The notes under the pieces: model-generated
What the model was told of the DNA's origin: nothing
Database searches by the model: none
The model's input: the letters and a program-made list of their open reading frames with translations, nothing else
Shown here: in pieces, positions 1 through 64,000 of the stretch
Numbering within the stretch: position 1 is the stretch's first letter
Layout of the letters: the number at the start of each line of letters is the position of its first letter
Position numbers and translations under genes: made by a program
Source: Candidatus Bathyarchaeota archaeon
Lineage (GTDB): Archaea; Thermoproteota; Bathyarchaeia; Bathyarchaeales; DTEX01
Direction: 5' to 3'
DNA length: 64,000 bases
Assembly: GCA_025059045.1 (NCBI GenBank)
Contig: JANXEA010000013.1
Coordinates: 97,896-161,895 of the forward strand

Positions 1-690
1 ACAGTTTCTTCCGCAACCCCTAGAGATTTCAACTAGACCGCATATCGTTCCGCCTTTTATCACCGGAATCTCCTCGATAGACGGCGTATCTCCGTAGACA
101 ATTCTTGGTAACTCTCCCCCCTCAACGGCCTCCTTAAACAGTGAGGGTACAACTTTTTCACCCTCGCCAATGACCACACAGTCTACGCCCAATTCTCTAC
201 GTGTCTCTTCATCCTCGAGCTGCCAAGCACCAGGTCCTCCTACAATAATCTTGGGTCTAAACTTCTTGACTACTGGGTTTTTCAATATCTCCATAAATTT
301 TATTCTGTTGTATGCTTGACCTCCGAATATTGCTGTAAATGTGGTTGTCGCAGGACCGATTCCAAGCGGGTCATTCTCAGTTAATCCCAGAACCTTCGTC
401 CGCGAACCGATCACCTTCTCCAGGTGATCCGGGTGCGCAACAATAACGTCCTCCCTTGCGAAACCGTGCTCGAGCAGAGTAGCCTCAACCTTTCTTGTTC
501 CGCAAGGCGCCACAGTGACGGAACCGTCATCATTAACGTCTATGGGAGGACAGAAGACTGAAAAATAAACCTTATCGGGCACTAGACCCTTAGGCACGCA
601 GGCGCTGAAGCCTAGGAAAATGGCTCCACCATACTCGCTCATCAATGTCCTGTCGGCAGTAAGCACAATAGGGTAACCAAAATCTCCCAT
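1..690 (-). CDS. B12-binding/radical SAM protein, N-terminal part (runs off left edge)
   Basis: The reading frame is open for 230 codons from an ATG at 690 to the window edge. An AGGAGG ribosome-binding site lies about 10 bases upstream of the ATG. The visible part includes a stretch (KIIVGGPGAW, then VDCVVIGEGE) typical of cobalamin-binding-like domains that precede radical SAM domains. It ends in SRGCGRNC, which would be the first two cysteines of the radical SAM CxxxCxxC cluster, so the catalytic core lies outside the window. The substrate cannot be told from this part. The gene points away from the tRNA-Glu gene next to it. Confidence 0.8.
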   Translation of the reverse strand, partial: MGDFGYPIVLTADRTLMSEYGGAIFLGFSACVPKGLVPDKVYFSVFCPPIDVNDDGSVTVAPCGTRKVEATLLEHGFAREDVIVAHPDHLEKVIGSRTKVLGLTENDPLGIGPATTTFTAIFGGQAYNRIKFMEILKNPVVKKFRPKIIVGGPGAWQLEDEETRRELGVDCVVIGEGEKVVPSLFKEAVEGGELPRIVYGDTPSIEEIPVIKGGTICGLVEISRGCGRNC

Positions 691-853
691 CAGACCAGCG
701 CCTCCTAAAATGGTCTGAGGAATTCTTCATATGACTTCAAGAGATATAAGCTTTTATGATAGCATAGACTTTCATAGTTCGGCTGCAGCACTATGCAGCT
801 TACATGTCTAATATTTTAAGATGTCTCTCAATGGAGACTTTTAGGAGATTTGG

Positions 854-946
854 TGCTCCGGCCGGGATTTGAACCCGGGTCTGCGGCTTTCTCTTGCTTT
901 TAGCAACGAGAGGCCGCCATACTTAACCGGACTATACTACCGGAGC
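854..946 (-). tRNA. tRNA-Glu (anticodon CTC) with an 18-nt intron
   Basis: Read on the minus strand, the acceptor stem GCTCCGG pairs with CCGGAGC, followed by discriminator A. The T arm contains GGTTCAAATCC. The anticodon stem GCGGC/GCCGC encloses 25 bases, 18 more than a normal loop. Removing 889-906 leaves the loop C-T-CTC-G-A, giving anticodon CTC at 908-910. This is the canonical 37/38 position of archaeal introns, and TCTC in the exon can pair with GAGA in the intron as in a bulge-helix-bulge. CCA is not encoded. Confidence 0.93.
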
Positions 947-1146
947 CTGTAAATTATTGGTTTTTTATTTCCGTCATTCATTCAATCCGTCTCTATGTAT
1001 TAGCTTTTCGCTTTCTAAAAGAATAGCTAATAATTTTTTGGTTTAAAAAAGGAGTCTTTCTCAAGGATTTTTGGAAAAAATAGGACATGCAATAAGTTTA
1101 GTTATGATAATATTGTGCGCATAGGGAGAAGTGCCGATGGGTCAGG

Positions 1147-1362
1147 CTATCTGCCTAGGATCTTTTCCGCAGCTCTTCGGATGTCTTCTGCTTTAACTGT
1201 CTTTCGACCTGCGTGCATTGACCAGTCTATGGCTTCTTTGCCAATTTTTATACCTATTTCCTCGAGGACTCGACCCATCTCTCTTGCCGCTGATTCACTT
1301 ACTCTCTCGGCTCCAGCCTTTTTACATATCCTATGCATGGCAGCTATTGCTAACTCGCCCAT
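1147..1362 (-). CDS. archaeal histone
   Basis: A 71-residue protein made almost entirely of one histone fold: short helix, long central helix (about residues 25-50) and C-terminal helix, with the typical ending KTVKAEDIRRAAEKIL. The length matches HMf-type histones, which dimerise and wrap DNA. The start ATG at 1362 has a GAGGG ribosome-binding site a few bases upstream and a TATA-like TTAAATAAA further upstream. The gene diverges from the eS17 gene across a short AT-rich intergenic region. No tail extensions are present. Confidence 0.95.
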   Translation of the reverse strand: MGELAIAAMHRICKKAGAERVSESAAREMGRVLEEIGIKIGKEAIDWSMHAGRKTVKAEDIRRAAEKILGR

Positions 1363-1452
1363 ATTTATCCCTCTTTTGTGGCAGTAATTCTCTTATTAGG
1401 TTTATTTAATGTTTTTCGTTTTTGCTGATTCTTCATCTGCGCAGATGTATGA

Positions 1453-1460
1453 TTTATATA
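1453..1460 (+). promoter_or_regulatory. TATA box for the eS17 gene
   Basis: TTTATATA lies about 85 bases before the eS17 start codon, in the intergenic region shared with the divergent histone gene. An archaeal start site about 25 bases downstream would leave a leader of roughly 55-60 bases. Identified by sequence only. Confidence 0.55.
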
Positions 1461-1539
1461 CCGCCATAAATATTGTGAAGAGAATAAAATGTTCGGCCTA
1501 GGCTCATGTGTAATAGACTGTGAGAGAAGATGAGGCAAG

Positions 1540-1767
1540 TTGGGAAGCGTTCGTCCGGAGAGAGTTAAGAGGATTGCAAAGATGCTATACGAGAAATACC
1601 CGGGCAGATTTAGTAGCGACTTTGAAGAGAATAAGAAGATTATAGAGTCCGTCGCTAACATACCGTCAAAGAAATTTAGGAATATGATTGTTGGCTATGT
1701 AACACGCCTAGCAGCTGAATATGGAACGGCGGATGCTACAGGAAAGGAGAGTGTTGAGAAGTCATAA
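1540..1767 (+). CDS. rps17e: 30S ribosomal protein eS17 (S17e)
   Basis: A 75-residue small-subunit ribosomal protein of the archaeal/eukaryotic eS17 family. The N-terminus GSVRPERVKRIAK is diagnostic and is followed by the conserved FSSDFEENKK and SKKFRNMIVGYVTRL segments. Translation is placed at a TTG because family members begin M-G-[SNK]-V-R, and a TGAGG motif lies just upstream. Here it stands as a single gene near the histone rather than in a large ribosomal operon. Confidence 0.96.
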   Translation: MGSVRPERVKRIAKMLYEKYPGRFSSDFEENKKIIESVANIPSKKFRNMIVGYVTRLAAEYGTADATGKESVEKS

Positions 1768-1812
1768 CTTATATAGTACGTCTCCTATAATTTTTCCCCC
1801 AAAAGGAGTTTT

Positions 1813-2196
1813 ATGGAAAGCTGGCATATGTTAATGGTGGATGATTATAGAAAGGGCTGGGCACTTAGATATCTTCGCGAAGCCAAGGATGAAATTAGAG
1901 CGTCTACAAAGAATTTAGCCTCCCTTGACCTAATCATTGATGCCGCTAGGAAGGCACAGGCCGCCATATACTTCGTCCTAGGCGATCCAATATCAATCCA
2001 AAGCATCGTCAACCAAGCCCTCTTAGATGGAAAACCAGTAGAGAATCCGGTCCTAAGATGCTTAGTTGGAATTGAGCGAGCAGTACAGAGGATGGAGAGT
2101 CTCCATCCATCGAGACATCGTGAAGCCTTGAAGGATGCTGAAGAAATCGTCAATATTGCATCCGACATCGTAGATTTGATAACTTCAGAAGATTGA
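1813..2196 (+). CDS. small all-helical protein, function unknown
   Basis: A 127-residue protein predicted to be almost wholly alpha-helical: helices at about residues 10-50, 58-75, 78-95 and 103-122. The central stretch AARKAQAAIYFVLGDP resembles HEPN-like helical bundles, but no Rx4-6H motif is visible, so that match is only a resemblance. AAAGGAG lies directly before the ATG, giving a clear ribosome-binding site. It follows eS17 by 45 bases containing a TATATA-like element, so it may have its own promoter. I do not recognise a named family. Confidence 0.7.
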   Translation: MESWHMLMVDDYRKGWALRYLREAKDEIRASTKNLASLDLIIDAARKAQAAIYFVLGDPISIQSIVNQALLDGKPVENPVLRCLVGIERAVQRMESLHPSRHREALKDAEEIVNIASDIVDLITSED

Positions 2197-2231
2197 TTCC
2201 TGAGTTTCCGCGCAAAAAGAAAAATATGGAA

Positions 2232-3008
2232 TCAGTAAAAGTCCAGTAACCTTTTGGTATTCTTGTCGCCTAATACCGTTGAGCAGGTCCTTGGATCTAA
2301 CCGTCGAAATTCCAAAGAAAAAGTCTCCAGGAGATTCTGTGCACCCTTAGCAATAGTTGGGGCCACTAAAATTCCCCTTACATCACGGTTCACTATTCCT
2401 CTTACTGATTCAACATACTTTGCTAGTTGCAATACCGCGTCTCTACCAGCGGCTCTTCTCTTTATTTCGATAACAACCATTCTGCCCTTATTGTCTTCGC
2501 AATAAACATCCACAAAGCCCGGATCAACTTTCTTTTCAAATGTAATCGGTTTCAACCCATCCTCAATTAGAGATGGTCTAGCTAATATAGCCTTTTGCAT
2601 ATCCTCTTCACTGGCGTAGAGAAAGAACCCTCCTCTATCGACAAGATCTAATACCGAGATTTGGAAGATTTGATCTAAGAATATTGACATAACTTCCCTA
2701 GGCGTTTTTCTAATTGCCCGGATTACAAGCGTATCCCTCTTTCTGTCTGTATGAAGAATGCAGTCTGCTGGCTGCCAGTTAATTGGTTCATATCCGCATG
2801 CTCTGTGAACGAGAACAGAAGAATCCTCTTTTATAATCAGGATCCTCTCTCCCGGCTCAAGTTTTGACTTTGCTCGTCCCTCATAATTCACCCAACAATT
2901 GCCTATGATTATGAGAACTTTTCTTTTTGAAATTGCTGATTTTATTATATTTAACGCTTCATCGATAGCCGGATTTTGAAATGTTACTGTAGGTTTTCTA
3001 TTGCTCAA
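2232..3008 (-). CDS. nucS: endonuclease NucS/EndoMS (mismatch-specific nuclease)
   Basis: A 258-residue homologue of archaeal NucS/EndoMS, which cleaves both strands at mismatches or acts on branched DNA, docked on PCNA. The N-terminal half is the beta-rich DNA-binding domain. The C-terminal RecB-like nuclease domain shows D167 in GFVDVY, E181 and K183 in VIEIKRR, and Q194 in VLQLAKYV, so the active site is intact. The final residues KRLLDFY look like a PCNA-interacting peptide. The start is TTG with GTGAG close upstream. Confidence 0.95.
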   Translation of the reverse strand: MSNRKPTVTFQNPAIDEALNIIKSAISKRKVLIIIGNCWVNYEGRAKSKLEPGERILIIKEDSSVLVHRACGYEPINWQPADCILHTDRKRDTLVIRAIRKTPREVMSIFLDQIFQISVLDLVDRGGFFLYASEEDMQKAILARPSLIEDGLKPITFEKKVDPGFVDVYCEDNKGRMVVIEIKRRAAGRDAVLQLAKYVESVRGIVNRDVRGILVAPTIAKGAQNLLETFSLEFRRLDPRTCSTVLGDKNTKRLLDFY

Positions 3009-3064
3009 GACTCACTCGCCAAAATCTTTTATGATCTCCAGAGATAAATCTTATTTTCTGGAGC

Positions 3065-3649
3065 ATGTCCAAACTGGAGTTCCGCAGAAAACGTGGTGCG
3101 ATGAAACATTACGATCGAATAGCTGATCTCTATGATTCGTTGTACAAGCATGAACAGGATAAAAAAATCTACTCGACTCTAAAATATGTGGGATTAGCAG
3201 CCTCTGATGTCGTTTTGGATGCTGGATGCGGAAGCGGTCTCCTCTTCCCTTGGCTTGATGGAAAGGTTAAGGTGATCGTTGGCGTCGACATATCCCGGTG
3301 TTTGCTAAGGATTGCAGCAAGCCGCTCAGGCGGCTCATCCGGTACAGAAACCCATTTGATTCTCGCTGATGCATCCTATCTCCCCATAAGGAAGGAGATT
3401 TTTGATAAAATCTTTGCTATTACACTCATGCAAGATGTTCCAGAAGTAGATGTAGTCGTTGAGGAAATTTTTAGGGTTGCAAAAAATAGCTCCGAGATAA
3501 TAATCACTTGGCTTAAGAAAGGCGGCTCCGTTAAAGGGCTGAAAAAAGCAATAAGGGACAGAAATGCGCGGCTCTCAATCATAGATGTTGGGGGGGAATG
3601 CAAGGACCTCATAATCTACGCTTCAAAACTTAGGGATAAAAATAAATAG
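3065..3649 (+). CDS. class I SAM-dependent methyltransferase
   Basis: A 194-residue Rossmann-fold methyltransferase. Motif I is VVLDAGCGSG (about residues 49-58), the acidic residue after strand 2 is D75 in VGVDIS, and motif III/IV region LADASYLPI..FDKIFAI follows. The N-terminus HYDRIADLYDSLY is like UbiE/COQ5-type small-molecule methyltransferases. The substrate cannot be inferred. It is transcribed divergently from nucS and ends 34 bases before the eS30 gene, so it could share a transcript with it. Confidence 0.85.
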   Translation: MSKLEFRRKRGAMKHYDRIADLYDSLYKHEQDKKIYSTLKYVGLAASDVVLDAGCGSGLLFPWLDGKVKVIVGVDISRCLLRIAASRSGGSSGTETHLILADASYLPIRKEIFDKIFAITLMQDVPEVDVVVEEIFRVAKNSSEIIITWLKKGGSVKGLKKAIRDRNARLSIIDVGGECKDLIIYASKLRDKNK

Positions 3650-3683
3650 TGGACTATTCACAGTCTGTTTAGGTGAATAAAGA

Positions 3684-3845
3684 ATGCCGACCCATGGAAG
3701 CCTTTCAAAGGCGGGGAAAGTACGTTCCCAAACACCGAAAATCGAGCCGATGCCGAAGAGTAGGAAGCCGCCTAGAATTAGAGTGAGGAGAAATTTTGAG
3801 AAGAGAGTCTTACTCCAGAGAAGACCGGGGCAGAACTGGCTTTAA
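3684..3845 (+). CDS. rps30e: 30S ribosomal protein eS30 (S30e)
   Basis: A 53-residue basic protein. It begins [20 protein letters not shown], the hallmark of archaeal eS30, and ends RRPGQNWL. The middle is rich in arginine and lysine, as expected for a protein that binds 16S rRNA near the decoding region. AGGTGA lies 7 bases before the ATG. It is short enough to be missed by automatic gene callers. Confidence 0.95.
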
Positions 3846-3871
3846 TTTTTCCTTCTTTTAGCTTATGGCCA

Positions 3872-4054
3872 TTATTGTTCTAGACGGTATCGGCGAGTTT
3901 TAGGATCGCAGGATATTTTTTCTTCCTCGAATAGCTTCCTGAGGGCTCTGAAGACAATCTGTGGCTTCTTTCCAAGTTTTTCAGCGATCTCATATAATGT
4001 GAGGGGCTGAGAGGAGCTAAGTAGATTCAAAATTTCCTCATCTGTCTTTCCCAT
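3872..4054 (-). CDS. small winged helix-turn-helix protein
   Basis: A 60-residue single-domain protein. TDEEILNLLSSSQPLTLYEIAEKLG forms the first helices, PQIVFRALRKLFEEEKI the recognition helix, and DPKTRRYRL the wing, giving a compact winged-helix DNA-binding domain. I start it at the ATG at 4054 because GGTGA lies about 6 bases upstream; an in-frame TTG at 4084 would add ten residues. It is convergent with eS30. Target unknown. Confidence 0.75.
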   Translation of the reverse strand: MGKTDEEILNLLSSSQPLTLYEIAEKLGKKPQIVFRALRKLFEEEKISCDPKTRRYRLEQ

Positions 4055-4216
4055 AACCTTCACCTGCCTCTCTCTATTCAACAAAGTTATGAGATATATG
4101 TTTTATTAAATATTGAAGGGTCGAAAACTATGGAATGTCCCCCCTGTTTAAGAAATGGGTGGCTTAATCGCAAGGGAGAAAATAACAATAGGAGCTTTTA
4201 ATTATGTTAAAATATA

Positions 4217-5338
4217 GTGGCTAGTTTGGGCATTTGCGCCATCTGCGGTGATGAACGGCCAACAATTTCAAACTCTCTTAAGGTCTGCTTAGCATGCATA
4301 AGGAATAACCCTGAAAAGGCCATTAGATACACTGACGAAGCCCATGTCAGAACCAGAGATGCCTTTGGTCTTCCTCCACTCCCCCCATCAGCAGATAAAG
4401 GATTGGAATGTGGTATGTGTGGAAACCAATGTGTAATCGGTGATGGGGGGAAAGGTTTCTGCGGTCTAGTCTCAAATATTGGGGGGCGCTTGATCCGCAA
4501 TGGCGGCACGCCGGAAAAGGGGATACTGGAATGGTATTATGACCCTCTTCCAACCAATTGTGTAGCATGGTGGTTCTGCCCAGGTTGCACAGGCTTAGGA
4601 TACCCAAAATACGCCAAGATGCGAGGCGCTGAAAAGGGCTATAGCAACCTTGCCGTTTTCTATGGATCTTGCAGCTTTGACTGCCTTTTCTGCCAGAACT
4701 GGCATTTTCGATATCTTTCTCAAAAATTGAGTCCAGCAGTTTCAGCTTCAGAACTTGCGGAAAAAGTTGACGCGCATGTTTCATGCATCTGCTTCTTCGG
4801 CGGGGATCCTTCAACACAAATGCCCCATGCTTTAATGACAAGTGAGCTGGCCTTAGCAAGGGCTAAAGGGGAAAAACGCATCTTAAGGGTGTGCTGGGAA
4901 ACAAACGGTAATATGCAGCGCAATTTCTTAATTAAGGCGGCTGACCTGTCATTAATGTCCGGCGGTGTTATGAAATTTGATCTGAAAGCATGGGACGAGA
5001 ATCTTCATCGCGCACTTTGTGGTGTCTCTAACAAAAGAACCTTGGAAAACTTCAGGGTGATTGGAGAAGAATACTTCAAGGAAAGGCCGGATGTGCCAGT
5101 CTTGACAGCCAGTACGCTCCTCATTCCAGGCTATATTGATGCCGAGGAGGTGGAGCGAATAGCATCCTTTATAGCCAGCATTGATCCAAAAATTCCTTAC
5201 ACCTTGCTTGCTTTTTACCCACAATACGCCATGAGAGACCTCCCACTAATTGACAGGATCCAAGCAGAAAAATGCTATCAAGCTGCCAGGAAGCACCTGA
5301 ATAACGTCAGATTGGGAAATCTCCATCTAATCCAATAG
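4217..5338 (+). CDS. radical SAM protein of the PflA-like / AmmeMemoRadiSam-associated type
   Basis: A 373-residue radical SAM enzyme. The cluster motif is C152-xxx-C156-xx-C159 in GSCSFDCLFCQNWH, like pyruvate-formate-lyase-activating-enzyme relatives, followed by the glycine-rich FFGGDPS. The N-terminus is unusually rich in cysteine pairs (C7/C10, C24/C27, C65/C68 with C72 and C82), suggesting extra zinc or iron-sulfur sites. The start is GTG, and a TTTAATTA element about 20 bases upstream suggests a leaderless mRNA. The substrate is unknown, and no partner MEMO1 or AMMECR1 gene is in the window. Confidence 0.88.
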   Translation: MASLGICAICGDERPTISNSLKVCLACIRNNPEKAIRYTDEAHVRTRDAFGLPPLPPSADKGLECGMCGNQCVIGDGGKGFCGLVSNIGGRLIRNGGTPEKGILEWYYDPLPTNCVAWWFCPGCTGLGYPKYAKMRGAEKGYSNLAVFYGSCSFDCLFCQNWHFRYLSQKLSPAVSASELAEKVDAHVSCICFFGGDPSTQMPHALMTSELALARAKGEKRILRVCWETNGNMQRNFLIKAADLSLMSGGVMKFDLKAWDENLHRALCGVSNKRTLENFRVIGEEYFKERPDVPVLTASTLLIPGYIDAEEVERIASFIASIDPKIPYTLLAFYPQYAMRDLPLIDRIQAEKCYQAARKHLNNVRLGNLHLIQ

Positions 5339-5471
5339 TGATCCGTCATTATTATCTCAAGGTATAGTCTATTCATCCTATAGATCTTATAGCATTATAG
5401 ATTGGCGCTTGAGTTCGGCTAATAAGACTTATCAGAAGGATCAGGTGATTTCTAAAAATAAGTGAGCATCT

Positions 5472-6299
5472 ATGTGCAGGCTGCTAGGCATGTTCTCTAT
5501 CACGCCAACCAGCGCGGCCAAATATCTGGTTGAGGATCCCTGCAGTCTATACGTTCAGAGCATGTGCGACAAAGAACGACTGCAGTCTGATGGTTGGGGT
5601 ATAGGCTATTATACCGAGTCCGGCATATGTTTGCATGTAAGCGAGAAACCAGTCTATGAAGAAACAGAAAAATTCTTTAAAACTGCGGCAAACGCGATTT
5701 CCCGCATAATAATAGCGCATGTTAGAAGGGCAAGTAATCCACGTGAATTGCCTAGGCATATGTTGATCTCGAAAGAAAATTCTCAGCCATTTAGATTCGA
5801 GAATTATTTGTTCGCCCACAACGGAACTATCACAATTCCTGATGAAGTTGCTGAAAATTTAGGCGAATGGAAATGTAGAGTAAGAGGGGTCAACGACAGT
5901 GAAATCTATTTTTGGTATATTATTAAGGAGATGAAGAATGGAGCAAGTTTTGCGGAGGCGTTGACAAAATTCGAAAATGATCTTTCGGATATCTGGAATA
6001 GGAACAGGCATAAGTATCCGAATAAAGAAAGGCCTTTCATAGGTTTAAACACCGTCTTCAGCGACGGCCAGAATCTCTATGCATATTGTAGGTACCATGA
6101 AATCGATGTGAAAAACAGGTCTATCTGCTTCGGGGATCAGCCGTCTCTACAAATGTCTTATCTTAATCTCGGCGAACTTGTGGTGATAGCGTCGGAGAAA
6201 ACAAATAGGGAGAAATGGGATAACTTAAGGAGCGGTGAGCTTTTAACGGCAACGGTTGAAGGTGGAGAGGTGAAGGTGGCCATTCAGAGTATAACATAA
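5472..6299 (+). CDS. stand-alone class II glutamine amidotransferase
   Basis: A 275-residue Ntn-hydrolase of the YafJ/EgtC group. Cys2 (MCRLLG) is the expected N-terminal nucleophile. DGWGIGYY, IIAHVRRAS and FAHNGTI line the glutamine-binding and oxyanion sites. The domain covers the whole protein with no synthetase domain attached, so the acceptor of the released ammonia is not evident. The gene ends four bases before the convergent GH3 gene. Family assignment is firm; the physiological role is open. Confidence 0.9.
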   Translation: MCRLLGMFSITPTSAAKYLVEDPCSLYVQSMCDKERLQSDGWGIGYYTESGICLHVSEKPVYEETEKFFKTAANAISRIIIAHVRRASNPRELPRHMLISKENSQPFRFENYLFAHNGTITIPDEVAENLGEWKCRVRGVNDSEIYFWYIIKEMKNGASFAEALTKFENDLSDIWNRNRHKYPNKERPFIGLNTVFSDGQNLYAYCRYHEIDVKNRSICFGDQPSLQMSYLNLGELVVIASEKTNREKWDNLRSGELLTATVEGGEVKVAIQSIT

Positions 6300-6303
6300 A
6301 GCG

Positions 6304-8583
6304 TTACTTTATGTAGACTTCACTGAAAAATGTGCGCGTAGAAGGTGTGACCTTAGCTTCGCCAACCACTTCGAATAGTCCCTCCAGCCTGATATCATCA
6401 GATGAGCTGCCTATCATTACCTTGAAAACTCCCGGCTCAACTATCAACCTCATATCCCTATCATAGAAAGCAAGTTGATCCACAGAAAGTCTAAAAGTAA
6501 CAGTCTTTATTTCTCCAGGCTCAAGTGTTATCCTCCTAAAGCCTTTAAGTTCCTTTAAGGGTCGAGTGACAGAGGCCACCTCGTCACGTATGTATAGCTG
6601 AACTACTTCGTCTCCTCTTTTATCGCCAACATTCTTCACCATGCAGCTTATCGTTATCTTTCCAGCTGGTCCGACCTTTTCAGGCTCAACCGTAAGAGAG
6701 CTGTACTCGAACTTTGTGTAGCTCAATCCGTGACCAAATGGAAACAGAGGCTTTGATGATAGAAAGACGTAGCTACCAAACGATGTGGATCTTCTATTAT
6801 AGTTTACAGGAATCTGACCAACGTGCTGAGGAAAAGATACTGGAAGTTTACCGCCTGGATTATAGTCGCCGAAGAGGACATCGGCCACAGCGTTTCCACC
6901 TTCCTCCCCAGGGAACCAAGCTTCAAGCAGGGCGGCGCATTTCTCAGCAATCCATTTTACCGCTAATGGTCTGCCATTTACAAGAACGACTACTATCCTC
7001 TTGTTTACTTCATAAATAGCTTTGACTAGATCTTCTTGCACTCCTGGAAGATTGAGATCTGCTTGATCCCTTCCTTCACCAGTAACATCGGTTGGCGATA
7101 GTCCGGACTTTTCTCCGAGAACAGCAACTACGACCTCAGCGTCTCTAGCCGCTTCTACGGCCTCTTTAAAACCATCCCTAGATAGATCGGAAATATCGCA
7201 TCCTTTCGCGTAGCATACCTCAGTTTCCTTTGAGACCTTCCTCTTTATTCCCTCTAGAATGCTTACAATGCGGACAGAATCACTCTTACATGAGAAATGC
7301 CCAGTGTAGCTGTAGTCGCCAACCAGATTTCTTGTGCTGTCCGCATTAGGTCCTATAACAGCTATCTTAGTTAAGTTCTTGGCGAGTGGCAGTATGCCGT
7401 CATTCTTTAGAAGTACGATAGATTTTCTTGCAGCTCTAAGAGCGAGATCACGATCTTCTTGTGTCTCGAAAGCCTCGGAGGCTGCTGCTTCATCCACATA
7501 TGGGTTGTCGAAAAGTCCTAAAAGAAATTTTGCTCTCAGAACTCTTGAGACAGCCTCGTCAATAACGGCTTCAGATATCTTTCCATTCTTAACGGCGTTA
7601 AGAAGAGGTTCATCGTAGTATTCGCTGTGTGGAAGTTCAACATCTATGCCGGCCTCCAAAGCTTGGATCGCGGCGTCCTCCTCATCTTTAGCAACATGGT
7701 GAAAAGTCTTCAGCATGCGGATAGCCCAATAGTCCGAGACAACAAACCCCTTGAATCCCCACTCATGCCTGAGAATCTCTGTGAGAAGCATTTTTGAAGA
7801 GGCGCATGGAACGCCGTCTATGTCATGGTATGCATTCATTAGAGAGAGTGCTCCCGCCTCCTTTACTGCTGCCTCGAAGGGAAAAAGAAAAACTTCCCTC
7901 AGTTCCCTTGGCGGAACGTGCACAGGAGCCTGGTTTCTACCCCCCTCGGAGAAGCCATGTGCCGCGAAGTGCTTAGGTGTCGCTATTATCCCATCTCTCA
8001 AATCCTCTCCTTGAAGTCCTTTAATATATGCAACCCCAATCGATGCTACCAGATATGGATCCTCTCCAAATGTCTCCTCGTTCCTCCCCCATCGCGGATC
8101 CCTAGTAACATCTAGCACGGGTGCAAGTCCTTGATGTGCGCCTACCGCCCTCATCTGCCGCCTAATTGACGTAGTTACCTCTGTAACAAGATCGGGATCC
8201 CATGTGCTCGCGAGACCTATTGCCTGAGGAAATGTTGTCGCCCCGTAGGCCATAAGCCCGCTTAGGCATTCCTCATGTATAATTGCTGGTATTCCGAGTC
8301 TAGTTTTTTCAACCAAAAAACGTTGAATCATATTTGCGGTTTTCGCGATGTCCCTTGGGCTTACTCCCTCGCCCATTCCTCCTGCTAGACGTGTTATTTC
8401 TCCTATTCCCTTGCCTAGTAATTCCCTCGCTCTCTCCTCAGAAAATCTGTTTGAATCTAAGAGTCTCTTGGCAGATTTTCCTGAAGCCTCACAGGAACCT
8501 AATTGAGCTATTTTCTCTTCAAGAGTCATCTCTTTTAGTAGGATTTTAATCTTGGATTCGATCTCTACAGTTTCTCTCATCAT
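6304..8583 (-). CDS. glycoside hydrolase family 3 (beta-glucosidase/xylosidase)
   Basis: A 759-residue GH3 enzyme with the three standard parts: N-terminal TIM barrel, central alpha/beta sandwich, and C-terminal fibronectin-III-like domain beginning near SSLTVEPEKVG. The catalytic aspartate lies in GFVVSDYWA, about residue 284, and PKHFAAHG carries the substrate-binding Lys-His. No signal peptide is seen, so it probably acts on imported oligosaccharides in the cytoplasm. I start at the ATG at 8583, which has AAGGTG upstream; an in-frame ATG at 8616 adds 11 residues. Specificity between glucoside, xyloside and arabinoside cannot be read from the sequence. Confidence 0.93.
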   Translation of the reverse strand: MMRETVEIESKIKILLKEMTLEEKIAQLGSCEASGKSAKRLLDSNRFSEERARELLGKGIGEITRLAGGMGEGVSPRDIAKTANMIQRFLVEKTRLGIPAIIHEECLSGLMAYGATTFPQAIGLASTWDPDLVTEVTTSIRRQMRAVGAHQGLAPVLDVTRDPRWGRNEETFGEDPYLVASIGVAYIKGLQGEDLRDGIIATPKHFAAHGFSEGGRNQAPVHVPPRELREVFLFPFEAAVKEAGALSLMNAYHDIDGVPCASSKMLLTEILRHEWGFKGFVVSDYWAIRMLKTFHHVAKDEEDAAIQALEAGIDVELPHSEYYDEPLLNAVKNGKISEAVIDEAVSRVLRAKFLLGLFDNPYVDEAAASEAFETQEDRDLALRAARKSIVLLKNDGILPLAKNLTKIAVIGPNADSTRNLVGDYSYTGHFSCKSDSVRIVSILEGIKRKVSKETEVCYAKGCDISDLSRDGFKEAVEAARDAEVVVAVLGEKSGLSPTDVTGEGRDQADLNLPGVQEDLVKAIYEVNKRIVVVLVNGRPLAVKWIAEKCAALLEAWFPGEEGGNAVADVLFGDYNPGGKLPVSFPQHVGQIPVNYNRRSTSFGSYVFLSSKPLFPFGHGLSYTKFEYSSLTVEPEKVGPAGKITISCMVKNVGDKRGDEVVQLYIRDEVASVTRPLKELKGFRRITLEPGEIKTVTFRLSVDQLAFYDRDMRLIVEPGVFKVMIGSSSDDIRLEGLFEVVGEAKVTPSTRTFFSEVYIK

Positions 8584-8791
8584 TTCATTCCGCACCTTGA
8601 ATGGAAAAATGATCACAAGTTGAAAATATTGCCTTACATGAAGTTATTAACGTTTGCGTAACATTTTCCCTCCCCCTATTATAGTCGCAGAAAGATTTTC
8701 GGCTTTCTCCATCAGTCTTTTAGAAAATCTTATCTTGAGCTGAACCCATAATGATCGCGCAAAACTCTAAAATTGAGAGAAGCTGAGCCTG

Positions 8792-9619
8792 ATGAAGATT
8801 GGCGCAGGTCTAATCGGATGCGGTTCTATAGGAACAGTTATATCAAGGGCGATAGATGAAGGGAAAGCGGGGAATATTGAGCTGGTTGCTGTTTACGACC
8901 TTATTCAAAAGCATGCTGAAAAGTTGGTGCAGAGTCTTTCAAGGAAGCCAGTAATTGCAAGAAGTGCAGACGAACTCTTCGAGAACATAAACATCCATTT
9001 AATAATTGAGGCGGCCTCGCAGGAAGCTGTGAAACAATATGCATTCAAAGCCGTAGAAAAAGGAAAAGATTTAATGGTTCTTAGCACAGGTGCTCTTCTT
9101 GACGACGAATTCTTAGCGAATCTAACAGATCTTCTTAGAAGAAAAGGAAAGAGATTGTTTATCCCATCGGGAGCAATCGTCGGAGTGGATAATGTAAAAT
9201 CTGCAACAATTGGAAGAGTGCATGAAGTTACACTTATAACTAGAAAACCTCCCATTAGTTTCGAAGGCTCCGCATTCATAGCGAAAAGCAAAATTGACCC
9301 TTCAAAAATCAAGGAGCCGATTGTATTATTTGATGGCTCTGCAAGAGAAGCTGTGAAGCTTTTCCCTCAGAACGTGAACGTTTCGGCCACCTTAAGCTTG
9401 GCTGGAATAGGACCTGACAGAACTAGAGTGAAGATAATAACAGATCCAAACATTAAAGAAATTACACATGAAGTTTACGTGAAAGGTGACTTTGGCGAAT
9501 TTTGGACAAAGACAGTCAATAAACCATTCCCATCGAATCCGAGAACAAGTTATGTTGCCGCGCTTTCCGCAATAGCGGCATTAAAGAGAATAAGTGAGAA
9601 TATAGTCGTCGGGACCTAA
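8792..9619 (+). CDS. nadX: L-aspartate dehydrogenase
   Basis: A 275-residue NAD(P)-dependent oxidoreductase that forms iminoaspartate, the precursor for quinolinate in NAD synthesis. The N-terminal Rossmann motif is GLIGCGSIGTVI. LSTGALLDD, IPSGAIVGVDN and NVNVSATLSLAGIG are typical of the NadX family and its aspartate-binding domain. It is followed 92 bases later by nadC, which supports the pathway assignment. Quinolinate synthase (NadA), needed between the two steps, is not in this window. Confidence 0.92.
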   Translation: MKIGAGLIGCGSIGTVISRAIDEGKAGNIELVAVYDLIQKHAEKLVQSLSRKPVIARSADELFENINIHLIIEAASQEAVKQYAFKAVEKGKDLMVLSTGALLDDEFLANLTDLLRRKGKRLFIPSGAIVGVDNVKSATIGRVHEVTLITRKPPISFEGSAFIAKSKIDPSKIKEPIVLFDGSAREAVKLFPQNVNVSATLSLAGIGPDRTRVKIITDPNIKEITHEVYVKGDFGEFWTKTVNKPFPSNPRTSYVAALSAIAALKRISENIVVGT

Positions 9620-9711
9620 TTCGGCATCCCGCACGCATAGCATCTTCTCACAAGGTTAATATGATTATCTATTTATGATTTTAGTGTGTCTTTGCAAGCG
9701 GAGGTCAGGTT

Positions 9712-10584
9712 TTGAGGATTAGTGAAATATGTTTGGCGCGTAAGTTACAAGAATTTTTGGAGGAGGATATTGGCTTAGGAGACATCACAACAAATGCGGT
9801 GGTTCCTGAAGAAACCCATGTGAGGGCAGAAATAGTGGTCAAAGAGGACGCCGTCATCGCTGGGATTATGGAAGCTAAGGTTCTTCTTCAGATTGCTGGC
9901 TTGGACTTTGTCTTTCATGTGGAGGACGGTGAAGAAGTCAGTTCGGGTAAGGTAATTGCAGAAGTGAAAGGAAACGGTCGCACGGTTTTGTCGATAGAAA
10001 GGACGCTACTAAACATAATGTCACGCATGAGTGGAATCGCAACAATAACTAGGAGGCTTGTTAAGATGCTTCAGGAGGATGGCTTAAATGTTCGGATAGC
10101 TGCTACGAGGAAGACTGCGCCTGGTCTTCGATATTTCGACAAGAGAGCTGTCATGATAGGTGGGGGGGACCCACATCGCTTCAGGCTTGATGATGCTTTC
10201 CTGATTAAAGACAACCATATAGCGGTAGCCGGGTCGATAAGCGAGGCTATGATGAGGCTACGTAAGAATGCAATGTTCTCCAAGAAAATTGAGGTCGAGG
10301 TAAAAACTAGTGAACAAGCTGTGGAAGCTGCGAAGCTTGGAGCTGACATAATAATGATTGATAACATGACCATTGAAGATGCGAGAAAGACCACACAAAC
10401 TTTGGTGAACTTGGGTCTTAGGGATAAGGTTCTGATCGAGATATCGGGCGGCATTAATGAGAATAATCTGCTCGAATATGCAAGACTTGGCCCCGACATC
10501 ATCTCGCTTGGATACATCACCCACTCTGTCAAGTCAGTCGACTTAAGTCTCGAAATTGTCGAGGTTATGCCTGGAAAGAAATGA
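9712..10584 (+). CDS. nadC: nicotinate-nucleotide diphosphorylase (quinolinate phosphoribosyltransferase)
   Basis: A 290-residue enzyme converting quinolinate and PRPP to nicotinate mononucleotide. Family motifs include EEDIGLGDITT at the N-terminus, ATRKTAPGLR for phosphate and quinolinate binding, HRFRLDDAFLIKDNH, and VEVKTSEQAVEA in the barrel. The start is TTG with GGAGGT 7 bases upstream. It lies downstream of nadX in the same direction, and nadE is about 3 kb further on, so this neighbourhood covers three steps of de novo NAD synthesis. Confidence 0.95.
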   Translation: MRISEICLARKLQEFLEEDIGLGDITTNAVVPEETHVRAEIVVKEDAVIAGIMEAKVLLQIAGLDFVFHVEDGEEVSSGKVIAEVKGNGRTVLSIERTLLNIMSRMSGIATITRRLVKMLQEDGLNVRIAATRKTAPGLRYFDKRAVMIGGGDPHRFRLDDAFLIKDNHIAVAGSISEAMMRLRKNAMFSKKIEVEVKTSEQAVEAAKLGADIIMIDNMTIEDARKTTQTLVNLGLRDKVLIEISGGINENNLLEYARLGPDIISLGYITHSVKSVDLSLEIVEVMPGKK

Positions 10585-10589
10585 ATTGG

Positions 10590-11828
10590 TCAGAATCGCG
10601 TAAGAGCTCTTTTAATTGCATCTCGCATCATGTTGACAGAAGCATCTGTCTTCACTCCCTTGCTACTGAAGTGTGTTATAGCCGCTTTAAGGTTGTCCTT
10701 CCGTAATTCTTCAATAACATCATTTGTTTTTGGGACGCTAAGGTTCATCTTATCGCATATCTTATCTATCTCGTAATATGTTGTAGGCGCATCAGCCTCC
10801 TCTTCAAGTTTCGATAATAGTTTTAGAATAATGTTTTTTCCTTTGAGATCACGATTTTCTACTTCATCCCTAACTTTACCGCAGAATTCCTCTTCGCATA
10901 TCCTCCCAATCCAAAGGGGACCCGCAACTCTCATGATTGAACCGCACTCCGGACACTGGAGCCTTAGGGCCTTAAAATGATTCTTTATGACCTCTCGGTG
11001 AAGACAATTAAAGCAGTGAGCGATGAAACCTATTTCATTAAGACTTTTATCTGCATACCTAGCTCCATACCTAGATGTGGCATAGATGCGAATATAGTGG
11101 CCGATTCCATAGCTCAACAGGATTTTTACTCCCACATCATATTTTGCAGCTATCGAAGCAAGGCAGCTGCAGACTAGCCTAACAGCTAATTCGCGAGAGT
11201 ATTCAGTTCTTAAAGGATAGCCGCCGTATCTTCTAAAGGCGGTCTTCGGATAGACACCGCATAAAGTAGCAAGGTCAGTTGCCGTTATAGCAATTATGCC
11301 GCCGTCCCGAAGAGCTCTAATCACAGAGTCAATATATGGGGCAGGTGACCCAAATGGATCTATGTCGACATAATCGAATCTTCTGTGCGGTCCTGAAAAG
11401 CGGGCTAAGAATAAATTTGCATCTTCATTTGAGAGTGATATAAGGTCAGTTTGGGAGTTCAATTTGACATTGAACGTCGCAACCTTAATAGCCTCTGGGT
11501 TAATGTCGTTTAAGAAAACCTTTGCAATACCTCTCACTTCCTTAGCCAAACGTATCCCCCTCACTCCACAGCCAGCAAGAGGCTCCGCTGCCGTGATATT
11601 TCTGTTCAACAACTTCTGGAATACTTGGACAACGGCGACAGCAATATCACGGTTAAGCACCATCGCAGGGTTGTAGAATACTGGAGATTTGGAAGGAGAG
11701 CGAATGTTTGATCTCGCGGATTTTGGAATAAGGATTTTAGCGGCTCCCTCCTCTAAGATGTCAACTGGGAAACCGAAAAGTCTATTGGCCGCGATTAGGG
11801 TTTCTTCATCGAGTTTCAATCTGGTCAC
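10590..11828 (-). CDS. trm1: tRNA (guanine26-N2)-dimethyltransferase Trm1
   Basis: A 412-residue homologue of archaeal Trm1, which dimethylates G26 in many tRNAs. It has the SAM site AEPLAGCGVRGIR, the catalytic DIDPFGSPAPYID and the zinc-type cysteines HCFNCLHRE, LQCPECGS and ICEEEFC. A C-terminal winged-helix-like region follows from about residue 340. The start is GTG with no clear ribosome-binding site, consistent with a leaderless mRNA. It diverges from the next gene across only 39 bases and is convergent with nadC. Confidence 0.95.
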   Translation of the reverse strand: MTRLKLDEETLIAANRLFGFPVDILEEGAAKILIPKSARSNIRSPSKSPVFYNPAMVLNRDIAVAVVQVFQKLLNRNITAAEPLAGCGVRGIRLAKEVRGIAKVFLNDINPEAIKVATFNVKLNSQTDLISLSNEDANLFLARFSGPHRRFDYVDIDPFGSPAPYIDSVIRALRDGGIIAITATDLATLCGVYPKTAFRRYGGYPLRTEYSRELAVRLVCSCLASIAAKYDVGVKILLSYGIGHYIRIYATSRYGARYADKSLNEIGFIAHCFNCLHREVIKNHFKALRLQCPECGSIMRVAGPLWIGRICEEEFCGKVRDEVENRDLKGKNIILKLLSKLEEEADAPTTYYEIDKICDKMNLSVPKTNDVIEELRKDNLKAAITHFSSKGVKTDASVNMMRDAIKRALTRF

Positions 11829-11867
11829 TTCTAAGATCAGATCCGTAAAAATGATTAATGCGGATGT

Positions 11868-12902
11868 TTGAATTATCTTTTTGTAGATATATCAAACCTT
11901 GATAGTCAGTGGGTGTGTGTGGAGCATTTGAAGTTTAAGGAATTCGGCTGGAACAACATCTTTCTTGAAGTGCCTGATGAGATGCGTTTTTCCCGCCAAG
12001 GCGGAAACTCTAAGAATGGAACGTTTGTTTTGGAAGCGGAAAATTATTTTATTGAAGCCAGATGGGAGGAGTTCGACCCAAAGAAAATTCGGCCTCTATC
12101 GGATGTCATAGACGGTCTTGTTGAACAGATGAAGAAGAAATCTAAAAAGAAGGATTTAGAGGTAAAAGTGATGGCCAGAGAGGATACTTTCATAGGAAGA
12201 CATAAAGCGTTATACGCTGTTGTGAGATCCAGCGTTGATGATCGCTTCTACCTTTGGTACTGCGACGACTCATCCAGAATTGTTATATTACGATTCGCCT
12301 TCAAGGCCTTTGATGAAGATAGTAAGCAGATTATCAGGAGAGTTGTTGATTCATTCGATTGCCATGGAGAGAAATCGAACATATGGTCCGTTATGGAGGT
12401 TAGATTCAGCCTTCCCCGATCCTTCCTTTTGACAGATACAAAGGTTTCTGTTGGAAGAGCACACTTTATGTTCACGGATCAGAAACTTTCAGCTTTCACT
12501 GAAAAGACGAGGAAATTGCTCATAGAGTATTTTTCGATGGCGAACTTAGTCTTCAAAGATTCTTATAGAGACCTTGAGAAATGGTTCGCACAGAATTACT
12601 TGAAAGACTTACGCAAGAAACTTGGCGAGGGAAAGGTTGAATTTAAGACAGTGGAATCAAAAAAAATAAAGAGACACAATGTTCTAGTGAAAAAAGCGAT
12701 AAAGTCTTCGGGTATTAGCTCAAGAAAAAGTTCGATTTTGGAAAACCTTACTTGGTATTGTTCTGGATCGAATAGAATATATTCTGTGACGGCAGCGTCA
12801 AGCGTTAAGCGGCCCTTCATATTTAAGAGAGAAATAGATGAAGAAGATTTTAATAAGATGATGGAAGAGTTAATGCTGACTTTCCAGTGTCATCAGGCGT
12901 GA
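11868..12902 (+). CDS. conserved-looking protein of unknown function
   Basis: A 344-residue soluble protein that I do not recognise. The N-terminal half is predicted mixed alpha/beta (FGWNNIFLEVPDEMRFS, then FIEARWEEFDPKKIRPL). There is a lysine-rich stretch KKKSKKKDLEVKVM near residue 95, and the C-terminal part contains helices and a second domain ending FQCHQA. The TTG start at 11868 has no good ribosome-binding site; GTG codons near 11913 are alternatives. It is convergent with, and may be functionally linked to, the PqqD-like gene that follows, but this is only proximity. Confidence 0.6.
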   Translation: MNYLFVDISNLDSQWVCVEHLKFKEFGWNNIFLEVPDEMRFSRQGGNSKNGTFVLEAENYFIEARWEEFDPKKIRPLSDVIDGLVEQMKKKSKKKDLEVKVMAREDTFIGRHKALYAVVRSSVDDRFYLWYCDDSSRIVILRFAFKAFDEDSKQIIRRVVDSFDCHGEKSNIWSVMEVRFSLPRSFLLTDTKVSVGRAHFMFTDQKLSAFTEKTRKLLIEYFSMANLVFKDSYRDLEKWFAQNYLKDLRKKLGEGKVEFKTVESKKIKRHNVLVKKAIKSSGISSRKSSILENLTWYCSGSNRIYSVTAASSVKRPFIFKREIDEEDFNKMMEELMLTFQCHQA

Positions 12903-12939
12903 GCAAGACTAGTGAATTAGCATTATAGATCTAACTGTC

Positions 12940-13428
12940 TCAAAACGGAAATTTTCTCTTGCCCTTCTTCTCAGTTTCTTTCTTGGAAAGCTCCTCTAAA
13001 CGGGCTCGAGTTTCCTCTGGTACAATGAATCCAACAAGCCCCTTTTGAGACAATTGATTAAAATAAGTGTTAAGCGATACTTCCGCTTCACTTAAAAGCA
13101 TCTTATACTTTTCGTTCAAGTATCTTGCAATATCTTCAATGGTGTGTTCCCCATCGCATAGATCCCATACAATAGACCCAACACTATCAAGTTCAATTCG
13201 TCTTTCTTTCGGTGGAGGAGCGAGTGAATCTAGGATTGACCGTCTCTTTTTCCCGCCTGATTTTCCTTCTTCGGGACGCTGAAGTGGAATTATGATGACC
13301 GTATTCCCCTCCTTATTTTTCTCAAACTTAAGCACAGGATTTCGCACTGGTTTCATCTTTAGAAATTCGCTTCTAGGTATCTCGGCTGGCTTAGGTTTCT
13401 TCCTACCTAATAATCTGCCTAGCACCAT
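12940..13428 (-). CDS. PqqD-like protein (peptide-chaperone fold)
   Basis: A 162-residue protein. The segment LDSVGSIVWDLCDGEHTIEDIARYL at about residues 80-104, followed by YFNQLSQKGLVGFI, matches the winged-helix-like PqqD/RRE fold that binds leader peptides for radical SAM maturases. It is preceded by about 70 residues of basic, proline-rich sequence (LLGRKKPKPAEIP, GGKKRRSIL) and has a lysine-rich tail, features not usual in PqqD. No radical SAM maturase or precursor peptide lies directly beside it. Confidence 0.8.
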   Translation of the reverse strand: MVLGRLLGRKKPKPAEIPRSEFLKMKPVRNPVLKFEKNKEGNTVIIIPLQRPEEGKSGGKKRRSILDSLAPPPKERRIELDSVGSIVWDLCDGEHTIEDIARYLNEKYKMLLSEAEVSLNTYFNQLSQKGLVGFIVPEETRARLEELSKKETEKKGKRKFPF

Positions 13429-13558
13429 CTATCTTTCTAAATAGGATATTAGCACCTTAAAAAAGATTATTGAAGCATTGCACATTAAATTCATAAAGGC
13501 TTTTTTAGGAATGTGAACTATCAATAGATGGCCTGTTCTGGGACGAGGTGTTGCTAAT

Positions 13559-14362
13559 TTGGATCAGCTGTGGCAAGACAGGTTAAAGTTTGATGCTGAT
13601 CTGGAGATCAATAAGATATCTGATTTCATCAGAAAGGTAATCGAAAATTCAGGTTCATCTGGAGTAGTTTTAGGTTTGAGTGGCGGAGTAGATAGTGCCT
13701 TGACCGCTGCCCTATGTGCACACGCATTGGGTCCAGAAAATGTTTTAGGAATCATGATGCCCACTGCCTTCACTCCAATAGAAGACATGAAAGATGCTGA
13801 AGAGGTTGCTAGCATGCTTGGAATAAACACCGAGAGAATTGACATAGATGAGATCTTAAAGGCCTTTGTAAGCGCTATCAAGACAGATGTGAGATCCGAA
13901 AGTTTGAAGATTCCAATTGCGAACTTACGGGCGAGGATAAGAATGCTAATCCTCTACTTTTATGCGAATGCCTACAATTACTTGGTTGCGGGAACTGGAG
14001 ATAGAAGCGAGACCCTGATTGGTTATTTCACAAAATATGGGGACGGTGCGGCCGATTTCTTTCCGATCAGACATCTATATAAGACGCAGGTTAGGGAATT
14101 AGCGCGTCATGTTGGCATCCCTAAAAGGATTGCAATGAAGCCTAGTAGTCCCCAGCTCTACCCTGGACACAAGCTGTCTGATGAGCTTCCGCTGGATTAT
14201 GATCAGTTGGATCTGGTACTTATTGGACTTTTCGATCTTAAGCTAACTCCTGAAAGGGTGAGCCAGATGACAAATGTACCATTGTCCATTGTAGAAGAGA
14301 TTCTAGAGCGGCACAGGAGAACTGAGCACAAGCGTAAATCACCAGCAAGTCTAATCGAATAG
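13559..14362 (+). CDS. nadE: NH3-dependent NAD+ synthetase
   Basis: A 267-residue N-type ATP pyrophosphatase that amidates nicotinate adenine dinucleotide. The PP-loop SGGVDSA is at residues 41-47. GTGDRSETLIGYFTKYGDG and PSPQLYPG-type motifs (here PSSPQLYPGH) are those of NadE. No glutaminase domain is present, so it uses free ammonia. The start is TTG with GAGGTG upstream. It completes the NAD branch represented by nadX and nadC and lies 13 bases upstream of the RACo-like gene, so the two are probably co-transcribed. Confidence 0.95.
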   Translation: MDQLWQDRLKFDADLEINKISDFIRKVIENSGSSGVVLGLSGGVDSALTAALCAHALGPENVLGIMMPTAFTPIEDMKDAEEVASMLGINTERIDIDEILKAFVSAIKTDVRSESLKIPIANLRARIRMLILYFYANAYNYLVAGTGDRSETLIGYFTKYGDGAADFFPIRHLYKTQVRELARHVGIPKRIAMKPSSPQLYPGHKLSDELPLDYDQLDLVLIGLFDLKLTPERVSQMTNVPLSIVEEILERHRRTEHKRKSPASLIE

Positions 14363-14375
14363 AGAGGATAGTAAA

Positions 14376-16274
14376 TTGTCCACCTACACCACGGTGATTT
14401 TCCAGCCTTATGGAAAGAGAATCTTAGTATCTGATGAATGCTTAATTATTGAAGCAGCGAGAAAGGCTGGTGTCGGCATATTATCACTTTGTGGAGGCAG
14501 GGGTTTATGTGGAAAATGCAGGGTTATAGTTAGGCAGGGGATAGAAAATCTTTCAATTCCCTCAGAGTCTGAAAAACGAATACTCTGCGATGAAGATTTA
14601 AAGGATGGATGTAGATTAGCATGCCAGTCTAAAATCATTTCTCAAGGCCAAATCGTTATAGAGGTTCCTCGAGAAAGTCAAATTGAGCAACAAAAATTGC
14701 TTCTTCTAGGAATTGAAAGAGCAGTAAAAATTGAGCCTGTCGTCAAAAAAATAACAATAGAAACGGAAAAGCCCTCTCTAGATAATTTGAGGGCAGATGT
14801 TGACAGAGTGATTGACGCTGTAGAAGCAGAAGTAGGCTTCCGCCTTAACATTGACTATAAAGTCTTAAGGAGCATTCCTAGGGTTCTGAGGCTTGGAGAT
14901 TGGATTGCTACACTTACAATCTGGAATGATAAAGAGATAATTGGCGCAGAGCCGGGTTTAAGTAGAAGCCTTTATGGTGTTGCGTTCGACATAGGGACTA
15001 CGAAAATTGTCTGTTTCCTCGTGGATTTGAATAATGGTGAGATTTTGGCCATGAGCTCAATGATGAATCCTCAAATCCCATATGGAGAAGACATCATTTC
15101 AAGAATTCGATACACTTTGGAGCATGATAATGGGTTGGAGACGTTACACAAGTCCCTGATTAGCGGCGTTAATAATCTCATAGAGGAATGTTGCAAAAGT
15201 TATGGAATCTCAGCGGATGAGATAGTGGACATGACCTTCGTTGGCAACACAGCGATGCATCACTTCTTTCTCGGCATCGAAACGCGTTATGTCACATTTA
15301 CACCGTACCCGCCAGCTCTCTCATTTCCAGTTAATGTGAAAGCTAGAGATGTTGGTATCAGAATAAATGAAGGCGCATATGTTCATGCCTTGCCAATTAT
15401 CGCGGGCTTCGTTGGAAGCGATGCAATCGCAGATATCCTTGCGACAGGGATACATGAGTCAGACAAGCTTTCGATGATAATTGATATAGGGACAAACACC
15501 GAGATCATTCTGGGAGATAAGAAAGGACTATGGGCTTGTTCATGTGCTTCTGGACCTGCTTTTGAAGGCGCACACATAAAATATGGGATGAGAGCGTCGA
15601 CAGGCGCGATTGAGCACGTTTGGATAAACCCGGAAAGTCTAGAAGTCGGATATACAGTGATAGGAGGAGAGAAACCTAGAGGATTATGTGGATCGGCAGT
15701 GGTAGACGCTGTTGCGGAGATGCTAAAAGCTGGAATAATAGATAGAACTGGCAGGTACACCGGAACATATACGATTAATAGATTGAGGCGAAAAGATGGG
15801 ATCTCAGAATTCGTGATAGCTGGAGGTGGCGAAACAGCTATCATGAGCGACATAGTAGTTACGCAAGAGGACATAAGAGAGATCCAACTTGCGAAAGCGG
15901 CCATATATGCTGGTGCATCCATCCTAATGAGAAGAATGGGAATAACATTATCGGATATTGAGCAGGTTTATCTTTCCGGAGCATTCGGCAACTATGTTGA
16001 CCCGCAAAACGCGAAGATCATCGGCATGTACCCTGATGTTCCCTTAGAGAAAGTTAAATTTGCAGGTAATACAGCTGGTTCAGGCGCCCGCATGGCTCTT
16101 CTATCCTCTGAGGTTCGACGTGAAGCGGAGAGAATTTCACGACGCGTTAAATATGTGGAACTTGGCGCCGATCCCAGTTTTCAGAAAGAATTTCTTGAGG
16201 CGACATACTTGCCGCACCATGAGATTGAACGCTTCCCAAACGTTACAAAATTGTTAATAGACATGAAAACTTGA
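14376..16274 (+). CDS. corrinoid-protein reductive activator (RACo-like, DUF4445)
   Basis: A 632-residue redox ATPase. Residues 1-95 form a plant-type [2Fe-2S] domain with C39, C45, C48 and C83 (CGGRGLCGKC and CRLAC). The rest is an ASKHA-type fold with FDIGTTKIV, GNTAMHH, IDIGTNTEI and SGAFGNYVDP. Relatives use ATP to reduce inactive Co(II) corrinoids for methyl transfer. No corrinoid protein or methyltransferase is visible in the window, so its partner is elsewhere. The start is TTG, 13 bases after nadE. Confidence 0.9.
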   Translation: MSTYTTVIFQPYGKRILVSDECLIIEAARKAGVGILSLCGGRGLCGKCRVIVRQGIENLSIPSESEKRILCDEDLKDGCRLACQSKIISQGQIVIEVPRESQIEQQKLLLLGIERAVKIEPVVKKITIETEKPSLDNLRADVDRVIDAVEAEVGFRLNIDYKVLRSIPRVLRLGDWIATLTIWNDKEIIGAEPGLSRSLYGVAFDIGTTKIVCFLVDLNNGEILAMSSMMNPQIPYGEDIISRIRYTLEHDNGLETLHKSLISGVNNLIEECCKSYGISADEIVDMTFVGNTAMHHFFLGIETRYVTFTPYPPALSFPVNVKARDVGIRINEGAYVHALPIIAGFVGSDAIADILATGIHESDKLSMIIDIGTNTEIILGDKKGLWACSCASGPAFEGAHIKYGMRASTGAIEHVWINPESLEVGYTVIGGEKPRGLCGSAVVDAVAEMLKAGIIDRTGRYTGTYTINRLRRKDGISEFVIAGGGETAIMSDIVVTQEDIREIQLAKAAIYAGASILMRRMGITLSDIEQVYLSGAFGNYVDPQNAKIIGMYPDVPLEKVKFAGNTAGSGARMALLSSEVRREAERISRRVKYVELGADPSFQKEFLEATYLPHHEIERFPNVTKLLIDMKT

Positions 16275-16340
16275 TTATCTCTGCATACCTTAAATGTTAG
16301 ATATTCATGTTTATTGTTACAAAATTTGGAGGAAGGCTTC

Positions 16341-17510
16341 GTGTGGACATCAAAGAGGATGGAACGCATTAAACCTTCAGGAACAATTGCAATGGCTGAA
16401 AAGTCTCGACAGATGGAACAAAGCGGCGTAAAAGTTTATCACCTAGACATGGGTGAGCCTGACTTTGACACGCCTGAACATATAAAAGAAGCGGCAGTGG
16501 AGGCGCTGAGGAATGGTTTCACCCATTACACATCGAGCCGGGGTATTTTGGAGCTTAGAGAAGCGATATCTGAAGACTTGAAGGCAAGAGGTTTAGAGGC
16601 TGACCCCGCAAAGGAGATTATAGTCACCCCTGGCGGAAAGCATGCAATATACTGTGCATGTCTTGCAACCCTCAATCCAAATGAGGAGGTTCTAGTTCTA
16701 GCACCAACTTGGCCTACGCATTTCCAATGTGTTGAGATGGCGGAGGCGCGACCGATTGAGGTTCCCTGCGGGCAGGACTACAGACTAGACGAAGAGATCT
16801 TGAAAAGTTGTATAACTAAAAAAACGCGGATGATCCTAATAAGCTCGCCCAATAATCCCACAGGCGGATTGTTGGAAATTGGGGATTTAAAGGTGATCGC
16901 AGACCTATCCATAGACTATGATCTCTTGGTTCTTTCTGATGAGATCTACGATAGGATAGTGTATGACGACTTAAAGATAAGGAGCATAGCTTCATTCGAT
17001 GGAATGAAGGATAGGACAATAGTGATAAATGGTTTCAGTAAGACCTATGCAATGACAGGTTGGCGTCTAGGGTATGCCTGCGCGCACAGGGATATTATAG
17101 AGGCAATGGATCGCATACAACAGTCGACGACTACGTGCCCCGCAAGCTTTGTTCAGAAAGCTGGCGTGGCAGCCCTGAAGGGTCCTCAGGATTCTGTTAC
17201 AAGGATGATTAGAGAATATGATTATAGACGCCGTTTCATAGTTGATGTGCTCAATAGTATCCCTGGGGTCCACTGCGTCATGCCCAGAGGTGCCTTCTAC
17301 GTCTTCCCAGACTTTTCACGCCTAAGAATTCCTAGTTACGAACTCTCTAATAGACTGCTCCTTGAGGAAAAAGTTTCAACAACTCCGGGAATCGAATTTG
17401 GAAAGTGCGGAGAGGGTCATATTCGCCTTTCCTATGCGGTTGGGCTAGACGTAATCGGCGAAGCTCTTAAAAGGATTAAAGAATTCGTTATTAGATGCCA
17501 AAAGAATTGA
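16341..17510 (+). CDS. class I/II PLP aminotransferase (aspartate-aminotransferase-like)
   Basis: A 389-residue fold-type I aminotransferase. HLDMGEPDFDTPEHI, SSPNNPTGG, the PLP lysine in INGFSKTYAMTGWR and the C-terminal substrate-binding arginine region GHIRLSYAV are all present. I start it at GTG 16341 because GGAGGAAGG lies 9 bases upstream and the product then begins VWTSKRMERIKPSG, typical of the family; a TTG at 16314 adds nine residues that include the ribosome-binding site. Amino-acid specificity is not certain. Confidence 0.93.
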   Translation: MWTSKRMERIKPSGTIAMAEKSRQMEQSGVKVYHLDMGEPDFDTPEHIKEAAVEALRNGFTHYTSSRGILELREAISEDLKARGLEADPAKEIIVTPGGKHAIYCACLATLNPNEEVLVLAPTWPTHFQCVEMAEARPIEVPCGQDYRLDEEILKSCITKKTRMILISSPNNPTGGLLEIGDLKVIADLSIDYDLLVLSDEIYDRIVYDDLKIRSIASFDGMKDRTIVINGFSKTYAMTGWRLGYACAHRDIIEAMDRIQQSTTTCPASFVQKAGVAALKGPQDSVTRMIREYDYRRRFIVDVLNSIPGVHCVMPRGAFYVFPDFSRLRIPSYELSNRLLLEEKVSTTPGIEFGKCGEGHIRLSYAVGLDVIGEALKRIKEFVIRCQKN

Positions 17511-17524
17511 GAAGTGAGCCAAAA

Positions 17525-18616
17525 ATGTTCGATGAGAAGTCTCTTTCGGTGTTGAAGCGGATGGTGGAATCTTTCGGTCCCTCAGGATTTGAAAGAGAAA
17601 CTGCTAAGATAATTAGAGATTACATGAAGGAATATTCTGACGAAATTCTTTCAGACAAGCTCGGCTCATTAGTCTTCCTCGTGAAAGGTGATAGCGAGCG
17701 TCCGCACGTGCTTATAGCGGGACACATTGACGAGGTCGGATTTGTAGTTTCGGGGATAGATGAGAAGACAGGTTTCCTATCTTTCAATCCTCTAGGCGGA
17801 TGGTTCGATCAGGTCTTACTCTCTCAAAGGGTTGTCGTCAGAACTGAAAAAGGAGATTTGCATGGAGTCATCGCAGCAAAGCCGCCGCATCTCTTAACAG
17901 ATGAGGAGAAAGCCAAAGTAGTCACTCAGGATAAGATGTACATAGATATAGGCGCAACCTCGGGCAAGGAGGCTATTGAGGCTGGCGTTAAGATCGGGGA
18001 TCCCGTGGTGCCTTGGTCACCCTTCTCTTTAATTCGACAGGGTAAAGTTGCAATGGGTAAGGCCTTCGATGACAGAATCGGCGCATTTGTCATGATGGAG
18101 ACTATTAGGAGGATCAGAGAGAACCATGTGAGCCATCCAAATACCGTTTATGGAGCCGCAACTGTTCAAGAGGAGGTTGGGCTTAGAGGGGCACAGACCG
18201 TCGCCTACCTTGTTGATCCTGATGTCGCGATAGTGCTTGAAGTTGATATTTCAGGTGACGCGCCCGACATTAAACCTTCAGAGGCGCCCGCTAAGATGGG
18301 GAAAGGGCCAAGTTTAGTCACTTATGATAGGAGTATGATACCAAATCAACCTCTGAAAGAGTTCGTCATAAAGGTAGCTAAAGAAACAGGAATTCCGCTT
18401 CAGCTATCACAAGTATCAAAAGGTGGAACTGATGCTGGACGAATACATCTAAATAGAGTCGGATGTCCAAGTGTTGTGCTTAGTGTGCCTACTAGGCACA
18501 TTCACAGCCACGTAGGTCTCTTGAGTTTAGAAGACGTTGAGAACACGGTTAAGCTAACGCTTGAACTCATTAAAAGACTGGATAAAAGGACAGTTGAGAG
18601 TTTTACGGAGATCTAG
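17525..18616 (+). CDS. M42-family metallopeptidase (deblocking aminopeptidase/TET-like)
   Basis: A 363-residue cytosolic aminopeptidase. Metal ligands are seen in IAGHIDEVGF (His, Asp), AFDDRIGAF (bridging Asp), the catalytic QEEVGLRGA (Glu-Glu), VLEVDISGD (Asp) and TRHIHSHVG (His). Such enzymes form tetrahedral dodecamers that trim peptides. I prefer the ATG at 17525, giving MFDEKSLSVLKRMVESFGPSG; an in-frame ATG at 17495 would overlap the aminotransferase by 16 bases. The two genes are surely co-transcribed. Confidence 0.93.
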   Translation: MFDEKSLSVLKRMVESFGPSGFERETAKIIRDYMKEYSDEILSDKLGSLVFLVKGDSERPHVLIAGHIDEVGFVVSGIDEKTGFLSFNPLGGWFDQVLLSQRVVVRTEKGDLHGVIAAKPPHLLTDEEKAKVVTQDKMYIDIGATSGKEAIEAGVKIGDPVVPWSPFSLIRQGKVAMGKAFDDRIGAFVMMETIRRIRENHVSHPNTVYGAATVQEEVGLRGAQTVAYLVDPDVAIVLEVDISGDAPDIKPSEAPAKMGKGPSLVTYDRSMIPNQPLKEFVIKVAKETGIPLQLSQVSKGGTDAGRIHLNRVGCPSVVLSVPTRHIHSHVGLLSLEDVENTVKLTLELIKRLDKRTVESFTEI

Positions 18617-18647
18617 AACCCAGCGCCTTCATACTTTTTTCACCTGT

Positions 18648-19772
18648 TTATCTTAGAAGTCTGAAGAGCTGCATTGCTGGGAGGACATTTCCTTTATCAT
18701 CGAATAGAGCGTTAGACCCGCCGAACCAGACATCTAGTCCGCTTACAGGTATGGATTCTGGATACCACCAGAGAACCCCCGCTCCCAAGTCGTTAGGCGT
18801 TTGTAAAACAGAGAATATCAGATCGGCCAAAAATTTTCTTTGACCTTCTGGGCTCATTTGCCATCCTAAATAGGCTGGATTCGCATACTCGACTTTGCTG
18901 AAGTCGACGTAACGGTAAGGATAAGCGGTTTCCACTATGAAGATGTCTTTACCGAAACGTCTTGCCGCATTGGTTAGAGTTTCACGTAGTGCGCTAATGG
19001 GACCATGCCACCATGGATAATAACTAAGACCTATAATATCATATGTGACATTATAGCGCTCAATGTTTTCAAAGAAAAACCTTGTTCCAGCCCAGTCACC
19101 ACCCCGATCAATGTGAATCAATATTTTGATTTCCTCCCCTCCAGATCCGTCTCTAATCCCCTGTATGGCAGCTTTAAGTAGAAGCGTGAATCTTCGCCAC
19201 TGCTGCTCAGTATCCCCCAGATCATAAAGTTTACCGTCTGGCCACAACATACCAGAGGTTATCTCATTACCCGGCTGCACAATGTCCGGCAAGACCCCCT
19301 CATTTCTGAAGTATTCGATACATTCTCTAGTGTAATTATAGACCCTCTCAACTAATGAGTCAAAATCCAAATCTTTCCAAGCCTCTGGTTTAAGCTGTTT
19401 TCCGGGATCCGCCCAAGTGTCACTATAATGAAAATCAAGGACTAATTTGGCTCCTGCTGCTTTGATACGTTTTGCAAGTGCCACAGTATATGGAAGATCG
19501 TTGACCACCACATCAACACGCGGCGGATCAACAAATAAACGGAGACGAAAACAGTTGGCTCCATATTTAGTCATAATTTTTACAGCATCATCAGGTCTGC
19601 CATCGTCCCTAAAAATTCCGCCTCTTTTTTCGATTTCGGCTAATGAAGAAATATCTCCGCCAAGGAGAAACTCTCTTCTTCTGGTCTCGAGTCTCGTCCT
19701 TATCAACTTCTTGATCTCTTCCTCTATAGAAGATTTCACGTTAAAGAGGCTCTGGAAGATTGCATATGCCAC
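18648..19772 (-). CDS. glycoside hydrolase family 53-like endo-beta-1,4-galactanase
   Basis: A 374-residue GH53-type TIM barrel. GGDISSLAEIEKRGG, FRLRLFVDPP and LDFHYSDTWADPG are characteristic of galactanases of pectin side chains. The acid/base glutamate is in QPGNEITSG and the nucleophile in FIVETAYPY. The only in-frame start is GTG at 19772. Upstream, the same frame encodes a hydrophobic RRPAYILIPIILLGSLL stretch with no start codon before a TGA at 19830-19832, so the exported N-terminus appears frameshifted (see findings). Confidence 0.85.
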   Translation of the reverse strand: MAYAIFQSLFNVKSSIEEEIKKLIRTRLETRRREFLLGGDISSLAEIEKRGGIFRDDGRPDDAVKIMTKYGANCFRLRLFVDPPRVDVVVNDLPYTVALAKRIKAAGAKLVLDFHYSDTWADPGKQLKPEAWKDLDFDSLVERVYNYTRECIEYFRNEGVLPDIVQPGNEITSGMLWPDGKLYDLGDTEQQWRRFTLLLKAAIQGIRDGSGGEEIKILIHIDRGGDWAGTRFFFENIERYNVTYDIIGLSYYPWWHGPISALRETLTNAARRFGKDIFIVETAYPYRYVDFSKVEYANPAYLGWQMSPEGQRKFLADLIFSVLQTPNDLGAGVLWWYPESIPVSGLDVWFGGSNALFDDKGNVLPAMQLFRLLR

Positions 19773-19891
19773 TAATAAGGATCCTAGAAGTATTATTGGG
19801 ATTAAAATATAGGCTGGTCTCCTGATACCTCATCGCCCACTATCTTCATTTTACCTCTCCATCTAATAATTCTTTGCATGAAAGCTTCAAA

Positions 19892-21361
19892 TTAATGATT
19901 TTCTGCTGATCGTTTCCAGAAAAATCTGGTTTCACCCATCATTTTGATGTCTAAAGGTCTAATTTTTATAATCATTGGAAAATCCTTTACAATCTTACCT
20001 AAAACAAGACAGTAATGTGGAGGAAGATCCCGTACAATAGATATCACTGTCTCAGCATCCACCTTGGCAGCTCTAGACACTGTCTCCAAATCATGCTCGT
20101 TGACGAAGTTTAATAGGAAAATATTGTCCACTTGCCTGTAAATGTTCTCATTTATCGTGTTCGGCTGATTTGTTACGAATGTTGTGAAGATGCCTAGGTG
20201 TCTCATTCGAGTTACAACATCATCCCAGTATGTCTCTCTTAGGTATAAGTGGGCTTCTTCAGCAAACAGGAAGATTGGTTCGATCCTTCTTTGTGAAAGG
20301 GCTTCTTGGAGCTCTGCTAAAATGAATTCAACGACTATCTGACGGTCCGTATGGGATGTCTCGCTTAAATCGACAACTATAACTCCGCCGCCGCCTTTCT
20401 CAATTTTCCTAATAAGGCCTTCGAAGTCAACAGCTTCGGCCATGTTGTCAGTGAAGAAATTTGAATTCAGTAGTGCATGGTAACGTGAAAACATGGCGTC
20501 TCTTACATGCTGGTTGCATTCCCATCTTCTTATAGCATCTCCTAGGCTGCTGAGGGTAAGGGAGCCTCTTTCATGAAGAAGCCTCCAAATCTGTCTAAAC
20601 TCCCTCGCCGATGTGCCAGGTAAATCCAATACGTAAGTAAGAATTCGAAGTATGACGTATAGATCTGTCTGGTAAAGTGTAACTTTGAAATTTTTTCCGG
20701 GCGAGAGTATGTGAATCTTATCATAGAATCTATTTTTTTCACCATTACATGTTAGACCGAGATTTGTGTATTCGCCGTTTATGTCAAATACGATGACTGT
20801 TGCTCCATGCTCAACAAGACCTAATGCGATAATTTTTGAAAGATGTGATTTACCCGTTCCCTTCTTTCCAGTTATGACATTCAGCCGCCCATCAAGTTCA
20901 CATGCGTCAATAAAAAATGGCACCATGTCATGCGTCCAGCCAAGATTTATGCGAAGTCCGTTGCAAACACCAATAATTTTCAGAAGCGATTCAGTAGTCA
21001 ACCTCTTTATGGTTGAATGTATTCGAGACGGAAGCCATGAATTCTCAGGCCTAATTTCCTCTCCAAAGATTGTCCCATGTATCTTGCAGATGAGCAGATG
21101 CGTGTCTTGAATATGCTGTATATGTGACACGATATTTAACGGATCGATGTCGTTGCACTCTGGGTCCTCCTCAATGTTGGGTGAGCGAAGTAGTTCTTCC
21201 ATTATTCCTGGAACATTCGCATATTGTATGTCAATAACCTGCGCTACCATAGATTTTTTAGCTTTATGATCTTCGATCACAAGGTATCCTCCTTTTTCAA
21301 TTTCTTCGCCTGGAAAGCTCAATATGTGCAGTGTATTGCCAACTTTTTTGAAAAGCCTCAT
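19892..21361 (-). CDS. herA: HerA-like hexameric ATPase/translocase
   Basis: A 489-residue FtsK/HerA-superfamily ATPase. The N-terminal approximately 100 residues are a beta-rich HAS-barrel-like domain. Walker A is GKKGTGKS at 165-172, Walker B is GVIVVDLSE, and a second acidic motif is FLFAEEAHLYLRE. HerA pumps DNA through the NurA nuclease during end resection. Here it lies 3 bases downstream of a nurA-type gene, so the two are co-translated. Mre11 and Rad50, the frequent neighbours, are absent, so this could be a second HerA/NurA pair with another job. Confidence 0.9.
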   Translation of the reverse strand: MRLFKKVGNTLHILSFPGEEIEKGGYLVIEDHKAKKSMVAQVIDIQYANVPGIMEELLRSPNIEEDPECNDIDPLNIVSHIQHIQDTHLLICKIHGTIFGEEIRPENSWLPSRIHSTIKRLTTESLLKIIGVCNGLRINLGWTHDMVPFFIDACELDGRLNVITGKKGTGKSHLSKIIALGLVEHGATVIVFDINGEYTNLGLTCNGEKNRFYDKIHILSPGKNFKVTLYQTDLYVILRILTYVLDLPGTSAREFRQIWRLLHERGSLTLSSLGDAIRRWECNQHVRDAMFSRYHALLNSNFFTDNMAEAVDFEGLIRKIEKGGGGVIVVDLSETSHTDRQIVVEFILAELQEALSQRRIEPIFLFAEEAHLYLRETYWDDVVTRMRHLGIFTTFVTNQPNTINENIYRQVDNIFLLNFVNEHDLETVSRAAKVDAETVISIVRDLPPHYCLVLGKIVKDFPMIIKIRPLDIKMMGETRFFWKRSAENH

Positions 21362-21364
21362 CCT

Positions 21365-22450
21365 TTAATCCCCGAGTCCAGTGCCATAAGGTCCGAAAAG
21401 GGATCTTCGCATATTCGGCCGCCGCATTAGTCTTATTCCTAACTCTTTTACAAGATAAGATTGTATTCCAACCACATCAATTGAAGTGAATGTGGAATGG
21501 ATGTGGGCTAGTCTGAGAGTTTCTGGGTATCCTTGAAAATTGAGTTCATTTCCGAGAAGTCTCTCAATAGTGCTTACAGAATCTTGTTTGGAGAAAGCAT
21601 GATCAACGTCGAGACGAAAGTGGAGACCATCCCTTGAGAGTTTTGCTATATATACTCTTCCGAGAAATATTGTGTGCTTGCAACTTTCTGAATATGGTTG
21701 TTCGACTTCAAATAGGCAAGGACATGTGTATTCGGCGAGTAAATCCGTAATTTTTCTCAATATGGGCTGAAGGCTGCTCTCTTTAGAGATGGCGATGACG
21801 ACGTTAAAGTTTTTTCTGGCATTTCTAAGTATTCGATCAACATCTTCTACGTTCTGACTATATGGGTCAACCGATAAGGATCCGTCCCAAAGAATTAAGC
21901 TGTTGCAGGTTGTAGAGGAAATGCTTGCTCTAACATGGTGTTCTATTAGGTTACAAAGGAGCTTCTGCGTTTCGATCAATACGGATTGGCCATTGTAATT
22001 AAACGTCCATCTGCCTCCGAGGGTCCTCAGAATTTCCTTATAGTTGTCTTGGTCGATATAGAATGGAAATGGCCCAACTCTCATATACCTATATTTTCCC
22101 TTGTTATTCCACACTATTGCCGCTCTCACTGCACATAATGTTCCCGTCTCGGTCTCTCCGATGCGAATAGTTGATGCGTCGATTCCTACGATAGGTGTTC
22201 CATCGGGAATTGGCTTCAACGGTATAAGGGAAGCGGAAATAGTTCTCCCTCCAAAATCCTCGTCGATTCCATGTAGCAGGCAGACAGGTTCCGAAATTTC
22301 CGGATGATAAGACGTGAACGTTTTTCCCTTGGAGCGGTCAATTGAGCTTAGACTTAACTCTGTAAGGATAGCTTGAAGTTCAGTTTCCTTTATTTGGTCG
22401 GGAAAATTATATTTTGGTGTTGCATCATATTGTAGTTGTTCAATCAACAA
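21365..22450 (-). CDS. nurA: NurA-domain nuclease
   Basis: A 361-residue protein with the NurA RNase H-like fold. The first catalytic aspartate is D91 in VGIDAST, a second acidic strand is LILWDGSLS, and a third is FRLDVDHAF near the C-terminus. NurA is a 5'-3' nuclease driven by HerA, and the gene is immediately upstream of the HerA-like gene. The start is probably TTG. The product ends with an arginine-rich GIRLMRRPNMRRSLFG segment that could contact the ATPase or DNA; that is inference. Confidence 0.88.
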   Translation of the reverse strand: MLIEQLQYDATPKYNFPDQIKETELQAILTELSLSSIDRSKGKTFTSYHPEISEPVCLLHGIDEDFGGRTISASLIPLKPIPDGTPIVGIDASTIRIGETETGTLCAVRAAIVWNNKGKYRYMRVGPFPFYIDQDNYKEILRTLGGRWTFNYNGQSVLIETQKLLCNLIEHHVRASISSTTCNSLILWDGSLSVDPYSQNVEDVDRILRNARKNFNVVIAISKESSLQPILRKITDLLAEYTCPCLFEVEQPYSESCKHTIFLGRVYIAKLSRDGLHFRLDVDHAFSKQDSVSTIERLLGNELNFQGYPETLRLAHIHSTFTSIDVVGIQSYLVKELGIRLMRRPNMRRSLFGPYGTGLGD

Positions 22451-22502
22451 TATTCACCAACTAGCATTTAGTAGCGAGGTATTGATATATAAATGTTGCG
22501 CA

Positions 22503-22517
22503 TGTTCATCTTGAACA
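22503..22517. promoter_or_regulatory. palindromic operator candidate between nurA and the wHTH gene
   Basis: TGTTCA-TCT-TGAACA is a perfect 6+3+6 palindrome in the divergent intergenic region. A TATA-like ATATATAAAT lies about 15 bases to its left, so the palindrome sits where transcription of the wHTH gene would start. This placement suits a repressor site, possibly autoregulation. The link is inferred from position only. Confidence 0.45.
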
Positions 22518-22560
22518 ACACAATAAACAATAATTAGGAAAAATAGGTGCGAGAACAATC

Positions 22561-22992
22561 ATGTCAGATCCCCCCAAAGAAGAAAAACCGTCCGGCCAAT
22601 TTCCCGTTCACATAAAAATTAGAGTTAGAGGTGTAGAATTCGAAATTGAATGTAGAGAAGAACAAGTAGGAGATGTTGTTCAGAAGATCCTTGCAACCGC
22701 AACCCAATATGCCGAAAAGTCATCTACTTCTCTAGAGGAGAAGACAACCTCCATAACTAAGGCTGAAACATGTAGAGGAGTTGTGGAGCAACTCTGGAGG
22801 GACGGATGGTTTTCAAAACCTAGATCCCTAGGTGACATTCATGAGGAGATGACGAGAATAGGATACCATTATGACCGAACTGCAGTTGCGCATGTATTAC
22901 TAGACCTTGTGAGAGATGGCATATTGACAAGGGATGGAAAGGCTCGACGATACGTTTATGTCCAGAAACGTCCATCTTCAGTTGCTGAATAA
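22561..22992 (+). CDS. winged-helix protein with N-terminal strand-strand-helix module
   Basis: A 143-residue protein. Residues 14-45 (VHIKIRVRGVEFEIEC then a helix VGDVVQKIL) form a small two-strand/helix module, followed by a linker. The winged helix-turn-helix at about 70-135 includes GDIHEEMTRIGYHYDRTAVAHVLLDLVRDGILTR in two consecutive parts. It diverges from the nurA-herA pair and may regulate it. The same N-terminal module recurs in the two proteins at 24.9-25.9 kb. No named family is recognised. Confidence 0.7.
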   Translation: MSDPPKEEKPSGQFPVHIKIRVRGVEFEIECREEQVGDVVQKILATATQYAEKSSTSLEEKTTSITKAETCRGVVEQLWRDGWFSKPRSLGDIHEEMTRIGYHYDRTAVAHVLLDLVRDGILTRDGKARRYVYVQKRPSSVAE

Positions 22993-23016
22993 ACGTGTGG
23001 AATTTTAAAGGATGAA

Positions 23017-23610
23017 TTGGTAAAGAAAATGGCGCAGAATGCAGAATATGAATTTAGACCCGAAGTTTTGGTGCTTGCTCATTGTCTCCTAAATTATGGA
23101 ACTAGATGGTGGCAGTATGAGCCTTCAAACGAAAATAGGGGGCCATGCCCCGAGATCGTCAGATTTTTGGTGAAGCATAGAGTTGGAGCAATCCAGTTAC
23201 CATGCCCAGAATATTCTTTCTGCGGAAATCCCCGGCCACCAAGAACAAAGGATGAATATGAAAGGACGCCGTCCTTCAGTTCACATTGCAAAGATCTTGC
23301 GGTTGGAACAGCAAGATATCTTAAGGCCATGGCCCGTGCAAAAGATGGTTCAGAGCTTAAGATCTTAGCAATTGTTGGGGTTGAGCATTCACCCACATGC
23401 GCAGTAAAGAGTACTCCACGCATTATAAATGGTCTGAAAGTATACGTCGAAGAGAAGGGGCTGTTTATGGATCTACTCGAGAAAGAATTAATCGCGCTCG
23501 GTCTGAACTTCCCCTTCATTGATGTGAACCTCAATGATAGAAAAGAAATCGGCAGAAGACTGAATTTTCTGCTCCGTAAACCTAAAAAGCATCCTGGATG
23601 CAGTCCATAG
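23017..23610 (+). CDS. TudS-related (DUF523-like) putative desulfidase
   Basis: A 197-residue protein related to TudS, a [4Fe-4S] enzyme that removes sulfur from thiouracil. Cysteines that could hold the cluster are in LAHCLLNYGTR, QLPCPEYSFCG and HSPTCAVKS. The arrangement VLVLAHCLLN, then LPCPE, then GVEHSPTC is that of the family. The physiological substrate is not known. The start is TTG at 23017 close to an AAAGGATG motif, or the ATG at 23029; both are possible. It precedes purA by 13 bases and is likely co-transcribed. Confidence 0.75.
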   Translation: MVKKMAQNAEYEFRPEVLVLAHCLLNYGTRWWQYEPSNENRGPCPEIVRFLVKHRVGAIQLPCPEYSFCGNPRPPRTKDEYERTPSFSSHCKDLAVGTARYLKAMARAKDGSELKILAIVGVEHSPTCAVKSTPRIINGLKVYVEEKGLFMDLLEKELIALGLNFPFIDVNLNDRKEIGRRLNFLLRKPKKHPGCSP

Positions 23611-23623
23611 GACTGGTGATTAT

Positions 23624-24907
23624 ATGCCCGGTTTAGTGGTGGTTGGAACACAGTGGGGCGACGAGGGAAAAGGGAAGATAGTTGACTTCCTCGCGAAGGA
23701 TGCTGACTGCGTTGTCAGATATAATGGTGGGTCCAATGCTGGACATACAGTTGTGGTTAAAGGCAGGATATATAAGTTCCATATTGTCCCATCAGGTGTC
23801 CTCCAGGGAAAGAGGGTGTACATAGGTAATGGAGTAGTTGTCGATCCCGAAGTTCTTCTTAGGGAAATTGAAGGTCTAAGAAGTAATGGTTTTGACCCAG
23901 ATCTTCATGTAAGTGACCGTGCTCATGTCGTCTTTGACTTTCATAAGGTTATTGACGGATTAGAGGAGAAGTTTAAGGGCGGATTGAGTGCCGGGACAAC
24001 ACTTAGAGGGATAGGGCCAGCATATTCTGACAAGGTTGCGAGGTTTGGGATACGAGTAGCAGACCTCTTAAATAAGGACGAGCTCAAAAGAAAGCTTGAT
24101 CTTCTTTCCACATTAAAGCAAAAAGTAATAACTCATGTATATGACGCTGAAGAGGTAATTGACAAAGAAGCAATATTTAGGAAGTACTTAGATTACGGCC
24201 AACGTATTTCAAAGTATGTATGTGATGTTTCATCTGAAATCAACGAAGCTTTGGATAAAGGAGAAACCGTTATTTTCGAGGGTGCTCAAGGCACACTCTT
24301 AGATGTTGATCACGGAATCTATCCATTTGGGACCTCATCAAACGCGACGGCGGGAGGGGCATGTACAGGCGTGGGTGTCGGGCCAACGAAGATTGAAAAA
24401 GTAATAGGGGTGGCCAAGGCTTATATCTCAAGGGTTGGAACAGGTTACGTTCCCACAGAATTGAGGGACGATATTGGTGAGAGAATACGTGTTATCGGCG
24501 GCGAGTATGGGACTGCAACGGGGAGGCCTAGAAGGTGTGGCTGGTTTGATCTTGTTCCGGTAAAATATTCAATCAGAGTTAACGGGATATCTGAGTTGAT
24601 ACTTACTAAGCTGGATGTTTTAAGCGGCATAAATCCATTAAAGATTTGCCTGCATTACATGTGCGAAGGTAAGGTTGTGAGCGATGTTCCAGCAGACCTT
24701 ACAAAATATGAGAAATGCGTGCCTATATATGAGGAGATGGAGGGGTGGAGCGGCTCTATAGACTGGCACAAAGTTGCGGTTGGGGGGTACGACGCGATGC
24801 CTGAGGAAGCGAAAGCCTATGTCGAGAGGATCGAAGAGCTAACTGGTGTACCAATCAAGATGATTTCAGTCGGTCAAGAAAGAGAGGACACTATAATCAA
24901 GGATTAG
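23624..24907 (+). CDS. purA: adenylosuccinate synthetase
   Basis: A 427-residue enzyme of AMP synthesis joining IMP and aspartate with GTP. WGDEGKGKIVD is the GTP P-loop, and NGGSNAGHTV, GTTLRGIGPAYSDK and FEGAQGTLLDVDHGIYPFGTSS are all canonical. The length is that of the full-size bacterial/eukaryotic form; some archaea have a shorter enzyme of about 340 residues. The gene overlaps the end of the convergent winged-helix gene by 11 bases. Confidence 0.97.
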   Translation: MPGLVVVGTQWGDEGKGKIVDFLAKDADCVVRYNGGSNAGHTVVVKGRIYKFHIVPSGVLQGKRVYIGNGVVVDPEVLLREIEGLRSNGFDPDLHVSDRAHVVFDFHKVIDGLEEKFKGGLSAGTTLRGIGPAYSDKVARFGIRVADLLNKDELKRKLDLLSTLKQKVITHVYDAEEVIDKEAIFRKYLDYGQRISKYVCDVSSEINEALDKGETVIFEGAQGTLLDVDHGIYPFGTSSNATAGGACTGVGVGPTKIEKVIGVAKAYISRVGTGYVPTELRDDIGERIRVIGGEYGTATGRPRRCGWFDLVPVKYSIRVNGISELILTKLDVLSGINPLKICLHYMCEGKVVSDVPADLTKYEKCVPIYEEMEGWSGSIDWHKVAVGGYDAMPEEAKAYVERIEELTGVPIKMISVGQEREDTIIKD

Positions 24908-25409
24908 CTTCCGGCGTACGGGATTCACGTATTACTTTAAGGATTTCTTCAACTCTTCGAATGCCGAGAAGTGTTAAACCATATTCGCCATCGGGCCTCC
25001 TCTCAATAATACCATTTGAAAGCAGTTTCGGGATCTCATTTGACACAGTTTTACGTGCCTTTCCAATTATCCTCGCAAGTTCGGCGGATGACAATGTTGC
25101 CTTCGGAAGCTTACCTATCATGTTTCCTACATATGCTCCAAGTAGTGAGATGCATATTGCATCTCTAGATGAAAGGTCAAGCCTGGATAGGATCGGGCCA
25201 TCATCAGTTATCTCAACTAGACCGACAAGTTTTTCAGACAACTCCGCAATATTGGGATTGTAAGAGATTTTTTGAGCGATCTCTAAAGATGGAAATACTT
25301 TGGAGAGAAATCCGAAGATGAGTTTAAGGGCTTCGTTCACATCCCCCTCAAAATCTGCTTTGACACCATCAATCTCTAGGTGAACCTTAAGTTTACTCTT
25401 CTCGGCCAC
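24897..25409 (-). CDS. winged-helix regulator-like protein (paralogue 1)
   Basis: A 170-residue protein. The N-terminal module is LKVHLEIDGVKADFEG followed by a helix ALKLIFGFL; the middle is helical. The C-terminal winged helix covers about residues 105-160 (LSSAELARIIGKARKTVSNE, then LLSNGIIERRPDGEYGLT). It has the same length and layout as the gene directly upstream, 3 bases apart, so the two arose by tandem duplication and are co-transcribed. Probable DNA-binding pair; target unknown. Confidence 0.72.
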   Translation of the reverse strand: MAEKSKLKVHLEIDGVKADFEGDVNEALKLIFGFLSKVFPSLEIAQKISYNPNIAELSEKLVGLVEITDDGPILSRLDLSSRDAICISLLGAYVGNMIGKLPKATLSSAELARIIGKARKTVSNEIPKLLSNGIIERRPDGEYGLTLLGIRRVEEILKVIRESRTPEANP

Positions 25410-25412
25410 TTC

Positions 25413-25925
25413 TTAGTCCTCAGACCTAATTCTTGGCAGAATCTCATCTAGAAATGCATTTATGCCTAATGTAGTTATGCGATACTCTCCACGTCCAACC
25501 CTCTCAACCCAACCAGCATTAGATAGCTCGCTCAGCCTAGCCCCCACCGTCCCAATCTTACCGCTTGTGAGAGAGGCTATTTCACTTGCCGTTAAGGTCT
25601 CCTTCTCTGTTTTACCAGCCTTATAGCCGACATAAGCCTTGATGAGTTGTAGAATTATGGCGTCCTTCTCGCCGCCCATCTTCTCTCTGGGAACCGTTAT
25701 AGCGACCCCCTCAGGTGTGAAGACTATCAATCCTTTTATGCCCTCCAGAAGCCGCTCGAAATCTACTGTTAAAGTCAATTTCGAAAAGAGGTCATATGTG
25801 GGAATAACTTCCCTGATGAAAGCGAAAAACGACTTCAAAACGTCGTCACTACTGCCTGAAAATTTTGCCTCCATGTCCCTATACTTTACGTGAACTTCAA
25901 GTGTGTCTTTGGGTTCGCCGCTCAT
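25413..25925 (-). CDS. winged-helix regulator-like protein (paralogue 2)
   Basis: A 170-residue protein when started at the ATG at 25925, which has GAGGAGGA eight bases upstream; an upstream in-frame codon at 26018 would add an unlikely extension containing that ribosome-binding site. The N-terminal LEVHVKYRDMEAKFSG and helix VLKSFFAFI match paralogue 1, and the C-terminal LTASEIASLTSGKIGTVGAR and WVERVGRGEYRIT form the winged helix. The identical length to its neighbour supports the chosen start. Confidence 0.72.
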   Translation of the reverse strand: MSGEPKDTLEVHVKYRDMEAKFSGSSDDVLKSFFAFIREVIPTYDLFSKLTLTVDFERLLEGIKGLIVFTPEGVAITVPREKMGGEKDAIILQLIKAYVGYKAGKTEKETLTASEIASLTSGKIGTVGARLSELSNAGWVERVGRGEYRITTLGINAFLDEILPRIRSED

Positions 25926-26151
25926 ATGAACTGTCCTCCTCAACTCCTTCCAACCTAACCTTTCTACTTCAACATGTCTGAAATTATTAGGGTATGTAGT
26001 AAATGGTATGCTACGCATCTAAATACGCTCGCATTATTTAAAAGACTTTTTGAGCAGGAAAAGTTCTTTCCGTCAATGTTAAAAGATATTTTTAGAAAGC
26101 CTATGCTTTTATATAATTTTGAACAAAAAAAGGCCTGGAGTGTAAAAGAGT

Positions 26152-26844
26152 TTGAGTGAAGCAAAGTTCTTTCCCAGAAGGCTAAGCTTTCCAAGAATAT
26201 GCGATGTTCTAGTCGCGTACTTGAATGCTGGAGCTGATAAAGAATTTGTAGGTCTGAGCGACGTTGTGGCGAAGTCTAATGTCACGCTCCATAACATAAG
26301 TAGAAACAACAATTTTCTGAAGAGCTGGAGATTCATTGAGGAAAAGGAGGGAACTGGCAAGTATAGGCTGGGTCGAGAGGCAGCAGAATTCGCTTATGCC
26401 TATAAGATTGATCCTAACGGACAGCAGACGAAGGAGATTTTGCGGAGAATACTTTCGGCTGATGATGCGTTGGCAAAGTTTGTCGAGAGGATAAGGGAGG
26501 AACGAATGGGAAGGGAGAAAGTATTGATAGAGCTTCCTCGTCTAATAGGAGATCTTAGATCAGATAAGGTTGGGCTTAACGCCTTTTTGGACATGATGGC
26601 CTACGCATTCAATTTGGACGAGATTGAGAGAGTCCAGGAAATAGGGACTGGTGAAACAGTGACTAAAAAAGGGAAAATGGTGAGATTGGTTAGAGGGGCG
26701 CATAGGACCTTGGCTATGGCCAGGCTGCCGACATCGGAGACCAGCATTTCAATAAACATCAATATTACTCCTGAGATATCTCCCGAAAAACTTAAAGAAT
26801 ATGTGAGGGCTGTGCTCGAGGCTCTTAAGAGCGGCGAAGAATAG
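26152..26844 (+). CDS. winged-helix protein of unknown function
   Basis: A 230-residue protein. The N-terminal approximately 75 residues look like a winged helix (LSDVVAKSNVTLHNISRNN, then FIEEKEGTGKYRLG). A helical middle follows, and a C-terminal strand-helix module SISININITPEISPEKL leads into a final helix. A TATA box (TTTTATATAA at 26107-26116) and a GGAG motif precede the TTG start. It diverges from the two paralogous regulators and is convergent with gatE. I do not recognise the family. Confidence 0.65.
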   Translation: MSEAKFFPRRLSFPRICDVLVAYLNAGADKEFVGLSDVVAKSNVTLHNISRNNNFLKSWRFIEEKEGTGKYRLGREAAEFAYAYKIDPNGQQTKEILRRILSADDALAKFVERIREERMGREKVLIELPRLIGDLRSDKVGLNAFLDMMAYAFNLDEIERVQEIGTGETVTKKGKMVRLVRGAHRTLAMARLPTSETSISININITPEISPEKLKEYVRAVLEALKSGEE

Positions 26845-26853
26845 ATGATCGAA

Positions 26854-28758
26854 TTATTCACGTTCCAACATGCTCAATTTTTCCTTAATCATCCTGCTGA
26901 GAGAGTCGGTGTCAACCTTTCCCCTGTACTCTCTCATTATTGTTCCCATGAGGAAGCTGAATGCATCTGCGCCTTTTCCCCTTATGATCTCTCGTTTATC
27001 CTCGATTATGCTGTCAATTATAGATGAAATTTCAGCTTCAGATAGAATTGAAAGTCCTAAAGCATCGACGGCTTCTGAAGGCTTCAAGTCGACATGCTTT
27101 GTCAACCATCTCAGAATCTCAGGAATTGATTCCTTAGAGACCCTCTTCGCATCAACAAGTTTGAAGAGCTCAATTAATTGGGCATCGTTCAGCTGCTCGA
27201 TTTCAGCACCTTCTCTCTTAAGCGCCTTAAGGGTTTCAGTGAGGGTTGCAGCTACAACTGTCGGAGCGATGCGTGTCTCCTTCATTATCTTTTCAAAGAG
27301 GTCCCCATAGGGCGAGTCTTGAAGCTGACGAGCAAGTTTCTCATTTAACCCATAGTCTCTCATTAGCCGTCTTATTCTTTCCTCGGGCAATTCGGGAAGA
27401 TTCATCCTTATTCTCTCAACATATTCGGCTGCTATCTCTATAGGTGGGACATCAGTCTCAGGGTACATCCGAGCTGCTCCTGGTCTAGGCCGCATGTACC
27501 TTGTTGTCCCATCTGGATTGGCGGCTCGAGTTTCCTCCGGGACACCTTTTATTGCCTCTCTTGCCCTTTCAATCACAGCCCCTAAAGCGTCGACCGCATT
27601 TTCTTTAGAATCAGCAACTATGACCACAGCGTCATCAATCTCGGCGTTCAAGAGTCTCCTGACCTCGGCGACTTCCTTTTCGGTCAGTCCATACTTCTGA
27701 AATTCGTCGCTGTGCAATATGCCTGCTACTCGACCCCAGAAGCGCGCCCTATCAGCCATCTCTGTTCCAAGCCTCACTCCCGGAATAAGTTCAAGTCCCA
27801 ACAGTCCCGAAAATTTAGGTAACTTCACGGCTAGGACATGCTTACCTTGATCTATTGCCCTGCCAATCAGTCGGCAACCTGTTCCTTTGAAGGCGGAAGT
27901 AACATCTATGATCTCCTCATTTATTGTAGACTCGCTGAGACCCCTCGCCCTAAGTTCATCTCTAATTTTTAAGAGGTTTAGCTGGCGCTGTACTTCATAT
28001 TCAACTACTTTCGATATTAGCTCCAGCTCCTGTACTCCCTTGATTTCAACTAATGCTCCCTCTGAAATCGAGATGTTCAGGTCTTGCCGAATTGTTCCGA
28101 TGCCTCTCTTAACCTTTCCTGTAGCCCTTAAGATCCTTCCAATGGATAGAGCTACCTTCTGAGCTTCTTCTGGCGTTGTTATCACTGGGCCGGTTGCAAC
28201 CTCGATAAGCGGGATGCATAGCCTGTCAATGCGGTATCTTACGGTTAAGCCTTCATCGCTAATCTTCCTTGCCGCATCTTCTTCTAGGCTTATATGCTCT
28301 ATCGGTACCCTTTTTCCTTCGACTTCGACTGAACCGTTAAGAGCTATGACACATGTCCGCTGAAACCCTGTCGTGTTTGAACCGTCAATCACGATTTTCC
28401 GCATGACATGTACCTCATCTACGGGCTTTGCATTCATCATCAACGCTATCGAAAGTGCTATGTCAAGCGCCTCCCTATTCAACTCGTGCGGGGGTTCTTC
28501 ATCCATCTCGACAAGGCAGGCTGCCTTCCTATTCGATTCGTAAAGTATTCTAACTTCTTTCTTGAACTCAAAATAGGCGGCAGGATCGACTTGACCCATT
28601 TCGCTCTGAGTAGGCCTGAGTCTCCTCATAAAGACTGTCTCCGGTTCCTCTTTAAACAGTGAAGGTTTGCAGGCGCAGAAAAGTTTCTCCTCTGTGTCGA
28701 GTTGCTGATGGCATTCGAGCCCGACTTTAAGGCCTATTCTAGTATACTCTATACTCAC
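26854..28758 (-). CDS. gatE: glutamyl-tRNA(Gln) amidotransferase subunit E
   Basis: A 634-residue GatB/E-family kinase and transamidase that converts Glu-tRNA(Gln) to Gln-tRNA(Gln), working with GatD. It starts YTRIGLKVGLECHQQLDT, and has the SGxxG-type QTEMG-like N-terminal core, the GatE-specific AspRS-like insert around residues 270-420 (VKLPKFSGLLGLEL, RFWGRVAGILHSDEF), and the C-terminal helical and YqeY-like tail domain. It lies 11 bases after gatD in one operon. This two-subunit enzyme is specific to archaea. Confidence 0.97.
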   Translation of the reverse strand: MSIEYTRIGLKVGLECHQQLDTEEKLFCACKPSLFKEEPETVFMRRLRPTQSEMGQVDPAAYFEFKKEVRILYESNRKAACLVEMDEEPPHELNREALDIALSIALMMNAKPVDEVHVMRKIVIDGSNTTGFQRTCVIALNGSVEVEGKRVPIEHISLEEDAARKISDEGLTVRYRIDRLCIPLIEVATGPVITTPEEAQKVALSIGRILRATGKVKRGIGTIRQDLNISISEGALVEIKGVQELELISKVVEYEVQRQLNLLKIRDELRARGLSESTINEEIIDVTSAFKGTGCRLIGRAIDQGKHVLAVKLPKFSGLLGLELIPGVRLGTEMADRARFWGRVAGILHSDEFQKYGLTEKEVAEVRRLLNAEIDDAVVIVADSKENAVDALGAVIERAREAIKGVPEETRAANPDGTTRYMRPRPGAARMYPETDVPPIEIAAEYVERIRMNLPELPEERIRRLMRDYGLNEKLARQLQDSPYGDLFEKIMKETRIAPTVVAATLTETLKALKREGAEIEQLNDAQLIELFKLVDAKRVSKESIPEILRWLTKHVDLKPSEAVDALGLSILSEAEISSIIDSIIEDKREIIRGKGADAFSFLMGTIMREYRGKVDTDSLSRMIKEKLSMLERE

Positions 28759-28769
28759 AATGCACCCTC

Positions 28770-30170
28770 CTATATGCGGGACAAAATATGCGGCTGGATC
28801 GACTCAATACTTCTTGGGGAGATTTCATTAGCTATATTCGCTTTAAGGAGAGACCTCACTTCGTCCTGATTCTTCGTCTGGCCGAGTATCCACATTAACT
28901 TGACCAGCGCGGTCTCAGGAAGCATATCCTCTAAAGGTATGACGCCGGCGGTCAGCAGGTCTCTTCCATTCGAGTATACGTTCATGTTTACCCTTCCCCA
29001 TATACATTGAGATGTCATAGCGATGATGACGCCGTCCTTCAACGCGTTTCTTATAGATTCGAAGCATTCCCGTCTAATATGTCCTAGACCTGTTCCTTCT
29101 AGAATTATCCCTAGATAGCCCTCCTCTACATGCCAGTCTATGACCTTCGGATTCATTCCAGGATAAAACTTAATCAATGCGACTTTTTCATCAAAATCTG
29201 GCTTTAGCACTAAGATTCTGCTCTTGTCCCTTTCTCTGAAATTCTCTGTTAGCATTTCAATTCCCCTATTCTCCAGGATTCTGGCGAGTGGCTCTCCATT
29301 AACGGTTTTGAATGCATCTCTTCTACTAGTGTGGCATTTTCTAACCTTTGTACCTCTATGCAATAATACTGAGTCGTCGGAGATTGTCTCATGCATTGCG
29401 ACAGCGACTTCCGCGAAGGGAGCTTGCGAAGCAGCTAGAACCGCCCCTATCATGTTAGTCGCAGCATCTGAGCTTGGTCTATCCTCCGATCTCTGAGCGC
29501 CGACGAGGATGACTGGTACAGGCAGATTCTGTAGTGCAAAGCTTAGAGCAGCTGCGGTATAACCCATTGCGTCTGTGCCATGAGTTATGACAACTCCGTC
29601 CACTCCTTTACTTATATAATCAGCAACCTTCTTTGCCATACCACTCCAGTGAGCAGGTGTCAGATCCTCACTGAATACGTTAAAAAGGATATCAGTCTCA
29701 ATGGCGGCTATTTCTGAGAGTTCGGGGATGATGCTATAAAGATCGCTGGCAGATATTGCTGGTCTAACCGCTCCAGTTCTATAATCGACGCGGCTTGCTA
29801 TAGTCCCCCCAGTTCCAATTATGGCCACTCTAGGAAGATCTGGTCTTTGTGGTGGTGGCGGCGGCGGAGAGAACGAGGGCCTTGATTCTACGCCTATCTT
29901 CTCTATCCTGGTTGCAGGAGTAATTTTTATCCCTATGTTATATCCCGATTTGATCTTGATGACAATATGCTTGTCATCTCCGTATTCCGACCTTGGAATC
30001 AGTATTCCTTCAAAAGAAGTATCTTCCCTCAAGATCCGCACTCTGTCCCCGATCTTTACTTTAGATTCCTTCAGCAGCCTGAGCGCTTCTCCTCGATATC
30101 CAGGGAGTTCCCAGTCCAACTTTACATTACTTCCAAAGATTTTTTTCTTAGAACTTAAGATCTCATGCAC
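28770..30170 (-). CDS. gatD: glutamyl-tRNA(Gln) amidotransferase subunit D
   Basis: A 466-residue asparaginase-like subunit that frees ammonia from glutamine or asparagine for GatE. The N-terminal approximately 100 residues form the tRNA-amidotransferase beta barrel (VKIGDRVRILRED, GYNIGIKIT). The amidase domain shows IGTGGTIASRVDYRTGA with the nucleophilic Thr, and VVITHGTDAMGYTAAA with Thr-Asp. The annotated GTG start has no ribosome-binding site, and family alignment suggests translation could start nearer to the LPGYRGEAL segment. First gene of the gatD-gatE operon. Confidence 0.96.
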   Translation of the reverse strand: MHEILSSKKKIFGSNVKLDWELPGYRGEALRLLKESKVKIGDRVRILREDTSFEGILIPRSEYGDDKHIVIKIKSGYNIGIKITPATRIEKIGVESRPSFSPPPPPPQRPDLPRVAIIGTGGTIASRVDYRTGAVRPAISASDLYSIIPELSEIAAIETDILFNVFSEDLTPAHWSGMAKKVADYISKGVDGVVITHGTDAMGYTAAALSFALQNLPVPVILVGAQRSEDRPSSDAATNMIGAVLAASQAPFAEVAVAMHETISDDSVLLHRGTKVRKCHTSRRDAFKTVNGEPLARILENRGIEMLTENFRERDKSRILVLKPDFDEKVALIKFYPGMNPKVIDWHVEEGYLGIILEGTGLGHIRRECFESIRNALKDGVIIAMTSQCIWGRVNMNVYSNGRDLLTAGVIPLEDMLPETALVKLMWILGQTKNQDEVRSLLKANIANEISPRSIESIQPHILSRI

Positions 30171-30312
30171 ATTAATAAAGGTGAGGGAATGGGATTGCTA
30201 ATCCGCAAATAAGCTGACCGTGTATAATCTTAAATATGATAACAAAAAAGGAGATCATTTTTGGTATGAAGTGTTAGAAATTTCAACTACAGAATCTTCA
30301 TTAATCGTTAGG

Positions 30313-30573
30313 TCATAAGATCTTATAGACCCTATCCATTTCTCTAACTCTATTCTCCACCTTGAGTCCTATGCTTTGTCCGGCATAAGCCTTAGTGACG
30401 TTTCTATGCTCTATCTGCATTGAAGAGACGGTTTGCTCGAAATTTGTGGTAGATCCTTGAATTAGAATCTTGTCGCCGACGGAAAGGGTATCGGTCAACT
30501 CCACAACTGCAACCCCTATCTTCGTGAAGTAATGTGTTACCCTACCAATCTCTTTTAATTTCCTTTCAGACAT
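30313..30573 (-). CDS. EF-Tu domain-2-like small protein
   Basis: An 86-residue single-domain beta barrel. IGRVTHYFTKIGVAVVELTD, VGDKILIQGSTTNF and VSSMQIEHRNV resemble domain 2 of translational GTPases and the C-terminal domain of U32 peptidases. There is no GTPase part. Free-standing copies are widespread in archaea and of uncertain role, with RNA-related and U32-peptidase-partner functions both proposed by domain analogy. I start at the ATG at 30573, which has AGGTGG 7 bases upstream; an ATG at 30591 is the alternative. Confidence 0.8.
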   Translation of the reverse strand: MSERKLKEIGRVTHYFTKIGVAVVELTDTLSVGDKILIQGSTTNFEQTVSSMQIEHRNVTKAYAGQSIGLKVENRVREMDRVYKIL

Positions 30574-30705
30574 GCCAAACCACCTGTACATGAAATGAAT
30601 AGTACACTTTGCTTAAATGATTTTTCTATTTAAAACGAAATTTATGATTCGCCTGAGAGCTAGGCGCCTACTCTATGAGGATACAGCGCGGTACATTATG
30701 CATTT

Positions 30706-30954
30706 TCAGAAGTTTGCCAGAAGCTGCAGATTACGATAGTATTCAATGTATTGATGCCCGAGATCGGTTGTTTTGAATCTTTCTTCCTTGTCTCTTTCCC
30801 TTTTGATGAGACCCTTTTCCTCAAGCCTCTCTAGATACTGCTTAAGAAGGGAGTGATTCAAATTCGCGCCATAGACTATCTGCGTCTTTCTCGCGCCAGC
30901 GCTGGCGATACGCAGAATTTCAACTGTTATCTCTATACAGTTTCTTCTTTCCAT
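30706..30954 (-). CDS. small winged-helix DNA-binding protein
   Basis: An 82-residue protein of the archaeal winged-helix type related to SSO10a. Residues cover EITVEILRIASAGARKTQIV, LNHSLLKQYLERLEEKGLI and a wing with RERDKEERFKTTDLG, ending in an amphipathic helix YIEYYRNLQLL that may form a coiled-coil dimer. The start at 30954 has GGAG nine bases upstream. The cluster of palindromes about 190-250 bases upstream of this start may be its binding site; that is inference. Confidence 0.78.
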   Translation of the reverse strand: MERRNCIEITVEILRIASAGARKTQIVYGANLNHSLLKQYLERLEEKGLIKRERDKEERFKTTDLGHQYIEYYRNLQLLANF

Positions 30955-31286
30955 TCGACACGTCTCCAAATACCTCTTAAGTTTATACACCCATCAATCT
31001 AAACCTTTCCTTGACTAGCCCTCGTATAAGCGAGGCCGCCAGGCTTGTGTTGAAACAGATTCCATCAGTCATCTTAGGAGCCTTCCCTCTAAAGCGTTCG
31101 TCACCTAATCAAAAAATCCAATATTTAAAGTTAATCTGACAAAAATGGAAATCATTTTCCTAACATGGAAAATTTTTCCATTCTTTTCCAATAATTGGAA
31201 AATCCATATTATGAGATGGCTGCACCTCTAACCTTGAAACTTACCAAAAACCTTAATATTTTTCCGGACCGTTTAATCCGAGATAG
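30955..31286. other. 332-base intergenic region without a gene
   Basis: No coding frame with recognisable protein is seen. The region holds the TGGAAA/TTTCCA palindrome cluster (31145-31202) and, at its right end, a TATA-like TTAATATTT (31253-31261) about 30 bases before the tRNA-Leu gene. Confidence 0.6.
31145..31202. promoter_or_regulatory. cluster of three TGGAAA/TTTCCA palindromes
   Basis: Three adjacent inverted repeats of one half-site lie within 58 bases: ATGGAAATCATTTTCC (31145-31160), ATGGAAAATTTTTCCAT (31165-31181) and TTTTCCA-ATAAT-TGGAAAA (31184-31202). Their spacing and shared half-site fit cooperative binding by a dimeric regulator. They lie between the small winged-helix gene and tRNA-Leu. 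No protein is shown to bind here; the neighbour winged-helix protein is the obvious candidate. Confidence 0.5.
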
Positions 31287-31457
31287 GCGGGGGTGTCCGA
31301 GTGGTCAAAGGAGGCAGGCTTAGGAATACGCTGCAGAGGAAAAATAATCCATCCGAAAAGGAAAGTGATTAATTGATGTATAAAGAAGGTTTCTCTAGGC
31401 AGCTTTTAAGATACCTGCTGGCGTAGGCCTGCGCGGGTTCGAACCCCGCCCCCCGCA
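31287..31457 (+). tRNA. tRNA-Leu (anticodon TAG) with an 88-nt intron
   Basis: The acceptor stem GCGGGGG pairs with CCCCCGC, followed by A. The variable arm TGGCGTAGGCCTGC and T arm GCGGGTTCGAACCCCGC are typical of class II tRNA-Leu. The anticodon stem GCAGG (ending 31318) pairs with CCTGC at 31414-31418. Removing 31325-31412 leaves the loop C-T-TAG-G-A, so the intron sits at canonical position 37/38. CTTA in the exon can pair with TAAG near the 3' end of the intron, and GCTGC/GCAGC extends the intron helix. CCA is not encoded. Confidence 0.92.
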
Positions 31458-31593
31458 CCTTGCATATACTTTTGCCGCATCAAATCGATATAGGCGTGAT
31501 CTTAGCAAAAGACCGCTCAGTTATTTAAATATGGAAACTTTTCAGTCGGCTGTTTCCCATTTTCGCGTAAAAAGAAAGTTTTACAATAAAAAG

Positions 31594-31602
31594 TTTTATA
31601 AA
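31594..31602 (+). promoter_or_regulatory. TATA box for the OPT-like transporter gene
   Basis: TTTTATAAA lies 26-34 bases before the GTG at 31628. The expected start site falls at or just before the start codon, so the mRNA is probably leaderless, which fits the lack of a ribosome-binding site. Confidence 0.55.
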
Positions 31603-31627
31603 TTGATAATACATGTAAAAAATATAC

Positions 31628-33844
31628 GTGGCAAATATGTCTGAGGAAGTAGAATTAAAGAGTGGCTTAACACCGAAGGCGGTGGTTACCGGCGTAGTCC
31701 TTGTTGCTTTGCTTGCCGCTTGGAGCACACTCTTCACGTATACATATCCGATGAACACATACCTTCAGCCCTATCTGCCAGCCGACCGTGTGAACATGTC
31801 GATCTACTGGATGTTCTGGGCTGGAGCGCTCTTCACGTTCTTCTGCCCGCTGCTTGTCTTCGTTCTCCTTCCGGAGAAGATGAGGTTCACTCGGCAAGAG
31901 CTTTCGGTAATCTTCGCAATGGTTATCGTTGTTTATCCCTTGACCGTCAAGACGGGTAACATGATGGCACTTCCATCAATAGCATTATCAGGAGCGCCAT
32001 GGCTTGACGGAGATTATCCGGAAAGAAACTTCTGGATAATGCCGTGGCACTGTCCGGCATGGAAGAGACTTCCTGACGGAACATGGGAATACCAGTACGT
32101 TAATGGGGGCCCTGTAGGGAGACCGCTTAACGTAGCCGTACCAGTCAGGTGGGACTTATACTTCCCAGGTTACGTGTTCGGTTTCTTCGAATTAGGTCTA
32201 TTACTCATAATGGGGTTCTGTGTTGCAGCCCTCATCCGCAAGCAGTACATCGAGGTTGAAGCTCTGCCGTTCCCAAATGCTGCTGCAGCCACATGCCTAA
32301 TTAATGAGGCTACAACGCTGCCTGAGGGTAAAGCAGGCTTCTTAGGAACTAAACCTAAACTTCTAAGCAATAAGTGGCTATGGATCGGCTTCTTAGTCGC
32401 TCAAGGCCTTATGATCCCAGCGTGGCTTGGACTAATCTTGCCGCGCATGGGGATCAGCGCAACAGCATACCAGTTCTATGCAACATCGGCGAACCAGATC
32501 ATACCCTACATTCCAGTTAGGATAGTTTTCACGGCACCTTGGATCCTAGGCTTAGGTCTTCTCTTGCCACTTGACGTGCTCATAAGCCATCAGATCACAT
32601 GGATAGTATTCGTCGTGATAATAGCGAATCTTCAATGGATAGTCGGCTTTTATGGGCCTCCGCCAGCAACCGCGACAATGTTCTGGTACATCAGGCAAGT
32701 TGAACAAAACCTCCTCATAAGGGTCAGCCCAGGCGGTCAGGGCCTAAATGCATGGGCGGTCGGTATCCTCATAGTGGGAGCCATATACCCGATGTGGGTT
32801 CACAGAAGACATGTGAAGTCAGTGATAATGTCAATATTCAAGCCTCAGCCAGAGCTTGAGAGAGGCGACATAAAATACAGATGGTACTGGCTCGGGCTGA
32901 TACTCAGCTTCATAGGATATGTACTCTTGTTCGCGATACCTGAATACAGAGGATACAATATACGTCCATTCCTATGGATTACGGCCCTATTCCTGATATT
33001 CACATTGATAATGTGGCTAGGAGAGGCAAGGCTCAGAGCTGAGACAGGTGCAGTCGGAGGATTCGTCAGCTACGTCGTCCTATACTACTTCTCGCCGCGA
33101 TTCTGGGGGCCGAGAGCTCTGATGGCACAGTTGATGGGCTACCCTGACGTTGCAGGTAACGCCTCTGGACGCAACATGATATACTACTGGACGTTCCAGT
33201 CAACACATGGAATGTTCTGCAACCAGAATAGTCCAATTGGAATACCAATAGCGAATATGCTGGAAGGATTCAAAGTCGGACATGAAGCTAAGGTGAGACC
33301 AGTAGATCTGCTAATAGCGGCTATTATAGGCATCGTCGTAGCATACTGGGTCTGCAACCCATTATGGAGCTGGCTGCTTTGCACCGCTAACTGGCAGGGA
33401 CAGCAAGGATTGGCGGAAGAGCACATCCGACATGATTGGCACACGTCATACACTGCCTCTCGAGGGGCGCCCATAGGATGGAGAGGCTACTGGTACATGG
33501 GCTACGGAGACCCATGGCCAGACGTGACAAACATAACATACCAATACATCATCGGCGGTGCCGTCGGATTAATATGCTTCATACTTAGAGCGAAGTTCCC
33601 AGCCTTCATCTACAACCCATGGACAATCGTACTATGGGGAGTATGTAGAGGAAACATCCATGACGCATGGTTCTTCTTCCTCGTGGCATTGATCGTCAAA
33701 TTCATAGTCATTAGGGTGTGGGGAGTTACATTCTACGAGAAGAGCTTAGTCCCGCTCTCTGTAGGTCTAATAGTCGGCGGCGCGCTGATATTCCCAATAA
33801 ACGAGATCATCTACTGGTTCACTGGAAGAATCGTGGCAACATAA
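31628..33844 (+). CDS. large OPT-like membrane transporter (DUF6785/DUF6784 type)
   Basis: A 738-residue multi-spanning membrane protein with about a dozen or more hydrophobic segments. The segment ALIRKQYIEVEALPFPNAAAATCLI resembles the conserved loop of oligopeptide (OPT) transporters in which a proline-rich LPFP motif precedes a helix, given here in part. Near the C-terminus it has FKVGHEAKVRPVDLL. The substrate is unknown; peptides or metal chelates would be the family expectation. It opens the four-gene membrane locus ending at 44.8 kb. Start GTG 31628 (leaderless) or ATG 31637. Confidence 0.75.
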   Translation: MANMSEEVELKSGLTPKAVVTGVVLVALLAAWSTLFTYTYPMNTYLQPYLPADRVNMSIYWMFWAGALFTFFCPLLVFVLLPEKMRFTRQELSVIFAMVIVVYPLTVKTGNMMALPSIALSGAPWLDGDYPERNFWIMPWHCPAWKRLPDGTWEYQYVNGGPVGRPLNVAVPVRWDLYFPGYVFGFFELGLLLIMGFCVAALIRKQYIEVEALPFPNAAAATCLINEATTLPEGKAGFLGTKPKLLSNKWLWIGFLVAQGLMIPAWLGLILPRMGISATAYQFYATSANQIIPYIPVRIVFTAPWILGLGLLLPLDVLISHQITWIVFVVIIANLQWIVGFYGPPPATATMFWYIRQVEQNLLIRVSPGGQGLNAWAVGILIVGAIYPMWVHRRHVKSVIMSIFKPQPELERGDIKYRWYWLGLILSFIGYVLLFAIPEYRGYNIRPFLWITALFLIFTLIMWLGEARLRAETGAVGGFVSYVVLYYFSPRFWGPRALMAQLMGYPDVAGNASGRNMIYYWTFQSTHGMFCNQNSPIGIPIANMLEGFKVGHEAKVRPVDLLIAAIIGIVVAYWVCNPLWSWLLCTANWQGQQGLAEEHIRHDWHTSYTASRGAPIGWRGYWYMGYGDPWPDVTNITYQYIIGGAVGLICFILRAKFPAFIYNPWTIVLWGVCRGNIHDAWFFFLVALIVKFIVIRVWGVTFYEKSLVPLSVGLIVGGALIFPINEIIYWFTGRIVAT

Positions 33845-33888
33845 CCTCCATATCCCCCTTTTTATATGCTCACATTTTTGGGAGAAGC

Positions 33889-34539
33889 ATGAAAAAGACT
33901 CCGCTTCCGGTCAAGTTACTTAGAGACTATGTGAGAGATTGGATCGAAACTAGAGAAGGAATAGTTATCCATCCTAAGGATGAAATGTTGGAGGAGCTGC
34001 TGCTGAGGCCGCACTACGTCTTCTTTCTCGGTGAACAGATTGGATGGGAGTTCATAGCCATGGTGAGGATTCCATTTCGGGAAACTGACACAGAATCCAT
34101 AAAATTTTTAGAGCATCTAAGGAATGTGAGATGCAAGTTGACTTGGCATGGAATTGTCCGAAAAATTCCTGTCTTCCAAATGATAGAACCTACGGAACAT
34201 GATGAAGCGGGCTCCACCATCCCTTACCATGACCTTCCATCGTTTCTCAATCGTAGCGAGGAACTAAAAATGTCTGTAAAAGACGCAAAATTCAGTGAGA
34301 TGATGATCTCCCTCCTGGGCGGCACGAAGTTCCTAGGATCTGATGAGACTAGGCGTGTCGCGATGGGTCCATATTGGCTTGTAGAGGCTGTGAAAACTTT
34401 TATGTTTCCAATTGAAGGGCTCAGCCGTAAAAAATGCAGAAGAGACTTCATTAAGGCTTATGACGCGATCTCAGAAACCTCCAGAGCCTTAAATAACTAC
34501 TTCTTAGCAAAGTTGGCGGACAAGTTCTCTGAAGACTAA
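33889..34539 (+). CDS. cytoplasmic protein of unknown function in the OPT/FtsX locus
   Basis: A 216-residue soluble protein with no signal peptide or membrane segment. It begins MKKTPLPVKLLRDYVRDWI with GGGAG 5 bases before the ATG. The middle FFLGEQIGWEFIAMVRIPF and IVRKIPVFQMIEP look like beta strands, and the C-terminal third is helical. I do not recognise a family. Its position between the first transporter and the giant permease, with 9 bases to the next frame, suggests a cytosolic partner of that system. Confidence 0.65.
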   Translation: MKKTPLPVKLLRDYVRDWIETREGIVIHPKDEMLEELLLRPHYVFFLGEQIGWEFIAMVRIPFRETDTESIKFLEHLRNVRCKLTWHGIVRKIPVFQMIEPTEHDEAGSTIPYHDLPSFLNRSEELKMSVKDAKFSEMMISLLGGTKFLGSDETRRVAMGPYWLVEAVKTFMFPIEGLSRKKCRRDFIKAYDAISETSRALNNYFLAKLADKFSED

Positions 34540-34616
34540 AAAAGTGTTTGAGAAGAGTGGAAAGAAAGTCTTATATTTTAATGCGAATCGATAATGATTT
34601 GGAGAGTAAGAAGCGG

Positions 34617-37600
34617 ATGAAGGCGGGAAAGATTATTGCCTTAACACTTTTTCTCTCAATTCTTGTATTAACTGGCCTAAATGTAGTATGGTCGGTAAGC
34701 GGATATGAACCTAGAGTGATTCCGAAAATCAACTACCTACCCATAGTTGAGAGGGCGAACAGAGATTATGAAGAAGTTAAAACCATTGTTAAGACGTTAT
34801 CTTCCCTGGGAACTCGCTACACAACCTCTCAGGGATACATCATTGCCAGAGATTACATTCTAGACTGGTTTAATAAGTATCTAACCAATGTCACAGTTCA
34901 CAAATATAATTTGACAGTTCTGGTTGACTACGGAGGAAATTTGACTCTAGAAGATGGAACATTCTTCAAGGCATACCCATTGATGCCGAACGTAGTGGTT
35001 CCGGTAATCGCAGAGAATGTCTCAGGACCGTTGGTATACGTTGGAACCGGAGAGCTAAATGAGCTGGACGGCAATCCAATCCAAGGGTCAATTGTTATTA
35101 TGGACTTTAACAGCGGTCTAAATTGGATAGAAGTAGCCAAGCTAGGAGCAAAAGCTGTAATATTCATAGAACCCGCGACAACGAATCGAGAGCAGGCATT
35201 AGAGAAGAGGCTTGAAAGGCTTGCATTCAAGTTCCCCAGATTCTACATTAAAAGAGAAGACGCTTCTAAGATTCTGTTGGCTCTTGCGCAAAGCAAAAAG
35301 CTTGGAAAGCCGCTAATAGGGACTCTGAACGGGCTTACAAAATGGGAGATGAGAACCGCAGAGAACATAATAGGCTTTGTTAGGGGCACAAAATATCCGA
35401 ACAATTGGGTTGTAATAGGTGCGTACTACGACTCGCTTTCCGTCGTGCCAAGCATATCCCCAGGAGCATCGGAATCTGTAAGCATGGCCATCCTTTTGAC
35501 GCTTGCAAAGTATTACAGCGAAAAACCGCCAGACTACACAGTTATGTTCGTAGCATTTTCAGGCCATCACCAAGGGATATGGGGAGCAAGAGAATTTGTG
35601 GCTGATTACGTCTATGGACCAGTATATCCTAAGGATTCTCCGCATTATAGGGCGGAAAGCATCGCAAAATATGTGGTTGCAGGGTTCGGAATAAGCATAA
35701 TCCCGGACACTCCACTCCTTTATCCAACCCCAAGCGGAGGTTTCTACATACAACCAGAAGAAGAGAAGATGCCGGGAGATGGCATAAACTACATTATAGA
35801 CACTTATAGGCTGCTTATGGAGCAGACTGGGAAAGATTATGGTCTTGAACCGCATGGCACAGGAGGAAGTCAATCAATATCATTTGCCATCTCAGCAGCT
35901 GACACCTATCCCGTGCAGAGTCCAAATTATATGAGGTGGGTTGACATGGAGGCACTTCTTGCGCCTAACAGTCCAAGGTGCCCCGGATACTTATTTATGA
36001 CTTCAAGATGCTTTGATTGGTTCTACTATACGCCTACGGATACATACGAGGCCATAGAGCCTTTGCTTCCCAATGTCAAGGAGCAGATGGAACTTCTTTA
36101 TTCCTGGCTCCACACATTTCTACATACAGATTATCTTACTAAAATCCCTGCTAACAATCCGCAGCAGCACTGGGGCCTATACTGCGATATCGGGACAGAA
36201 GGGTTAGTCTCAAACCATCAGACATACATGAGAAACTACTTCCAAGCAGTGATGTATGATGAAACCACAGGTTGGTATGTCAATGTCGCGCCAAAAGAGA
36301 ACCAGCAGCTACTTTTAGTAGTTCATACGGCTAGTCATGGAACATATGAGGGTTTAATACTCTATAGGGATCGGATAGCCTTTGTAACCTTAGCAAACGA
36401 GTCAGGTGTTGCTGAGATCATCGGCGAGATTGGCAGCGAGCACTTAGATAGGTCTTGGCAGCACCACGAAATGTTCAACATGTATCTCTTAGATTCAAAG
36501 GGTAATGTTCTTATGGCAAGAGATCTCGGACAATACAATCTTCCACAAACAATATATTGGCATCTCACAGGGGCTGTATGTCGAGGTCAAAGCAACTTCA
36601 ACCTCAGGCGTGTTGTTCTATTTCCATGCGCGGCTTTCGTCCTCTTCGATTATATTGAGCCAGACTATCTAGACCTTTCATATCTATCCTTTGTCATGAG
36701 CGTCAGATACTTCATCGGCCACACACCGATCATCCACCATAATTTGCCGAGGGTCGAAGCCTCGGAGAGGCTCTATTATGACCTAGGTCCGAACATCGCT
36801 ATGGCATACGTGGAACCCAACGTGCCATTAGAATTTATTATATACTCCCCATACGCAGCCAACAGACCATACGCAATCTTCACAAACGCGACAAAGGATA
36901 ATCGTGAAGGTTACGGATACACCCTCAGGCAGGGTGAGCAATTCATAATAAGCATATACGATTACGCTAGGGACCTATTCTATATCAATGAAGAGAGGAT
37001 TATGAGGGTGGCCGAGCCGGCCAAAATATCTGGAATCTACACGGAACTGCATGCCAAGTCACGTATCCTTCTTGAAGAGATGAGAGCCGCCTTAAAGAGT
37101 TACAATTACAGTGTTGCGTATGTCAAGGCGGTTGAAGCTTGGAAGAATGAAATTGAAGCATATGCCTCGCTAAGGAGCACACTAGAGGACACAATCTTTA
37201 CTGTCCCATTCTTCTGCGCCCTGATAATACCGTTCGTATTCTTGGCGGAAAGATTATTCCTCCATTACTCCGGGTATAAGAGGTTGGGCGCAATTGTCGC
37301 CATCTATGCAGGGCTAGTAGCAATATTTTCTATAATGCATCCAGGTTTCACGATAGCGTCCTCAGCAATGATGGTTCTAGTTAGCTTTGCAATATTGGCT
37401 CTGGTAATACCTATCCTCTTCATAATAGGTAGCCAGACAAACACACTGTTGAACGCGATAAGACGAAGAGAGCTCGGGATGCACGTCGCGGAGATAGGGC
37501 GTATGTCCTTCGCAACCACAGCATTCTCGACTGGAATAGAAAACATGAGGAAGACAAGGTTCAGAACGGCTCTCACACTGATCTCAATCTTGATACTAAG

Positions 37601-39287
37601 CTTAGCATTAGTTCTGTTCACATCTGTCGCTGGCGTTCAGATGGTCAGGAAGACAGAGCAGTCCCCGAAGTATACTCCGCCATTCGAAGGAATAGTCGTC
37701 ATGAGAGAAAACTTCGGGGAGACCCTAGAGGGGTTCAGGTATGGCATTGGCATAAGAGCCATTCAATACCTCAAGGCTAAATATGGGTCAGAAGCCATAA
37801 TTGCCCCTAGAATCTGGTTTATAGCAACGCATCCAAGCCGAGTATCATGCGGTTTGATCGTATGCAGATTGCCCCAAGAGAAGGAGCCATCAGGCAAACC
37901 CACTCTAATCAGGGGCATAACCCTATTAACGCCTGAAGAAGCAAAGCTTACAGGTGTGGCCCAAGCCTTAGTCGGAAACAACAGCGACTGGTTTAATGAG
38001 CAGGACCTCTATGCATGTATTCTACCCGATATTATTGCTGAACGTTTAGGAATCCCGAAAGACCTTTCCCCAGAGAGGGGCAAGTACAAGATAAACCTAT
38101 GTGGCTTGGTACTCAGTGTAGTCGGAATAGTTGAAGACGGCTTCTTCGATGCGATAGTTGACTTAACTGGCTTCGCCCTGACACCAATCGATAGAAGGGT
38201 GTCAGTTTCGCCGCCAGCACAGCTGTTTACAAGCGAGACGATAATATTGCCGGCGAAGCTAGCTCCTTACTTGAGACAGCATTGGAGGAACTCTGAGATA
38301 GTTGAGGGGGTTATGACGAGCAGCGTTGCACTCAAGTTTCTGAACAGGAGCGCAAATATAGATAAGGCTGGCGAAATCTTCAGCATGTTCAGAGGCTCGA
38401 CATCGCAGGTCTGGGTGTACCAAGACAAGAATCTATACACGCTGACGGTATCCGTTTCTGTTAAGAGTACAGGTATGGCTGAGCAGAGCATCGCGCTTGT
38501 CCTCGTAGGACTAACAATATTCAACCTTATGCTGGGAAGCGTACATGAGAGGAAAAGAGACCTATTTATCTATAGCTCCGTTGGTCTAAGCCCCATTCAC
38601 ATATCAATAATGTTCATAGCGGAGGCGGCCGTATACGCGGTTGTCGGAAGCCTCATCGGTTATGTGGTGGCGATGACTGTTGGACGGGCTGCTGTTACGT
38701 TGGGTCTCCAATTGGGCTTCATGAACTACGCTTCAGGATGGGTGGCAGGAGCAATAGGAGTCTCACTCCTTGCAACAATCTTGTCAACCTTGTATCCAAC
38801 AATATCCGCTGCGAGAATGATCACACCCTCATTGGAAAGGAGATGGAGGATACCTACGAAGCCTGTTGGAGACGAATGGTCAATACCGCTTCCCTTCTTC
38901 CCAGCGGATGAGAGAGAAGCGGCGGGCATACTAAACTTCATTAAAGAATACTTTGAGCATCATATGAGCCCAGTCGCGCCAGAGTTCTCTGTCTCATCCC
39001 TAAATATAATGGAAACCCGCGTTGAAGGTTTCCCAGCACTAATCCTTGATGCTGAAACGAGGATAGTACCATATGAGCAAGGGATAAGACAGAGGACAAA
39101 GATACAGCTGATCAACAGATCGGGGAAATGGAACATCGTAATACATCTGACGAGGCTTACGGGAACTTCGAAGGCATGGGCTGACCATAATAGAGCGTTC
39201 CTCACAAAGGTTAGAGAACAATTCCTATTGTGGAGAGGTCTTCCGCCAGAAGAAAGGCGGAAGTACTTGAAAGAGGAAAAGAAATAG
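34617..39287 (+). CDS. giant FtsX-type permease with degenerate M28-peptidase ectodomain
   Basis: A 1556-residue protein. After a signal-anchor (about residues 5-27) comes an exported M28-like region with a PA-like insert (about 120-235) and the pseudo-catalytic core (about 245-485). Recognisable M28 metal positions are changed: GAHYDS is GAYYDS (Y270), the ND of PGAND is SE (E286), the Glu-Glu of the catalytic motif is H317-H318, and YHTP is YYTP (Y471). A beta-rich region follows, then membrane segments near 880-960, an FtsX core, the last three helices near 1300-1420, and a cytosolic tail. Start uncertain; TTG 34548 and ATG 34581 are in frame. Confidence 0.8.
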   Translation: MKAGKIIALTLFLSILVLTGLNVVWSVSGYEPRVIPKINYLPIVERANRDYEEVKTIVKTLSSLGTRYTTSQGYIIARDYILDWFNKYLTNVTVHKYNLTVLVDYGGNLTLEDGTFFKAYPLMPNVVVPVIAENVSGPLVYVGTGELNELDGNPIQGSIVIMDFNSGLNWIEVAKLGAKAVIFIEPATTNREQALEKRLERLAFKFPRFYIKREDASKILLALAQSKKLGKPLIGTLNGLTKWEMRTAENIIGFVRGTKYPNNWVVIGAYYDSLSVVPSISPGASESVSMAILLTLAKYYSEKPPDYTVMFVAFSGHHQGIWGAREFVADYVYGPVYPKDSPHYRAESIAKYVVAGFGISIIPDTPLLYPTPSGGFYIQPEEEKMPGDGINYIIDTYRLLMEQTGKDYGLEPHGTGGSQSISFAISAADTYPVQSPNYMRWVDMEALLAPNSPRCPGYLFMTSRCFDWFYYTPTDTYEAIEPLLPNVKEQMELLYSWLHTFLHTDYLTKIPANNPQQHWGLYCDIGTEGLVSNHQTYMRNYFQAVMYDETTGWYVNVAPKENQQLLLVVHTASHGTYEGLILYRDRIAFVTLANESGVAEIIGEIGSEHLDRSWQHHEMFNMYLLDSKGNVLMARDLGQYNLPQTIYWHLTGAVCRGQSNFNLRRVVLFPCAAFVLFDYIEPDYLDLSYLSFVMSVRYFIGHTPIIHHNLPRVEASERLYYDLGPNIAMAYVEPNVPLEFIIYSPYAANRPYAIFTNATKDNREGYGYTLRQGEQFIISIYDYARDLFYINEERIMRVAEPAKISGIYTELHAKSRILLEEMRAALKSYNYSVAYVKAVEAWKNEIEAYASLRSTLEDTIFTVPFFCALIIPFVFLAERLFLHYSGYKRLGAIVAIYAGLVAIFSIMHPGFTIASSAMMVLVSFAILALVIPILFIIGSQTNTLLNAIRRRELGMHVAEIGRMSFATTAFSTGIENMRKTRFRTALTLISILILSLALVLFTSVAGVQMVRKTEQSPKYTPPFEGIVVMRENFGETLEGFRYGIGIRAIQYLKAKYGSEAIIAPRIWFIATHPSRVSCGLIVCRLPQEKEPSGKPTLIRGITLLTPEEAKLTGVAQALVGNNSDWFNEQDLYACILPDIIAERLGIPKDLSPERGKYKINLCGLVLSVVGIVEDGFFDAIVDLTGFALTPIDRRVSVSPPAQLFTSETIILPAKLAPYLRQHWRNSEIVEGVMTSSVALKFLNRSANIDKAGEIFSMFRGSTSQVWVYQDKNLYTLTVSVSVKSTGMAEQSIALVLVGLTIFNLMLGSVHERKRDLFIYSSVGLSPIHISIMFIAEAAVYAVVGSLIGYVVAMTVGRAAVTLGLQLGFMNYASGWVAGAIGVSLLATILSTLYPTISAARMITPSLERRWRIPTKPVGDEWSIPLPFFPADEREAAGILNFIKEYFEHHMSPVAPEFSVSSLNIMETRVEGFPALILDAETRIVPYEQGIRQRTKIQLINRSGKWNIVIHLTRLTGTSKAWADHNRAFLTKVREQFLLWRGLPPEERRKYLKEEKK

Positions 39288-39297
39288 GTGAGGTGGG

Positions 39298-41202
39298 ATG
39301 GAAAAATCTGGCAGCTCCGAAAAACTCCTGAGAAGCGGGCTTACACCAGTCACAGTGATAGCTCTGCTCTACGCAATCTTCGTATTTCAACCAGCCATGG
39401 TCTGGCTGTCGCTGACTACGGGTGGAGGGCTAGGCGCCATAAGCTGGATAACAGTAATAATATTTGCGGAGATAATGAGGCTCTCTGGAAAACCCATAAG
39501 CAAACAAGAGGCAACAATCATATTCCTCCTCGCGGCCGTTGGGGGAAGCATGGCTGGAACACCCTTCTTCATAAACATGATTTACAGGGCCTATTATGCC
39601 CAGTCGCCCATCGCTAAACTATTCGGAATTGCGGATGAGATACCGAGATGGTGGGCTTCAACAAGTATTGAGGCGTGGCAGAGGAGAACTTTTCTACACC
39701 CAAGCTGGACGCAGCCAATCATCATCGGGATAATCATGCTAATTCTGGGGGAAGCCGTAAACCTGAGCATGGGCCTCATCACCCGAGAGATATATATCAG
39801 ATCGATGAAGCTACCCTTCCCAATGCAGGAGGTTTCAGCAGTGGGAATCGCCACTATCGTCGAGCCGGAACAGGAGAAGAGAACAATCTTCCTGATCGGA
39901 AGCCTATTCGGAATTATATATGGATTCATACTTTATGGTCCACCCATACTGAATCAGCTACTCACAGGCGTCCCCAGCAGCGCACCTATACCATGGGCTG
40001 ACATGAACGAAATCATCCAGACAGGCATACCTGGAGCAAGCTTCGGAATAGCGACAAGCTTACTGACCCTTATAGGCGGATTTATATTGCCGTTCAGCAC
40101 GGTTGTGAGCATTCTTGCAGGATCAGTCGCATTGTACATGATTGCCAATCCGCTGCTCGTCAGCCTCCGTCTAACAGGGTTCGCGGAAGAATACTTCTAT
40201 GGTATGAGCATAGCTGACATCATGTATAGGACGAACCTTCATGCGTGGGCGGGACCTTTAGTTGGCGTTGCCTTGGGAGCAGCTGTGATCCCGCTGCTAC
40301 AAGCCAGAAAGGCAATAGCCGCGGGTTTCAGATCGCTGTCGAAGATAGAGAAAGGCGGTCTCAGTGTCACATCTCTACCAGTTCTACTTGCAATATGGCT
40401 AGGCTCCTCAGTCGCCTCGGTCGCCATAACCTACATGCTAATACCAGCAGGGATAATCTATCTCCTAGTAATGCTCGGATTCTCGGTTGGCTGGTCATTC
40501 ATTTGGACGATGATCAACGCGTATTCCCTAGGTGTAACCGGCCTCCAGATAGGAGAGCCCCGGCAGGTCATACCAATATTTAAGTACTCATATATCTCGA
40601 CCGGGTTCTATCAGGGCAAAGACATATGGTTCATGGATCCGATTATAGGCACAGGGGGAGCCGGATGGTGCGGAACATTTAAGGTCTGCGAATTAAACGA
40701 CACGGATCCTATAAGCCTAATAAAAGTCTTCCTATTAGTGCTGCCGATAGTTACGGTAATGGGCTTCGTTTACGTTCAGAACTTCTGGTCAATAGCGCCT
40801 ATCCCCTCCGTGATGTATCAATATACTGCCATATACTGGCCGATATCGGCAACGAACGACTCACTCTGGATAGCAGGCAGAATGTTCACCGCATTTGATC
40901 CCATATGGGTTGCTGGAGCATTCGCGTTGACTCTTGCAGGCGGAATCATAATTGCGGTGCTGAAAATACCCGCAAGCATAATAGGGCTGGCTGTCGGAGT
41001 AAACACTGCAATACCCTATGCAGTAACAATATTCCTCGGAGGAATAATAGGAAGATTTATCGAGTGGAGAATTGGAAGGGACTGGTGGAGACGAAACAGA
41101 ATGGTTCTAAGTGCAGGCCTCTCACTCGGAGAATCCACATCAATCATAATCGTAAGCGTAATAGGGATGATCACGCGGTCCCTCTGGGTAATGCCATATT
41201 AG
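39298..41202 (+). CDS. second OPT-like membrane transporter
   Basis: A 634-residue multi-spanning protein homologous to the transporter at 31.6 kb: ITREIYIRSMKLPFPMQE corresponds to the LPFP loop there, and GTFKVCELNDTDPISLIKV to the later FKV segment. It has many glycine-rich helices such as LVGVALGAAVIPLL. GAGGTG lies directly before the ATG, 10 bases after the giant permease stop, so the two are translationally coupled. Substrate unknown. The pairing of two different OPT-like proteins suggests a heteromeric or dual-substrate transporter. Confidence 0.75.
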   Translation: MEKSGSSEKLLRSGLTPVTVIALLYAIFVFQPAMVWLSLTTGGGLGAISWITVIIFAEIMRLSGKPISKQEATIIFLLAAVGGSMAGTPFFINMIYRAYYAQSPIAKLFGIADEIPRWWASTSIEAWQRRTFLHPSWTQPIIIGIIMLILGEAVNLSMGLITREIYIRSMKLPFPMQEVSAVGIATIVEPEQEKRTIFLIGSLFGIIYGFILYGPPILNQLLTGVPSSAPIPWADMNEIIQTGIPGASFGIATSLLTLIGGFILPFSTVVSILAGSVALYMIANPLLVSLRLTGFAEEYFYGMSIADIMYRTNLHAWAGPLVGVALGAAVIPLLQARKAIAAGFRSLSKIEKGGLSVTSLPVLLAIWLGSSVASVAITYMLIPAGIIYLLVMLGFSVGWSFIWTMINAYSLGVTGLQIGEPRQVIPIFKYSYISTGFYQGKDIWFMDPIIGTGGAGWCGTFKVCELNDTDPISLIKVFLLVLPIVTVMGFVYVQNFWSIAPIPSVMYQYTAIYWPISATNDSLWIAGRMFTAFDPIWVAGAFALTLAGGIIIAVLKIPASIIGLAVGVNTAIPYAVTIFLGGIIGRFIEWRIGRDWWRRNRMVLSAGLSLGESTSIIIVSVIGMITRSLWVMPY

Positions 41203-41249
41203 AATAGACTTCTCCCATCATGCATGACGCGGTCCTAATCCCTTGGCCA

Positions 41250-41636
41250 TTAGAAATCCTCCTCTTTTTCCTCCCCCTGTAAAGAAGAGTAGATGAGATA
41301 GGCTAAGACGATGAGATCAAGCAGGTAGATGAGAAGTAGGTTGAGAAAAACGTCTAAGCCGTAGATAGAGATTGCCTTTCCAAAATCGACTAAGATATTA
41401 ATTATGATGGCGAAGGCGGCTATGACACGTCCAATCGGCCATGAAAGAAATATGATTATGCCTGAGACAACATAGATTATGCATATTGACAATGGAATAA
41501 GCGGGTCGAAAGGAGGGCGGAAGAAGACTCCAAGATCAAAGTTTACCATATACAGCTGGATGGTGACCCTGAACAATCCAAATAGCAGCATGAAAAGCCC
41601 CGAAAGGACTACCCCTAAAGATAATTCTCTAGCCAT
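41250..41636 (-). CDS. small four-helix membrane protein
   Basis: A protein of about 128 residues with four hydrophobic segments (VVLSGLFMLLFGLF, ICIIYVVSGIIIFLSW, VIAAFAIIINILV and LLLIYLLDLIVLAYLIY) and an acidic tail EEKEEDF. It is on the opposite strand to the flanking membrane genes. The start may be the ATG at 41636 or the TTG at 41687, which would add 17 residues. No family is recognised. Confidence 0.6.
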   Translation of the reverse strand: MARELSLGVVLSGLFMLLFGLFRVTIQLYMVNFDLGVFFRPPFDPLIPLSICIIYVVSGIIIFLSWPIGRVIAAFAIIINILVDFGKAISIYGLDVFLNLLLIYLLDLIVLAYLIYSSLQGEEKEEDF

Positions 41637-41802
41637 TATAACCAGCCCGGCAACCTGAAAGATTTTACATAAAACTTTATTTAACAATTATGCAAAGGCT
41701 ATTCTCTCCATTACTAATCCGTAACCAACGTCAATATTTATATCAAAATTAAAATTTTGGGAACACTTAAATATGGAGTAACGAAAAAAGATATGAAAAG
41801 AT

Positions 41803-44800
41803 ATGTCGCGCGGACAGATTACGCCGGTACTGCTCGCCGCCCTGATGTTCGCAACCCTGCGAATATATGTCTGCGAAGCTCAGATCGAACCTATCATATA
41901 TGGAAGGGTGAGGGATGCTGTTACCGGTCAGCCAATTATTGGAGCGACAGTAATCATTTGGAATCTGAATCGCAATATGAGAGAGGTTTACCAAACCAGC
42001 GTTAATGGAGAATACGTGATATCAGGTTCAATCCTATTATGGAATGATCAGTACCTGGTCTATGCGTTTCGTGGGAACCTTACAGATGGAAGATTGGATT
42101 ACGTTCCTGGAATGTATGAATTCAAGCTTGCCTACGGCGAAGTTTCAAAGAATGTTTCAATGCAGCTGCTGCCAGGCGCATCTATAACAATAGATGGAAG
42201 CTTCTACTCGCCTGAATCTTCATCTCTTGGAGAACGATATTTAGTAACAGTAAATCCTGAACTAGGCTACCTCCCCCAAACAGAGACGAGATATCTGAGA
42301 GAGTATGGAGACTCGTCCTATGCAAGGCTACTCGGCATCAGCCGGCGAGTAGTTGTCGTACCAGCTAATATACCCATAAAATTGGTGGTTGAGACAGCAT
42401 TTCTTATTGAAGAGTATAGGATGGATTATGGAGTTGTATATAAGACCTACAGCTTCCGAACTGAGAGGTTGACGCTTGACGATTTTGGAAGACCATTCAA
42501 CCTCACACAGGCCCAGCAAATCTCCCTCAATCTATCAGAGTACTCGCTGAGACATGGCATGAATATGCTTAACAACAGAATATCCGAGGTCTCCTCAAGC
42601 CTGGACGAGGCTCAGAGAATAGGGTTTGTAGTCTTCGAGGATAGGTCGAAACTTGCTGAAGCTGAATCTAGGCTCACCGAGGCTGGAAAATATCTTGAAA
42701 GGAAAAACTATACAGAATGCTGGGTAGTGCTCAGCGATATCCTAACAAGGACGAAGCTCATCACATTAAATCTAAATAACATGAAAACTGTCAGTATAAC
42801 AAGCGCGGTCTACATGCCAGCAATCCTTGCAATATTCAGCGTTATCCTAGCCTTCTTCTTCTTTGAGAACGAGAAGAGGAAGCTTATCTCAAGCATCATG
42901 ATCTATACCGCCTTCCTAGGCATTTTCTACATCATATACCCTGGGGCGCATCTCATAATGGATCTGAATAGGATATTATTCATAGAATCCGCTGTAATCT
43001 CAGTTGCGGCGACATTGCTTGTCGTCTTCGGGGTTCCAAAGATATGGAAGGAAAGGCAGATTGAAGGTGAAGTGTCACTGAAGAGCGCAGTCTCAATCCT
43101 CTTCTCGATGGGGAAGAGGCAGATAAGACGAAAGAAACTTAGAGGATTCTTCACGATACTCTCCACCGTCATCCTCGTTCTGGCATTCGTTTCTCTAACA
43201 TCCTTCGGAACAGTCTTCGACATAGTTGCAGAGAACATAAACGTTAACCCAGGTGCAAATGGGATACTTGTAAAACGGCTTCAGAATGCGACTTCAATAT
43301 TATCAAGCCCGCTTCCCATCAGTGACATGGAGATAATATCTGGGCTCTATAGCGCAATGACGCTCTCACCTAGATTTGAGAGTTCCCCAAGCATGAACCC
43401 CATAGCTCAAATCATCAACCCCGCAAATAACAAGGATTTACCAATATATGGGATTGAGGGGGTGTCGCTTGCAGATGATCCTGTGATGAAAATTAGAACA
43501 GGCCTAATAAGCATGGGAAGACCCTTCAATGAGAGCGTGGCCGACGAAATAATTGTCAGCAGCACGGCAGCCTCGATCCTGGGACTAGGATTAAACCAGA
43601 CAGTCTACCTAAGCATAGCAGGTGTATCGGGCTTTATTGGCAACTTCACAGTTGTGGGCATATTCTCTGACTCTGTATATGCAGGTATCATTGACCTTGA
43701 CGGGCAATCCTTCGGGCCGATAAGGCTTCTTCCCGACGGAACCCCAAGAGTTTGCAACGCTACCGAGGTTATACTCATGCATTGGAAGACGGCTAACATG
43801 CTCCAGGAGAAGATTAATGAAATCGCGGGAAAGGGAGCGCCTCAAATTGCAGTGATTCATGAGATAATCTTCCAGCCATCTGCCACAGTTAAAATTCAGG
43901 ATATGATAAAAACCCTAATATACTCCTTCCATTACGATGTCTTCATCTCATCGAATAATATTATAACACATTATTTCATAGGGTCCTTTTACGAGATAAA
44001 AGGAGCCGCTGAGCTAATAATCCCTCTAGCGATGGTAATCCTCAATATAGGCACGGTTATGCTTAACGCTGTGTATGAGAGGCGTGGGGAGCTTAGAGTA
44101 CTCTCAATGCTAGGTCTCAATCCGGCTCATATAAGGTTCATGTTCTTGGCGGAAGCCATAATAGTAGGCATGGTTGGAGGTGGAGTTGGATACCTCTTCG
44201 GGCTGGGCTTCTATCGGATCGCAACCTTCTTCGGGCAAACATTAATGGTGAGGGAGAAGCTAGAATGGTGGTGGAGCGCGATAGGCTTCGCGGTTGCAAT
44301 GATTGCATCCGTCATCTCAGCGATTAGACCAGCAATCCTTGCTGTTAGGCTATATACGCCATCAATGGTCCGCAAATTCAAGCTCAGCGAGCAGGAGCAG
44401 AGAACACGCAGAGAGGAGATATTCAAGGTTTATCAGGCCAAGGAGGTAAGCATGCCCGTTAAGATCCTCCCAAGCGAGCTGCCATTCTTCTGCGGCCTCG
44501 TACTCAATAGGCTTGAAGAGATGAAGACGGGGGCAATGGAGAGGGTTGAGGAGGTTAAGGAGATACCGGAAATAGAGAATGTGAAGGGTGAACTTGTAAA
44601 GGCGATTAACTTCAACTACTACTTTACTATCTCGGGAACAAGAAGAGGCACAAATAACGAGCTGATATGCATCAAGAGTCCCGGGGAAGATTATTATCGT
44701 GTAAGGCTAAAATCGAAACCAGCCGCTCCAGGCATGCCTGAAGACTCAATAGACAGAACAATAGATTTCGTCCACTCCCTCTGTATTGAGTGGAGCAAGA

Positions 44801-44826
44801 ACAAGAAGAGGATAATCGGCGGCTAA
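41803..44826 (+). CDS. giant FtsX-type permease with carboxypeptidase-regulatory-like N-terminus
   Basis: A 1007-residue protein. A signal peptide (residues 1-26) is followed by IYGRVRDAVTGQPIIGATVII, the signature of a carboxypeptidase-regulatory-like (transthyretin-type) beta domain, then a beta-rich and coiled exported region with SLDEAQRIGFVV and AESRLTEAGKYLE. Three membrane helices occur near 335-415. The FtsX core runs from about 445 to 870 with YERRGELRVLSMLGLNPAH, and a cytosolic tail follows. The layout matches the 34.6 kb permease although the ectodomains differ. No ATPase partner is adjacent. A TATA box ATTTATATC lies at 41736-41744. Confidence 0.8.
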   Translation: MSRGQITPVLLAALMFATLRIYVCEAQIEPIIYGRVRDAVTGQPIIGATVIIWNLNRNMREVYQTSVNGEYVISGSILLWNDQYLVYAFRGNLTDGRLDYVPGMYEFKLAYGEVSKNVSMQLLPGASITIDGSFYSPESSSLGERYLVTVNPELGYLPQTETRYLREYGDSSYARLLGISRRVVVVPANIPIKLVVETAFLIEEYRMDYGVVYKTYSFRTERLTLDDFGRPFNLTQAQQISLNLSEYSLRHGMNMLNNRISEVSSSLDEAQRIGFVVFEDRSKLAEAESRLTEAGKYLERKNYTECWVVLSDILTRTKLITLNLNNMKTVSITSAVYMPAILAIFSVILAFFFFENEKRKLISSIMIYTAFLGIFYIIYPGAHLIMDLNRILFIESAVISVAATLLVVFGVPKIWKERQIEGEVSLKSAVSILFSMGKRQIRRKKLRGFFTILSTVILVLAFVSLTSFGTVFDIVAENINVNPGANGILVKRLQNATSILSSPLPISDMEIISGLYSAMTLSPRFESSPSMNPIAQIINPANNKDLPIYGIEGVSLADDPVMKIRTGLISMGRPFNESVADEIIVSSTAASILGLGLNQTVYLSIAGVSGFIGNFTVVGIFSDSVYAGIIDLDGQSFGPIRLLPDGTPRVCNATEVILMHWKTANMLQEKINEIAGKGAPQIAVIHEIIFQPSATVKIQDMIKTLIYSFHYDVFISSNNIITHYFIGSFYEIKGAAELIIPLAMVILNIGTVMLNAVYERRGELRVLSMLGLNPAHIRFMFLAEAIIVGMVGGGVGYLFGLGFYRIATFFGQTLMVREKLEWWWSAIGFAVAMIASVISAIRPAILAVRLYTPSMVRKFKLSEQEQRTRREEIFKVYQAKEVSMPVKILPSELPFFCGLVLNRLEEMKTGAMERVEEVKEIPEIENVKGELVKAINFNYYFTISGTRRGTNNELICIKSPGEDYYRVRLKSKPAAPGMPEDSIDRTIDFVHSLCIEWSKNKKRIIGG

Positions 44827-44975
44827 ACCTAAAATTTATTCTCAAAACATTCGGATAGATTCTCCAACATCAAACTGGGATGTAGGCCGGGCGGAAACAG
44901 ACTTTCACTAACTGTTGTCTCCTAAACCATAATTATGATAGGAGGGAGGCTTGCAATTCATAAAATAAAGCAACG

Positions 44976-46190
44976 TCAGAGTTTAGGGGCGGAAGGGTTG
45001 CCGGGACCGAAATGCTTCAAGATCACAAGGTTCTCCACTCTACTCTGATTGGAGATCTCAACACCCTCTTTAGCAGCTTCAACAGTGACGAAAAATTCGT
45101 CACTGGTAAGTTCTCCGTAACGAATCATGGTAGGTGATTCAGCATGAAATCCGCCGATTCTCCCATGCCCCTGAACAACTATCAAGCCGTAGGCTGCCTC
45201 GTCAATGATCTTCACGTTCCGACCCGGATATATGATGAGCTCTTTCGCGCTGAAATCCTCAGATCCATAGATTACCCACCGTTCTATATAACCATCATCT
45301 AAAGCGTCCTGCCCCCCACTCAAATTTCTCGGGATCAAATGATGATGCCTCTTAAACTCCGGATCTAAATTCGCATCCCAATCGATCATGTCTACCAGAT
45401 AGTCTAAGTCGCCTTGGAGGTCTGGAGGGACGTCCTTAACCAGTAGTCTCCGCGGAACAGGCTTGCCCTCGAGCATAGACTGGTACATGGCGAAGACGTC
45501 TGAAGCCTTCTGCACCTCATATGTAACAAGTGTTCCAGGGGCGTGAAGTATCCCTGCCTGCACAAGCCAGCCTGTTCCTGGAACGAGCCTATAGGCTTGG
45601 GAATACGCTAGAATGCCATTGTCCCCATTCTCCCACCTCTCAAGGCAACGTTTAATATCATCCCTACTGGTTCCCGGAGCCAGCCCGAAAAATGTATAGG
45701 GGAATTTTCCCTCAACCATGTTCAATTGGGGCGGAAAATAGTAGGCCTCGGGCTTCGGCTCCCGGCCAACAATATGGGCATGTTCCTCCATCTGGTGTAG
45801 GTGAAGCGGGATTGGGCAGGCGTTATCGAAGAACTTGGTTAGAACCGTCCAACCGCCATACCTATGCATTACTTGTCTGCCTAGAATCCTGTCACCAAAC
45901 TCGGCGATCAGATCGCTTAAGAGAACCTTCTCAATTCTCCCCTCATCCTCTATCACGGCGTAGCTTAAACCTTCATCTTCAGGCGCGCCTGGGTTGTCCG
46001 CCCTCACGGTTGAAGCCAGCCACCTCTCATCTATGCCGCCTCTCTCGACGCCTAGAGCATAAAGGTCATGGGGTGAAAGCCTAATTCTTCCACCTGGAAC
46101 TAGAAAGTCTCTTGGAACCCATGCCGGGGCCAACCTTATAATCCCATGATCCACAGCGTCTGATATGCTTCTCCTCTTCAACCTAGACAC
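44976..46190 (-). CDS. cupin / type I phosphomannose-isomerase-like protein
   Basis: A 404-residue bicupin-like protein. IPLHLHQMEEHAHIVGREPKPEAYYFP carries the metal-binding His-x-His and Glu of phosphomannose isomerases in shortened form, and ILHAPGTLVTYEVQKASDVF is a second cupin strand with a metal histidine. A final cupin domain (GLIVVQGHGRIGGFHAE) closes the protein. Sugar-phosphate isomerisation is the best guess, but the sequence differs enough from ManA that the substrate is open. A class V aminotransferase gene lies just upstream on the same strand. Confidence 0.72.
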   Translation of the reverse strand: MSRLKRRSISDAVDHGIIRLAPAWVPRDFLVPGGRIRLSPHDLYALGVERGGIDERWLASTVRADNPGAPEDEGLSYAVIEDEGRIEKVLLSDLIAEFGDRILGRQVMHRYGGWTVLTKFFDNACPIPLHLHQMEEHAHIVGREPKPEAYYFPPQLNMVEGKFPYTFFGLAPGTSRDDIKRCLERWENGDNGILAYSQAYRLVPGTGWLVQAGILHAPGTLVTYEVQKASDVFAMYQSMLEGKPVPRRLLVKDVPPDLQGDLDYLVDMIDWDANLDPEFKRHHHLIPRNLSGGQDALDDGYIERWVIYGSEDFSAKELIIYPGRNVKIIDEAAYGLIVVQGHGRIGGFHAESPTMIRYGELTSDEFFVTVEAAKEGVEISNQSRVENLVILKHFGPGNPSAPKL

Positions 46191-46273
46191 TCCGGCTCAA
46201 AGCATACTGAGGATTGGCGGATCATCAATAAAAATTATTTGATAATTGATCGGGATTCTTCTTAATCAAGCAG

Positions 46274-47440
46274 CTATTGTCCGGCGTGGAACCCCTCCTT
46301 CTTCAAGGCCTCCCTCAGAGCCCTCAACAGTATCTGTACAGTCTCCTCATTCGCGTTTACACCCATCAAGCCTATCCGCCAAATCTTGCCTTTAAGTTTC
46401 CCAAGGCCTCCGCTTATCGTTATGTTGAACTCCTCGCGGAGAGTTCTGCGGACATTTTCGTCGGAAACCCCCTTTGGCACCTTAACCGACGTTATCACTG
46501 GACACCTATACCTCTCATCAGCGTGGAACTCAAGTCCAAGATCCTCAAGCCCCTCAACCAGGAGGCTCCAGCTCCTCCTATGCCGCTCCCACCTAACCTC
46601 CAGTCCCTCCTCATAGAGGAGCCTCAAAGCCTCTCTTAGAGCATAAACTAGGAGAATCGGCGCGGTGTGATGATACGCCCTATTATTCTTAACCCAGTAT
46701 TCCTCGATGGTTGAGAGGTCAAGGTACCAGCTCTGAACCTTACTCTCCCTACCCCTAATCCTCTCCATCACCAGTTCATTAGCGGTGATGGGGGCCAGTC
46801 CGGGAGGGCAACCCAAACACTTCTGAGAGGCGGCATAGCAAATGTCTATCCCGAACCCGTCTACGTCGAGCTCGCATCCGCCTAGCGACGTCACAGCGTC
46901 GACGAGTAGAAGCGCACCGTACTCATGTGCAACCTTTGAGATCTCCTTTATCGGTTGGAGAACCCCGGTTGAAGTCTCAGCGTGAACGATAGTGACAACT
47001 TTCGCATCGGACTCGGACAGTGCAGATTCAACAGCCTCTTTACTCACAGCCTCCCCCCAATCCGCCTCGACCAGGATAGGGTTGCCGCCGCATCTCCTCA
47101 CCATCTCCGCCATCCTCTCGCCGAAGAACCCGTTCACGCATACAACCACATCGTCGCCGCGTTGGACAGTGTTGCATATAGCGCTCTCCATTCCAGCTGA
47201 ACCCGTCCCGGAGATCGGAAAGGTAATATAGTTTCTAGTGCGGAAGCAGTACCTAAGCAATTCAACAGTCTCGTCCATCACCCTCATGAAGAATGGATCA
47301 AGATGATCAACGATCGGCAAGGACAAAGCCTTCAGGACACAGGGGTCAACATTGCTCGGCCCAGCGCCCAAGAGAAGCCTGCTAGGCGGCCTCAGCTCAC
47401 CATAAGTCCTCATGGCGAAATCGGATACCTCAGGCAACAT
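46274..47440 (-). CDS. class V PLP aminotransferase (alanine-glyoxylate / serine-pyruvate type)
   Basis: A 388-residue fold-type I enzyme. LLGAGPSNVDPCVLKAL, ISGTGSAGMESAICN, HAETSTGVLQPI and the PLP lysine in YAASQKCLGCPPGLAPI are diagnostic for the serine-pyruvate/alanine-glyoxylate aminotransferase family. The C-terminal half has WRIGLMG for carboxylate binding. It would make or consume glycine, serine or glyoxylate. The unusual base composition of its region was not measured. The start ATG is at 47440. Confidence 0.93.
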   Translation of the reverse strand: MLPEVSDFAMRTYGELRPPSRLLLGAGPSNVDPCVLKALSLPIVDHLDPFFMRVMDETVELLRYCFRTRNYITFPISGTGSAGMESAICNTVQRGDDVVVCVNGFFGERMAEMVRRCGGNPILVEADWGEAVSKEAVESALSESDAKVVTIVHAETSTGVLQPIKEISKVAHEYGALLLVDAVTSLGGCELDVDGFGIDICYAASQKCLGCPPGLAPITANELVMERIRGRESKVQSWYLDLSTIEEYWVKNNRAYHHTAPILLVYALREALRLLYEEGLEVRWERHRRSWSLLVEGLEDLGLEFHADERYRCPVITSVKVPKGVSDENVRRTLREEFNITISGGLGKLKGKIWRIGLMGVNANEETVQILLRALREALKKEGFHAGQ

Positions 47441-47547
47441 CTTAACCCAAATAGCATAAACATTATGATATAAAGGCTTTACGCTCTATCACAACTCCGC
47501 AGGGCACGGTAAAACTTAAGTTACACATGCTCCACTCAAAAATATCG

Positions 47548-47670
47548 GCGGGGGTACCCGAGCCAGGTCTAAATAATGGGTCAGAAATCCCTGATCCCAT
47601 AGGATAAGGGGGAGGACTTAAGATCCTCTGGCGTAGGCCTCCGTGGGTTCGAATCCCACCCCCCGCACCA
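47548..47670 (+). tRNA. tRNA-Leu (anticodon TAA) with a 35-nt D-loop intron; CCA encoded
   Basis: The acceptor GCGGGGG pairs with CCCCCGC, followed by A and an encoded CCA. The anticodon arm GAGGA-CTTAAGA-TCCTC is uninterrupted and gives anticodon TAA. The D arm is too long: after AGCCAGGTC there are 35 extra bases (47570-47604, allowing for a repeated TAA at both borders), whose removal gives GGTCTAAGGGG and a normal class II tRNA-Leu. The insert folds as a hairpin with TCAG/CTGA and ATGGG/CCCAT arms. An integrase fragment lies 21 bases downstream, so this is an integration site. Confidence 0.9.
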
Positions 47671-47690
47671 CGGATGAACCCCCTGCATTC

Positions 47691-48083
47691 TCATTCTCTT
47701 TTCCGGAAGAATTTGAGGCCGTCTTGCTCGCAGACGTATTCAAATCCAGCCTCTATTAAATCAGCTATTTCTTTAGGCGTCTTTGCCACTTTGCAGACGA
47801 AATCATCCTCGTTCTCATTTTTCGTCAGTTGTGTATAGATTAATGTGTTTTTTAGGCTTTTATGTCCAAGCGTTTTCATCACGTGTAGAATGTCTCTGGT
47901 CTTAGCGTATTCCATAGTGGCTTTCCAATGCCGTAGCGTGTGGAAGCTAATCTTCAGAAGCCTTGGGTTTGAAAGTTTATGTGCTAATCGTTTCCTATGC
48001 CTCCCGAATGTGCCTGCTATACTGTCCAAATCCTTATAGCGGCTGAAGACTCTTTCACGGTCTCTTGGAATCGTTCCCAGCAT
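47691..48083 (-). pseudogene. tyrosine recombinase (integrase) C-terminal fragment
   Basis: A 130-residue fragment containing the end of an archaeal integrase. ISFHTLRHWKATMEY holds the His-x-x-Arg-His pair, LGHKSLKNTLIYTQL the later histidine and the nucleophilic tyrosine, and KTPKEIADLIEAGFEYV is the typical tail. The N-terminal domain and first catalytic arginine are missing, and the frame upstream is closed by a TAG a few codons before the ATG. It lies directly downstream of tRNA-Leu, pointing towards it, so it marks an old integration. It is probably inactive. Confidence 0.85.
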
Positions 48084-48207
48084 GCCGCGCCTGTCCTACG
48101 CAACCGAGCATACTCTTCAAGATCCTCCCAAGGCTCAACAAGGCTGACCAATCTTGTCACCTTAAACATTTGTTTGAGGAAAACTATAAGACGTTTCTGG
48201 CGCAGGC

Positions 48208-48253
48208 AAAGTACACTGTACCTTGCAAGCTTAGCTAATGCACAGTGTACTTT
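48208..48253. repeat. perfect 12-bp inverted repeat
   Basis: AAAGTACACTGT (48208-48219) and ACAGTGTACTTT (48242-48253) are perfect inverted copies separated by 22 bases. A further AAAGTACA occurs nearby at about 48269. They lie just upstream of the integrase fragment and could be a recombinase or excisionase arm site, an operator, or a transcript hairpin. Confidence 0.5.
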
Positions 48254-48321
48254 AAAGCGGCCTTCAAAGTACATATTAAAGGCGAGACTGTACTGTCGGG
48301 GCTGTGGGCGAAAAGGCTGAG

Positions 48322-48900
48322 CTAGCCCAGGTTGACTGGCGCGAATCTTCCGTCTGTTCCAGTTATTTCTAGTTGCGGTGAGGCTGGCTTATCTATGTAG
48401 TCTTTCTTGAATTCTGTGTAGTCTCCCCAGCCGTAGAAGCTGAACCATTCTCCGCGCAGGTGGAAGGCTGGCTCGCCGTGCCAGTGCATGCCGCTTGGGT
48501 ATATTGCTCCGGCTACGCGTGCCTTCACTCCAAACGTGTACGCGACAAGCGTCGTGTATTCGGGAACAGTCTGTTCGCTCATGCTTGGAACTATGTTTGT
48601 TTTTGGCGTTTCCTGGTATGAGCCGCGCAGATAATAGGGGTACCCGATTATGAATGGTATTAGGTCGCTTTCTTTCATGATGCTGTCCAGGTTCTTCTGG
48701 TACTCTGCATTGCTATTGGGCCAGTTACGGGCAAGAGCATCTCCTTGTCCAAAAGCAAACCATATGGCGACCTTGTAAGGCGGCTCAGCCTCGCCGGAAT
48801 TTGCGATGGGAGGGTCTGAGCGGAAGTAGTCGCTTGGCACTCCGCCGCCTCAACCCGAAAACCCAGCCCCCACGAAACCAAGCAACACTTTACCCAACAA
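48322..48900 (-). pseudogene. exported lipoprotein-like frame with TGA at the lipobox cysteine
   Basis: A single frame runs from TTG 48900 to a stop at 48322, broken only by one TGA at 48850-48852. Before the TGA it encodes LLGKVLLGFVGAGFSG, a signal peptide ending in a lipobox; after it come GGGVPSDYFRSDPP and 170 more residues. The TGA occupies exactly the position of the lipid-carrying cysteine (TGC or TGT), so a one-base nonsense change is likely. The remaining protein is soluble with aromatic-rich segments (GMHWHGEPAFHL, FSFYGWGDY) and is not recognised. The downstream GTG at 48840 could start a cytosolic remnant. Confidence 0.6.
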
Positions 48901-48912
48901 AACCCTTATTTT

Positions 48913-49320
48913 TTACACCCAACACATAAACATGGAAGCCAAAGCAGAGATAACTGTTTGTATTTCAGCTTCCTCAACAAGCCTCTCCAGATCTAGGCTG
49001 CCTAATGCAACCGCCAAGGCAGCTCTAACCGTCAACCAGTAAAGAGGGGCTCTGAATCCTGCCCTTGTCTCCTGCCATCTCAAGATATCTCTTGCTTGTT
49101 AGAGACTAATTCTGCGGTAGACCACAGAGTACTTTACGCGGCTAAACTGCCTCTGCGCCCTAACCCGTTTAGTTACCTCATAAGCCGTGAGAGGCGCCTC
49201 TTCTGCAAGAACCTTAAAGATGGCCCTGTTCAGCCTCGCCTCCCTACCCATGAAGACTGGAAGCCTTAAGCCGCCTGGCTTTGGCATGGACTTGCAACCT
49301 GCCCTGAGAAGATCACCCAT
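48913..49320 (-). pseudogene. winged-helix regulator pseudogene with in-frame TAA
   Basis: The frame encodes EARLNRAIFKVLAEEAPLTAY followed by EVTKRVRAQ and VKYSVVYRRISL, the start of a winged helix, then a TAA at 49099-49101. After it, the same frame goes on with QARDILRWQETRAGFRAPLYW and LTVRAALAVALGSLDLERL, the typical second half of such archaeal regulators, to a TAA at 48913. The part between recognition helix and wing also seems shortened. It is probably a decayed gene of the integrated element. A start at the ATG 49251 is as likely as 49320. Confidence 0.6.
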
Positions 49321-49332
49321 TCAAGTGGCGCT

Positions 49333-49594
49333 AAGAGGATTCCTTTGGTGGCGAGTTGTATGCTTCTTCTTAAATGGGTGATGAAGCACCCTAAGGGAAG
49401 GGATCCATCTGCCCCATTGTAGATTTCGTTAAGCAACAACTCAAACGTGAAAGGATGAGCTACCATTATTTTAGAGAGCTTGTCAGGAGCTTATTGAAAG
49501 GGCTGGAATGAAGAAGAATGTTTGGCCAACACTTTTCTTCGATATATGGCTAATTGTGCCGAAAACCGCAGCGGAAGAACCAAACACGAATTAA
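49333..49594 (+). pseudogene. second tyrosine recombinase relict (frameshifted)
   Basis: Joined across frames, this stretch reads KRIPLVASCMLLLKWVMKHP-KGRDPSAPL, a stop, ISLSNNSNVKG, a frameshift, MSYHYFRELVRSLLKG, another frameshift, then AGMKKNVWPTLF. That order matches the catalytic domain of archaeal integrases (RxIPLVxSxPYLxxWLxxHP..DPxAPL, then FRxLLxxLxxRAGIKKxVxPHLFRHT). At least one nonsense codon and two frameshifts are present and the His-Arg box is lost. It is distinct from the fragment beside the tRNA, so two different recombinases have decayed here. Confidence 0.6.
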
Positions 49595-49938
49595 CTCATC
49601 AAGACAATAGTTGAGAAGAGTGGAACCGCACTGCTAACAGACGAAGAGTGGGAAGACCTCAACCCATAATGGAAAAGCTGAAGGGAAAACTGGAAGTCTA
49701 TTAGAAGTGCCAATCTCCTTCTCGAATACAACCTTGAAGGTGAGCATTGGGAAAATACCTGGTAAACAAGATGTATGGTTACCTCCTTATCGAGGCACGT
49801 AACTTCACGAATATCCATGCTTCCCAGTTATGCCTTGGACATAGCATATTGCTATGAGAATGCCGATGATAGGCAGGTGCGTGGCGAAACCTATAATTGC
49901 GTGTACTGTTCAACAATGGCTGATGTGGAGCGTTGGTT
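49595..49938. other. 344 bases with no recognisable gene, between integrase relict and ABC exporter
   Basis: Short open stretches in several frames are interrupted by stops. One plus-strand frame reads KTIVEKSGTALLTDEEWEDL before stops, which looks like further gene debris, but I could not assign it. Confidence 0.4.
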
Positions 49939-50685
49939 ATGGATAAGTTCGCCGTGGTAATGGAGAATGTTGTCAAGCGTTTTGAAGATGTTGTCGCTGT
50001 GGATGGTGTAAGTCTTAAGGTTTTTCGGGGTGAACTTTTCGGCTTACTCGGCCCTAATGGGGCTGGAAAAACCACGACTGTGAATATGCTTTGCGGCCTT
50101 TTAAAGCCTACAAGCGGCTTCGTTTCGGTGGGCGGCTATGACGTGCAGAGGGAAAATGCCGAAGTTAAAGAGCTTATAGGCGTTTGCCCTCAAGAGACTG
50201 CCGTTTACCCATATTTGACTGGTGTGGAGAATGTGGAGCTTTTTGGAAACCTATACGCCTTAGACAAGGAAATGCTTAGAAGTAGACGGGAGATGCTTCT
50301 TGAAAGATTAGGGTTAATTCAAGACGTCCATAGAAAGGTTGAAAAATACAGCGGCGGAATGAAAAGGCGGCTGAGCATTATTCTGGCTTTAATCCACAAT
50401 CCCCAAATCATATTCTTAGACGAACCCACCGTGGGCATGGACCCCCAATCTCGCCGCGCCGTCTGGGATTTCATGCGGGAACTGAAAAGGGAAGGCAAAA
50501 CCATTTTCCTAACAACTCACTACATGGAGGAGGCGGAATCCCTCTGCGACCGTGTAGGCATAATTGACCGTGGAAGGCTTATAGCCCTTGATACGCCGAA
50601 AAACCTGATTTCCAAGCACGATGTTGGCAACCTCGAAGAAGTTTTCATAAAATTGACTGGGCGAAGGATAAGGGAGGAAATCTAA
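49939..50685 (+). CDS. ABC-2 exporter ATPase (DrrA/CcmA type)
   Basis: A 248-residue ABC ATPase. Walker A is GPNGAGKTTT, the signature is YSGGMKRRLS, Walker B is IIFLDEPTVGMD and the switch histidine is in TTHYMEE. KFAVVMENVVKRFEDVVAVDG is the usual start. I choose the ATG at 49939 because GGAG lies 8 bases upstream; a TTG at 49933 is also in frame. The stop overlaps the start of the permease gene (TAATG). The pair sits next to the decayed integrases and looks richer in G and C than its surroundings, so it may have come with the element. Confidence 0.93.
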   Translation: MDKFAVVMENVVKRFEDVVAVDGVSLKVFRGELFGLLGPNGAGKTTTVNMLCGLLKPTSGFVSVGGYDVQRENAEVKELIGVCPQETAVYPYLTGVENVELFGNLYALDKEMLRSRREMLLERLGLIQDVHRKVEKYSGGMKRRLSIILALIHNPQIIFLDEPTVGMDPQSRRAVWDFMRELKREGKTIFLTTHYMEEAESLCDRVGIIDRGRLIALDTPKNLISKHDVGNLEEVFIKLTGRRIREEI

Positions 50686-51827
50686 TGAATTTTCAAAGAA
50701 TAAACGCCCTAATAAAAAAGGAATTGAAGAAAACCTTTCGGGAACCAGCCGTCCTATTCATGATTTTCCTATTCCCATTAGTTTTCGTCTTAACTTTCGG
50801 AGCGGCTTTCGGCGGTTTAGGCAGCTCCCAGCCAACCTACAACATTGGCGCCGTCAACATGGATTCCGGCGGCCTATCGCAAAAATTCATTGAAGCATTG
50901 TCAAACACCCCGCTTTTGCAAATGCACATTTACGCTGACAACCAGACAGCCCAAGACGACCTGTCTCAAGGGAAAATTCAAGCCGCCATAATCATTCCAG
51001 CCGATTTCAGCCAAAGCCTCGCCTCCTATTACGCTGCGCCAAACAATCCAAGTGGCTGGGTGAACACCACGATTTTACTCTATTTGGATAAGGGTTCAGT
51101 TGTTGCCACGCAGGCGGTGCCGCCCATAGTCCAAAACGTTTTAGCCACGTTTCTAGGTCAGCAGGCGGCTCCAAGCCCCGTCAACGTGCAAATTGCCTCC
51201 CTAATTGAGGCTAAGGGGGTTTCAGCCTTCGAGTTTATGGCGCCCGGCATGTTCACTTTCGCCTCAATATTTCTCATAATGATGGTTGCCCAGTCCTTCA
51301 CACAAGACCGCGAAAACGGCATGCTGAAAAGGATTAGGACAACGCCTATAACGCCAGCCGAGTTTATGACCAGCCAAACATTGTCCTATATGCTTATAGC
51401 CCTAATCCAGGCAGTGCTGGTTTTTGCTGCAACCTATCTGATGGGCTTTAGGCCAGCCGTCAGCTTTTACGCCTACCTTCTCGCATTCATCTTCGTTCTA
51501 CTTTTCTCATTGTCTAACGTGGGCTTCGGCCTAATCACGGCGACCGTTTCAAAAACGTCCGGAGCAGCTACTGGAATATCCTTCCTCTTCGTGCTTCCTC
51601 AACTTTTCCTCGGAACCTTTGTTGGCGCCTCGCTTTCGTCTAATGCGCAAACTCTCAGTCGATTCGTGCCAAGCTATTACGTCACAGACGCCTTAACATC
51701 CCTTTTCCTCAGAGGCGCCTCCACCACAAGCCCAACAATAATCTTAGACCTGGTAACGGTAACACTATCATGCGTTGCCATCTTAGCCATAGGCATAATT
51801 CTCTATGCAAAACACTTCAAAATATAG
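50685..51827 (+). CDS. ABC-2 type permease
   Basis: A 380-residue permease of the YhgE/DrrB-like ABC-2 family. It has one N-terminal helix (AVLFMIFLFPLVFVLTFGAAF), a large external domain (about residues 45-190, including GAVNMDSGGLSQKF and VVATQAVPPIVQN), and five C-terminal helices with FASIFLIMMVAQSFTQDRENGMLKRI given in part. Partner of the ATPase directly upstream, with start and stop overlapping. Exported substrate unknown: drug, lipid or polysaccharide are typical. Confidence 0.92.
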   Translation: MNFQRINALIKKELKKTFREPAVLFMIFLFPLVFVLTFGAAFGGLGSSQPTYNIGAVNMDSGGLSQKFIEALSNTPLLQMHIYADNQTAQDDLSQGKIQAAIIIPADFSQSLASYYAAPNNPSGWVNTTILLYLDKGSVVATQAVPPIVQNVLATFLGQQAAPSPVNVQIASLIEAKGVSAFEFMAPGMFTFASIFLIMMVAQSFTQDRENGMLKRIRTTPITPAEFMTSQTLSYMLIALIQAVLVFAATYLMGFRPAVSFYAYLLAFIFVLLFSLSNVGFGLITATVSKTSGAATGISFLFVLPQLFLGTFVGASLSSNAQTLSRFVPSYYVTDALTSLFLRGASTTSPTIILDLVTVTLSCVAILAIGIILYAKHFKI

Positions 51828-51881
51828 AGGGGAAAGGGTGGAGAAAACAAAACACATCCTAAATCCGTGATTCATAAAGAT

Positions 51882-51917
51882 ATCGAAAATAAAAAGAATT
51901 TCACTGTTATTTTCGAT
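51882..51917. repeat. 11-bp inverted repeat after the ABC-2 permease
   Basis: ATCGAAAATAA (51882-51892) and TTATTTTCGAT (51907-51917) are perfect inverted copies around a 14-base loop, beginning about 55 bases after the permease stop. It may act as an mRNA 3'-end hairpin or as an operator; the stem is too AT-rich to decide. Confidence 0.45.
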
Positions 51918-52060
51918 CCCCCCTCCTAGGTGTTTATATACTCTGCTAGCTTTGGCTCAAATTCATGTTTTTATTCTTCAAACGTTTGCGGAAGCCGGGC
52001 GTGTGCCTGCGGCGGCCTTGGAAAGAGCGGGTTTGTGAGGGATGTCGAGTGTGGCAATAG

Positions 52061-52097
52061 CTTTATAAATCATTCTTGATATTGCTAATGATATCAA
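52061..52097 (+). promoter_or_regulatory. PadR gene promoter with overlapping palindrome
   Basis: CTTTATAAAT (52061-52070) is a good TATA box. It is followed by TTGATAT-TGCTAATG-ATATCAA (52076-52097), a 7+8+7 palindrome that covers the expected start site near 52088-52096. This arrangement, TATA box then palindrome then a PadR gene, suggests autorepression. Confidence 0.6.
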
Positions 52098-52111
52098 ATA
52101 AGATTTCAGTT

Positions 52112-52675
52112 GTGTCTTGGAGGCGTATCTGGTTGTTTGAGGTTTCAAGACCTTCAAGGCGTTGGTTAAGATACGTGGCCAGTGTTCCAAGAGGTTTCTT
52201 GCGATATCAAGTTCTAAGGTTGTTGAAGGAGAAGCCGATGTCGGGTTCCGAGATAATGGAGGAGATTGAGAGGCAGACTGAGGGAAGATGGAAACCTGGT
52301 CCAGGTTCAGTCTACCCGCTTCTTGCATGGCTCCAAGATAAAGGCTACACGAGAAAATTGCATGAAGAAGGGGATGGAATCAAGAGGTATATACTCACTG
52401 AGAAGGGTGAAGAATTCCTGAGGGAACAGATGAAGCTTAGAGAAATTTTGCAGGAAAGGATGGATTTTTTGGCGCCATTGATATTCGTAGGATTCTGGCC
52501 TGAACACCTGCAGGAGCTCAGAGAACCTGTTAGAAGACTTATTCGATCACTACTCGTTCTCAGGCGGACGCTGCAAGAAAACCCTGATAGACAATCAGTA
52601 CAGGAGATCAAGGATTTCCTGAACGTGGCATCCGAAGAGATTGAGAGATTAAGTAAGAAGGTCGGTCAAAAATAG
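52112..52675 (+). CDS. PadR-family transcriptional regulator
   Basis: A 187-residue winged-helix repressor. YVASVPRGFLRYQVLRLLKE is followed by PMSGSEIMEEIERQT, GRWKPGPGSVYPLLAWLQDKG and RYILTEKGEEFL, the PadR signature, then a C-terminal helical dimerisation domain with FLAPLIFVGFWPEHL. I place the start at GTG 52112, giving MSWRRIWLFEVSRPSRRW, because the palindrome over the presumed start site ends at 52097; in-frame TTG 52076 and ATG 52088 lie inside it. It probably controls the small membrane protein and the permease operon downstream. Confidence 0.88.
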   Translation: MSWRRIWLFEVSRPSRRWLRYVASVPRGFLRYQVLRLLKEKPMSGSEIMEEIERQTEGRWKPGPGSVYPLLAWLQDKGYTRKLHEEGDGIKRYILTEKGEEFLREQMKLREILQERMDFLAPLIFVGFWPEHLQELREPVRRLIRSLLVLRRTLQENPDRQSVQEIKDFLNVASEEIERLSKKVGQK

Positions 52676-52701
52676 CCGTAGCATAGGAGCATAGAGACAA
52701 C

Positions 52702-53193
52702 ATGTTTAAACGTGAAGCAGAAGTTCGAAGGAGACTTATGGAGATAGTGGAGAGATTCCGTGAAAAAGGTGCCATTAGCCCTGAGAAGGCGTTGTCCGCG
52801 CAGGAGTTGGGGTTACCGCCATACTTTGAGTTGGCTATGAGACGGCGGCTCGGTCGGCTGGGAATCTTTGTTGAGGTTGACGGTAAATATTATCTGGATG
52901 AGAGTAGGCTTAGCCAATTAGAAGAACAATATTTCAAAAGGGGACATAGAAGCGACCAAGCTGGATGGAAGAGAAATAAGATGCGCGGCTGGCCTCGTTA
53001 TCTCCGTCTTATCCTCATGCTGCCAATTGGCCTAATTGTTTCATTAGCAATTTTTTGTCTTCTGTATCTCAGCGGAGTCAGATTATTCCCTGGAGAATTC
53101 CTAATTATCGTAACTATTGCGACGATCATTATGACTGTCGTTAGAATTATCTTCTGGAGGTCTAGAAGGAGATATTGGAGTGGGAGATGGTGA
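52702..53193 (+). CDS. small membrane protein with N-terminal winged-helix-like region
   Basis: A 163-residue protein. The N-terminal approximately 75 residues, including VERFREKGAISPEKALSAQE and FELAMRRRLGRLGIFVEV, look like a winged helix. Two membrane segments follow (LILMLPIGLIVSLAIFCLL and FLIIVTIATIIMTVVRII) before a basic tail RSRRRYWSGRW. It starts 26 bases after the PadR gene and is presumably co-regulated with it. It may sense or anchor at the membrane; no family name is recognised. Confidence 0.7.
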   Translation: MFKREAEVRRRLMEIVERFREKGAISPEKALSAQELGLPPYFELAMRRRLGRLGIFVEVDGKYYLDESRLSQLEEQYFKRGHRSDQAGWKRNKMRGWPRYLRLILMLPIGLIVSLAIFCLLYLSGVRLFPGEFLIIVTIATIIMTVVRIIFWRSRRRYWSGRW

Positions 53194-53339
53194 AGAAACA
53201 TGTACCAGCCTGTTGCTCTTAGACGCATCCCGCATGGAGATGATGAAAATGTCTCGGGGAACCTGTGAATTTGCTAATGAGAGGTTAATGTTGGGGGCGG
53301 GAACAGCAGGGAAAATTTCCTATGGATAATCAAATCCGA

Positions 53340-53376
53340 TTTTGCATTTATTTAATCCTGTAAAACACATGCAAAA
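53340..53376. promoter_or_regulatory. inverted repeat flanking the TATA element before the FtsX/MacB-like gene
   Basis: TTTTGCAT (53340-53347) and ATGCAAAA (53369-53376) are perfect inverted copies with 21 bases between them; the spacer contains TTATTTAAT, a TATA-like element. A regulator bound to both arms would cover the core promoter of the permease operon. Sequence evidence only. Confidence 0.5.
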
Positions 53377-53432
53377 CAGCGTGAAGATGGAAAATTAACA
53401 TTTCGCTGCATAAATCAGGTGGCAAATGGCCG

Positions 53433-56279
53433 TTGATCATGATAACCTATGCTACCAAGCGTGTCTCCCGCTCTTGGAATCTGTTCATAGCCCTATTGCT
53501 CAGCGTGATACTCGCCTCATCTTTCTTCGCAGGCATAAACATAAGCATAGACCTCATCGGCTTAAAAAGTCTCCAGCAGCAACTTGAGCAAGTATATGCG
53601 GACGTGGTTGTCACCCCCTCCACCGTTCCCGTATTCTCTCCACAAAACACTACGTTGCTCAAGTATCTTCTATCAAATATTGATGGAGTTGAAAGTGTTG
53701 ATGTAATCTCCAGAGTCAATTCTGTACAAGCGATGCCAATCACTTTGTATATGCCAGACGGATCAAATATGACGCTTAGGTTTTTTGTTGACAGCTTAGT
53801 GGGCATCTCAAAAGGCTCCCGCATCTACAAGGACATAGTCTCCGAGATGAGTATTGAACCGGAAGAGAATGAAGCCTTCATCGAATCTCTATCTGTTATA
53901 GCGACCAGGATAAAAGCTGGTGACACATTGAAGATAAGCATACCTATAATTGTCGGGTCGGGTTCAGGTGCACGATTGCACCGTATCGAAAGAAGCCTAA
54001 AGGTGATAGGCTTTGTGAACATGGACGACTCCTCCTACTTAATGACCTTAGGCGTCTACACTATGCCAGTTCTCTCCCTTCTTCAGCCATCAGCAGTTCG
54101 TAGAGTTACACATAATTTCATAATAATCGATTGGGAAAAAACCCTTGCAAGAATCCTAGATGAAATTAACTCTTACACACCGTCTTTCTCTCCTATTGTA
54201 ACAAATGTTCTCATAAACATTGATAGAAATAATCTCCTGAATCCTTGGGACATCGAGGTCTCAAAGACGAATATAGATCGAGTTGTCTCAATAATAACCA
54301 ACACAATAAGGACCAACTATGGCGCGGTAGGTCTCAACGTTAGCAATAACATAGGGAACGTCTTCAGAATCTATGAGGGGTTCTCAACACTCATGACACT
54401 TCAAGGGGTCATACTTTCACTTCCAGTCTTCTTCATAGCATGGTATGTAGGTCTAACTGCCTCCAGCGTCTCATTCAATCTCCGCAGGCGTGAGATAGGC
54501 CTTTTACTCGCCAAAGGCTTCACAAATAGGCAACTCCTAAAAATATTCTTGATGGAAGCCATCATCGTCGGTATCATAGGAGCAGTTGCTGGACTATTTT
54601 TAGGCGAGATTTTATCGCCAATTTTCAGCATGAACCAGTTCATAGACCTCCTAATAATTGGTCCAGACACCGTATTACTCGTAGTTTTCTTCAGCGTGGC
54701 TATCGCTTTCCTAGCCGTCCTCCAGCCAGCCAAAAAAGCAGCCAACCTAAAACTTGTGGAGACTTTGCGTGAATATTTAAGTCTAGAGGAACCCAAGTCC
54801 CCCAGAAAGATCTGGATCTGGTTGGCTTTGTCGCTGGGAACATACAAGATAATAATGCTACTTTTGGGTTCAAGTTTAGATGATTTGCTATCTGCGGCCA
54901 GCGGCATATTAAGTATAGGGCGAGCGGGCTTCCTCATAAATCTACTATTAAGGATCATTAGATTCATCGACAGTTTATTACTTTACCTTGGACCTATACT
55001 CTTCTTTTGGGGGTTCACAAAAATATTTGTGGCGCAGTCACTAAAATTCCAGAAGCTTTTGGCAAGAGTATCCTCTCCGATAATCAAGGACCTCAGCCTG
55101 TTAGCCGAGAAAAACATACATAGGAATGCCGCTCGTATTGCGTCTGCAACCTTTCTCATGGCAATAATACTCGGCTACGCGGTCTCAACAGTAGGTCAAA
55201 TCGAAACCCAGACGGACTATACCTCTAGACTCATCTACCAAACCATCGGCTCAGACATCAATATTATCCCAGACTCAATTGAGAATATCAGCTCTATTAG
55301 AAATGCTCTGCTAACTAACGTTCCAGGAATCGCAGCCGTCGCCGTTGAGTATAGAGGCTTCACTGGACAGACAGTGCTGGGAGCCGACTTCAGCTCAACC
55401 CAGCTCTCTGCAATAAACCCCGAAGAATGGCTTAAAGCCGCATACTATGAAGATGAGTGGTTTGTCGGAGGCCCAGCCGAGCAGATCTTTAAAGATCTCT
55501 CGAATGAAACCATCATACTCGAGGGAAGATTCTCCGACTATGTAAAAATCGGTGACATTGTCTCGATAACGATAGGCAACAGGGCATTCAACCTTAAAGT
55601 TATAGGCTTCTACGGTCCCAGCTCAGCAATCATCTCAAGCTTACCTCAAGCACAGCAGCTCAGGCTGAACCTAGTCCTACATTCTTATATAAGTGACTCT
55701 CTCTTTGCGCAGGTTAAGGGAAGCGTCTCATCCACTGCTCGCATACTCGTTAAGCTCCAGCCAGGTCAAGACGGCGAAACTATAGCCCAGAAGATCAATG
55801 AATTATCCGGTGTGGAGTGGGTCAACACGGCGGCTGAACAGATAAGATTGCGAGCTGAGAACGTTCTTCTAAGCGGGTCGCTAAATATTTCGAGACTCGG
55901 CGTCTTATTTGCAACGCTTGCAGCTTCAATCGCCATTACGCTCGTAACTTCTGTTACTCTACTTGAGAAACGTAAGGAGATTACTCTACTCATGGTTAAG
56001 GGTCTATCCGCCAAGCAGGTGATCTTGATGCTTATTGCTGAGAACCTAGGCGCCCTACTGGTTGCCAGTGCTATAGGCACTTTCGTAGGGTACTTGGTTC
56101 ACAGAGGGAATGTAGCCTCAACTAGAACAGTGACGGGTCTCGTTGCTTCAAGAGTAGTTTTCTCAGCGAATGCCTTGGCAAGTTTAATCGGGATCTACGG
56201 ATTACTCACAGCATCAGTAGCCATTCCCATCATCATAATGGTCAAGATAAGAGCGTCTAGGCTAATTTGGAGGACATAA
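53433..56279 (+). CDS. FtsX/MacB-like ABC permease with two FtsX domains
   Basis: A 948-residue permease. A first helix (about 15-35) is followed by an external domain (about 36-310). The first FtsX block comes next with VSFNLRRREIGLLLAKGFT and MEAIIVGIIGAVAGLFL. Central helices (about 455-535), a second external domain (about 585-805) and a second FtsX block (LEKRKEITLLMVKGLSAKQ, given in part; ASAIGTFVGYLVH) complete it. The duplicated layout is like LolC/MacB-type lipoprotein or peptide exporters. Start TTG 53433 with AGGTGG upstream; ATG 53439 is an alternative. The downstream ATPase overlaps its end. Confidence 0.88.
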   Translation: MIMITYATKRVSRSWNLFIALLLSVILASSFFAGINISIDLIGLKSLQQQLEQVYADVVVTPSTVPVFSPQNTTLLKYLLSNIDGVESVDVISRVNSVQAMPITLYMPDGSNMTLRFFVDSLVGISKGSRIYKDIVSEMSIEPEENEAFIESLSVIATRIKAGDTLKISIPIIVGSGSGARLHRIERSLKVIGFVNMDDSSYLMTLGVYTMPVLSLLQPSAVRRVTHNFIIIDWEKTLARILDEINSYTPSFSPIVTNVLINIDRNNLLNPWDIEVSKTNIDRVVSIITNTIRTNYGAVGLNVSNNIGNVFRIYEGFSTLMTLQGVILSLPVFFIAWYVGLTASSVSFNLRRREIGLLLAKGFTNRQLLKIFLMEAIIVGIIGAVAGLFLGEILSPIFSMNQFIDLLIIGPDTVLLVVFFSVAIAFLAVLQPAKKAANLKLVETLREYLSLEEPKSPRKIWIWLALSLGTYKIIMLLLGSSLDDLLSAASGILSIGRAGFLINLLLRIIRFIDSLLLYLGPILFFWGFTKIFVAQSLKFQKLLARVSSPIIKDLSLLAEKNIHRNAARIASATFLMAIILGYAVSTVGQIETQTDYTSRLIYQTIGSDINIIPDSIENISSIRNALLTNVPGIAAVAVEYRGFTGQTVLGADFSSTQLSAINPEEWLKAAYYEDEWFVGGPAEQIFKDLSNETIILEGRFSDYVKIGDIVSITIGNRAFNLKVIGFYGPSSAIISSLPQAQQLRLNLVLHSYISDSLFAQVKGSVSSTARILVKLQPGQDGETIAQKINELSGVEWVNTAAEQIRLRAENVLLSGSLNISRLGVLFATLAASIAITLVTSVTLLEKRKEITLLMVKGLSAKQVILMLIAENLGALLVASAIGTFVGYLVHRGNVASTRTVTGLVASRVVFSANALASLIGIYGLLTASVAIPIIIMVKIRASRLIWRT

Positions 56280-56281
56280 AA

Positions 56282-57178
56282 ATGGGTTTAGATGTAATCG
56301 TTAAAGATGTATTCAAGATTTATCGAATCGGAAAAGTTGAGGTTCACGCATTAAGGGGGTTAAGTGCACATATAGAAGACGGAGAAATAGTCTCGATAAT
56401 AGGCCCAAGCGGAAGTGGAAAAACAACATTGCTTAACCTCATCGGCGGCTTAGATCGCCCCACCGCAGGCTCAATAAGGGTGGGAAGCATCGAAGTGTCT
56501 GAACTCAAACCTCATGAGCTGACAAAGTATAGACGAAAAACTGTCGGATACATTTTCCAAAACTTGAATCTTATACCCACATTGACTGCGGCTGAAAATG
56601 TTGAATTACCAATGATGGCTCTAGGCATTTCCAGAAAACAAAGAACTGAGAAAGTGAAAAATCTCCTAGAGATCGTGGGCTTGTCATATCGAATGGACCA
56701 TAAACCTGAAGAGCTTAGTGGAGGGGAGCAACAGAGGGTCGCCATAGCATCAGCGCTAGCCAATGATCCGCCAGTCATACTTGCAGATGAACCTACAGGG
56801 GAGCTTGACACACTGAATGCAAAATTGGTTACAGACTACCTAATAAGGGTAAGCAGAGAGCTTGAAAAGACTGTGATACTCGTCACACATGATCCAAACG
56901 TGGCCAGAGCAGCCGATAGAATCATGAGAATTGAAGATGGCGTGATAAAAGAGGTATTAGCTCCAACAAGACTGGAATCAGGAATAACTACGCCGTCATC
57001 ATACATAGATCATATAAAAACTAGGCTAGCAGATCTGGATCTTGAGCTGAGGAAGCTAGATGAAAGATTCAGAAAAATGGAGATCGATGGAGAGGAGTAT
57101 GTGAAACAAAGAAGCCGTATCCAAAATATTAAATTGGGATTACAAGAAGAGCTCCATAGAATGGGTTTGGTCACATAA
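56282..57178 (+). CDS. LolD/MacB-like ABC ATPase with C-terminal coiled coil
   Basis: A 298-residue ATPase partner of the FtsX-type permease. Walker A is GPSGSGKTTL, the signature LSGGEQQRV, Walker B VILADEPTGELD and the switch histidine VTHDPN. The core of about 225 residues is followed by a 60-residue helical extension, with HIKTRLADLDLELRKLDERF (given in part) and EEYVKQRSRIQNIKLGLQEE, unusual for LolD. The ATG at 56282 has GGAGG 8 bases upstream, within the end of the permease gene; TTG 56267 is less likely. Confidence 0.93.
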   Translation: MGLDVIVKDVFKIYRIGKVEVHALRGLSAHIEDGEIVSIIGPSGSGKTTLLNLIGGLDRPTAGSIRVGSIEVSELKPHELTKYRRKTVGYIFQNLNLIPTLTAAENVELPMMALGISRKQRTEKVKNLLEIVGLSYRMDHKPEELSGGEQQRVAIASALANDPPVILADEPTGELDTLNAKLVTDYLIRVSRELEKTVILVTHDPNVARAADRIMRIEDGVIKEVLAPTRLESGITTPSSYIDHIKTRLADLDLELRKLDERFRKMEIDGEEYVKQRSRIQNIKLGLQEELHRMGLVT

Positions 57179-57464
57179 TCACCGATCTGATCCAGACGAG
57201 TAGACAAGAACGGAGTATCGCATAAAAAACGAATAACATTGTTTTATAATAAAAAATATTGGAGCGCTATTTAGAAGCCTGACTGGATCCGCAAAGCATT
57301 TTCTTTAACCTCTCTTCTTATACCTAAACTGCTCGACCCGCATAACTGCCACCACATAAAGTCAAATCTGCCTCAGTCTTCTTCTGATAAAACACAGTAT
57401 AACCTTCACCGCAGCCAATAGTGTTTTATTTAATTTCTAATCCATATCGTTGAGGACGAATAGG
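57179..57464. other. 286-base intergenic region
   Basis: No gene is seen. AT-rich elements TTTTATAATAAAAAAT (near 57241-57257) and a TTTTATTTAATTTC stretch (57424-57437) about 30 bases before the next start could be TATA elements. Confidence 0.4.
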
Positions 57465-59309
57465 ATGTCAGACTGTAAACTAATACTTGTCGGTATAGAT
57501 TCGATGATCCTTGATCTTGTTCAGAGATTCGTAGCTGAAGGCGCAATGCCGAACATTAAGGAACTAATGCATTATGGATCTTACGGCTATGCTCTCCCAT
57601 CCATGCCCACCTTTACCCCGCCAAACTGGACAACCATTGCGACGGGGGCGGATCCAAGCGTACATGGCATAACCAAATGGGTTTTCAACTCGAAAGAGTG
57701 TAAGGCTAAGCATCTGTGGACCAAAGCTGCTGAGCACGGTTTAAGATCAGTCCTTCTGAGGTATCCATGCGGCTGGCCTTCCACGCATAAAAATGTTATT
57801 GTCATCTCTGATGGGGCTCCACATGACGCGATTGGGGTTATCGAAGAGGCAAAAGCTTACACCATGGGGAAAATTTATAGATATTCTGGAGGGCTTCATG
57901 GAACCTTCGAAACATCTCAGCTAAACTTCTCACAGGCAGAGAGCTGGAAAAACCTTCCGGAATCGGAGCTTGCACCAATGGAGACGGAAATCGACCTAAT
58001 CACATCCAATGAATACACCCAGATAAGATGGGTAGGCTTGGTATATGCTGATGGAAGCCGATCCTACAATAGGCTTCTCATATGTAAAACAAGAGACATC
58101 CGCGATAGTGTATGCAACCTGAGACCAGGAGAATGGAGTAACCATATTATCATTGACCTAGAGAGGAACGGAGAAAAGAAGAAAGCGGTCTTTAGGTTTA
58201 AGCTCGTGGAATTAGACGAGAACCTAAAAGGACTCTCAATATTTAGAACGCAGATACATTCATTGGAAGGCTTCACTGACCCGCCAGAGATAGGTGAAGA
58301 GATTTGCAGAAGCATCGGACCGTTCCTTGACAATCCATCCAGATTTTGCCTAGCACATAAATGGTTCGGCACATACTTCGAGGAACTGAAATGGCATTTG
58401 AAATGGCTTGTAGAAGCCGCAGCATATCTGAAGAAGGAGATAAAATGGAACCTCCTATTCACTCAATGCCAAGCCCCAGACTACGTTCAACATGAGTGTT
58501 GGGCTGGAATAGATCCCTCAGCCCCAGGCCATAATCCTGAGAAGGCGACGGAATATTGGAATATTCTGAGAGAAACCTACATGCTAATGGATAAATATAT
58601 TGGGGATCTGAGAGATCTCTCTGAGGATGATACACTCTTCCTAGTAGTATCAGACCATGGTCATCTGCCCAACAAGGGAGTAATCTTTCTAGCAGACGCC
58701 CTGATCGATCGAGGTTTACTTATTTTGGATAGAGAAGGCAATGTGGACACGGCAAGATCGATCGTAAGGGGCTTCACTCATGATGGAATAATTCTAAACA
58801 CTCAGAAAAGGTTTAAGGACGGTATTTTGAGTGATAAAGAGTCAGAGGAGTATGTTGAAGAGGTAATTGATCTACTATTATCCATTATGGACGGAGATCG
58901 ACATGTCATTACCCTAGCCGTCAAGGGGTCAGAGGCCTATGTGTTAGGCTTAGACGAAAGTTCAGGCGACGTCATCTTCGCGCCAAGACCTGGCTACCAC
59001 TTAGTGACAAGGCCTTCCGAAAAACTACAAATGCAAAGGACGGGATATATCGGATTACCAGACCCAAAATATGGGATTTGGGGAGGGGCCCAAAGCATTC
59101 ATAACGGAATCCCCTCCGCACGCAGCCATCTCGGAACAAACCTAGCTATGTTCGTTATCAGCGGACCTGGAATAAAAAGGGGATATTATTGCACAAGGCC
59201 AATCTGGCTAAGAGACTTGGCCCCAACACTATCCTATCTAATGGGTTTGGGCAGGCTGGAGAATGCAAACGGTGCATTGATAAATGAGATTCTGGAAACA
59301 AAATGCTGA
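57465..59309 (+). CDS. alkaline-phosphatase superfamily phosphodiesterase/nucleotide pyrophosphatase
   Basis: A 614-residue protein of the type I phosphodiesterase group. VGIDSMILDLVQRF holds the first metal aspartate, TFTPPNWTTIATGADPSVHGI the catalytic threonine and its helix in part, QAPDYVQHECW metal ligands, and VVSDHGH with LIDRG the second site. A final histidine lies in AQSIHNGIPSARSHLG. No signal peptide is present, so it is cytosolic. I start at ATG 57465 with GAGG upstream; TTG 57450 is in frame. Specificity (nucleotide, phosphoglycerate or phospholipid) cannot be inferred. Confidence 0.85.
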   Translation: MSDCKLILVGIDSMILDLVQRFVAEGAMPNIKELMHYGSYGYALPSMPTFTPPNWTTIATGADPSVHGITKWVFNSKECKAKHLWTKAAEHGLRSVLLRYPCGWPSTHKNVIVISDGAPHDAIGVIEEAKAYTMGKIYRYSGGLHGTFETSQLNFSQAESWKNLPESELAPMETEIDLITSNEYTQIRWVGLVYADGSRSYNRLLICKTRDIRDSVCNLRPGEWSNHIIIDLERNGEKKKAVFRFKLVELDENLKGLSIFRTQIHSLEGFTDPPEIGEEICRSIGPFLDNPSRFCLAHKWFGTYFEELKWHLKWLVEAAAYLKKEIKWNLLFTQCQAPDYVQHECWAGIDPSAPGHNPEKATEYWNILRETYMLMDKYIGDLRDLSEDDTLFLVVSDHGHLPNKGVIFLADALIDRGLLILDREGNVDTARSIVRGFTHDGIILNTQKRFKDGILSDKESEEYVEEVIDLLLSIMDGDRHVITLAVKGSEAYVLGLDESSGDVIFAPRPGYHLVTRPSEKLQMQRTGYIGLPDPKYGIWGGAQSIHNGIPSARSHLGTNLAMFVISGPGIKRGYYCTRPIWLRDLAPTLSYLMGLGRLENANGALINEILETKC

Positions 59310-59424
59310 ATGGAATGGACGGAGTAAAGTAGGATATAAGCTCCCCCTCATGGGCATGAGTGATCATGAAAATTGCCTCTTAATCTGTAACTGAGCACAA
59401 GCACAGTGATCTACGGGATAATTC

Positions 59425-59431
59425 TTATAAA
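59425..59431 (+). promoter_or_regulatory. TATA box of the ribosomal protein operon
   Basis: TTATAAA is centred 22 bases before the uL22 start codon. The expected start site, about 25 bases downstream, coincides with the ATG at 59450, so the operon mRNA would be leaderless at its first gene. No ribosome-binding site precedes that ATG, which fits. Confidence 0.6.
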
Positions 59432-59449
59432 CAACCATGCATCTGTTCA

Positions 59450-59944
59450 ATGAAAGTTGGTGGTTCGCAAGTGCCAAAATGGGGATATTCAGTAGCTGAC
59501 TTAGATACGGAGACAATAGCTAAGGCGAGCGGTAGAGAGCTGAGAGTATCGGTCAAGTTGGCGAGAGAGGTCTGCACAGCAATTAAAGGCATGAAGCTCG
59601 AGGAGGCGAAAGAGTTCCTTAGACAGGTTCAAGAGAAGAAGAAGGCCGTCCCATTCCGTAGCAGCCGAAAAAAGCTTCCCCATAGGCGAGGCTTGGAAAA
59701 GATTGCTTCAGGAAGGTATCCGGTTAACGCTGCGAAGAACATCTTAAGAATTTTGGAGAGCGCAGAATCCAATGCACTTTATAAGGGATTAGATACCGAG
59801 CAGTTAAGAGTTATTCACGCAGCAGCCTATCCCGGAATGAAAATAAAGAGGTATATGCCAAGGGCAATGGGAAGAGCTACCCCTCGTTTTGAAACTCTAT
59901 GTCATATCGAGATAGTCTTGGGAAGCCAGGGAGGAAAAAGTTAA
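59450..59944 (+). CDS. rpl22: 50S ribosomal protein uL22
   Basis: A 164-residue archaeal-type L22 (long form). WGYSVADLDTETIAKASGRE at the N-terminus and the C-terminal loop region KIKRYMPRAMGRATPRFE that lines the exit tunnel are diagnostic. It is the first gene here of the S10-like ribosomal operon; uS19 and uL2, which often precede it, are absent upstream, so the operon is split at this point. It abuts the uS3 gene without a gap. Confidence 0.97.
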   Translation: MKVGGSQVPKWGYSVADLDTETIAKASGRELRVSVKLAREVCTAIKGMKLEEAKEFLRQVQEKKKAVPFRSSRKKLPHRRGLEKIASGRYPVNAAKNILRILESAESNALYKGLDTEQLRVIHAAAYPGMKIKRYMPRAMGRATPRFETLCHIEIVLGSQGGKS

Positions 59945-60643
59945 TTGTCCACAGTTAAACACTTCATTATCGAATCAGTTAAGAAAACAGATCTAGATGA
60001 GTTCTTATGGAGAGAGTTCGAGAGAGCGGGTTACGGTGGTGTAGATGTTACCAAAACCCCGCTTGGAACAAACGTAGTCATCTACGCCATTAGGCCAGGC
60101 ATCATAATTGGACGCGGCGGCTTAACCATAAAGAATCTAGCTCAGGTTTTGGAGGAAAAATTCGGTTTACCTAATCCACAGATTTCTGTCGCCGAAATCG
60201 AGGTTCCGGAACTGAACGCCCATGTAATGGCCTCAAGGATAGCGGCTGCATTAAAGAGAGGAGTACATTTTCGGAGAGCCGGCTTCTGGGCATTAAACCA
60301 GATAATGGAGGCTGGCGCATTAGGCGCTGAGATAGTCATAAGTGGAAAACTTCGAACTGAACGCGCCAGAAGCGAAAAGTTTAGAGCTGGGTACATGCCT
60401 AAAAGCGGAGATCCCGCCCTAAAATACGTGAGAAGGGCTGTCGTACACGTTCAATTGAAGCCTGGAATTTTTGGAATAAAAGTCTCGATTATGCCTTCAG
60501 GAGTAGAATTTCCAGATAAGGTGGAACTAATTGAGATTATCTCTGAGGGCGCCTCAGAGGTACTAGAATCTTCTAAACCACAAATAGATGAAGAATCAGG
60601 GGATGCGAGTGAGAGTGAAGAGGTTGGGGAGGCGGGCGAATAA
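59945..60643 (+). CDS. rps3: 30S ribosomal protein uS3
   Basis: A 232-residue S3. The KH domain carries GIIIGRGGLTIKNL with the GxxG loop, and FRAGYMPKSGDPALKYVR is the conserved C-terminal region. The last approximately 30 residues are an acidic tail (SEEVGEAGE), as in many archaea. The start is TTG directly after the uL22 stop. Confidence 0.97.
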   Translation: MSTVKHFIIESVKKTDLDEFLWREFERAGYGGVDVTKTPLGTNVVIYAIRPGIIIGRGGLTIKNLAQVLEEKFGLPNPQISVAEIEVPELNAHVMASRIAAALKRGVHFRRAGFWALNQIMEAGALGAEIVISGKLRTERARSEKFRAGYMPKSGDPALKYVRRAVVHVQLKPGIFGIKVSIMPSGVEFPDKVELIEIISEGASEVLESSKPQIDEESGDASESEEVGEAGE

Positions 60644-60858
60644 TGGCGATCTTGAGGATGAAAGATATTAGAGATATGACGCAGAATGACAGGATCCAGA
60701 AACTGAGCGAGCTTCGCGCTGAACTTTTAAGATTAAAGACGATGGCTAAGTCCGGCGGGGCTATCGAGAACAGCGGCAGAATTAGAGAGATCAAGCGTAC
60801 AATCGCCCGGATACTCACAGTTCTTCAAGAAGAAAGAATGGGAGTAAAAACAAGATGA
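60643..60858 (+). CDS. rpl29: 50S ribosomal protein uL29
   Basis: A 71-residue two-helix protein. MKDIRDMTQNDRIQKLSELR and the second helix RIREIKRTIARILTVLQEE are typical of L29, which sits near the exit tunnel. The start ATG overlaps the uS3 stop by one base (TAATG). The usual archaeal eIF1/SUI1 gene is not found between this and Rpp29. Confidence 0.95.
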   Translation: MAILRMKDIRDMTQNDRIQKLSELRAELLRLKTMAKSGGAIENSGRIREIKRTIARILTVLQEERMGVKTR

Positions 60859-61136
60859 GGATCGATGCTTCCATACTCCAACGTGAGTTCATAGGATTGG
60901 AGGCAAAAGTCGTTAGAAGCGCAAATCCAAGCAAAGTCGGAATTAAAGGGAGAATAACCAACGAGACAAAAAAAACTTTCACTCTTCTACATAATGGAAG
61001 AGAGAAGATGATAGTAAAGGAGACATCGACTTTCCACGTGAAGTTTCCAGATGGAACAGTAATTGAAATAGACGGAAAAGTTCTTATTGGGCGGCCGGAA
61101 GACAGGGTCAAAAGAGTCGTTAGGAGGCGTTGGTGA
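60855..61136 (+). CDS. rnp1: RNase P protein component Rpp29 (Pop4)
   Basis: A 93-residue Sm-like beta-barrel protein of archaeal RNase P. EFIGLEAKVVRSANPSKVG, GRITNETKKTFTL and VIEIDGKVLIGRPEDR are conserved. It binds the specificity part of RNase P RNA together with Rpp21. It overlaps the uL29 stop by four bases, the normal archaeal place between L29 and S17. Confidence 0.95.
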   Translation: MRIDASILQREFIGLEAKVVRSANPSKVGIKGRITNETKKTFTLLHNGREKMIVKETSTFHVKFPDGTVIEIDGKVLIGRPEDRVKRVVRRRW

Positions 61137-61454
61137 ATGACGCTAGACACTGTCAAGAGACCTGAGAAGGAATGCGAAGACCCAAACTGTCCATTTCATG
61201 GGACACTGAAGGTGAGAGGAAGAGTTATTGAGGGTGTAGTTGCCAGCGCCAAGATGGAAAAAACGGTGATAGTCAGACGAGATTACCTAAAATATGTTCC
61301 AAAATACAAGCGGTATGAGAGGCGGCACAGCCACATACCCGCCCACAACCCGCCATGCATCAATGCCGCGGAGAACCAGAAAGTGAAGATTGCTGAATGC
61401 AGACCAATCAGCAAAACAGTATCCTTCGTTGTAATCGAGAAGGTGGAGGCATAG
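61137..61454 (+). CDS. rps17: 30S ribosomal protein uS17
   Basis: A 105-residue S17 with the archaeal N-terminal extension [36 protein letters not shown] is the OB-fold core, and [20 protein letters not shown] the conserved loop. The ATG directly follows the Rpp29 stop. Confidence 0.96.
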
Positions 61455-61461
61455 AGGAAAA

Positions 61462-61902
61462 ATGGCCGCTAAAGCGAAGGGAAGGGCGCTGGTCGCAAAA
61501 GGAATAATTGGGAATAGACCAAAAATCTCAAGGGGTCTCCCTGCAGGCTGCCTGATAAAATGCACGGACAACTCAGGGGCCAAACTGCTGAGGCTAGTAC
61601 AGGTCTTAGGGTATAAGGGTAGGCTGCGGCGAGTCCCAGAAGCTTCAGTCGGCGATGTCGTAATCGCATCGGTCAGGAAAGGGGCGCCAGACATGCGAAA
61701 GAAGCTTTTCAGGGCCGTTATAGTTAGGCAAAGGAGACCGTTCCGGCGGCCTGAAGGAGTATGGGTTCAATTTGAGGATAACGCGGCTGTTATAATCACT
61801 CCGGAAGGAGAGATGAGAGGCTCAGAAATACATGGGCCAGTAGCAAGAGAGGCTGCGGAGAGGTGGCCTAGAATAGCAAGCGCCTCAAGCATTATAGTCT
61901 AG
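61462..61902 (+). CDS. rpl14: 50S ribosomal protein uL14
   Basis: A 146-residue L14. GCLIKCTDNSGAKLLRLVQV, GDVVIASVRKGAPDMRKK and WVQFEDNAAVIITPEGEMRG are signature regions. The protein lies at the subunit interface near the factor-binding site. The N-terminal basic extension of about 25 residues is typical of archaeal members. Confidence 0.97.
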   Translation: MAAKAKGRALVAKGIIGNRPKISRGLPAGCLIKCTDNSGAKLLRLVQVLGYKGRLRRVPEASVGDVVIASVRKGAPDMRKKLFRAVIVRQRRPFRRPEGVWVQFEDNAAVIITPEGEMRGSEIHGPVAREAAERWPRIASASSIIV

Positions 61903-61920
61903 GGGGTGATTTGAGATTTG

Positions 61921-62391
61921 ATGAGGACCATGACATCTAAGCCGACAAAACAGAGAAAAATGCTCTTCAACGCGCCAGATCACATACGCGCCCGCATGCT
62001 CTCAGCACACCTTTCGGAATCATTAAGGAAAACATATGGAACCAGATCCATAACAGTGAGAAGAGGCGACAGCGTGAGGGTTGTTAGAGGCGACTACAAG
62101 GGATACGAGGGGAAGATAATAAGGGTTGACAGGAAGAAATACAGAATCTTCATAGAAGGGATAACACGAGAAAAAGCCGACGGGTCAACTGTTCTAATTC
62201 CAATTCATCCATCGAAGGTTGAAATCACAAAAATAAACTTGGATGATAAGTGGAGAGAGAAAATATTAAAGAGGAAGCACTCAACAAGAGCAACCGAAAC
62301 CCCTGGCGGCGAGGAGATAGGAGAAGTAGGCAAACCAAAACTTGAAAAAGAGGTAATATCAGAACAGGTTGGAGAGGTTGAGAGAGAATGA
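61921..62391 (+). CDS. rpl24: 50S ribosomal protein uL24
   Basis: A protein of about 156 residues. SVRVVRGDYKGYEGKIIRVD is the KOW motif, preceded by the archaeal N-terminal segment KPTKQRKMLFNAPDHIR. The C-terminal approximately 40 residues form an acidic, low-complexity tail. Start candidates are ATG 61921 (GGTGA about 12 bases upstream), TTG 61918 and ATG 61930; I use the first. It overlaps the eS4 start by four bases. Confidence 0.95.
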   Translation: MRTMTSKPTKQRKMLFNAPDHIRARMLSAHLSESLRKTYGTRSITVRRGDSVRVVRGDYKGYEGKIIRVDRKKYRIFIEGITREKADGSTVLIPIHPSKVEITKINLDDKWREKILKRKHSTRATETPGGEEIGEVGKPKLEKEVISEQVGEVERE

Positions 62392-63152
62392 AAAGAAAGG
62401 GGGGCGGAGGTCACTTAAAACGTGAGGTAGCCCCAGGTTTCTGGCCCATCCGCAAGAAGGAGGCTGTCTGGTCCGTTAAACCTATACCCGGACCACACCC
62501 GATTAGTCGCTGCATACCCATAGCATTAATCGTTCGAGACATGCTGGGATTAGCTCAAACTAGAAAAGAGGTTAAAAAAATAGTTTCACAGGGAAAAATT
62601 CTGGTGGATGGGAGACCCATACGTGATGATCGCTTTCCAGCAGGCTTAATGGATGTTATTTCGATTCCTGAAATCGAAAAGAATTTCCGTGTCCTGCCAT
62701 CTAAGAAGGGTTTATCACTTCACCCAATCCCCCAAGATGAGGCTGGGTTCAAGATTTGTAGAATCGAGAATAAAACAACCCTGAAGGAGGGGCATATACA
62801 ACTAAACCTTCATGATGGAAGAAACATTCTCATATGCAATGAGAACACGCCAAACCCAATACAAAACGAATACGAAACATTAGATACGTTGGCGATAGCC
62901 CTGCCAAACCAGGAGATCTTAGAACACTTCAAGATTGGGGAGGGAATGTTCGCATCCGTCATCGGAGGCGAAAACATAGGAAAATTCGGCACTGTCACCT
63001 CAATCATAAAAGAGACTGGCCGCAAACGTAGAAGATGGCTTGTTACCCTCAGGAACAGCGGAGATGAGACTTTCCAAACGATTCTAGACTACGTCTTCAT
63101 CATAGGAGACAAGAAACCAAAGATCTCAATCCCAAGCCTGGAGGGAGACTGA
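62388..63152 (+). CDS. rps4e: 30S ribosomal protein eS4 (S4e)
   Basis: A 254-residue eS4. HLKREVAPGFWPIRKKE and the S4-like RNA-binding segment TRKEVKKIVSQGKILVDGRP are followed by a KOW-type region (GENIGKFGTVTSIIKETG). The position between uL24 and uL5 is the standard archaeal order. Confidence 0.97.
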   Translation: MKRKGGGGHLKREVAPGFWPIRKKEAVWSVKPIPGPHPISRCIPIALIVRDMLGLAQTRKEVKKIVSQGKILVDGRPIRDDRFPAGLMDVISIPEIEKNFRVLPSKKGLSLHPIPQDEAGFKICRIENKTTLKEGHIQLNLHDGRNILICNENTPNPIQNEYETLDTLAIALPNQEILEHFKIGEGMFASVIGGENIGKFGTVTSIIKETGRKRRRWLVTLRNSGDETFQTILDYVFIIGDKKPKISIPSLEGD

Positions 63153-63159
63153 GAATCAG

Positions 63160-63699
63160 ATGATAACAACAGAAAGTGTTGAGGCAATGCAGAGTAATCC
63201 TATGCTTAAGCCAAGGATCGATAAAGTAGTGGTCAACGTGTCTGTTGGGAAATCCGGTGAACCACTAGAAAAAGCAATGAAAATAATCCAGGAGCTGACA
63301 GAACAAAAACCCTGCATCAGAAAGGCGAAGAAGACTATAAGGGACTTCGGAATTAGAAAGAATGAACCTATCGCTTGCATCGTAACTCTCAGAGGGCAAA
63401 AAGCTACATCTTTTCTCAAGAAAGCCTTCTCGGCTGTCGATAACAAGATCCGAGGGGAATGCATAGATAAGCTTGGAAATCTCTCATTCGGAATCAAAGA
63501 ACACATAGATATTCCAGGAGTAAAATATAACCCGGAACTTGGGATAATCGGGATGGACATCTGCATATCCCTAAGCAGACCCGGGTATAGGGTGAAATGG
63601 AGACGAAGGGCCAAGTCTAAGGTTGGCAAAGATCATCTTTTGACCCCTGAGGAGACAATTTCTTTCCTTAAAGAGGAATTTGGTGTTGAAATATTGTGA
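63160..63699 (+). CDS. rpl5: 50S ribosomal protein uL5
   Basis: A 179-residue L5, which binds 5S rRNA. VVNVSVGKSGEPLEKAMKII, the central FGIKEHIDIPGVKYNPELG and GMDICISLSRPGYRVKWRR are conserved. It ends 12 bases before the uS14 start; GAGGTGA at the end of the gene serves as the next ribosome-binding site. Confidence 0.97.
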   Translation: MITTESVEAMQSNPMLKPRIDKVVVNVSVGKSGEPLEKAMKIIQELTEQKPCIRKAKKTIRDFGIRKNEPIACIVTLRGQKATSFLKKAFSAVDNKIRGECIDKLGNLSFGIKEHIDIPGVKYNPELGIIGMDICISLSRPGYRVKWRRRAKSKVGKDHLLTPEETISFLKEEFGVEIL

Positions 63700-63711
63700 G
63701 GTGAGCAATAT

Positions 63712-63876
63712 TTGAGCAAACAGCCGATAAAGAAAATTAGAAAGTTCGGTAAGGGAAGCAGGCCGTGCAGAAGATGCGGATCTTACGGTCCAATAATCCG
63801 AAGGTATGGTATCAACTTATGCAGACAATGTTTCAGAGAAGTCGCTCCGAAATTAGGTTTCAAGAAGTATGAGTAG
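63712..63876 (+). CDS. rps14: 30S ribosomal protein uS14 (zinc-binding form)
   Basis: A 54-residue protein beginning at TTG with GAGGTGA 7 bases upstream. [22 protein letters not shown] forms the zinc ribbon with four cysteines, and [14 protein letters not shown] is the typical C-terminus. It is too short for many gene callers. Confidence 0.96.
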
Positions 63877-63895
63877 TAAGAAGGTGGAAAATGAA

Positions 63896-64000
63896 ATGGA
63901 TACAATATCCAATGGGCTTACAACGATAATGAACAATGAGCTAAGAAGAAAGAAGGAGTGCATAATTGCGCCAGCCTCTAAGCTGCTGGGAAGCGTACTT
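63896..64000 (+). CDS. rps8: 30S ribosomal protein uS8, N-terminal part (runs off right edge)
   Basis: The first 35 codons are visible: DTISNGLTTIMNNELRRKKE and IIAPASKLLGSVL match the N-terminus of archaeal S8. I place the start at ATG 63896, with AAGGTGG 8 bases upstream; an in-frame ATG at 63869 overlaps the uS14 stop and would add nine residues. The rest of the gene lies outside the window. Confidence 0.93.
   Translation, partial: MDTISNGLTTIMNNELRRKKECIIAPASKLLGSVL

Follow-up and report, generated by a model that had tools for sequence, protein, structure and literature searches.

The question raised by the locus at positions 31628–44826 of the window, the 64,000-nucleotide stretch of DNA analysed here, is whether its large membrane protein genes encode parts of a single machine and, if so, what that machine would do. 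The window is part of contig 13 in an archaeal genome of 1.42 Mb and 98 % completeness. A sequence-only reading had proposed that four genes, alternating between OPT-like transporters and large FtsX-type permeases, form one envelope system, perhaps coupling recognition of an exported peptide or glycan to OPT-type uptake. An ORF reading of the locus recovered all six genes that it had placed there, and the notion that OPT-like and giant FtsX genes belong to one envelope system is borne out by their co-occurrence, adjacency and co-divergence, as described below. The alternating four-gene arrangement did not survive: the conserved unit consists of three genes, those for the transporters OPT-A and OPT-B and for a giant M28-FtsX protein.

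The genes of the locus

OPT-A (31628–33844, plus strand) is a membrane transporter of the OPT superfamily with 738 aa and about 14 hydrophobic segments, matching Pfam DUF6785 (E 2e-24, 86 bits), and OPT-B (39298–41202, plus strand) is an OPT-family membrane transporter with 634 aa and about 13 such segments. Against the Pfam OPT profile, for which the cut-off is 25.8 bits, OPT-B scores above the limit (35.3 bits) and OPT-A just under it (24.6 bits); in a profile–profile comparison the two proteins are homologous along their length (E 2.5e-45). Searches of PDB sequences with the OPT-A and OPT-B profiles returned nothing useful, so the fold of OPT-A was searched instead. Its AlphaFold model (pTM 0.84, pLDDT 72) gave significant matches (E below 0.001) in the PDB only to chains of barley YS1 (E 2e-8, TM 0.55/0.65), the next match not being significant, and OPT-A is accordingly modelled, and predicted, to adopt the OPT fold.

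The M28-FtsX giant (34548–39287, plus strand; 1579 aa from a TTG codon, the start being uncertain) is encoded 10 bases upstream of OPT-B, a spacing that had been read correctly from the sequence. An N-terminal transmembrane segment is followed by an exterior region of about 830 aa, made up of a PA domain, a pseudo-M28 domain and a beta-rich part, then by an FtsX-type permease and a cytoplasmic tail of about 150 aa; Pfam matches are to M28 (E 1e-8) and to the FtsX C-terminal domain (E 1e-9). The ectodomain spans roughly residues 48 to 905; its model (pTM 0.87, pLDDT 83) comprises the PA and M28 domain, the beta-rich region and a helical stalk, and its nearest structures are M28 aminopeptidases and the transferrin receptor. 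The PA and M28 fold is matched to 2ek8 in a profile search of the PDB (E 6e-35) and by Foldseek (E 2e-23), the low TM scores over the whole query being due to the extra domains of the giant. The catalytic and metal-binding set of M28 enzymes (H-x-D, D, E-E) is complete in none of 50 relatives of the giant: the E-E positions hold mostly H and W/F/N/H, and a single Asp is invariant. With these active-site residues lost, an active exported peptidase was ruled out: all 50 relatives have a dead site, and the ectodomain is a pseudopeptidase, which suggests a binding role. The Glu-Arg pair of the cytoplasmic coupling motif in the FtsX part (E1334-R1335) shows conservation of at least 90 %, suggesting that an ATPase still docks on the giant.

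The remaining genes are less constant. A small soluble accessory protein (33889–34539, plus strand; 216 aa from ATG) has no Pfam match, and its weak relatives (E 3e-10 to 6e-4) are encoded within the module loci C6, L082, L141/L178 and L159 or next to them. The four-TM protein on the minus strand (41250–41687; 145 aa, four hydrophobic segments) is a locus-specific accessory; relatives were found in no locus but the orthologous one (L073/L173), where they lie between OPT-A and OPT-B. FtsXB (41803–44826, plus strand; 1007 aa) is an FtsX permease with a CarboxypepD_reg-like exported domain; it matches the Pfam FtsX C-terminal domain (E 5e-11) and CarboxypepD_reg, and weakly MacB_PCD. FtsXB adjoins the triplet of the window, one on contig 2 and that of the orthologous locus, and may thus be an accessory of the triplet in the lineage of the window, but its family is a separate and wider one, outside the conserved core: it is widespread in the class, in other families, without OPT genes, which rules out the alternating four-gene machine. 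Several of the FtsXB loci without OPT genes have an ABC ATPase and a small FtsX nearby. An FtsX giant with a dedicated ATPase and no OPT gene, the pattern that the sequence-only reading had named as counting against its own proposal, was therefore found for FtsXB alone and not for the giant of the triplet.

Just downstream of FtsXB, a 404-aa protein (44976–46190) adjoins a class V aminotransferase, the pair occupying 44976–47440 on the minus strand. The 404-aa protein has no Pfam match and bears a weak resemblance to a cupin-type mannosephosphate isomerase (E 0.17).

Conservation of the OPT-A, giant and OPT-B triplet

Complete sets of OPT-A, OPT-B and the M28-FtsX giant occur six times in the source genome and always together, at one site each in the window and on contigs 5, 6 and 7 and at two sites on contig 2. 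The six triplets are contiguous except for a small intervening gene in two of them, in the order A-giant-B or A-B-giant, and their members have diverged considerably (identities of about 25–30 % for the giant, 17–23 % for OPT-A and about 25–34 % for OPT-B). A 499-aa fragment of an FtsX giant at the end of contig 26 is probably a further member cut off by the contig boundary. Other genomes of the family contain the triplet with the same partners in shuffled order.

A survey of archaeal genomes for co-occurrence had been suggested as a check, and across the phylum homologues of the triplet proved to be neighbours in nearly all loci read rather than solitary genes. Among 397 genomes, OPT-B was found in 48, the giant in 47 and both in 46, so that three genomes had only one of them and 348 had neither; at the level of genera, 28 of 29 were common to the two genes. 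Fisher tests on this co-occurrence give tiny values that ignore phylogeny. Most of 40 stretches taken across the phylum hold all three genes, some on divergent strands. A named scan extended the distribution to loci of Bathyarchaeota, Brockarchaeota, Thermofilales, Calditenuaceae and Alkanophagales among the archaea and of Armatimonadota, Latescibacterota and Poribacteria among the bacteria. Where such a locus had room on both sides of the giant (n=48), an OPT gene was present in 42 cases and both OPT genes in 30. The distance matrices of OPT-A, OPT-B and the giant agree closely over 38 triplets (Mantel r 0.80–0.84, with no value above 0.27 among 999 permutations), an agreement to which common species history contributes and which also includes paralogues within genomes.

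Five of the six giants without an OPT neighbour come from one lineage, the Calditenuaceae or near relatives, in which the OPT pair is sited apart from the giant and adjoins an FtsXB-like protein; this arrangement is possibly a split version of the system. At the loci of this group (L230, L232–L235 and L239), the giant without OPT genes is always followed by genes for a 339-aa membrane protein and a 296-aa protein. A Poribacteria MAG (L217) encodes a giant of 2499 aa followed by two tandem OPT-B genes.

The presence of the same triplet six times in one genome and in dozens of others argues for a conserved system and not for chance; with the six paralogous copies and the phylum surveys to hand, a chance neighbourhood was ruled out. 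OPT-A, the giant and OPT-B almost certainly constitute one conserved system.

The ATPase and the accessory proteins

FtsX-type permeases raise the matter of an ATPase, and the observation that no ABC ATPase is encoded within 31628–44826 was confirmed. The two ATPases of the window (49933–50685 and 56267–57178) adjoin other permeases. One such permease system, at 52076–57178, lies outside the OPT/FtsX system; its 948-aa FtsX-type permease has two FtsX stretches and is preceded by a gene for a PadR-type regulator and followed by an ABC ATPase of its own. None of the six triplet loci of the source genome contains an ATPase. The claim that none is encoded thus holds locally but not more widely, since a LolD-type ATPase and a small FtsX protein adjoin the module in other lineages and have unlinked orthologues in the source genome.

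At loci of the Staphylothermus and Chthonomonadia types, the LolD-type ATPase and the small FtsX are encoded beside the module, as are two further proteins, one PqqD-like and one of about 300 aa. In Armatimonadota, the giant and OPT-B are followed by the ~300-aa protein, the PqqD-like protein, the small FtsX and mostly the LolD-type ATPase; giant, OPT-B and small FtsX occur together in five loci, and an intact ATPase ORF follows directly in three of the four loci listed. The Staphylothermus marinus-type cluster holds a glycogen synthase, the PqqD-like and 300-aa proteins, a 612-aa exported protein and the giant, together with OPT-A, OPT-B, a TM-anchored GH57, two ABC ATPases and the small FtsX. 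This gene order fits S. marinus F1, being consistent with the naming in its genome paper of Smar_1393 as glycogen synthase and of Smar_1400 alone as an OPT peptide transporter (PMC2678158).

The same set can be traced in the source genome. Single-copy orthologues of the small FtsX (E 1e-39) and of the ATPase (E 2e-111) lie on contig 8, and the other two components, also single-copy in this genome, lie in the window itself: a conserved accessory protein of 344 aa (11868–12902, plus strand; no Pfam family), which matches the ~300-aa protein of the Armatimonadota operon (E 2e-11), and a PqqD-like accessory protein of 162 aa (12940–13428, minus strand; Pfam PqqD, E 9e-10), which matches its counterpart there (E 9e-20). 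For the ~300-aa protein, no PDB relative of note was found. Both follow the module through the phylum survey: of the 49 module genomes, 42 have the PqqD-like protein (above 65 bits) and 34 the ~300-aa protein, and each of the two occurs in 4 of the 348 other genomes. In a 200-genome sample the small FtsX was present in 24 of 26 module genomes as against 7 of 174 others. Three genomes of the survey (G149, G156 and G356) have the PqqD-like and ~300-aa proteins with OPT-B and giant undetected, two of them (G149 and G156) also with the small FtsX; these may use another giant FtsX. We infer that one motor set serves several substrate-specific triplets in trans.

Candidate substrates, mechanism and known systems

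Carbohydrate-active enzymes are often encoded beside the triplets, in the source genome at three of the five other triplet loci. Membrane-anchored pectate lyases occur twice among the neighbours there, along with a GH51-type arabinofuranosidase, a GH42 and a BNR protein; in relatives the neighbours include GH106, GH38, GH127-like, GH130, GH10, GH57, GH53, GH4, PL22 and GH30 enzymes, and PL1 is a further family found beside triplets overall. Few of the neighbours are peptidases. Among 60 control genes at least four positions from the triplets there was one GH2-type match among the matches listed, at most 25 families per list, and, since the near genes were partly picked by eye and the control count applies to those matches, the enrichment is to be taken as moderate and indicative. 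A whole-genome search for PL1 in 21 genomes of the family yielded five genes. Three of the five adjoin the module, and of these three, two had been known before PL1 was chosen for the search. No universal neighbour gene that would name the substrate was found; the largest common neighbour cluster, spanning eight loci, has a GFO/IDH/MocA oxidoreductase as its longest protein. At two triplets of the source genome (L034 on contig 5 and L040 on contig 2), the adjacent genes encode secreted, membrane-anchored proteins that unite pectate lyase, PKD and PQQ-type beta-propeller domains.

Of the two kinds of ligand originally proposed, peptide or glycan, the neighbourhood thus points to glycans and not to peptides, and on balance it seems likely that the system imports glycans. 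As a counterpoint, the triplet of the window is flanked by the 404-aa protein and the aminotransferase and by no carbohydrate enzyme, and the Calditenuaceae giant stands apart from its OPT genes. An orthologue of the window's triplet (45/41/57 % identity) adjoins a GH106 rhamnosidase, from which a rhamnose-containing oligosaccharide may be guessed as the substrate here.

We hypothesize, with somewhat better than even confidence, that the triplet supplies the substrate specificity, as the core of a conserved envelope machine of several components that is most likely an ATP-assisted importer of oligosaccharides. The two full-length OPT paralogues would probably pair as the translocation pathway, and the dead PA/M28 domain of the giant, with its beta-rich domain, would be exposed on the outside, acting as receptor for glycans or as gatekeeper. 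The FtsX part of the giant would probably pair with the small FtsX and the LolD-type ATPase, with ATP hydrolysis driving the ectodomain by mechanotransmission of the MacB/Lol type; the moved ectodomain would then hand the captured oligosaccharide to the OPT pair, or gate it. The PqqD-like and ~300-aa proteins would be cytoplasmic accessories, and the six triplets of the source genome would share one set of these two accessories, the small FtsX and the ATPase, encoded away from all the triplets. The single physical complex, the pairing of OPT-A with OPT-B, the shared ATPase acting in trans, the direction of transport and the glycan substrate are the elements of this model that we infer.

An alternative is that the OPT pair imports peptides or glycopeptides, the M28 fold being a non-catalytic peptide receptor. 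Peptides are the classical cargo of the OPT family, the ectodomain descends from aminopeptidases and a PqqD-like partner, of the RiPP-recognition type, is compatible with a peptide ligand. S. marinus, moreover, is described as a peptide fermenter, which counts against glycan import, and its OPT gene is annotated as a peptide transporter (PMC2678158). Nevertheless, the loss of the peptidase residues in all 50 relatives and the largely carbohydrate-active neighbourhood, poor in peptidases, make this account fairly unlikely. Less probable again is a giant working in the manner of FtsEX, ATP-driven movement of its ectodomain activating or positioning surface glycan hydrolases or remodelling S-layer glycan while the OPT pair only recovers the products. 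The FtsX fold, the linked LolD-type ATPase and small FtsX, and the neighbouring genes for a TM-anchored GH57, for pectate lyases and for PQQ-propeller proteins would all suit such a role, but the two OPT genes are linked as tightly as the giant itself, and the neighbouring enzyme differs by locus, with no fixed hydrolase partner. Uptake of metal chelates or siderophore-like compounds, as in the yellow-stripe branch of OPT transporters, is very improbable: of solved structures the barley Fe-chelate transporter YS1 comes nearest to the OPT-A model, yet as the sole OPT structure matched it informs on fold and not on substrate, metal genes are not prominent in the neighbourhoods read, and six paralogues beside different glycan enzymes better fit varied substrates. 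That the triplet genes are mere neighbours with independent functions, as the differences in gene order and strand between loci and the unlinked giant and OPT pair of Calditenuaceae might suggest, is scarcely credible given co-occurrence in 46 of 49 genomes, adjacency despite many rearrangements and matching divergence.

Open-access papers on DUF6785, on OPT transporters with FtsX and on archaeal glycan uptake yielded no description of the system, which is apparently undescribed, its parts being of known kinds and their combination apparently new. With slightly less than even confidence, we would regard oligosaccharide import by an OPT pair and an ATP-driven FtsX receptor of dead M28 type, with several cores sharing one ATPase set, as a new class of archaeal and bacterial importer. 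The oligosaccharide importer, if real, would give uncultured Bathyarchaeia, Brockarchaeota and Thermofilales, as well as Armatimonadota, a dedicated machine for the uptake of polysaccharide products. The known OPT transporters move peptides, metal chelates or compounds like them and not sugars, which counts against sugar import; if it holds, these would be the first for sugars, and an ABC motor would be coupled to a separate transporter in a new way. Metabolic reconstructions from these genomes may then be misled by the labels 'oligopeptide transporter' and 'FtsX permease'. Part of the module occurs in the cultured S. marinus, which makes the system testable.

In having several paralogous uptake loci, each beside different glycoside hydrolases, the system resembles the SusC/SusD polysaccharide utilization loci and the CUT ABC importers; the shared ATPase would follow the logic of MsmK in CUT sugar importers. 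It differs in that the translocator is of the OPT type; the core components included nothing resembling SusC/SusD or of CUT type, and no SusC/SusD homologue appeared among the Pfam-scanned neighbours. With the pseudo-M28 receptors (transferrin receptor, nicastrin and nicalin) the giant has in common a dead PA/M28-type domain outside a membrane protein, but it is prokaryotic, is fused to an ABC-type permease and shows no sign of a protease complex. The FtsX domain and coupling motif, and in some lineages the linked LolD-type ATPase and small FtsX, recall the MacB, LolCDE and FtsEX permeases, from which the giant is set apart by its ~830-aa ectodomain of M28 descent, by an ATPase that is unlinked in the source genome and by its constant partnership with OPT proteins. 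Finally, OPT-B by its Pfam match and OPT-A by its predicted YS1 fold are both full-length paralogues within the oligopeptide transporter/yellow stripe-like family, yet here the pairing of the two paralogues is obligate and goes with a giant FtsX permease, in a neighbourhood of glycan enzymes.
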